Origin: JBMFOH01 sp049969715 [NCBI: bacterium]
GTDB lineage: Bacteria; DUMJ01
NCBI GenBank assembly: GCA_049969715.1
Contig: JBMFOH010000003.1
Coordinates: forward strand, 1 to 25,675
Reading direction: 5' to 3'
DNA length: 25,675 bases
Of the stretch, positions 1 to 25,675 are shown piece by piece. The notes under the pieces were generated by a model. It made no database searches. It was not told the DNA's origin and saw only the letters and a program-made list of their open reading frames with translations. The translations under genes and the position numbers were made by a program. The first letter of the stretch is position 1, and the number at the start of each line of letters is the position of its first letter.

Positions 1-81
1 TGAGTAATACTTTAGCATAAGGGGGGAGGTTCTTAAAATTCCATCAATCAGTTTTGCAACAGTTACAGGACCCCAAAACTA

Positions 82-109
82 TTGACAGAGATAAAATTTT
101 CACTATAAT
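82..109 (+). promoter_or_regulatory. Promoter of the glutamate synthase operon
   Basis: TTGACA at 82-87 and TATAAT at 104-109 are separated by 16 bp. Both hexamers match the sigma70/sigmaA consensus exactly. The predicted start is near 116, which gives a leader of about 140 nt before the first gene. Confidence 0.8.
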
Positions 110-130
110 TATCTTTACAACTCATTTATA

Positions 131-181
131 CCCAAGGCAATGGTGCCTGGGGATCAAGTAGAAGCGATGGTTGCTTCTGCC
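131..181 (+). promoter_or_regulatory. Twin stem-loop leader, candidate ANTAR antitermination target
   Basis: Two hairpins stand 5 nt apart in the leader. Hairpin 1 (131-152) pairs CCC-A-AGGC with GCCT-GGGG, with one A/G mismatch, and closes on the hexaloop AATGGT: A at loop position 1, G at position 4. Hairpin 2 (158-180) has an 8-bp stem (GTAGAAGC with GCTTCTGC, one T-G pair) and a 7-nt loop GATGGTT. Read with G166 bulged, the loop is ATGGTT, again A1/G4. ANTAR proteins such as AmiR, NasR and EutV are known to bind paired hexaloop hairpins of this kind. The 3' arm of hairpin 2 (173-181) can also pair with GGTGGAGC at 211-218, so a competing fold exists, but no clean terminator T-run follows. 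That it is a target is inference, strengthened by the ANTAR gene in the same operon. Confidence 0.6.
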
Positions 182-255
182 AAAGTCGGTATATTATGTA
201 TTCCAATGAAGGTGGAGCATATCTGAACAATCTTTATACCTCAAGGAGGCAATAA

Positions 256-1371
256 ATGAAAGATATAAATCTTAAGTATATAGAAGGAGAGATTAGAATT
301 CCCTCGGCTTGTGGACTCTTAGGTTATATAAACAGAAAGGGGGAATTAACCTCTGGCTCTCATATAGTAAGCGCAATGAGTGTGATGAGAGAAAGAGGGA
401 ATGGACTGGGGGCAGGCTTTGCAGGTTATGGAATCTATCCTGATAAAGAGGACTACTATGCGCTCCATTTGTTTTTTGAGGACGATAAAGCCAAAGAAGA
501 GACCTCTTCTCTTTTCTATAGGTATCTAGATGTAGTTCAAGAAGAAAGGATACCTACAAGAAAGATAAGGGAAATAAAGGATCCCCCTATAATATGGAGA
601 TACTTTGCCAAACCTAAAGAGGTGTATTTAGAGGAATCTGATCTTACTGAAGATGACTTTATAGTAGACCTTATTATGAAGGTTAATACCAAGATTAGAG
701 GGGCGTATGTCTTTTCTAGCGGGAAAAATATGGGTGTATTTAAGGGTGTAGGATATCCAGAAGAGATAGGAGATTTCTATAAACTTGAGGAGTATTATGG
801 TTATACTTGGATAGCACATTCTAGATTTCCTACCAATACCCCAGGATGGTGGGGAGGAGCCCATCCTTTCTCTCTACTAGACTGGACAGTAGTCCATAAT
901 GGAGAGATATCATCATATGGAACAAATGTAAGATACGTAGAGATGTTTGGCTATAAATGTACACTTATGACTGATACTGAGGTTATAGCATACCTCATAG
1001 ATCTACTTATAAGGCGTCATAAGCTACCATTGGACATAGCTATCAAGACATTTGTCCCACCTTTTTATACTATTATTGATAGGATGGAAGAAGAGGAGAA
1101 AAGAAAAATGAAGGCTATAAGATCAGTGTATCAGGGTTGTCTTTTAAATGGTCCATTTGCTATTATTGTCGGATTTAAAGATGGAATAATTGCCTTGAAT
1201 GATAGGATAAAGCTTAGACCATTAGTAGCAGGGGAGAATGATGACTTTGTATATGTAGCCTCTGAAGAAGCTGCGATAAGAGAATTATCTCCCAAACTCA
1301 ATAGGGTATGGATGCCTAGAGGAGGAGAGGCAGTTATATCTATTTTAGAAGAAAAGGGTGTATTAATATGA
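256..1371 (+). CDS. Glutamate synthase, glutamine amidotransferase subunit (split GltB N-domain)
   Basis: This 371-residue protein is the class-II (Ntn-type) glutaminase part of glutamate synthase made as a separate polypeptide. It should release ammonia from glutamine and pass it to the FMN subunit encoded next. The likely nucleophile is Cys19 in the segment IPSACGLLGYIN; the 18 residues before it would be removed as a propeptide, as is usual in this class. Further family segments are the HSRFPTNTPGWWGGAHPF region and the HNGEISS motif, which bind glutamine. The ATG at 256 follows AAGGAGG (243-249). It overlaps the next gene by 4 nt (ATGA), so translation is probably coupled. Split glutamate synthases of this layout are known in archaea, Thermotogales and some clostridia. 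The role is confident; the exact processing site is inferred. Confidence 0.9.
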   Translation: MKDINLKYIEGEIRIPSACGLLGYINRKGELTSGSHIVSAMSVMRERGNGLGAGFAGYGIYPDKEDYYALHLFFEDDKAKEETSSLFYRYLDVVQEERIPTRKIREIKDPPIIWRYFAKPKEVYLEESDLTEDDFIVDLIMKVNTKIRGAYVFSSGKNMGVFKGVGYPEEIGDFYKLEEYYGYTWIAHSRFPTNTPGWWGGAHPFSLLDWTVVHNGEISSYGTNVRYVEMFGYKCTLMTDTEVIAYLIDLLIRRHKLPLDIAIKTFVPPFYTIIDRMEEEEKRKMKAIRSVYQGCLLNGPFAIIVGFKDGIIALNDRIKLRPLVAGENDDFVYVASEEAAIRELSPKLNRVWMPRGGEAVISILEEKGVLI

Positions 1372-2876
1372 AGACTTTATATGAATCAGATTTTCTTGTA
1401 ATAAGAGATGAAACCAAATGTATACGATGTAAAGTATGTGTAAGACAGTGTGCAAATGAAGTACATCAATACAATGAAGAAGAGGATAGGGTTGTTGCAA
1501 ATAACTCTAAATGTGTAGGATGTCATAGATGTGTTGCTCTGTGTCCTACAAAGGCTATTACTATTATTAAAAATCCATTAGACTTTAGAGAAAATTACCA
1601 ATGGACGGAAAGAGCAATTAAGGATATATATAAACAGTCTGAGACAGGAGGGATCCTTCTCACTGGGATGGGAAATGACAAAGTCTATCCTATATATTGG
1701 GATAGACTTTTAATAAACGCAAGTCAAGTAACGAATCCTTCTATAGATCCTTTGAGAGAACCAATGGAGCTTAAGACATTCATTGGGAGAAAGCCAGAAA
1801 GATTAGAGTTCGATATCTATGGAAACCTACTAACAGAAATGCCTCCTCAATTAGAACTAGAGATACCTATAATGTTTTCTGCGATGTCTTTTGGCTCTAT
1901 AAGTATCAATGCATGCGAGTCGCTCGCTAGGGCAAGTGTAGATGTTGGTACATTCTGGAACACTGGCGAGGGAGGCCTCCATAGAAAGCTCTATCCTTAC
2001 AGGGACCATGCTATTGTCCAATGTGCGTCAGGTAGATTTGGAGTTGATGTAGACTATCTAAATGCAGGAACTGCTATCGAGATAAAGATTGGACAAGGAG
2101 CAAAACCAGGAATAGGGGGGCATCTTCCTGGTGAAAAGGTTGGAGAAGAGGTATCTAAAACAAGGATGATTCCTCTAGCAACAGACGCCATCTCCCCTGC
2201 CCCCCATCACGATATATATTCAATAGAAGATTTAAGACAATTGATATATGCATTAAAAGAGGCAGTAAATTATAAAAAACCAGTTGGGGTAAAGATAGCT
2301 GCCGTACATAATGTCTCTGCCATAGCATCAGGTATAGCTAGAGCGGGTGCAGATTTTATAGCAATAGACGGATTCAGAGGAGGAACAGGGGCTGCTCCTA
2401 CCAGGATAAGGGATAATGTTGGTATTCCTATAGAATTAGCCTTAGCTTCAGTTGACACCCGATTAAGAGAGGAAGGCTTAAGGAATCAGGTTTCTATAAT
2501 AGCAGCTGGTTCTATCAGAAATAGTGCAGATGTAATCAAAGCTATAGCGCTAGGAGCAGATGCAGTATATATAGCTACAGCTGCCTTAGTAGCCTTAGGG
2601 TGTCATCTCTGTCAAAACTGTCACACGGGTAGGTGTAACTGGGGGATAGCTACTCAAGACCCTTATCTAGCAAAGAGGTTAAATCCAGATATTGGAGCTA
2701 GAAGAGCCATTAATCTATTAAGAGCATGGGAACATGAGATAAAGGAGATGCTAGGAGGGATGGGAATAAACGCATTAGAAAGCCTAAGAGGTAATAGGCT
2801 CATGCTGAGAGGTGTGGGATTAAATGAGAAAGAATTAGAAATCCTAGGAGTGAAACATGCAGGGGAGGGAATTTAG
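1368..2876 (+). CDS. gltB: Glutamate synthase FMN-binding synthase subunit with N-terminal ferredoxin domain
   Basis: This 502-residue catalytic subunit condenses ammonia with 2-oxoglutarate and reduces the product to glutamate on FMN. Residues 1-70 are a two-cluster ferredoxin with Cys18/21/24/28 and Cys49/52/55/59. The TIM-barrel synthase domain follows (about 90-490), with family segments such as SFGSISINA, the GEGGL turn, and PHHDIYSIEDL. Near residues 411-425 the run CHLCQNCHTGRC supplies the 3Fe-4S cluster ligands. The N-terminal ferredoxin domain marks the archaeal-type enzyme rather than the long proteobacterial GltB. The start overlaps the upstream stop by 4 nt, and the stop directly abuts the next ATG. 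Electrons probably arrive through the ferredoxin and flavoprotein encoded downstream rather than through a classical GltD; that route is inferred. Confidence 0.93.
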   Translation: MKTLYESDFLVIRDETKCIRCKVCVRQCANEVHQYNEEEDRVVANNSKCVGCHRCVALCPTKAITIIKNPLDFRENYQWTERAIKDIYKQSETGGILLTGMGNDKVYPIYWDRLLINASQVTNPSIDPLREPMELKTFIGRKPERLEFDIYGNLLTEMPPQLELEIPIMFSAMSFGSISINACESLARASVDVGTFWNTGEGGLHRKLYPYRDHAIVQCASGRFGVDVDYLNAGTAIEIKIGQGAKPGIGGHLPGEKVGEEVSKTRMIPLATDAISPAPHHDIYSIEDLRQLIYALKEAVNYKKPVGVKIAAVHNVSAIASGIARAGADFIAIDGFRGGTGAAPTRIRDNVGIPIELALASVDTRLREEGLRNQVSIIAAGSIRNSADVIKAIALGADAVYIATAALVALGCHLCQNCHTGRCNWGIATQDPYLAKRLNPDIGARRAINLLRAWEHEIKEMLGGMGINALESLRGNRLMLRGVGLNEKELEILGVKHAGEGI

Positions 2877-3347
2877 ATGGAGTTAAAAACAAAAAGAAGA
2901 ATATATCCAAAAGAAGATGTATGCATAGGATGCCATCTCTGCGAGATATACTGTATTTGGGCTCATTCTGGTACTACAGACCTGATTAAAGCCTTCAATA
3001 TGGCAAATAAACCGTCACCTAAGGTTCTTGTAGAAGAGAAAGAAGACTACTATATAACCTTTGCATTGCAGTGTCGTCACTGTGATGACCCATTATGTAC
3101 TAAAGCCTGTATCACATCTGCTCTACATAGGGACGAAGAAACTGGATATATCATATTGGATGAGGAGAAATGCGTAGGATGTTGGTCATGCATCTTAGTC
3201 TGTCCATATGGAGCAATTATAAGAGACAAAGATAAGAGTATTGCTTCTAAATGTGATCTATGCATAGAGAACGGAAATCCGATTTGTGTAGAGAATTGTC
3301 CCAATGAAGCTTTAGAGCTGAGAGAGCTGGAGGAGGAACTAAAGTGA
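2877..3347 (+). CDS. Four-cluster ferredoxin-like electron carrier of the glutamate synthase complex
   Basis: The 156-residue protein has sixteen cysteines in four groups: Cys16/19/22/26, Cys66/69/74/78, Cys99/102/105/109 and Cys126/129/137/141. This is the pattern of the HycB/DmsB/CooF family, which usually carries four [4Fe-4S] clusters. There is no signal peptide, so it should be cytoplasmic. It lies between the FMN synthase gene (start codon directly after that stop) and the flavoprotein gene (4-nt overlap). It therefore most likely passes electrons from the flavoprotein to the synthase. The family is clear; the partner assignment rests on gene order. Confidence 0.87.
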   Translation: MELKTKRRIYPKEDVCIGCHLCEIYCIWAHSGTTDLIKAFNMANKPSPKVLVEEKEDYYITFALQCRHCDDPLCTKACITSALHRDEETGYIILDEEKCVGCWSCILVCPYGAIIRDKDKSIASKCDLCIENGNPICVENCPNEALELRELEEELK

Positions 3348-4591
3348 GATATGTAATTATTGGAAATTCAGTAGCTTCTGCAGGATGTATAGAGGGTATA
3401 AGGATGGTGGATCTTGAAAGTGAGATAGTGGTGCTTTCTGATGAGCCCTACCATATGTATTCTAGGCCTTTGATCTCATATTGGCTATCAAAAAAGGTAA
3501 CAGATGTATACTATCGACCTATAGATTATTATGAAAAATATAGAATAATTCCTCTCCTTGGAAAAAAGGTAATAAGAGTAGATTTTGAAAATAAAACTAT
3601 AGCGTTAGCAGCTGGTGAGAAGATAAACTATGATAAGCTACTTATAGCAACTGGTGGGAAACCTTTTATTCCCACTATTCCAGGGACTAATAAGAAGAAT
3701 GTCTTTACCTTTGTAAGGTTTGATGATGTTAAAGAGATAGATAGGGTAATATCTGTTGGCGCTAATGTGATAGTAGTTGGTGCAGGATTAAGTGGACTAA
3801 AGGCGGTAGAGGCTTTATTAATAAGAAACTGCAATGTTATAGTGGTAGAGCTAGCAGGAAGGATCCTAGGATCTATCCTAGACGAAGAAGGGGCAAAGAT
3901 AGTTCAGGACATATTAGAAGAAAGAGGTGTAAGATTCTTGTTGGAGAATTCTGTAACTGAAATTCTTGGAGAAGAAACAGTAAAAGGAGTAAGGCTAAAA
4001 TCTTCAGATATAATTCCAACAGATATACTCATCTTTGCTATAGGTGTGGTACCTAATATAGATATCTTTAAAGATACCCCCTTAAAGATAAATCGAGGTA
4101 TCTTGGTAAATGAAAAGATGGAAACAAACATACCAGATGTATACGCTGCAGGTGATGTAGTGGAAGCCTTAGATGTTATAGCTGGAGGTATTCGGGTAAT
4201 TCCTATATTTCCAAACGCCTATATACAGGGTGAAGTAGCAGGTCTTAACATGGCAGGAAAGGAAGCTATATATAAGGGAGGATTTCCAATGAACTCTATA
4301 GGCTTTTTTGATACCCATATTATGTCTGCTGGATTGGTGAACCCCTCTCAAGAGATGGAAGTTTTAAAGAGGTTTGAGCCTAATAAAAAGATATATAGAA
4401 AGATATATCTTAAGGATGGAAGGATCCTTGGATTTATGTTCATAAATTCTATAGATAGAACTGGGATGATAGTAGACCTTATGAAAAACGGTATAGATGT
4501 TTCTAATTTTAAAGACCGTTTATTATCAGATAATTTTGGATTTTTAGACCTACCGAAAGAATTTAGAAGGGAGAGAATCCTAGGGGTTTAG
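3344..4591 (+). CDS. FAD/NAD(P)H-dependent oxidoreductase, electron input of split glutamate synthase
   Basis: A 415-residue pyridine nucleotide-disulfide oxidoreductase fold. The N-terminal FAD-binding strand is present as IIGNSVASAG, slightly off the strict GxGxxG. The NAD(P)H-binding GAGLSG is near residues 147-152, followed by an acidic residue at the end of the next strand (VVVELAGRI), which favours NADH over NADPH. The second FAD motif, VYAAGDVVE, lies near residue 270. It resembles NADH oxidase and rubredoxin reductase flavoproteins, without the redox-active CxxxxC of disulfide reductases. The start is GTG at 3344, overlapping the ferredoxin stop by 4 nt (GTGA). Its position suggests that it takes over the GltD role, oxidising NADH and feeding the four-cluster ferredoxin. 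That role is inferred from context. Confidence 0.87.
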   Translation: MRYVIIGNSVASAGCIEGIRMVDLESEIVVLSDEPYHMYSRPLISYWLSKKVTDVYYRPIDYYEKYRIIPLLGKKVIRVDFENKTIALAAGEKINYDKLLIATGGKPFIPTIPGTNKKNVFTFVRFDDVKEIDRVISVGANVIVVGAGLSGLKAVEALLIRNCNVIVVELAGRILGSILDEEGAKIVQDILEERGVRFLLENSVTEILGEETVKGVRLKSSDIIPTDILIFAIGVVPNIDIFKDTPLKINRGILVNEKMETNIPDVYAAGDVVEALDVIAGGIRVIPIFPNAYIQGEVAGLNMAGKEAIYKGGFPMNSIGFFDTHIMSAGLVNPSQEMEVLKRFEPNKKIYRKIYLKDGRILGFMFINSIDRTGMIVDLMKNGIDVSNFKDRLLSDNFGFLDLPKEFRRERILGV

Positions 4592-4593
4592 TT

Positions 4594-5349
4594 ATGGAAA
4601 AGGAAGGAAAATTAAAGATTATATCAGCTAAGGGGGTACCCTATAGGCTTCTCAATGAGAGGATAAGAGAGGCACTAGAGGAAGGATATCAAGAAGTTAG
4701 GGTTCTAGGAGTAAATGGACAACGCTATATAGGGGATGGGCTTACCTTTCCAGAGAGAGTTTTAGAGGTACATGGAACTGCAGGGAATGACTTGGCGGTA
4801 TTTGCAAATGGCATTACGATAAAGCTTTTTGGGAATGCCCAGGATGGCGTGGCCAATACTATGAACGATGGAGAGGTAATAATATATGGTAGCGTTGGAG
4901 ACCTTATGGGATATGGGATGAGAGGAGGAAGGGTCTTTATAAGAGATTCAGTAGGTTATAGGGCTGGGATTCATATGAAAGAATATGAGGATAAGATGCC
5001 TATCCTAGTAATTGGAGGAGGATGTGGTGACTTCTTAGGAGAATATATGGCAGGGGGAAGGATCATTGTTTTAGGCTTAGATAGAGAAGAAGGGGATATA
5101 ATAGGATACTTCTGTGGAACAGGGATGCACGGTGGGGTAATTTATATAAGAGGTATGGTTCCAGAGTATAAACTGGGTAAAGAGGTAAGAATAATGGAGA
5201 TAGACAGGGATGATATAGATTTTCTCCAGAAGCAATTGCTAGACTTTTCAAATCACTTTGGGATAGATCTTGACTCTATTATGAACAAACCTTTTTATAA
5301 ACTTATCCCCTACAACAAACGTCCATATGGTAGACTATACGCCTATTAA
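4594..5349 (+). CDS. Glutamate synthase GXGXG-domain subunit (split GltB C-domain)
   Basis: This 251-residue protein corresponds to the C-terminal right-handed beta-helix of GltB. The repeats place glycines regularly, for example GTAGNDLAVFANG, LFGNAQDG, IYGSVGDLMGYGMRGG and FCGTGMHGG. In full-length GltB this domain is structural and lines the path between the glutaminase and synthase sites. It also resembles the FwdC subunit of formylmethanofuran dehydrogenase, but no other fwd gene is nearby and the neighbouring glt pieces settle the assignment. The ATG is 2 nt after the previous stop, so it is read as part of the same operon. It completes the set of GltB domains (glutaminase, FMN, GXGXG) as three proteins. 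Confidence 0.9.
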   Translation: MEKEGKLKIISAKGVPYRLLNERIREALEEGYQEVRVLGVNGQRYIGDGLTFPERVLEVHGTAGNDLAVFANGITIKLFGNAQDGVANTMNDGEVIIYGSVGDLMGYGMRGGRVFIRDSVGYRAGIHMKEYEDKMPILVIGGGCGDFLGEYMAGGRIIVLGLDREEGDIIGYFCGTGMHGGVIYIRGMVPEYKLGKEVRIMEIDRDDIDFLQKQLLDFSNHFGIDLDSIMNKPFYKLIPYNKRPYGRLYAY

Positions 5350-5380
5350 TATGGTATATTAAGTTAAAGGGAGGGATGCT

Positions 5381-6145
5381 ATGGCAACTATCAAGGAGCT
5401 AAAAAAGATAATAGAAGAGAAAGATAGAGAGTTATCATCTTTGAGACATGAGTTAGAGAAAAAGGATGCAGAGCTAGATAAAATAATAAAGATATCCTCT
5501 TTTGCAGCCTTACAGCCTAGCCCTATTGAAGATATACTCAATCTTATAGTAGCAGTAACTGCCGAGCTTCTAGATACAAAGCTCTGTTCTATAATGCTTG
5601 TGGATGAGGAAAAAAAAGAATTCATAATTAAAGCCACACAAAGCCTAGATGAAGAGTATAAAAATAAGCCTAATCTAAAATTGAATCAAGGGATAACTGG
5701 CTTAGTAGTAGAAGAAGGGCGTCCTATTATAGTATCTGATGTCAGAGAAGATTCTAGGTTTGTATATAGAGACATTGCCAAGAGACTTGGGTTGGTGTCT
5801 ATGCTTGCAGTTCCAATGTGCTTTAGAGAAAGGATAGTAGGGGTTGTGAATGTCTATACCTCAGAAAGGCATAATTTTACTAAAGAAGAGGTAGGTATTG
5901 TGCAAGCCCTGGCAAATTATGCTGCCATAGTGATTGGAAGTAGTCAGCTTAGAGAAGAAGTCAATAGACTTAGAGATTCTCTAGAAACAAGGAAGATAGT
6001 AGATAGAGCCAAAGGGATTTTGATGAAACATAAGGGAATGAGCGAGGAAGAAGCATATAGATTTATCCAAAAGAAGAGTATGGATACAGGAAAGTCTATG
6101 AAGGAAATTGCCTCTGCTATATGCCTTCTTTCCGAGATAGGATAA
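5381..6145 (+). CDS. GAF-ANTAR transcription antitermination regulator
   Basis: The 254-residue protein has three parts. Residues 1-35 are a charged heptad coiled coil (ELKKIIEEKDRELSSL), probably for dimerisation. About 45-190 form a GAF sensor domain (for example LKLNQGITGLVVEEGRPIIV and AVPMCFRERIVGVVNVYTSE). About 200-250 form an ANTAR domain with the typical RAKGILM, GMSEEEAYRFIQ and KSMKEIA segments. ANTAR domains bind twin-hairpin RNA and prevent transcription termination. Here the sensor is GAF, not a phosphorylated receiver as in AmiR, NasT or EutV, so a small ligand is the likely signal; which one is unknown. ATG 5381 follows AGGGAGG, 31 nt after the last glt gene with no terminator between, so it belongs to the glt operon. 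The glt and glnA leaders are its obvious candidate targets. Confidence 0.9.
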   Translation: MATIKELKKIIEEKDRELSSLRHELEKKDAELDKIIKISSFAALQPSPIEDILNLIVAVTAELLDTKLCSIMLVDEEKKEFIIKATQSLDEEYKNKPNLKLNQGITGLVVEEGRPIIVSDVREDSRFVYRDIAKRLGLVSMLAVPMCFRERIVGVVNVYTSERHNFTKEEVGIVQALANYAAIVIGSSQLREEVNRLRDSLETRKIVDRAKGILMKHKGMSEEEAYRFIQKKSMDTGKSMKEIASAICLLSEIG

Positions 6146-6273
6146 TCAAAGATTAGAAATCACCCGATGTAAAAAGGGTATTCCCCCCATCAATAAATAC
6201 TTTTCTGTATCAATATGGTCTAGATTTTTGTAGGAAGTTCGTAAAACTTCTCTTACCGTTTAGGTTATACCTA

Positions 6274-6302
6274 TTGACAATTATTCAATTTAGTGATAAT
6301 AA
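6274..6302 (+). promoter_or_regulatory. Promoter of the HU-like gene
   Basis: TTGACA at 6274-6279 and TAATAA at 6297-6302 are spaced by 17 bp. The predicted start is near 6309. The stretch 6146-6273 upstream holds only a short hairpin (6234-6250, GAAGTT with AACTTC) and a weak GGG-TATT-CCC pairing after the ANTAR stop, neither convincing as a terminator. Confidence 0.72.
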
Positions 6303-6338
6303 GGAATAGTAAGCCTATATGAAAGGGGGTGAATAAGA

Positions 6339-6611
6339 GTGACAAAAGTAGATCTAGTAGATGCAGTAGCAGAAAAAGTTGGACAAACAAAGAAACTTAC
6401 AGCTCAAATAATAGACCAGACCCTTTCTTCTATTATTGAAGCCTTAGGGGAGGGGGAAAAGGTCCAGCTTATCGGATTTGGCAGTTTCGAGGTAAGAAAG
6501 AGAGCAGCTAGAAAGGGAGTAAATCCAAGGACAAGAAAGCCACTAAATATCCCAGCAAAATCTGTGCCTGTATTTAGAGCTGGAAAAGACCTTAGAGAAG
6601 CAGTAAAGTAA
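6339..6611 (+). CDS. hup: HU/IHF-family DNA-binding protein
   Basis: At 90 residues it has the standard HU length. It starts MTKVDLVDAVAEK, has the central GFGSFEVRKRAARKG segment that begins the DNA-binding beta arms, the signature NPRTRKPLNIPAKSVPVFRAGK, and ends at KDLREAVK. It should bind and bend DNA non-specifically as a dimer and compact the nucleoid. The start is GTG at 6339, preceded by a very strong AAAGGGGGTG ribosome binding site at 6322-6331. It is monocistronic, with its own promoter and a strong terminator. HU versus IHF subunit cannot be settled from sequence, but a single short basic protein with this promoter fits HU best. Confidence 0.95.
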   Translation: MTKVDLVDAVAEKVGQTKKLTAQIIDQTLSSIIEALGEGEKVQLIGFGSFEVRKRAARKGVNPRTRKPLNIPAKSVPVFRAGKDLREAVK

Positions 6612-6620
6612 CAAAATCCC

Positions 6621-6663
6621 AATAGGAGAAGGTAAATATTCTATAATCTTACCTTCTCCTATT
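6621..6663 (+). terminator. Intrinsic terminator after the HU-like gene
   Basis: A perfect 15-bp stem (6621-6635 with 6649-6663, AATAGGAGAAGGTAA and its complement) encloses a 13-nt loop 9 nt after the stop. The T-rich tail is weak (ATATGTT). The right arm runs straight into the promoter of the next gene. Confidence 0.75.
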
Positions 6664-6669
6664 ATATGT

Positions 6670-6682
6670 TATAATAGAGCTA
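6670..6682 (+). promoter_or_regulatory. -10 element placing transcription start on the ATG of the YkuK-like gene
   Basis: TATAAT at 6670-6675 ends 6 nt before the ATG at 6682. The usual distance puts the first transcribed base at or beside that A. No ribosome binding site lies between. The -35 is poor (TCTTAC at 6647-6652, 17 bp away) and falls inside the HU terminator arm. The mRNA is probably leaderless. Confidence 0.55.
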
Positions 6683-7152
6683 TGGAATTCATAAGCCCTA
6701 CTAAAGGTAAACTTATATTTGAAGAGATGTTTAGAGAGATAATCTCCTTTATCCAGGAAGATCCCAAAGAGTTATATCATCTTATAGTGGGGACAGACTC
6801 TTTGCCTGGAGAAGAGGTATGTTTTGTTACTGCAGTAATCATCCATCGGATAGGGTATGGTGGAAGGTACTTTTACAGGAAGATTACAAATAACCATATG
6901 AGGTCCTTAAGACAAAGGATATTCTATGAAGCCACGCTAAGTCTTGAAACAGCAGGACTTATAACATCTGAACTTTCTAAAAATGGAGTCTCTGAACTCC
7001 CTATAGAGATACATATAGACATAGGAACTAAAGGGGAGACAAAACAACTTATAAAGGAGGTGGTCGGCATGATTACCTCTAGTGGGTATGCTGCTAAGAT
7101 AAAGCCTGAATCTTTCGGGGCTAGTAAGGTAGCAGATAAATATTCTAAATGA
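6682..7152 (+). CDS. YkuK-like (DUF458) RNase H-fold protein
   Basis: The 156-residue protein matches the DUF458/YkuK family as I recognise it: the opening FxSPTKG-like segment, LIVGTDSLPGEEVCFVTAVIIHR, a central conserved RRxxxEATLSLE-type helix (here QRIFYEATLSLE), EIHIDIGTKGETKQLIKEV, and the closing KPESFGASKVADKYSK. The acidic positions in GTDS and HIDIG would sit on the RNase H-like fold. The biochemical function of this family is not established, so none is claimed. It appears to head the six-gene operon running to 12784 and, unusually for this window, has no Shine-Dalgarno sequence. The gap to the next gene is 18 nt. Confidence 0.82.
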   Translation: MEFISPTKGKLIFEEMFREIISFIQEDPKELYHLIVGTDSLPGEEVCFVTAVIIHRIGYGGRYFYRKITNNHMRSLRQRIFYEATLSLETAGLITSELSKNGVSELPIEIHIDIGTKGETKQLIKEVVGMITSSGYAAKIKPESFGASKVADKYSK

Positions 7153-7170
7153 TCTAGGAGGTGTAGAAGT

Positions 7171-8271
7171 TTGAAAGGTTCTATAAGAGAGATCCAAGTG
7201 AAAGAAGAAAGAATGAGGGATTTACTATTAGAAAAAAATGCCCAAGGACTCCTCATTACTTTAAAACATAACTTTGCTTGGGCTACAGGGGGAGGAGATA
7301 GCCATGTAGGTCTTATTACTGAAATCGGAAATACTAGTCTATTAATCACTAAAACAGAATCTTATGTTATATCAAATAGTATAGAAGCCCCAAGGGTAAA
7401 AAGGGAAGAGATGAATCTGTTCAGCCACTATAAGTTTGAGATATTTCCTTGGTATCAGCCTGAAAAGAAAGAGCAATTAGTGAAGGAGATAACAGATAAT
7501 AATTTTATAACTGACGTCCCATTTGGTGATGGCAGGGTAGTAGACCTATTCCCTCTTAGATATCCTTTAACTGAAGAGGAGATAGAAAGAATAAAAGAGT
7601 TAGGCAAAGAAACAAGTTTATCTATGGAAGAGGTATGTAAAAGAATCTCCTCAGGGGATACGGAGCTAGAGGTGGCAGGATTACTCTCTAACACATTACT
7701 GACAAAAGGCATCTATCCTAGTGTACTCTTAGTAGCATCTGATGAAAGAATCTTCAACTTTAGACATCCTATCCCTACATCTAAAAGGATATCAAAATAT
7801 GTGATGGTAGCAATATGTGCTTTGAAAGAGGGGATACAGGTAGCTATTACTAGATTAGTTCATTTTGGGAGAGTCCCTAAAGAGATAAGAGATAAACATA
7901 ATGCAGTAGTAAGGATAGATGCTACCCTCATACATAATACTAAGGTAGGAATAAAATGGAGTGATATCCTACAAAGAGGTATAGAAGCTTATGAAGAACT
8001 TGGATATCCAGAAGAATGGCAGAAACATCACCAAGGAGGACCAACCGGTTATCTCAGCAGGGAGTTTATAGTAAATCCTACAACTAAAGGAACAGTACTA
8101 AACAATCAACCTGTTGCTTGGAATCCTTCTATTACAGGGACAAAGTCTGAAGATACAATCTTAGTGCAGGAAGAAAGGACAGAACTTGTTACTCCTGTAT
8201 CTGACTGGCCTATAGTAGAAGTAGATGTAGAAGGAATAAGGTATAAAAGACCTGATATTTTGGAGAGATAG
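7171..8271 (+). CDS. M24-family (aminopeptidase P/creatinase fold) protein lacking metal ligands
   Basis: A 366-residue protein with a creatinase-like N-domain (about 10-130) and a pita-bread C-domain (about 140-366). The C-domain keeps FRHPIPT, HHQGGPTGYLSRE (His286/287) and KSEDTILVQEE (Glu327). The two aspartates normally found in the DFG..D pattern are replaced: the matching strands read MVAICALKEGIQVAITR, with alanines at 214 and 225. The first metal-binding Glu also appears to be Asn318. It is therefore probably not an ordinary metallopeptidase. It may be a metal-free hydrolase, as creatinase is, or a non-catalytic binding protein. The start is TTG at 7171 after TAGGAGGTG; an ATG at 7213 is less likely. 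Confidence 0.78.
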   Translation: MKGSIREIQVKEERMRDLLLEKNAQGLLITLKHNFAWATGGGDSHVGLITEIGNTSLLITKTESYVISNSIEAPRVKREEMNLFSHYKFEIFPWYQPEKKEQLVKEITDNNFITDVPFGDGRVVDLFPLRYPLTEEEIERIKELGKETSLSMEEVCKRISSGDTELEVAGLLSNTLLTKGIYPSVLLVASDERIFNFRHPIPTSKRISKYVMVAICALKEGIQVAITRLVHFGRVPKEIRDKHNAVVRIDATLIHNTKVGIKWSDILQRGIEAYEELGYPEEWQKHHQGGPTGYLSREFIVNPTTKGTVLNNQPVAWNPSITGTKSEDTILVQEERTELVTPVSDWPIVEVDVEGIRYKRPDILER

Positions 8272-8272
8272 A

Positions 8273-9313
8273 ATGAAGGCATTTATAATGGCAGCAGGAG
8301 AAGGTACAAGGTTAAGACCCCTTACATATATTAGACCAAAACCTCTTGTTCCCCTTGCCAACAAACCAATAATCTTAAGGGTCATTTCTCTTCTCAAGTC
8401 GAATGGTTTTACAGAGATGATAATAAACCTCCATTATCAAGGAGAAAAGATAAAAGAAGCCTTAGGAGAGGGGAAAGATTATGGAGTGGATATTGTATAT
8501 TCTGAAGAAGAAACCCTTCTTGGGACTGCCGGTGGAGTAAAGAAGATGGAGGATTTACTGCCGAATACTTTCCTAGTGATCAGTGGAGATATAGCTACAG
8601 ATATAAATCTGAGAGAGATGTGGGCATTTCACAAAAAGAAGAACGCCCTAGTAACACTGGCAGCTACAATAGTGGATGATCCAACTAAATATGGCGTAAT
8701 TTCTCTTAATAGTGATGGAAAGATACAAAACTTTCTAGAAAAACCATCTAAGGATAAGGTCTTTAGTCCTATAGTAAATGCAGGAATATATGTAGTAGAA
8801 AAGGAGGTCCTTAAGGATATCCCCCATAATAAATTCTATGATTTTGGTAAACAGTTGTTTCCTCTTCTTATAGAAAAAGGAGCTCCAGTATTTGGATATC
8901 TTTCTAGCGCATATTGGAAAGATATCGGAAATGTATGGGACTATAAAAAGGTGCATAATGATATAGGGGATGGAAAACTCCAGATACCTATATATGGTGA
9001 ACTCTTTACCGATAATGTAAGAGTGGGCATTGGAGCAGATATAGATAAAGCTAATTTCTTTGGTAATGTGTTTATAGGAAATAATGTAGAGCTTGCTGAA
9101 GGAGTTACAATAGTAGGTCCCACTTTTATAGGTGACCATACAAGGATAGGGAAGAATGTAAGGATAGAAGAATCGGTAATATGGGAGAATGTTTACATAG
9201 AAGAAGATACTACAATAGTAAGAACTGTGATAGGTGATAATACCAGAATATTAAAAGAGAGCTACATAATGGATGGAATTCTCTGTAACCTTCCTATAGA
9301 GGTAATGAGGTAG
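8273..9313 (+). CDS. Sugar-1-phosphate nucleotidyltransferase with left-handed beta-helix tail
   Basis: The 346-residue protein opens with the nucleotidyltransferase signature (MAAGEGTRLRPLT, residues 6-18, then RPKPLVPLANKP). It has the metal-binding ISGDIATD loop near residue 103 and a C-terminal hexapeptide-repeat region from about 250 (for example FIGNNVELAEGVTIVGPTFI). It should activate a sugar phosphate with an NTP and release pyrophosphate. Candidates are mannose-1-phosphate guanylyltransferase and glucose-1-phosphate thymidylyl/uridylyltransferase; the sequence does not settle which. It begins 1 nt after the M24 stop and is followed directly by the RmlD-like gene, so an activated sugar for the cell envelope or a glycosylated small molecule is the likely product. 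Confidence 0.88.
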   Translation: MKAFIMAAGEGTRLRPLTYIRPKPLVPLANKPIILRVISLLKSNGFTEMIINLHYQGEKIKEALGEGKDYGVDIVYSEEETLLGTAGGVKKMEDLLPNTFLVISGDIATDINLREMWAFHKKKNALVTLAATIVDDPTKYGVISLNSDGKIQNFLEKPSKDKVFSPIVNAGIYVVEKEVLKDIPHNKFYDFGKQLFPLLIEKGAPVFGYLSSAYWKDIGNVWDYKKVHNDIGDGKLQIPIYGELFTDNVRVGIGADIDKANFFGNVFIGNNVELAEGVTIVGPTFIGDHTRIGKNVRIEESVIWENVYIEEDTTIVRTVIGDNTRILKESYIMDGILCNLPIEVMR

Positions 9314-10159
9314 ATGAGAGTTTTAATTACAGGTTCAAATGGACAGTTAGGAAAGGCAGTAACAGAAGTATTTTTTAAAGAGAATATTGAGGTTTACCCT
9401 ATCCCTCATTCACGATTAGACATATCTAATAGAGAAGAGGTAAAGGGAATATTTACTTCTTATTTACCAGATATAGTGATAAACTGCGCTGCTTACACTA
9501 ATGTAGATGGATGCGAGAAGGAGCCAGAAAAAGCATACAGGATGAATACTTTAGGTCCTAAAAATCTTGCTATCATCTCTGAAAGATTGAATATATTTCT
9601 CATTCATATAAGTACAGATTATGTGTTTGATGGGGAAAAGGATTCTCCTTATACTGAATTTGACCTCCCACATCCGATAAATACTTATGGTAGAAGTAAG
9701 TTGGAGGGAGAGAACTTTGTAAAATCCTTCTCAAGACACTTTGCTATTGTTAGGACTAGCTGGCTATATGGGGATGGAAATAATTTTGTTACAAAGATAA
9801 TAGAAAGGGCCAAAATCGATAAAGAGCTTAAGATAGTAGAAGACCAATTTGGTTCTCCAACTTACACCTATGATGTAGCAAAGGCAATACTCTCTATAGC
9901 AAAAAATGACGCCTGTGGTCTCTATCATAGTGCAAATGTGGGGGTAGTTTCTAGATATGAAGAAGCAAGGTTCATTGTAGAGAATCTATCCCTTAACATA
10001 GATATAATACCAGTAAAACAAAAAGAATATGTACTACCAGCAGTAAGGCCACGATATACCCCATTAGAGAATTATCTTCTAGGTTTAGAAGATATATATC
10101 ATATGAGAGACTGGAAAGAAGCAATGGAGGAATTCTTAAAAAAGGAGATGGCAAGATGA
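9314..10159 (+). CDS. rmlD: dTDP-4-dehydrorhamnose reductase-like protein (RmlD family)
   Basis: A 281-residue extended short-chain dehydrogenase. It has the N-terminal NAD(P)-binding TGSNGQLG (7-14), the NCAAYTNVDGCEKEP segment typical of RmlD, the catalytic STDYVFDG and the YGRSKLEGE (YxxxK) motif. Members reduce dTDP-4-keto-6-deoxymannose to dTDP-rhamnose with NAD(P)H. No rmlB or rmlC lies in the window, so rhamnose synthesis is not proven here; related enzymes act on other keto-sugars. The ATG follows the upstream stop with no gap, and the end overlaps the radical SAM gene by 4 nt. Confidence 0.88.
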   Translation: MRVLITGSNGQLGKAVTEVFFKENIEVYPIPHSRLDISNREEVKGIFTSYLPDIVINCAAYTNVDGCEKEPEKAYRMNTLGPKNLAIISERLNIFLIHISTDYVFDGEKDSPYTEFDLPHPINTYGRSKLEGENFVKSFSRHFAIVRTSWLYGDGNNFVTKIIERAKIDKELKIVEDQFGSPTYTYDVAKAILSIAKNDACGLYHSANVGVVSRYEEARFIVENLSLNIDIIPVKQKEYVLPAVRPRYTPLENYLLGLEDIYHMRDWKEAMEEFLKKEMAR

Positions 10160-11535
10160 AGATACTTCTCATAAATCCACCTGCAGCAAGCTATTATCAC
10201 AGACTGGGGTTAAAATATCCTCCTCTTGGGATAGGATATATAGGAGCTATACTGCAGAATAGTGGATATAAAGTAAAGGTAATAGACTTAAACGTTGAGA
10301 ATGTAAAGAGAGAGGCTATTCCCTATCAAGATTACAATATAGTAGGAATATCTACCGATACTACAAGGTATCCAGAGGCTATAAAGATAGCTAGAAATGC
10401 TAAGAGTAAGAACTGTATAGTAGTAATAGGTGGACCTCATACTACATTCTTAGACAAAGAGACATTGGAAACCGGAGTTATAGACTATGTAGTAAGAGGA
10501 GAGGGAGAGTATATCATGCTAAATCTAGTAAAAGCAATAAATGGGGAGATACCGATAACTGAGGTAAAAGGGATCTCTTATCTGAGAGACAATAAATTGA
10601 TAAGAAATCTTGATGCCCCATTTATTGAAGACCTAGATAACTTACCCTTTCCTGCCCGGAATCTACTTCCTATGGATAGATATACTGCTAAACTAGAAGG
10701 CACATATGCCACATCTCTTATTACATCAAGAGGATGTCCATTCAACTGTAGTTTTTGTTCTTCTAGCATATTCTCTGGAATAAAGTGGCGGGCAAGAAGT
10801 CCAGAAAATATACTAGAAGAACTTGAGATTCTACACAAAAAGTATGGTTTTAAGGCTATCGCCTTTTGGGATGACAACTTTACTTTAGACCCAAAGAGAG
10901 TGATAGAGATATGTGAAGGGATACTAAAGAGGAACTGGCACTTCAAATGGTGGGCATTTTCCCGTACTGAAAGCATATTAAAATATCCTAAGATGGTGGA
11001 AATTATGTCAAAAGCTGGGAACTATATGCTGTTTGTTGGCTTTGAAAGCGCAAATCAAGAGGTCTTGGACGGTTATGGCAAAAAACTCATTACAGATAAG
11101 GCTAGAGAGGTAGTTAATATACTTAGAAAGTACAATATAAAGATAATGGGGAGTTTTATTATTGGGGCTATCGGTGAAACAAAGGAAATGATACAGAAGA
11201 CTATAAGTTATGCCAAGAAACTAAACCCCGATATAGCCCAATTTTCTATATTAACCCCCTATCCTGGAACTGCCCTTTTCAAAGAAGTAGAGTCTAAGAT
11301 TATAAATAAAAATTGGAAAGTATATACTGGGGGACACAACGTCTTCCATCTTGAAACTCTCAGTCCATTACAATTGAGGTGGTTAGCTGCTAAAGCCTAT
11401 ATATCATTTTATGGAAGACCAGAGAGATTCCTTAGGCAAGGGATTCCAAGTCTATGGAATATGATACTTGGCTACAAGATAGATAAAAAAGTCCCTATTA
11501 AGTTTCTCAATGGAGACTGGCAAGCAATAGTCTGA
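10156..11535 (+). CDS. B12-binding-domain radical SAM protein
   Basis: The 459-residue protein has a cobalamin-binding-like domain at 1-140 (LLINPPAA start, PPLGIGYIGAIL, VVIGGPHTT). A radical SAM core follows, with the CxxxCxxC cluster motif TSRGCPFNCSFCSSS near 190-205, and then a C-terminal extension. The DxHxxG cobalamin-ligand motif is not seen; the matching place reads STDTTRYPEA, so any cobalamin would bind without a protein histidine, or the domain may not bind it. The class includes methyltransferases, cyclases and tailoring enzymes of lipids and natural products; the substrate is unknown. Its genes for an activated sugar upstream and an MFS exporter downstream suggest modification of a glycolipid or secreted metabolite. 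Confidence 0.88.
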   Translation: MKILLINPPAASYYHRLGLKYPPLGIGYIGAILQNSGYKVKVIDLNVENVKREAIPYQDYNIVGISTDTTRYPEAIKIARNAKSKNCIVVIGGPHTTFLDKETLETGVIDYVVRGEGEYIMLNLVKAINGEIPITEVKGISYLRDNKLIRNLDAPFIEDLDNLPFPARNLLPMDRYTAKLEGTYATSLITSRGCPFNCSFCSSSIFSGIKWRARSPENILEELEILHKKYGFKAIAFWDDNFTLDPKRVIEICEGILKRNWHFKWWAFSRTESILKYPKMVEIMSKAGNYMLFVGFESANQEVLDGYGKKLITDKAREVVNILRKYNIKIMGSFIIGAIGETKEMIQKTISYAKKLNPDIAQFSILTPYPGTALFKEVESKIINKNWKVYTGGHNVFHLETLSPLQLRWLAAKAYISFYGRPERFLRQGIPSLWNMILGYKIDKKVPIKFLNGDWQAIV

Positions 11536-11539
11536 CGAT

Positions 11540-12784
11540 ATGGACAGTTTTGTAGAAAGATACTACAAGAGGAACTTTCTGGTTAATAGTCTAGATGTAG
11601 GATTTTTTACCCTTGGGCTTACATTCGTTTCTACCTCTACTATATTTCCTGTTCTTATCAAAAACCTTGGTGGTTCAAACCTTCATATAGGACTTATTCC
11701 TGCCATTGCCAACCTAGGTTGGACGATTCCTAGTTTGTTTGGAGCAAAGTTAATAGCAAATATGCCAAGAAAGTTAGGCTTCATACTGAAAGGAACAGTA
11801 TGGGAAAGAGTTCCTTATCTGATCATTGCTATACTACTTTTATTCTTAGCCCCTAAGAATCCAACCTTAACATTATACCTCTCTCTTTTACTTCTCTTCG
11901 TTACTACCTTCGCTGGGGGAATACTCTTCCCTGCATGGCTTGATCTCATAGGTAAGATCATTATACCCTCTAAAAGGGGGACATTCTTTGCTATAGGAGG
12001 AGGAATAGGTGGGGCAGCAGGGATAGTTGCATCATTTATAGCCAAACAATTTTTAGAGACTTATCCATTTCCTCTCAACTTCTTTTATTGTTTTTTAAGC
12101 GCAAGTATCTCTCTTGGTATTTCCTATCTATTTATTTCTCTTGCCAAAGAACCAGAGTCAGATGTAAACTCAGACGAGATTGGCTTCTCCGACTATATAA
12201 AGAGCCTTCCTACTGTTTTAAAAAATGATAGAAACTTTTCCTTTTACATTCTAGCTAGGGTTATAGCCACACTAGGAAGTATGGGGGTCGGGTTCTATAC
12301 GGTATACAGCCTAAAGGAATTTGCTCTTGCAGACGAATATGCTGGCATCTTCAGTGCATTTCTCTTAGGTTCTCAGACACTCTCTACCTTCATCTTAGGG
12401 CCTATAGGTGATAAAAGGGGGCACAAACTCATCCTCTCCTCTGGGATTCTATCTCTTACCCTAGCATATTTAGGGCTCCTATTAGGGATAGGCTCTTGGA
12501 CAGCTTATCTAGCCTTTACATTTTTAGGCATAAACTATAGTGCATTCAATACATCGGGTTTGGCTTTATTAATAGAATTTACAGATGAAGAATTAAGGGC
12601 GATATATGTAGCCCTCTCCAATACGATAATAGGGCCATTCAGTTTCATTGCCCCAATTATAGGCGGGACATTAGCCAATAGCTTAGGTTATAAGATAATG
12701 TTTCTAATCTCTCTAATATTGAGTCTAGTAGGATTTCTCATTATGCATTTTATGGTTAAAGAACCGAGGAAGTCTCTTAACTAG
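11540..12784 (+). CDS. Major facilitator superfamily transporter
   Basis: The 414-residue protein is hydrophobic throughout, with about twelve membrane segments in two halves joined by a charged loop near 200-220 (KEPESDVNSDEIGFSDYI). The segment GPIGDKRGHKLIL in the second half matches the MFS loop between helices 8 and 9 (GxxxDRxGRR type). The substrate cannot be read from the sequence; export of the product of the upstream enzymes is plausible. It starts 4 nt after the radical SAM stop, with only a weak ribosome binding site. Its last 60 nt overlap the convergent metal permease gene, and I see no terminator between them. Confidence 0.87.
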   Translation: MDSFVERYYKRNFLVNSLDVGFFTLGLTFVSTSTIFPVLIKNLGGSNLHIGLIPAIANLGWTIPSLFGAKLIANMPRKLGFILKGTVWERVPYLIIAILLLFLAPKNPTLTLYLSLLLLFVTTFAGGILFPAWLDLIGKIIIPSKRGTFFAIGGGIGGAAGIVASFIAKQFLETYPFPLNFFYCFLSASISLGISYLFISLAKEPESDVNSDEIGFSDYIKSLPTVLKNDRNFSFYILARVIATLGSMGVGFYTVYSLKEFALADEYAGIFSAFLLGSQTLSTFILGPIGDKRGHKLILSSGILSLTLAYLGLLLGIGSWTAYLAFTFLGINYSAFNTSGLALLIEFTDEELRAIYVALSNTIIGPFSFIAPIIGGTLANSLGYKIMFLISLILSLVGFLIMHFMVKEPRKSLN

Positions 12785-13561
12785 GAGGGATAGTACAAAT
12801 ATAAAGACATTTACAAGGATGATTACCCCTCCAGAAGCCACATTAAAGTAATAAGAAAAGAGTAAACCAATAAAGATAGAAAAAACCCCTATAAGCATAG
12901 AGAAAATGGTGGTCATCTTGAAGCTATTGGAAACCTCTATAGCAGTAGCAACAGGAAGCACTGTAAGGGCAGAAACAAGTAAGATGCCAGAAATCCGTAT
13001 GGAAATAGCTATGGTAATGGCACTTGTAAGAATAAAAAGGATATTTACCCTTTCAGCGGGTAATCCACTTGCTTTGGCAGACTCTTCATCAAATGAGATA
13101 TAAAAAAGAACGTTATACATAAGGTACATACTTAGGATACCCAAAATACCTATTATGATGGTAAGGACAAGGTCTCCTCTTGTTAAAGCCAAAATACTAC
13201 CAAATAGATAGGAATTGATATTTATATTCATCCCCTTGAAAAAGCTTATAATTACTATCCCCAATGCCAAGCCTGTAGAGAGAAAGATTGCTGTAGCAGT
13301 ATCCCCATAAAGTCTAGTTTTTCTGGAAACATAGTCTATTCCAAGCCCTCCAATGATACTAGAAATCAGCAGAGCTAATGATGGATTTAAACCGAGCACT
13401 ATCCCTAAAGCCAATCCACCAAAAGATAGATGAGCTATACCATCTGCTATGAGAGAAAGATTTCTTAACACAAGGAAAATTCCTATCAAAGGGCATAAGA
13501 TACCTATTATAACTCCAGAAATGAAGGCATACTGCATAAATGTGTACTGAAAGATCCCCAT
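12725..13561 (-). CDS. znuB: Zinc/manganese ABC transporter permease
   Basis: An ABC-3 family permease of 278 residues with about eight membrane helices. It has the family segments LRNLSLIADGIAHLSFGGLALG and FDEESAKASGLPAERVN, the cytoplasmic coupling region, and ends in a basic tail. I chose ATG at 13561 (MGIFQYTF) because it follows GGAAGGAG at a good distance and lies 5 nt after the ATPase stop. An ATG at 13606 would add 15 residues inside the ATPase gene. With ZnuC and ZnuA it should import Zn2+ (or Mn2+). Its 3' end overlaps the oppositely oriented MFS gene by 60 nt. Confidence 0.9.
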   Translation of the reverse strand: MGIFQYTFMQYAFISGVIIGILCPLIGIFLVLRNLSLIADGIAHLSFGGLALGIVLGLNPSLALLISSIIGGLGIDYVSRKTRLYGDTATAIFLSTGLALGIVIISFFKGMNININSYLFGSILALTRGDLVLTIIIGILGILSMYLMYNVLFYISFDEESAKASGLPAERVNILFILTSAITIAISIRISGILLVSALTVLPVATAIEVSNSFKMTTIFSMLIGVFSIFIGLLFSYYFNVASGGVIILVNVFIFVLSLLVKRLPRFFNHKMHNEKSY

Positions 13562-13566
13562 ATTTT

Positions 13567-14271
13567 CTACTCCTTCCTTAAAAGTTCTTCTATCTCTAAG
13601 GGCCAAAGGACCTTTTTATAAAATTCCTGAGGCCTACCAATAAAGTGAAGCTTCTTATTGAGGTAAGCCAGTCTTGTAACTTCGCTTGCCACTGCACTTA
13701 CATCATGGGAAACGATAATAATAGTAATATTCATATCCCTATTTAGTTCTCCTAAAAGATTATAGAATTGTGTCTGGGCATTAATATCTACACCTGTAGT
13801 TGGTTCATCTAGGACCAAAAGTTCAGGGTTACTGACAATAGTTCTAGCAATAAATACCCGTTGTTGCTGTCCACCTGAAAGCTCTCCTATCCTTCTCTTC
13901 TTATACATCACCATCCCTACTCTTTCTAATGCAGAGTCTATAAGTTTGTAATCCTCATTACTTAGTCTTCTATATATCGGAGTACCCAGTCTCCCTAGGG
14001 CTACTATCTCTTCTACAGTAGCAGGGAAATTTCTCTTAAAAGAAGTAGCCTTCTGAGGGATGTAACTTACCCTATTGGTATAGAGATGAACTTCTCCGAC
14101 CCTTGGTCTTAAAATACCAGTAATAATCTTCAAAAGAGTACTCTTCCCAGACCCATTAGGCCCTATAATACCTAGGATTTCGTTCTTAGTAAGTTCAAAA
14201 GATATATTTTCTAGGACATCCTCCCCGTTATAACTAAAATATACGTTCTTAAGCTCTAATACCTTATCCAT
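13567..14271 (-). CDS. znuC: Zinc/manganese ABC transporter ATP-binding protein
   Basis: A 234-residue ABC ATPase. It has Walker A GPNGSGKST (about 37-45), the Q-loop in YIPQKA, the signature LSGGQQQR (about 132), Walker B LLVLDEPT and the switch His in IIVSHD. The segment FPATVEEIVALGR after the Q-loop is typical of the metal-importing ABC-3 group. It powers the ZnuB permease encoded 5 nt downstream. The ATG overlaps the end of the binding-protein gene by 8 nt, so translation of the two is likely coupled. Confidence 0.92.
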   Translation of the reverse strand: MDKVLELKNVYFSYNGEDVLENISFELTKNEILGIIGPNGSGKSTLLKIITGILRPRVGEVHLYTNRVSYIPQKATSFKRNFPATVEEIVALGRLGTPIYRRLSNEDYKLIDSALERVGMVMYKKRRIGELSGGQQQRVFIARTIVSNPELLVLDEPTTGVDINAQTQFYNLLGELNRDMNITIIIVSHDVSAVASEVTRLAYLNKKLHFIGRPQEFYKKVLWPLEIEELLRKE

Positions 14272-15139
14272 TGAACTCTAATGCCAACTTTAGATTTTCT
14301 AGATTCTCTTTCATCTTAGAAATATAGTCCTTTTCCATATCTAAATCCTTTTTAGACAAACCCTCTATAGGATCAAGGATAAGTATCTTGGCTCCCGTTT
14401 CTTGAGCTATAGAATTAACAAGTGCTGGGGACACAAGGGGTTCTGCAAAAATATACTTTATCTTATGGTCCTTAACAAATTTGGTAATTTCTGCTACATC
14501 TTTGGCACTTGGCTCCGCCTCTGGAGAGATACCAGTAATGGAAATTTGCGTAAGTCCATACCTCTTAGCAAAGTATGAGAAAGCAGCATGCAATACTACA
14601 AATTCTCTCTTCTTACACCTAGAAACTACCTTCCGAATCTCTTTATCTAAGGCATCAAGCTTTTTCGAATACTCTATATAATTCTTTTCATAGTATGCTT
14701 TATTCTTAGGGTCAAGAGCAATTAACTCGTCTTTTATAGCCTTAGCTTGAAGCTTTACTAATATTGGATCTAACCATATATGTGGATCTTGTAACTCCAT
14801 ATTTATAGCCTTACTCAAATCGAGTACTCTTAAATTTTTATTATTACTTGACCTAATAAAGTTTTCTGCCCAAGATTCTAGACTTTTCCCATTATAGATG
14901 AAGAGATCTGCCTTGTGTAATTTTATCACGTCACCTGGAGAAGGCTCCCAATCGTGAGGTTCTACATTAAAGGGAATCAAAACAGATACCTCTACCTTCT
15001 CTCCTCCAATATTTCTTGTAAAATCATAAATAGGATAGAAACTTGCTACAACCCCTAATTTATCCTTCCCAAAAGAAAAAGATGGAATTATTAGAAGAAA
15101 TATAGAAAACAACACTATTATTTCTTTCGTTCTTGACAT
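14264..15139 (-). CDS. znuA: Periplasmic zinc/manganese-binding protein of the ABC importer
   Basis: A cluster A-I solute-binding protein of 291 residues. An N-terminal Sec signal (MSRTKEIIVLFSIFLLIIPS, then FSFG) lacks a lipobox cysteine, so it is probably free in a periplasm. Likely metal ligands are His62 in EPHDWEPSPGD, the His in DPHIWLDP, the His in VVLHAAFSYF, and a C-terminal acidic residue. The His-rich loop of many ZnuA proteins is absent. I chose ATG at 15139, which follows GAAGGA, rather than ATG 15169, which would put ten charged residues before the signal. It overlaps the fur/zur gene by 22 nt. Zinc is favoured over manganese because of the linked repressor, but this is inference. 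Confidence 0.88.
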   Translation of the reverse strand: MSRTKEIIVLFSIFLLIIPSFSFGKDKLGVVASFYPIYDFTRNIGGEKVEVSVLIPFNVEPHDWEPSPGDVIKLHKADLFIYNGKSLESWAENFIRSSNNKNLRVLDLSKAINMELQDPHIWLDPILVKLQAKAIKDELIALDPKNKAYYEKNYIEYSKKLDALDKEIRKVVSRCKKREFVVLHAAFSYFAKRYGLTQISITGISPEAEPSAKDVAEITKFVKDHKIKYIFAEPLVSPALVNSIAQETGAKILILDPIEGLSKKDLDMEKDYISKMKENLENLKLALEFNG

Positions 15140-15567
15140 TTTTCCTTCAACTCCTTCCTTTTTTGGCATTCAGCACAATATCCATATAATTCTAAGTAAT
15201 GGTCCGTGATAAGAAAACCAGAATTCCCTAGTATAGCTCCCTCTATTGGCTTGATAAAGCATCCATCTAAGGGGGTAATCTTCCCACAACCTATGCATAT
15301 AAGATGATGATGGTGGGTAAGAAGGTTTGATTCATACCTTATTATTCCGTCATTAAATATCACCTTCCTTATCAGTTTCTTCCTTTCAAAAAGTTCCAAC
15401 GTTCTATAAATGGTAGTTCGTCCCACCTTTATTGAATCTAGCAAACAATCATATACCTCATCAGCAGTCATTGGTCGCCCTATTTCTAATAACATCTGAA
15501 GTATCGCTCTACGCTGTTCTGTTACCTTTTCTCCACTATTTTTTATTAATTCTTCTATATTATTCAT
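15118..15567 (-). CDS. Fur-family metal-responsive repressor, probably Zur
   Basis: The 149-residue protein has the Fur winged helix at 1-85 (VTEQRRAILQML, RPMTADEVYDCL, VGRTTIYRTLELFE), the HHHHLICIGCGKI metal-sensing region and two CxxC pairs (CIGC and CAEC) for the structural zinc. It heads the znuACB operon and has an inverted repeat over its own start site, so it most likely represses this operon when zinc is plentiful. Zur is preferred over Fur or PerR from context only; residues alone do not decide. Start ATG 15567; its ribosome binding site (GGTGA) is weak. Confidence 0.88.
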   Translation of the reverse strand: MNNIEELIKNSGEKVTEQRRAILQMLLEIGRPMTADEVYDCLLDSIKVGRTTIYRTLELFERKKLIRKVIFNDGIIRYESNLLTHHHHLICIGCGKITPLDGCFIKPIEGAILGNSGFLITDHYLELYGYCAECQKRKELKEKCQERKK

Positions 15568-15579
15568 ATTTCACCATAG

Positions 15580-15630
15580 ATGAAAATAAGTTTCATTTAA
15601 AATTATAATAGATCCAGTTTGATATGTCAA
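15580..15630 (-). promoter_or_regulatory. Promoter and Fur/Zur-type operator of the metal-uptake operon
   Basis: Read on the minus strand, TTGACA (15630-15625), 17 bp and TATAAT (15607-15602) form an excellent promoter with a predicted start near 15595. An inverted repeat at 15580-15596, ATGAAA-5-TTTCAT, covers that start. As a 7-1-7 box it reads TGAAAAT-A-AGTTTCA with six of seven matching pairs. Placement over the start site is that expected for repression. The operator's ligand protein is inferred. Confidence 0.72.
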
Positions 15631-15652
15631 GTTACTGTATTATAATAAACAT

Positions 15653-15678
15653 TCAGGCAGGGCTTTAGCCCTGCCTGA
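15653..15678 (-). terminator. Terminator of the citrate/isocitrate operon
   Basis: A perfect 12-bp stem (TCAGGCAGGGCT with its complement, 2-nt centre) stands 27 nt after the dehydrogenase stop. Its minus-strand tail is ATGTTTATT, so the U-run is only moderate. It separates this operon from the repressor promoter at 15630. Confidence 0.78.
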
Positions 15679-15704
15679 TAATAGCCTAATGAAAATATAT
15701 CATC

Positions 15705-16721
15705 CTAATTTTTACTCAACTTTTCAGCTATCCTCTTCCCCATATCTAAAGTGCTAGCACTTCCTCCAAGGTCATAGGTGATATACTTTCCTTCCTTTAT
15801 AGTTTCCGCCACTGCTTCTACTATGCGATTTTCCCAATCCTTCTCTCCTAGATATCCCAACATCATCGCAGATGCCAGTATAACAGCAGTTGGATTTACC
15901 TTGTATTGTCCTTTATACTTTGGAGCAGAACCATGGACTGCCTCAAAGATAGCTGCATCTTCCCCAATATTAGCACCAGGAGCCAAACCTAATCCTCCCA
16001 CAAGACCTGCACAGAGATCAGAAAGGATATCACCAAAAAGATTAGTAGTCACTATTACATCAAAATTCTCTGGATTTTTTACCAATTGCATAGCCATATT
16101 ATCTACTATCTTATCTTCAAATCCTATGTCTGGAAAATCCTCTGAAACACTTTTAGCAACATCTAAAAATAATCCGTCTGTAAATTTCATTATATTTGCC
16201 TTATGTACTGCTGTCACCTTTTTCCGATTGTTCTCTCTTGCATAGTTAAAGGCAAATCTAACTATCCTTTCGCTAGCCTTCTTAGTGATGACTCTTATAC
16301 TCTCTGCAGCTGTTCTATCTTCATCTACATAGTGTTCAATTCCAGCATAGAGGTCCTCTGTGTTCTCTCTTATAACCACGAGGTCTACATTGTCATATCT
16401 ACTTGGAACACCCAAGAAAGATCTTACTGGTCTTACATTGGCAAATAACTTGAGTTCTTGTCTCATAGCTACATTTACACTCCGAAATCCAGTCCCAATG
16501 GGTGTTGTTATTGGACCTTTCAAGGCAACCTTATTTCTCTTTATACTTTCTATAGTCTCATCAGGGATAGGGGTGCCATATTTCTCTATAGCCCCTTCTC
16601 CAGCAAGACACTCCTCCCATTCAATCTCAAGACCCGTAGCATTTAAAACTAGTAGCGTCGATTCTATAATCTCAGGACCTGTTCCATCTCCTTTTATCAA
16701 TGTTATCTTATATCTAGCCAA
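15705..16721 (-). CDS. icd: Isocitrate dehydrogenase-like decarboxylating dehydrogenase (probably NADP-dependent)
   Basis: A 338-residue member of the isocitrate/isopropylmalate/homoisocitrate dehydrogenase family. The substrate loop reads [11 protein letters not shown], giving Ser81, Asn83 and Arg87. This is the SxNxxxR pattern of isocitrate dehydrogenase, not the pattern of isopropylmalate or homoisocitrate enzymes. The cofactor loop [10 protein letters not shown] has Lys268-Tyr269, as in NADP-dependent E. coli enzyme, where NAD types have Asp-Ile. Catalytic Tyr in DLYAGIE, Lys in HKANIMK, and metal-binding Asp207, Asp231 and Asp235 are present. I chose TTG at 16721, after GGAGG, over ATG at 16736 (five extra residues, weaker site). 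It overlaps the small-subunit gene by 8 nt. The likely product is 2-oxoglutarate; substrate still needs assay. Confidence 0.85.
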
Positions 16722-17214
16722 TTGAAAAACCTCCATACTTCTTGAAATAATTTACCAATCCTCCGTTTTCCAATAGCTCCATCATAAAAGGTGGAAGAGG
16801 GTTAATCGCTAATCTAAAACCCTGAGTAATATCCTCTAGCATACCGTTCTCAAGGTCTATCTTTAATTCATCCCCGTTATTTATATTTGATGTATCACAC
16901 TCTACCAAAGGTAGACCATTATTTATTGCATTCCTATAGAAGATCCTAGCAAAAGAGACCGCTATTACTCCACTTAGTCCTGCATACTTTATTACTAATG
17001 GTGCCTGCTCTCTGCTAGAGCCACAACCAAAATTTTTTCCGGCCACAATGAAATCTCCAGGCTTTACTTTTTTGATAAACTCAGGGTCTATGTCTTCTAA
17101 AAGGTGTTGAGAAAGTTCCCTCATATCTAGGGTTTTGAATTTATATTTCCCTGAGATAATATAATCGGTGTTTATATCATCACCTAGTTTATGAGCAGTA
17201 CCATAAAGAATCAT
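16714..17214 (-). CDS. Aconitase/homoaconitase/isopropylmalate isomerase-family small subunit
   Basis: The 166-residue protein is the swivel domain of a two-subunit aconitase-family hydro-lyase. It shows [15 protein letters not shown], the conserved [14 protein letters not shown] and [15 protein letters not shown]. The loop that selects the substrate reads YKFKTLD. In the methanogen enzymes this loop is YLRT in homoaconitase and YLVY in isopropylmalate isomerase. The basic, non-aliphatic loop here argues for a tricarboxylate substrate, so citrate or homocitrate rather than isopropylmalate. That is an inference from loop chemistry. ATG 17214 follows AAGGAGG and overlaps the large-subunit stop (ATGA). 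Confidence 0.83.
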
Positions 17215-18467
17215 AAAAACCTCCTTGGATCGGTAATTTTACCAGTCAAACAAGAAGCTGCAACTGTGGCTGGTGAAGCCAAGTATATAAATGCTTTATT
17301 ATTTCCCATACGCCCCTTAAAATTTCTATTGGCAGTGGAGATTACATTTTCTCCATCAGCAGGTACTCCTGCATGAGTTCCCACACAGGGTCCACATCCG
17401 GGATTGATAACAACAGCCCCAGCATCTATAAAGGTCTTAATAAATCCCTTTTCCATAGCTTCAAGATATATCTTCTTTGAGGCACATCCAACGATCAATC
17501 TTACATTGGGGTTTATCTCTCTCCCTTTTAATATACTAGCAGCAATCTCTAGGTCCTCTAGCCTACCGTTAGTACAGGTCCCAATAAAACCCTGCTGGAT
17601 ATAGATATCCTCAATATCGCTTATATTAGCCACATTATCTACCCTGTGAGGTAATGCTATCTGAGGTTCTAGATCTCCTACGTTTATCTTTAAAACCGAC
17701 TCATAGAGAGCATTGGGATCTATAGAGAGCTCAGAGATACTCACTCTTCCATGAGATCTCAGCCATTCCTTAGTCTTTTCGTCTACTGGAAATATACCTG
17801 CCTTAGCGCCTACCTCTACCGCCATATTAGAGATAGTAAAACGGGCATCTATACTAAGTTGAGATATAAGATCTCCATCAAACTCTAAAGCCTTATATGT
17901 AGCACCGTCTGCCCCTAAGGTCTTTGCTAGATGTAATATTATATCCTTTGAATACACCCCATCTGGTAACTTTCCACTCAGGATTATCCTTACTGATGAA
18001 GGGATCTTAAACCAAAGTTTACCTGAAATCATTACAGCAGCCAGTTCGCTAGAACCAATCCCAGTAGAAAAGGCGCCTACTGCTCCATATGTACAGGTAT
18101 GGGAATCTGCCCCAACCACAATATCATAGGGACCGACAAAACCAGACTCAGGTACTAATTGATGGCATATACCCATTCCTACTTCAAAAATTCTCACTCC
18201 ATATTTATGGCTAAATTCTCTCATCATCTTATGTAGATTTGATGTTCCTTCGTTTGGACTCGGAGCTCCATGGTCAAGTACTAGGGCTATCTTGTTAGGA
18301 TCAAAGACCTTCTCCCCCCCCATCTCATAGAATTTCTGAATGGCTAATGGGGATGTTCCATCCTGTCCCATAGCAAAATCTACATCTACAACAACTACCT
18401 CTCCTACCTTTGGTTCCCTATGGAGATGAGATTCAAAGATCTTTTCAGTTAACGTCTTGGCTGACAC
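17211..18467 (-). CDS. Aconitase/homoaconitase/isopropylmalate isomerase-family large subunit
   Basis: A 418-residue iron-sulfur hydro-lyase large subunit, the usual LeuC/HacA size for the archaeal-type group. It has GADSHTCTYGAVGAFSTG, the first cluster cysteine in GTCTNGRLEDL and the other two in NPGCGPCVGTHAG. With the small subunit it should move a hydroxyl between neighbouring carbons through a bound alkene. I chose GTG at 18467 (read VSAKTLTEKIF), which follows AAGGAG; the ATG at 18518 would add 17 residues inside the upstream gene. It overlaps that gene by 23 nt. Automatic labelling as leucine enzyme LeuC is likely, but the neighbouring isocitrate-type dehydrogenase favours an aconitase role. 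Confidence 0.83.
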   Translation of the reverse strand: MSAKTLTEKIFESHLHREPKVGEVVVVDVDFAMGQDGTSPLAIQKFYEMGGEKVFDPNKIALVLDHGAPSPNEGTSNLHKMMREFSHKYGVRIFEVGMGICHQLVPESGFVGPYDIVVGADSHTCTYGAVGAFSTGIGSSELAAVMISGKLWFKIPSSVRIILSGKLPDGVYSKDIILHLAKTLGADGATYKALEFDGDLISQLSIDARFTISNMAVEVGAKAGIFPVDEKTKEWLRSHGRVSISELSIDPNALYESVLKINVGDLEPQIALPHRVDNVANISDIEDIYIQQGFIGTCTNGRLEDLEIAASILKGREINPNVRLIVGCASKKIYLEAMEKGFIKTFIDAGAVVINPGCGPCVGTHAGVPADGENVISTANRNFKGRMGNNKAFIYLASPATVAASCLTGKITDPRRFL

Positions 18468-19593
18468 TTTCCTTCTCCTTAAGATAATCCTGGTAAAGGA
18501 GCATAAGTTCCTTATCAAATAGAGGTCTCTTTAAGTCCACTGCAAGGGCTCTTACTCTTGGTAGGAGGTCATTTGCCTCTTTATCAGAAATTTCAATACC
18601 ATACTCCTTGAATTTTCTTACAATAGCGTGACTTCCTGAATGTTTTCCAATTACTATCTGTCTCTCTAGACCGACATCCTCAGGATTGAATACTTCATAG
18701 GTATGAGTATACTTTAATACTCCATCTGCATGAATCCCGGATTCGTGGGCAAAGACATTTGTCCCTACTATAGCCTTACTGGGAGGAAGAGGCCTAGCAG
18801 ATGCCCTAGCAACATATTCGCAGACCTCTCTAAATCTCTCTGTCTTGATCCCTAGATCTATATTCCAGAGATATTTAAGAGCCATTACTACCTCTTCTAG
18901 AGCTGCATTACCAGCCCTCTCTCCTAAGCCATTAATAGTTACCCCGGCATATGTTGCTCCAGCCTTAATACCAGCCAAGGTATTGGCAGTAGCCATACCA
19001 AAGTCGTTATGGGTATGCATCTCTATTGGAATAGATACCTTCTCTATAAGGACCTTTATGGTATCATACATTTTGAATGGGTCCATAATACCTACAGTGT
19101 CACAGAATCTAATCCTATCTGCACCAGCTTGCTTTGCAACAGTAGCAAATTGGACAAGGAAATCCATATCCGTTCTAGAAGCATCCTCAGCACTCACGGA
19201 TATGTATACCCCTTCTCTTTTGGCAAACTCAGTGGCCTTAGCCATGCTGTCTAGAACCCATTCCCTTGATTTCTGTAGTTTGTACTGTATGTGGATATCG
19301 GAGGTAGATATAGATATAGCCACAGCATCAACCCCACATCTAAGTGAAGCCTCTACATCACTTATAACCGCCCTATTCCACCCCATAATACTTGCTTTTA
19401 ACTTTAATTTAGTAATAGCCTTTATAGCTTCAGCCTCATCCCCTCCCATTACAGGGATTCCTGCCTCTATCTGATGGATTCCAATCTCATCTAACATTCT
19501 GGCTATTTGTATCTTCTCTCCTTTAGAAAATACTACTCCAGCTGTCTGTTCTCCATCCCTTAAGGTAGTATCCACTAACTTAATGTCAGACAT
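18445..19593 (-). CDS. NifV-like homocitrate/Re-citrate synthase family enzyme
   Basis: A 382-residue DRE-TIM metallolyase that joins acetyl-CoA to a 2-oxo acid. It has DTTLRDGEQTAGV near the N-terminus, the metal-binding EMHTHNDFGMATANT, GLGERAGNAALEEV, and NVFAHESGIHADGVLK. It lacks the long C-terminal leucine-regulatory domain of LeuA, so it is not a typical leucine enzyme. The closest type by motif is NifV/AksA homocitrate synthase, a group that also includes (Re)-citrate synthase of anaerobes. No nif, aks or lysine-pathway gene is in the window, and the partner dehydrogenase looks isocitrate-specific. So (Re)-citrate synthase is my preferred reading, with homocitrate synthase the main alternative. 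ATG 19593 follows GGAGGTG. Confidence 0.8.
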   Translation of the reverse strand: MSDIKLVDTTLRDGEQTAGVVFSKGEKIQIARMLDEIGIHQIEAGIPVMGGDEAEAIKAITKLKLKASIMGWNRAVISDVEASLRCGVDAVAISISTSDIHIQYKLQKSREWVLDSMAKATEFAKREGVYISVSAEDASRTDMDFLVQFATVAKQAGADRIRFCDTVGIMDPFKMYDTIKVLIEKVSIPIEMHTHNDFGMATANTLAGIKAGATYAGVTINGLGERAGNAALEEVVMALKYLWNIDLGIKTERFREVCEYVARASARPLPPSKAIVGTNVFAHESGIHADGVLKYTHTYEVFNPEDVGLERQIVIGKHSGSHAIVRKFKEYGIEISDKEANDLLPRVRALAVDLKRPLFDKELMLLYQDYLKEKESVSQDVN

Positions 19594-19620
19594 ATTACAC
19601 CTCCATCTTTAGATATAATA

Positions 19621-19674
19621 CCTCTATAGAATAACACTATAGGGGACACATCGATTTACCCTTTAATAGGTAAT
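19621..19674 (-). promoter_or_regulatory. Structured leader of the citrate/isocitrate operon
   Basis: The roughly 95-nt leader forms two hairpins on the minus strand. The first (19674-19655) pairs TTACCT with GGGTAA around the hexaloop ATTAAA. The second (19645-19621) has a nine-pair stem with one mismatch around the 7-nt loop TGTTATT. Neither loop has G at position 4, so the ANTAR rule is not met. No T-box or clear terminator is seen. A regulatory role is possible but unproven. Confidence 0.35.
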
Positions 19675-19694
19675 CTTTTTAATTGTAGCTTTAG

Positions 19695-19723
19695 ATATTA
19701 ATAGAGAAGAATTAAGTTGTCAA
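19695..19723 (-). promoter_or_regulatory. Promoter of the citrate/isocitrate operon
   Basis: On the minus strand TTGACA (19723-19718), 17 bp and TAATAT (19700-19695). The predicted start is near 19688. It lies just downstream of the tRNA gene, and no terminator separates the two, so some tRNA transcripts could read through. Confidence 0.75.
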
Positions 19724-19751
19724 TAGATTTGTGAATAAACAAAAATAAAAA

Positions 19752-19826
19752 TGGTGGAGCTGACGGGACTTGAACCCGTGACCTCTTCCATGCCAAGGAA
19801 GCGCGCTCCCTCTGCGCTACAGCCCC
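19752..19826 (-). tRNA. tRNA-Ala (anticodon GGC)
   Basis: The 75-nt minus-strand gene folds into a full cloverleaf. The acceptor stem GGGGCTG pairs with CAGCTCC and includes the G3:U70 pair that marks alanine tRNAs. The D arm is GCGC/GCGC, the anticodon stem CTTCC/GGAAG with loop TTGGCAT (anticodon GGC), and the T arm ACGGG with TTCAAGT and CCCGT. The 3' CCA is encoded. Confidence 0.97.
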
Positions 19827-19835
19827 ACAGCCTCA

Positions 19836-19864
19836 ATTATACACTATGTTAAAGTTTTATGCAA
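19836..19864 (-). promoter_or_regulatory. Promoter of tRNA-Ala
   Basis: On the minus strand TTGCAT (19864-19859), 17 bp and TATAAT (19841-19836). The -10 ends 9 nt before the mature 5' end, so the primary transcript has almost no leader. Confidence 0.7.
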
Positions 19865-20102
19865 GTACGCGACATTATAAGGGGAAAGAAGATATATTTC
19901 ATCTAAACATCTTGTAACTTTGGGACCATAGAGTAAGATTACTTAAGTAAGAGTTAGTAGAAAGATGATAAGTTTCGTAAGATATGCTATAGCCTTAGCC
20001 ATAGATATTTATAATATGAAGTTAAAAGTAAGCAAGACAGGAAGATTAGTACTTATAATTGGAGGTATTCAAAAGTGAACAGATCAGGGTATCTAATTTC
20101 TG
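19865..20102. other. Intergenic stretch without a convincing gene
   Basis: Between the tRNA promoter and the glnA promoter I see no supported gene. The only open frame of note is a 37-codon run from ATG 19965 to TGA 20078 on the plus strand. It has no good ribosome binding site or promoter and no recognisable motif. A small RNA cannot be excluded. Confidence 0.4.
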
Positions 20103-20131
20103 TTGACACACTTCTATAAGGGGTATATAAT
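20103..20131 (+). promoter_or_regulatory. Promoter of glnA
   Basis: TTGACA at 20103-20108 and TATAAT at 20126-20131 with 17 bp between: an exact consensus promoter. The predicted start near 20138 coincides with the base of the first leader hairpin. A promoter this strong suggests that control lies after initiation. Confidence 0.85.
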
Positions 20132-20140
20132 TAACGCTGT

Positions 20141-20231
20141 CAGTTTGAGACGACGATGTCTTAGACTGTGGTTTTTATCCAATGAGGGATCCCCAGTGTA
20201 GGTTTACCTGGAATCATATGTATTTGTTTTT
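20141..20231 (+). promoter_or_regulatory. glnA leader: twin hairpins plus competing fold, candidate ANTAR attenuator
   Basis: Hairpin 1 (20141-20168) has an 11-bp stem with two G-U pairs and exactly six loop bases, GACGAT (G at position 4, G rather than A at 1). Hairpin 2 (20177-20190) is ATCC/GGAT around the hexaloop AATGAG, which has A1 and G4. Its 3' arm can instead pair in a longer hairpin, GATCCCCAG (20188-20196) with CTGGAATC (20208-20215), with one mismatch and one bulge. A T-rich run TTTGTTTTT follows at 20223-20231, 7 nt away, which is further than ideal for a terminator. Hairpin 2 and the longer hairpin exclude each other, as in known ANTAR attenuators. The folds are read by eye; function is inferred. 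Confidence 0.6.
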
Positions 20232-20257
20232 AAAACACTGAGAAGGAGGAATATCTT

Positions 20258-21601
20258 ATGGCTTTAAGTAGTTATCCAAAAACAAAAGAGGATATACTTA
20301 AGTATATAAAAGATAATGATGTATATTTTGTAGAGATTTGGTTTACAGATATCTTAGGATATCTGAAGAGTTTTACTATAACATCCCATGAGTTAGAGAA
20401 GAGCTTTGAAGAGGGGTTAGGTTTTGATGGCTCTTCTGTAAGGGGTTATACAAGAATAGATGAGAGTGATATGATAGCTTTCCCTGAACCATCAACATTT
20501 ACCGTCTTACCGTGGAGGCCAAAGGATAAAAAAGTAGCAAAGATGTTTGCTACTATAGTAGAGCCTAACGGTAAGCCATTTGAGGGGGACCCTAGAAACG
20601 TGCTTAAGAAGGTCCTAAAAAGGGCACAAGATATGGGATACAGTTATTATGTTGGTCCTGAATTAGAATATTTTTATCTAAGACTTAATAACTCTCATCC
20701 AGAAGTATTAGATTGGGGTGGATACTTTGATTTAATACCAAGAGATGAGGCGATTGATTTAAGACATCAGACAGTACTTATACTTGAGGAGATGGGGATA
20801 GATGTAGAATTCGCTCACCATGAAGTAGCTCCTTCACAGCATGAGATTGATTTTAAATATAAGGATGCATTAACTATGGCTGATATAGTTATGACTGCTC
20901 GACTTGTGGTAAAAGAGGTTGCCTATATGAATGGAGTATATGCAACATTTATGCCTAAACCACTCTTTGGCCATAATGGTTCTGGAATGCATGTTCATAT
21001 GAGCCTAGCCAAAGATGGAAAGAATGCATTTTTTGATATCGATGATAAGTATCATCTTTCGCAAATAGCAAAATATTTTATAGCAGGGTTAATGAGACAT
21101 GCTAAGGAGATAACCCTTATTACTAACCAGTGGGTAAATTCGTATAAAAGATTGGTCCCTGGATATGAGGCACCTGTTTATATATCTTGGGCTCTTAGGA
21201 ATAGGTCAGACTTAATAAGGGTTCCTATGTATAAGCCAGGGAAAGAAGAAGCTACTAGGATTGAGTACAGAGCACCCGATCCTGCATGCAACCCCTATCT
21301 AGCATTTGCAGTAATGTTATCTGCTGGGCTTGAAGGGATTGAGAAAAGGTATTCTCTTCCAGATCCGGTAGAAGAGAATGTATATCATATGAGTGAAGAT
21401 GAGAGGAGAAAAAGAGGGATAGATAGTCTCCCTGGAAGTCTTATAGAGGCTATTGAGATTACAGAAAAGAGCGAGTTGGTAAAGAAAGCTCTTGGGGACC
21501 ATGTATTTACTAATTTTATAGAAAATAAGAGGATTGAGTGGAATAGTTATAGACGTCAAGTCACAGGTTATGAATTAGATACATACCTTCCTGTACTCTA
21601 A
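20258..21601 (+). CDS. glnA: Glutamine synthetase, type I
   Basis: The 447-residue enzyme makes glutamine from glutamate, ammonia and ATP. Its beta-grasp N-domain contains the DGSSVRGYTRIDESDM loop. The catalytic domain has GPELEYFYL, AHHEVAPSQHEIDF, HNGSGMHVHMSL and RIEYRAPDPACNPYLAF, which carry the metal, glutamate and ATP ligands. Length and the region ENVYHMSEDERRKRGI match the GSI-alpha group (Bacillus/archaeal/Thermotoga-like) rather than the adenylylated, roughly 470-residue GSI-beta. Control by adenylylation is thus unlikely; feedback and RNA-level control through the leader are more probable. ATG 20258 follows AAGGAGG. A terminator follows the stop. Confidence 0.97.
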   Translation: MALSSYPKTKEDILKYIKDNDVYFVEIWFTDILGYLKSFTITSHELEKSFEEGLGFDGSSVRGYTRIDESDMIAFPEPSTFTVLPWRPKDKKVAKMFATIVEPNGKPFEGDPRNVLKKVLKRAQDMGYSYYVGPELEYFYLRLNNSHPEVLDWGGYFDLIPRDEAIDLRHQTVLILEEMGIDVEFAHHEVAPSQHEIDFKYKDALTMADIVMTARLVVKEVAYMNGVYATFMPKPLFGHNGSGMHVHMSLAKDGKNAFFDIDDKYHLSQIAKYFIAGLMRHAKEITLITNQWVNSYKRLVPGYEAPVYISWALRNRSDLIRVPMYKPGKEEATRIEYRAPDPACNPYLAFAVMLSAGLEGIEKRYSLPDPVEENVYHMSEDERRKRGIDSLPGSLIEAIEITEKSELVKKALGDHVFTNFIENKRIEWNSYRRQVTGYELDTYLPVL

Positions 21602-21608
21602 AGAACTT

Positions 21609-21636
21609 ACCGGGGCTTACTAACTGCCCCGGTTTT
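21609..21636 (+). terminator. Intrinsic terminator after glnA
   Basis: ACCGGGGC (21609-21616) pairs perfectly with GCCCCGGT (21626-21633) around a 9-nt loop, followed by TTTTAAT. The short U-run may allow some readthrough into nadE, which starts only 10 nt later. Confidence 0.88.
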
Positions 21637-21645
21637 AATATTAAG

Positions 21646-23274
21646 ATGAAGGCTGTATTGGCACAGATAAACCCTACAATAGGAGATTTAAAGGGGAACT
21701 TAGAAAAGATACTTAAAGAGATCAAGAAGGCAAAGGTTTTATCTTCTGACCTTATTATATTCCCAGAGTTGTCTATAATAGGTTATCCTCCTAAGGACCT
21801 TCTCTATAACGTAGAATTGGCAAGAAGGATAGAAGAGGTATTAAATGAGGTAATTGCCCCTATAAGTGATAACTTAGGGGTCATTATAGGAAGTCCATTC
21901 TATGATGGTGAGATCATATATAATTCTGCCCTGTTCTTTTATAATGGAAAGCTTCTTGGTAGGCAGGATAAAACACTCCTTCCGACATATGATGTCTTTG
22001 ATGAAGCGAGATATTTTAGGCCTGCAGGTTCTATCCATACTATTTTATTCAAAGACAAGAAATTAGGAGTAACTATCTGTGAAGATATATGGAATGATAA
22101 AGACTACTGGAATAGGAAAGTCTATGATATTGACCCAGTAGAGAAACTTGTTTCTCAAGGGATTGACGTTATTATAAATATCTCCGCCTCCCCATATTAC
22201 TATGGCAAAAGGGTACTTAGGGCAAGTATGTTAAGTTATGTGGCAAAGAAGTATAAGAAAAAGATAATCTATGTGAACCAAGTAGGAGGGAATGATGAGC
22301 TAATTTTCGACGGTTCAAGTTTGGCCATAGATGAAGATGGCTATATAATATGGGAAGGAAAAGAATTTGATGAAGATTTTGGTCTTATAGACCTCTTAGA
22401 TGTTTCCTCAAGAGAAGATCCAAGTAGTATAAGGGAAGATATATCTTCTATTTATAAAGCTTTAGTATTAGGGATAAGAGACTATTTTCATAAGACCGGA
22501 TTCAAGAAGGCTTTAATAGCTCTAAGTGGTGGAATAGATTCTTCTTTGGTAGCGTGTTTAGCAGTATCTAGTCTAGGCTCAGAGAATGTCTTAGGAGTTA
22601 GTATGCCATCGAGATACTCTTCTAAAGAGAGCATTGAAGATGCGAAGCTTTTAGCTAAGAATCTTGGCATAGATCTTAAGGTAATCCCTATAGAAAAGAT
22701 ATTTTCTTCATTTATTGAGACCCTAAATTCAGAGGGAAAACCTATTATAGATATGGCTGAAGAGAACCTTCAGGCAAGGATTAGAGGGAATGTTATAATG
22801 TTCATCTCCAATAGAGAAGGATATTTGGTACTTAGTACAGGGAACAAATCGGAACTAGCAATGGGATACTGTACACTCTATGGGGATATGTCAGGTGGAT
22901 TATCAGTTATAGGGGATCTACCAAAAACACTAGTCTATGAACTTGCAAGATTTATAAACAGAGAAAGAGAGATAATCCCAGAGAGAGTATTTATAAAACC
23001 TCCATCGGCAGAATTAAGGCCAAATCAAAAGGATGAGGATTCTTTACCCCCGTATTCTATTCTTGACCCTATTATAAAGGCTTATATAGAAGAGAACCTC
23101 CCTATTGAGGCTATTATTGAGAAGGGGTTTGACCATAAACTGGTAGAAAGTGTAATAAAAAGGATTGATTCTGCCGAATATAAGAGGAGACAGTCTGCCC
23201 CTATTCTAAAAGTAACTACTAAGGCTTTTGGGATAGGTAGGAGGATGCCAATAGCATGGAAAAGAGGATGGTAG
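21646..23274 (+). CDS. nadE: Glutamine-dependent NAD+ synthetase
   Basis: The 542-residue enzyme makes NAD from deamido-NAD, ATP and glutamine. The N-terminal nitrilase-fold glutaminase (about 1-260) keeps the Glu41 (PELSIIGYPP), Lys109 (DKTLLPTYD) and Cys145 (TICEDIW) triad. The C-terminal synthetase domain has the ATP pyrophosphatase loop LSGGIDSS (293-300), GNKSELAMGYCTLYGD and the PPSAELRPNQKDEDSLPPY segment. Length is usual for the two-domain form. There is no Shine-Dalgarno before ATG 21646, and the glnA terminator ends 10-13 nt upstream. Expression is by readthrough or from a start very close to the ATG. Glutamine from the neighbouring GlnA is its nitrogen donor. Confidence 0.95.
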   Translation: MKAVLAQINPTIGDLKGNLEKILKEIKKAKVLSSDLIIFPELSIIGYPPKDLLYNVELARRIEEVLNEVIAPISDNLGVIIGSPFYDGEIIYNSALFFYNGKLLGRQDKTLLPTYDVFDEARYFRPAGSIHTILFKDKKLGVTICEDIWNDKDYWNRKVYDIDPVEKLVSQGIDVIINISASPYYYGKRVLRASMLSYVAKKYKKKIIYVNQVGGNDELIFDGSSLAIDEDGYIIWEGKEFDEDFGLIDLLDVSSREDPSSIREDISSIYKALVLGIRDYFHKTGFKKALIALSGGIDSSLVACLAVSSLGSENVLGVSMPSRYSSKESIEDAKLLAKNLGIDLKVIPIEKIFSSFIETLNSEGKPIIDMAEENLQARIRGNVIMFISNREGYLVLSTGNKSELAMGYCTLYGDMSGGLSVIGDLPKTLVYELARFINREREIIPERVFIKPPSAELRPNQKDEDSLPPYSILDPIIKAYIEENLPIEAIIEKGFDHKLVESVIKRIDSAEYKRRQSAPILKVTTKAFGIGRRMPIAWKRGW

Positions 23275-23301
23275 CCCCTTAGAGTCTCCCCTAAGGGGCT
23301 A
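23272..23301. terminator. Bidirectional terminator between nadE and the P-II gene
   Basis: An 11-bp perfect stem, TAGCCCCTTAG with CTAAGGGGCTA, encloses an 8-nt loop. It begins at the nadE stop codon itself. The plus-side tail is TTTATTTA. It lies 5 nt past the P-II stop on the other strand, so it can serve both convergent genes; the minus-side tail is not U-rich. Confidence 0.82.
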
Positions 23302-23306
23302 TTTAT

Positions 23307-23645
23307 TTATAGTGCTGCCTCTCCTTTTTCTCCTGTTCTAATTTTTATAACATCCTCAATAGGATAGATAAAGATCTTTCCGTCACCAATCTCTCCAGTT
23401 TTTGCAGTAGTTATAATAGCTTCAACTATCATATCTATTTCTTCGTCTCTTGCTATGATTTCTAGTTTTATCTTTGGTAATAAATCTATTGTATAAGTTT
23501 TACCTCGCCATTGGGCAGTTATTCCCTTTTGTCTCCCATGACCTTCGACTTCTGTAATTGTTATCCCAGGATAACCGAGCTCCTGAAGGGCATTCATTAT
23601 AGCATCTAGTCTTCCAGACCGAACTATTGCCTCTATCTTTTTCAT
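23307..23645 (-). CDS. glnB: Nitrogen regulatory protein P-II
   Basis: At 112 residues this is a standard P-II trimer subunit that senses 2-oxoglutarate and ATP/ADP. The T-loop is GHGRQKGITAQWRGKTYTID. Tyr51, the residue uridylylated in proteobacteria, is present; position 46, often Tyr, is Trp; position 49 is Lys, so no serine for phosphorylation. The C-terminal signature reads TGEIGDGKIFIYPIEDVIKIRTGE, with the 2-oxoglutarate/ATP-contacting residues. It overlaps the ammonium transporter gene by 4 nt (ATGA), the usual GlnK arrangement, so plugging the Amt channel is its likely main job. GlnK would be an equally good name. Confidence 0.96.
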   Translation of the reverse strand: MKKIEAIVRSGRLDAIMNALQELGYPGITITEVEGHGRQKGITAQWRGKTYTIDLLPKIKLEIIARDEEIDMIVEAIITTAKTGEIGDGKIFIYPIEDVIKIRTGEKGEAAL

Positions 23646-25222
23646 CTTACTACCTTCTTTCTACGTGAAATTACATCTCTAAGAGATATAATTCCCTGGT
23701 GTATCTCTTCTTTAGTCATCTTTATTCCTAGATATCCTGGTACTCCCATTTCCGGTAGGTCAAGCCCTTCTATTTCAGAGATGGGATCAACCCTCAAACC
23801 AACAGTTTTGTCTAATAACTTGAAGAAAAGATAAGAGAGGGAAAACACAAAAATAAAGTTTACAGTAACTCCAATTAATTGTGCCATGAATTGTCCACCA
23901 TCTCCATAGAGTAATCCCTTAACAGTTCCAACAATACCATTTAATCCATCTCCATAGGTTCCATCTGCAAATAATCCTAATGCTAAACAGCCCCATGCTC
24001 CACATACTCCATGCACAGAGATAGCCCCTACAGGGTCATCTACCTTAAGTACTCTGTCTATATAAAAGACACTAATAACTACGAGTAGGCCTGCTATTGC
24101 ACCGATAATAAAGGCAGAGATACTATTAACAAAGGCACAGGGAGCGGTGATAGCTACCAGTCCTGCAAGCATACCATTTGCCATCATGCTAGGATCAGGC
24201 TTACTAGATTTAATCCACATTAATATAGTAGCCATAAGTGTTCCAGAGGCAGATGCTATCATTGTATTTACCGCTATAACACTAATCCTGAGATCTGTTC
24301 CCGCTAGAGTTGAACCAGCATTAAACCCAAACCAGCCAAAGGCTAAGATAAATGTTCCAATAATAGCCATAGGGATATTATGTCCAGGGATGACATTTAC
24401 GTTTCCATCCTTTCCGTACTTACCCAACCTTGGTCCTATAACTATTGCTCCAGCAAGGGCGGTTATGCCTCCTACCATATGCACTACAGATGACCCAGCA
24501 AAGTCCAAGTGACCATGTCCTAACCCGAAGTTAACTCCTAACTGAGATAGCCATCCTCCACCCCAAACCCAGTTTCCGTAGATAGGATAAAGAAACATAG
24601 AGATAAAGAAACCAAAGATTACAAAAGGAAGAAATCTCCATCTCTCTGCCATGGCGCCAGTTGGGATAGTAGCTGCAGTATCCATAAATACCATCTGAAA
24701 GAGAAAGAGGGCAAATATTGCAACATCATAGGCAGTTCCGGAGAGGAAAAATCCGTTTAGACCGAGTAATCCGAAATTCTTACCAAAAAGATTTATACTG
24801 AGTTCTCTGTTAAGTCCATTGTATCCACCTAGTGTAGTTATAGGTCCTATCCCTCCAAACATAAATGCGAATCCGCAGATCCAGAAGCCTATCATACCAA
24901 TAGCATAAATAAGAAAATTCATCGCCATAGTATGTGCAACATTTTTAGCCCTAGTAAATCCTGTTTCTACCATTGCAAATCCAGCCTGCATAAACATAAC
25001 TAAAAAACCTGCTATAAGAGCCCATATGAAATTTATAGCTATCCTATTATGACCTACCTCATTTGCGATATCGATTAATGTAAACTTGCTCTGACTCTTG
25101 TTGTGTATATCCACTATGTTTCCTGTAATAATACCACTTGGATCATTTTCTCTAGCGAAGATTACATTAGTGAAGATAATAAACAAAGTCAATAAAATGA
25201 AAATAAATACTAACCGCTTCAA
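23642..25222 (-). CDS. amt: Ammonium transporter (Amt/MEP/Rh family)
   Basis: The 526-residue protein has an N-terminal signal-like helix (MKRLVFIFILLTLFIIFTNV), an extra-cytoplasmic segment of some 35 residues, then eleven predicted membrane helices. Family segments include FMQAGFAMVETGF, AGSSVVHMVGG with the first pore histidine, and SVHGVCGAWGCLALGLFADG with the second. The cytoplasmic tail continues to VGLRVDPISEIEGLDLPEMG, the usual P-II contact region, and ends in a basic stretch. The start is TTG at 25222, seven bases after AAGGAGG. It brings in ammonium and is presumably gated by the P-II protein encoded next. Confidence 0.95.
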   Translation of the reverse strand: MKRLVFIFILLTLFIIFTNVIFARENDPSGIITGNIVDIHNKSQSKFTLIDIANEVGHNRIAINFIWALIAGFLVMFMQAGFAMVETGFTRAKNVAHTMAMNFLIYAIGMIGFWICGFAFMFGGIGPITTLGGYNGLNRELSINLFGKNFGLLGLNGFFLSGTAYDVAIFALFLFQMVFMDTAATIPTGAMAERWRFLPFVIFGFFISMFLYPIYGNWVWGGGWLSQLGVNFGLGHGHLDFAGSSVVHMVGGITALAGAIVIGPRLGKYGKDGNVNVIPGHNIPMAIIGTFILAFGWFGFNAGSTLAGTDLRISVIAVNTMIASASGTLMATILMWIKSSKPDPSMMANGMLAGLVAITAPCAFVNSISAFIIGAIAGLLVVISVFYIDRVLKVDDPVGAISVHGVCGAWGCLALGLFADGTYGDGLNGIVGTVKGLLYGDGGQFMAQLIGVTVNFIFVFSLSYLFFKLLDKTVGLRVDPISEIEGLDLPEMGVPGYLGIKMTKEEIHQGIISLRDVISRRKKVVR

Positions 25223-25329
25223 CTTGATTCCTCCTTTTAAAAATTAGAAAATGCACTCTCTTAAGAAGTCCTTCGTTGGAAATTTCCGACCTCGGAGGAT
25301 GAAGCCTTAATAGTCAAAAGAAACTATAA

Positions 25330-25390
25330 GCAACGACGCCCAAAAAGCGCACTTTGCCGATATGTATCGTTAGAACCTCTACGTTCTAAC
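25330..25390 (-). promoter_or_regulatory. Structured leader of the amt-glnB operon
   Basis: On the minus strand the transcript starts with a perfect 8-bp hairpin at 25390-25369, GTTAGAAC with GTTCTAAC, closing the hexaloop GTAGAG (G at positions 1 and 4, as in hairpin 1 of glnA). A second, less regular hairpin at 25357-25330 (GCAA/TTGC below, GCGC/GCGT above) has the 7-nt loop TTTTTGG and does not fit the ANTAR loop rule. The rest of the 170-nt leader contains GGAAATTTCC and a T-rich part before the ribosome binding site, but no clean terminator. A link to the ANTAR protein is tentative. Confidence 0.4.
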
Positions 25391-25398
25391 CGAAAAAG

Positions 25399-25427
25399 AT
25401 TATATCAGTACGATAATGAGTAGTCAA
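25399..25427 (-). promoter_or_regulatory. Promoter of amt-glnB
   Basis: On the minus strand TTGACT (25427-25422), 17 bp and TATAAT (25404-25399). The predicted start is near 25392, which puts the first leader hairpin at the very 5' end of the mRNA. Confidence 0.82.
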
Positions 25428-25451
25428 GAGAAATAGTTTTTTAACTTATGA

Positions 25452-25483
25452 TATAATTTAACTAATACTAGATTAAGGAGGAG
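25452..25483 (+). promoter_or_regulatory. -10 element and ribosome binding site of the last gene
   Basis: TATAAT at 25452-25457 without a recognisable -35, followed by AAGGAGGAG at 25475-25483, six bases before the ATG. The gene is divergent from amt, with about 25 bp between the two promoters. Confidence 0.5.
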
Positions 25484-25489
25484 ATTTTA

Positions 25490-25675
25490 ATGCCTACTTT
25501 AAGTGGGGAAGATATAGAACAAATAATCCGCATAGCAAGAGAGACTGCTAGACAGGAAATTGATACTAAACTTCCTATACATGAAGAGATTGTAGATTTA
25601 AAATCTGCAGTGTCTAAACTTATAGAGGCACAGAAGAGAACAGAAGAAGGATTAAACGCTCTTGCTGAGGCGCAG
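25490..25675 (+). CDS. Coiled-coil protein, N-terminal part (cut by the window end)
   Basis: Sixty-two codons are visible from ATG 25490. The start MPTLSGEDIEQIIRIARE is followed by a heptad-rich helix ending in LIEAQKRTEEGLNALAEAQ. Repeats of the AQKRTEE..LAEAQ kind are typical of a family of bacterial proteins with DUF3782-like coiled coils that often end in a PD-(D/E)XK nuclease-like domain. The C-terminus is outside the window, so that assignment is a guess from the repeat style. A strong ribosome binding site (AAGGAGGAG) supports the start. Confidence 0.7.
   Translation, partial: MPTLSGEDIEQIIRIARETARQEIDTKLPIHEEIVDLKSAVSKLIEAQKRTEEGLNALAEAQ

What the first reader, a model, noticed from the sequence alone, without database searches (positions are those of the whole stretch)
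131..181. Glutamate synthase operon leader carries an ANTAR-type twin hairpin and encodes its own ANTAR protein
Two adjacent hairpins with loops AATGGT and (G)ATGGTT match the known A1/G4 hexaloop rule, and the last gene of the same transcript is a GAF-ANTAR protein. This predicts an autoregulated antitermination circuit on a split glutamate synthase. ANTAR control of nitrogen genes is known; a GAF-sensing version built into a split GOGAT operon is to my knowledge little described. The second loop is 7 nt unless one G bulges, which is a weakness.
Basis: partly seen in the sequence, partly recalled or inferred. Interest (0 to 1): 0.8.

Follow-up and report, generated by a model that had tools for sequence, protein, structure and literature searches.

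The report
RNA hairpin array controlling nitrogen genes
The start of this glutamate-synthesis mRNA carries a row of small RNA hairpins that look like landing sites for an RNA-binding regulator encoded at the end of the same gene cluster, and similar rows precede other nitrogen genes in this and related bacteria; the kind of control is known, but the multi-hairpin layout without a recognisable terminator looks like a variant.

Summary
Two hairpins lie at 131-178 behind a consensus sigma70-type promoter, and the sixth gene of the cluster encodes a GAF-ANTAR protein that keeps the EutV residues contacting loop base G4. The element is more than a twin. P1 (AATGGT) is an A1/G4 hexaloop. P2 has a 7-nt loop, GATGGTT; the bulged-G reading fails because the one close relative with this leader reads GATGTCC. 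A true A1/G4 hexaloop (P3, TGCC-AAAGTC-GGTA, 178-191) and a 2-bp fourth were missed. In 11 leaders of this lineage (GOGAT, glnA, amt, FMN-GltS, GAF-ANTAR), G-C-topped hexaloops with stems of 3 bp or more are A/G1-G4 in 22 of 24. In the window such hairpins cluster only in the GOGAT and amt leaders. It is very probably a GAF-ANTAR regulon. No intrinsic terminator was found in this leader, so antitermination is unproven and translational control a real rival. ANTAR control of glutamate synthase is already reported (Ramesh 2012). Covariance models trained on sister leaders do not find this leader significantly. Side result: 25 (strict) to about 46 (loose) of 62 orthologous leaders carry an A1/G4 hexaloop overlapping a terminator. 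New variant of a known kind.

The parts
82..109 (+). sigma70-type promoter TTGACA-16-TATAAT; transcript start expected near 116
   Evidence: 12 of 12 consensus match; start site inferred
131..151 (+). P1: apical AGGC/GCCT, hexaloop AATGGT (A1, G4), closing C-G
   Evidence: apical pair probabilities 0.54, 1.00, 1.00, 1.00; relative L110 has AGAC AACGAA GTCT, a compensatory G-C to A-U change
160..178 (+). P2: AGAAGC/GCTTCT with 7-nt loop GATGGTT (extendable to 158-180)
   Evidence: relative loop GATGTCC. Spacing from the P1 apical arm to the P2 top pairs (15 nt) matches the other leaders (14-17 nt, counted by hand)
178..191 (+). P3: TGCC AAAGTC GGTA, A1/G4 hexaloop; shares 178-180 with the extended P2 stem, so competes with it
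   Evidence: pair probability 0.00 in the protein-free ensemble; relative GCC AAGGTT GGC, probability about 0.3
203..212 (+). P4: CC AATGAA GG, weak 2-bp A1/G4 hexaloop
   Evidence: relative CC AATGGT GG; probability 0.01 alone
239..249 (+). CCTC AAG GAGG hairpin holding the Shine-Dalgarno sequence
   Evidence: pair probabilities 0.96-0.98 in window and in L110
256..1371 (+). glutamate synthase, class-II amidotransferase subunit
   Evidence: Pfam GATase_2
1368..2876 (+). glutamate synthase FMN subunit with Fe-S domain
   Evidence: Pfam Glu_synthase
2877..3347 (+). 4Fe-4S ferredoxin-like subunit
3344..4591 (+). pyridine nucleotide-disulphide oxidoreductase subunit
4594..5349 (+). GXGXG subunit
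5381..6145 (+). GAF-ANTAR RNA-binding regulator
   Evidence: Pfam ANTAR 4.5e-22, GAF_2 6e-22; EutV R142, K149, E160, Y164, M172 conserved
20146..20202 (+). glnA leader array: P1 loop GACGAT, P2 ATCC AATGAG GGAT, P3 CC AGTGTA GG
   Evidence: P1-P2 is one of the five training rows of model R1; P2 and P3
20258..21601 (+). glnA
   Evidence: Pfam
25269..25390 (-). amt leader array: loops GTAGAG, GTCGTT, GAGGTC, AACGAA (and a 7-nt AAAGTGC)
   Evidence: GTAGAG and AAAGTGC read by eye
23642..25222 (-). ammonium transporter; a P-II gene follows (23307-23645)
   Evidence: Pfam

Best explanation
The leader is a cis target of the GAF-ANTAR protein encoded by the last gene of the cluster. It belongs to a nitrogen-assimilation regulon (split GOGAT, glnA, amt, a second FMN-GltS gene, and the GAF-ANTAR gene itself) whose transcripts begin with arrays of two to five short hairpins, mostly with hexanucleotide loops obeying R1-N2-N3-G4. 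The GAF domain senses an unknown nitrogen or redox signal (inferred). The ANTAR domain then binds the loops through G4 (inferred from conserved EutV residues), and binding lets the operon be expressed (inferred), giving feedback on the regulator itself. P2 and P3 overlap by three bases, so binding could move the RNA from long P2 to P3 (inferred). The output step is unresolved: about 40% relief of non-intrinsic (for example Rho-dependent) termination, 20% of an intrinsic terminator that the scans missed, 30% translation through the Shine-Dalgarno hairpin, 10% other. (This split was redrawn on checking, because it did not agree with the rival odds and left out the weak terminator candidate of L110.)
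For: GAF-ANTAR gene 31 nt downstream of GXGXG with R142, K149, E160, Y164 and M172 of EutV kept. Consensus promoter before the array. 11 leaders: G-C-topped hexaloops with stems >=3 bp are ANNG 16, GNNG 6, YNNG 0, other 2; 0 of 500 shuffles reach the ANNG or the GNNG count. Scan of 13 stretches, 238,232 strand-bases: clusters of RNNG hexaloops lie in eight N-gene or ANTAR leaders and nowhere else. Model R1, trained on glnA and ANTAR leaders, finds two untrained leaders, both of an FMN-GltS-like gene, at E 1.3e-9 and 1.6e-8; its next hits in three genomes are E 0.096 or worse. Over 17 hand-paired orthologous loops the differences by position are 4,5,10,0,6,10, though the loops were partly picked for R1 and G4. 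GOGAT P1 shows a compensatory change in L110. Orthologous GOGAT leaders elsewhere carry an A1/G4 hexaloop overlapping a terminator.
Against: Neither covariance model finds this leader significantly (R1: 12.1 bits, E 0.68, P1 only; R2: 13.6 bits, E 0.47). P2 breaks the hexaloop/A1 rule; P3 and P4 are not predicted to form without protein. Covariation is slight: on A6 one pair changes on both sides, and 56 of 500 column shuffles match the covariation score. Only one close relative has this leader (L001's contig starts inside the gene). Two relatives have the ANTAR gene outside the GOGAT cluster. No binding data.
Confidence: 0.8

Rival explanations
1. Classical ANTAR antitermination: binding to P1-P2 prevents an intrinsic terminator in the GOGAT leader.
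For: It is the known mechanism (PMC3369931 and PMC8934654, passages read), and orthologous GOGAT leaders have overlapping terminators (25 of 62 strictly). L110's GOGAT leader has one weak candidate (-8.0 kcal/mol, tail ATTTATATC) pairing the P2 loop with the P3 3' arm, and some sister leaders have P1 or an extended P2 followed by U-rich sequence.
Against: No terminator-like structure in the window leader in two scans, although the second scan recovers likely gene-end terminators such as the one after the HU gene at -18.6 kcal/mol. The L110 candidate is not seen in the window.
Confidence: 0.2
2. Translational control: the array governs access to the Shine-Dalgarno sequence.
For: The SD lies in a CCTC-AAG-GAGG hairpin, probabilities 0.96-0.98, in window and L110; actinobacterial ANTAR RNAs often overlap the RBS or start codon (PMC8164766, abstract and passages).
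Against: The array ends 26 nt before the SD hairpin; by eye the SD hairpin is not in the glnA or amt leaders; a 4-bp stem can occur by chance and the two leaders are close relatives.
Confidence: 0.3
3. The hairpins are ordinary leader structure and the ANTAR gene's position is coincidental.
For: The loose twin descriptor is common; no Rfam hit; covariance models do not reach this leader.
Against: Loop-class bias (22 of 24 R1/G4), clustering at N-gene leaders only, conserved G4 and compensatory change in the relative.
Confidence: 0.08

Closest known systems
ANTAR dual-hairpin target RNAs (EutV, NasR, AmiR; Ramesh et al. 2012, PMC3369931)
   Same: Short stems, hexaloops with G4, closing C-G, nitrogen genes, ANTAR protein encoded nearby; glutamate synthase targets already reported in Desulfotomaculum reducens
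   Different: Array of up to five hairpins, position 1 A or G, one 7-nt loop, no intrinsic terminator found in this leader, GAF sensor
Desulfotomaculum acetoxidans ANTAR regulon (same paper)
   Same: Many hits in several nitrogen operons of one genome (13 in six units, as stated in the text)
   Different: Those are described as transcription attenuation systems; the figure and tables were not seen, so arrays there cannot be excluded
Actinobacterial ANTAR RNAs (Mehta and Ramesh 2021, PMC8164766)
   Same: Loop positions 1 and 4 relaxed (more than 50% conserved), action probably on translation
   Different: Described as dual stem-loops; targets are mostly transport and metabolism genes
Clostridial and spirochaete split-GOGAT leaders found here
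   Same: Orthologous operon, A1/G4 hexaloop, ANTAR gene in 60 of 61 genomes
   Different: Usually one hexaloop before an overlapping intrinsic terminator, near the transcript 5' end

Membership tests
ANTAR dual-hairpin target RNA | two hairpins, stems of at least 3 bp | tested here: met
   P1 and P2 in fold and ensemble
ANTAR dual-hairpin target RNA | both loops hexanucleotide with A1 and G4 | tested here: not met
   P1 yes; P2 is a 7-nt loop GATGGTT (G1, A2, U3, G4). P1 and P3 both satisfy it, but P3 is not predicted to form alone and lies 26 nt from P1
ANTAR dual-hairpin target RNA | linker about 5-12 nt | tested here: met
   P1-P2 linker 6-8 nt by coordinates; range as stated for eut in PMC3369931
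ANTAR dual-hairpin target RNA | closing C-G pair at the loop | tested here: met
   P1, P2 and P3 all close with C-G; feature from NasR SELEX
ANTAR dual-hairpin target RNA | overlapping intrinsic terminator (about 30% of reported hits in ANTAR-bearing genomes) or RBS | tested here: not met
   no terminator found; the array does not overlap the RBS, which is in its own hairpin
ANTAR dual-hairpin target RNA | bound by an ANTAR protein | not testable with these tools
   no binding data
ANTAR domain protein (PF03861) | domain above cut-off with RNA-contact residues | tested here: met
   78 bits against 27.3; R142, K143, K149, E160, Y164, M172 kept; K147 to R, R168 to Q, N173 to D, R175 to G, R177 to S (alignment, residue roles)
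Rfam families | match to a curated family | tested here: not met
   only a tRNA at gathering threshold in the window; two chance-level hits in 1-400

The most novel reading that the evidence does not exclude
The 'dual hairpin' is not the general ANTAR target. Hexaloop number runs from one (terminator-overlapping, near the transcript start, in most of the clostridial and spirochaete GOGAT leaders read here) to as many as five (arrays without a recognisable terminator in this lineage), with position 1 free to be A or G. GAF-ANTAR proteins then control nitrogen assimilation by loading several dimers on an array, without an intrinsic terminator.
Probability: 0.3. Interest if true: 0.7.

Novelty: new variant of a known kind. 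Interest (0 to 1): 0.5.

Why it matters
The EutV-RNA structure paper (PMC8934654, passages) asks why both hairpins are needed if a dimer binds one, and notes that conserved A1 makes no specific contact. Orthologous leaders with one hexaloop before a terminator and paralogous leaders with up to five hairpins, six of 29 counted hexaloops being G1, give natural material to answer both. It also extends predicted GAF-ANTAR control to a central nitrogen pathway in a poorly sampled lineage (three genomes held in its phylum).

Tried and rejected
Twin descriptor search in 81 records: too common to be evidence alone. Bulged-G hexaloop for P2: rejected because L110 reads GATGTCC, so position 4 would be U in that register. 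Rfam: nothing. Model R2 in 299 genomes of G003's phylum: 0 hits, and the tool warns that this shows nothing without a positive control. A scan of distant GOGAT leaders that asked for two G-C top pairs suggested little conservation, and enrichment near ANTAR genes of both R and Y loops (11 of 21 vs 7 of 41, and 8 of 21 vs 4 of 41, counted by me and tested), which I take for a composition effect; that scan missed stems topped C-G then A-T, mended. Structure prediction of the GAF-ANTAR protein: mean pLDDT 64, GAF part poor, so no fold search was run. GAF relatives in the PDB do not tell the ligand. ANTAR arrays were not seen in ten library searches; two of these list only part of what matched (78: 15 of 125,650; 121: 15 of 24). 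Supplementary tables of Ramesh 2012 could not be read, so arrays or clostridial GOGAT leaders may be in them. Recalled, from no call: NitR of Clostridium as an ANTAR-type regulator of glnA; the light-regulated ANTAR protein PAL binding single-hairpin aptamers; that 6wsh is EutV (its numbering fits with an offset of 2).

Full report
What is there. Positions 82-109 hold a TTGACA-16-TATAAT promoter, 12 of 12 consensus bases. The six downstream genes are the amidotransferase, FMN/Fe-S synthase, ferredoxin-like, disulphide oxidoreductase and GXGXG parts of a split glutamate synthase, then GAF-ANTAR. The GAF-ANTAR start lies 31 nt after the GXGXG stop; co-transcription is inferred.

Is it chance? 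The twin descriptor (A1/G4, 6- or 7-nt loops, 4-bp stems) gives 82 matches in 2,655,940 strand-bases of 81 records, so one or two would be expected in a window of this size; it is the only match in this window. The twin alone proves little. Two ANNG hexaloops with 4-bp stems (P1, P3) in this leader are matched by 0 of 4000 shuffles.

The lineage. No genome is held for the window. Its closest relatives found are G001 (L001), G002 (L002/L110) and G004; three genomes are held in that phylum. G002's GOGAT leader is homologous: P1 changes from AGGC/GCCT to AGAC/GTCT (a compensatory G-C to A-U change). Loops change from AATGGT to AACGAA (P1), AAAGTC to AAGGTT (P3) and AATGAA to AATGGT (P4): 0,0,2,0,2,3 differences at positions 1-6 (the loops were picked for R1 and G4, so those two positions are partly by selection). 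P2's loop goes from GATGGTT to GATGTCC, which rules out the bulged-G reading with G4. G001's contig starts inside the gene, so this is one relative only.

A regulon. Similar leaders precede glnA in the window and G002, amt in both, and the GAF-ANTAR gene itself in G001, G002 and G004. Model R1, built from five of these (two glnA, three ANTAR; alignment A5; RNAalifold gave the same structure unaided), found two leaders it was not trained on: G002 C124:13953-13994 (L129:5954-5995, E 1.3e-9) and G004 C44:21930-21971 (L107:6431-6472, E 1.6e-8). Both precede a 526-aa glutamate-synthase-like reading frame (Pfam Glu_synthase for the L107 gene; the L129 gene judged by size and by its start read by eye). 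The next hits in the three genomes were E 0.096, 0.172 and 0.462. R1 and R2 do not find the GOGAT or amt leaders significantly: their second hairpins differ.

Loop statistics. In 11 leaders, hexaloop hairpins whose top two pairs are G-C fall as ANNG 23, GNNG 6, YNNG 0, other 13 (shuffle means 0.44, 0.33, 0.96, 7.1); with stems of at least 3 bp, 16, 6, 0 and 2. Six leaders (GOGAT, glnA, amt in two genomes) were taken by gene; three are leaders of the regulator gene; the two GltS leaders were found by R1 and so are biased. The scan of 13 whole stretches (238,232 strand-bases) is less biased, although the stretches were chosen around N genes, ANTAR genes and model hits: RNNG pairs within 80 nt occur in eight leaders only (window GOGAT and amt; ANTAR in L107, L108, L109; GltS in L107, L129; amt in L110), while 62 pairs of other hexaloops lie elsewhere or are complements of the arrays. 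The glnA leaders are missed there because their P1 has an A-T second pair. Read by eye, housekeeping glnA2 leaders in three genomes (L116-L118) and the second GAF-ANTAR copy of G004 (L106) show no array.

Protein. Against the PDB response regulator 6wsh (EutV, recalled), R142, K143, K149, E160, Y164 and M172 are kept; K147 is R, R168 is Q, N173 is D, R175 is G, R177 is S (roles from PMC8934654 passages; mapping by counting along the printed alignment, chain numbering +2). In that paper mutating N173/R175/R177 together abolished binding, so the loss of R175 and R177 here is a point against identical contacts. G4 stacks on Tyr164 and A1 makes no specific contact, which fits six G1 loops among 29 here. 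NasR SELEX also selects a C:G closing pair with A1/G4 (PMC7496416 passages).

Mechanism. No terminator-like hairpin lies in the window's GOGAT leader in two scans; the second recovers likely gene-end terminators, for example after the HU gene (-18.6 kcal/mol). L110's GOGAT leader has one weak candidate (-8.0) and, in several sister leaders, P1 or an extended P2 is followed by U-rich sequence; the glnA P1 (-15.9) ranks fifth in the whole window. Attenuation is therefore possible in sister leaders. Protein-free ensembles form P1 and P2 but not P3 (0.00 in the window, about 0.3 in L110), because the extended P2 uses 178-180: a P2-to-P3 exchange is an inference. The Shine-Dalgarno sequence lies in a CCTC-AAG-GAGG hairpin in both genomes. 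I hold that ANTAR binding is likely and the output open.

Autoregulation. In the window the regulator gene ends the GOGAT cluster. In G001 and G002 its 3' end is convergent to GOGAT, while its 5' part, on another contig, has its own array leader. The G001 contig ends overlap by 143 identical bases, consistent with one gene; the G002 pieces show no overlap. Self-control is likely by either layout.

Orthologous leaders elsewhere. Of the 80 loci, 62 had a near-complete amidotransferase start with at least 320 bases before it (18 dropped; L002 is one of the 62). In 25 of 62 a C-G-closed A1/G4 hexaloop with a stem of 5 bp or more, such as TGAAC AAAGGC GTTCA or TGGAC AAAGGC GTCCA, has its loop and 3' arm in the 5' arm of a terminator with a T-run. 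By eye, in most the hairpin begins shortly after a -10 box. Among all C-G-closed hexaloops there, overlap was found for 25 of 34 ANNG, 0 of 3 GNNG, 1 of 4 YNNG and 2 of 24 others. A looser scan (4 of 6 pairs, 9-bp terminator; no shuffle control) adds 21 by my reading of its list, about 46 of 62; some of these are weak (10 pairs, three mismatches), and 16 have none or are borderline. Among 15 distinct strict sequences the third pair is AT 9, GC 5, GT 1. A1 and G4 were selected for and loop bases also pair in the terminator, so loop conservation has two causes. 60 of 61 of these genomes encode ANTAR, against 0 of 14 controls, too uniform to correlate with leader type. In the strict set I saw no second A1/G4 hexaloop within 70 bases upstream except in L027, which has a canonical twin (gttgt ACCGCA acagc, 8-nt linker). 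In L065, L066, L068 and L069, and in L008, further A1/G4 hexaloops follow the terminator.

Compared with the literature. Ramesh et al. 2012 (abstract, section 10 part 1, passages) already tie ANTAR RNAs to nitrogen genes and to glutamate synthase in D. reducens, say that about 30% of hits in ANTAR-bearing genomes overlap terminators, and suggest translation for others; PAS and GAF ANTARs were then uncharacterised. A commentary (PMC3369936, one passage) names glutamine synthetase among targets. So the kind is known. What differs is the array, G1 tolerance, the lack of a recognisable terminator and the GAF sensor. My searches of the held library showed no paper on a GAF-ANTAR target RNA or ANTAR arrays, judging from listings and the passages named; most subscription papers and all supplements were not seen.

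Noticed in passing
L006, L010, L047, L052, L065 and others, within 320 bases upstream of the GOGAT amidotransferase gene: 25 (strict) to about 46 (loose, no control) of 62 orthologous split-GOGAT leaders, mostly Clostridia and spirochaetes, carry an A1/G4 hexaloop whose loop and 3' arm form the 5' arm of an intrinsic terminator; usually one hexaloop, not a dual hairpin (L027 is an exception).
   Followed up: partly
window 20146-20202 (+) and 25269-25390 (-): The glnA and amt leaders of the same window carry related hairpin arrays.
   Followed up: yes
L107:4800-6380 (-) and L129:4327-5907 (-): A 526-aa glutamate-synthase-like reading frame follows array leaders that model R1 found without training on them; its function is unknown.
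   Followed up: partly
L107:8498-9712, L108:5721-6947, L109:3398-4612: In relatives the GAF-ANTAR gene is divergent from a 404-408-aa gene; in L107 it has DUF438, hemerythrin and PAS domains, a possible redox partner.
   Followed up: no
L106:7578-8360 and L107:7459-8256: G004 has two GAF-ANTAR copies but no match to the amidotransferase (E 1e-60) or Amt (E 1e-20) queries; one copy lacks the array leader.
   Followed up: partly
window 15705-19593 (-): Homocitrate-synthase-like, split aconitase and isocitrate/isopropylmalate dehydrogenase genes in a row; perhaps a 2-oxoacid elongation pathway such as lysine or leucine synthesis.
   Followed up: no
window 12725-15567 (-): Fur-family regulator followed by a ZnuA-type zinc uptake ABC transporter.
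   Followed up: no
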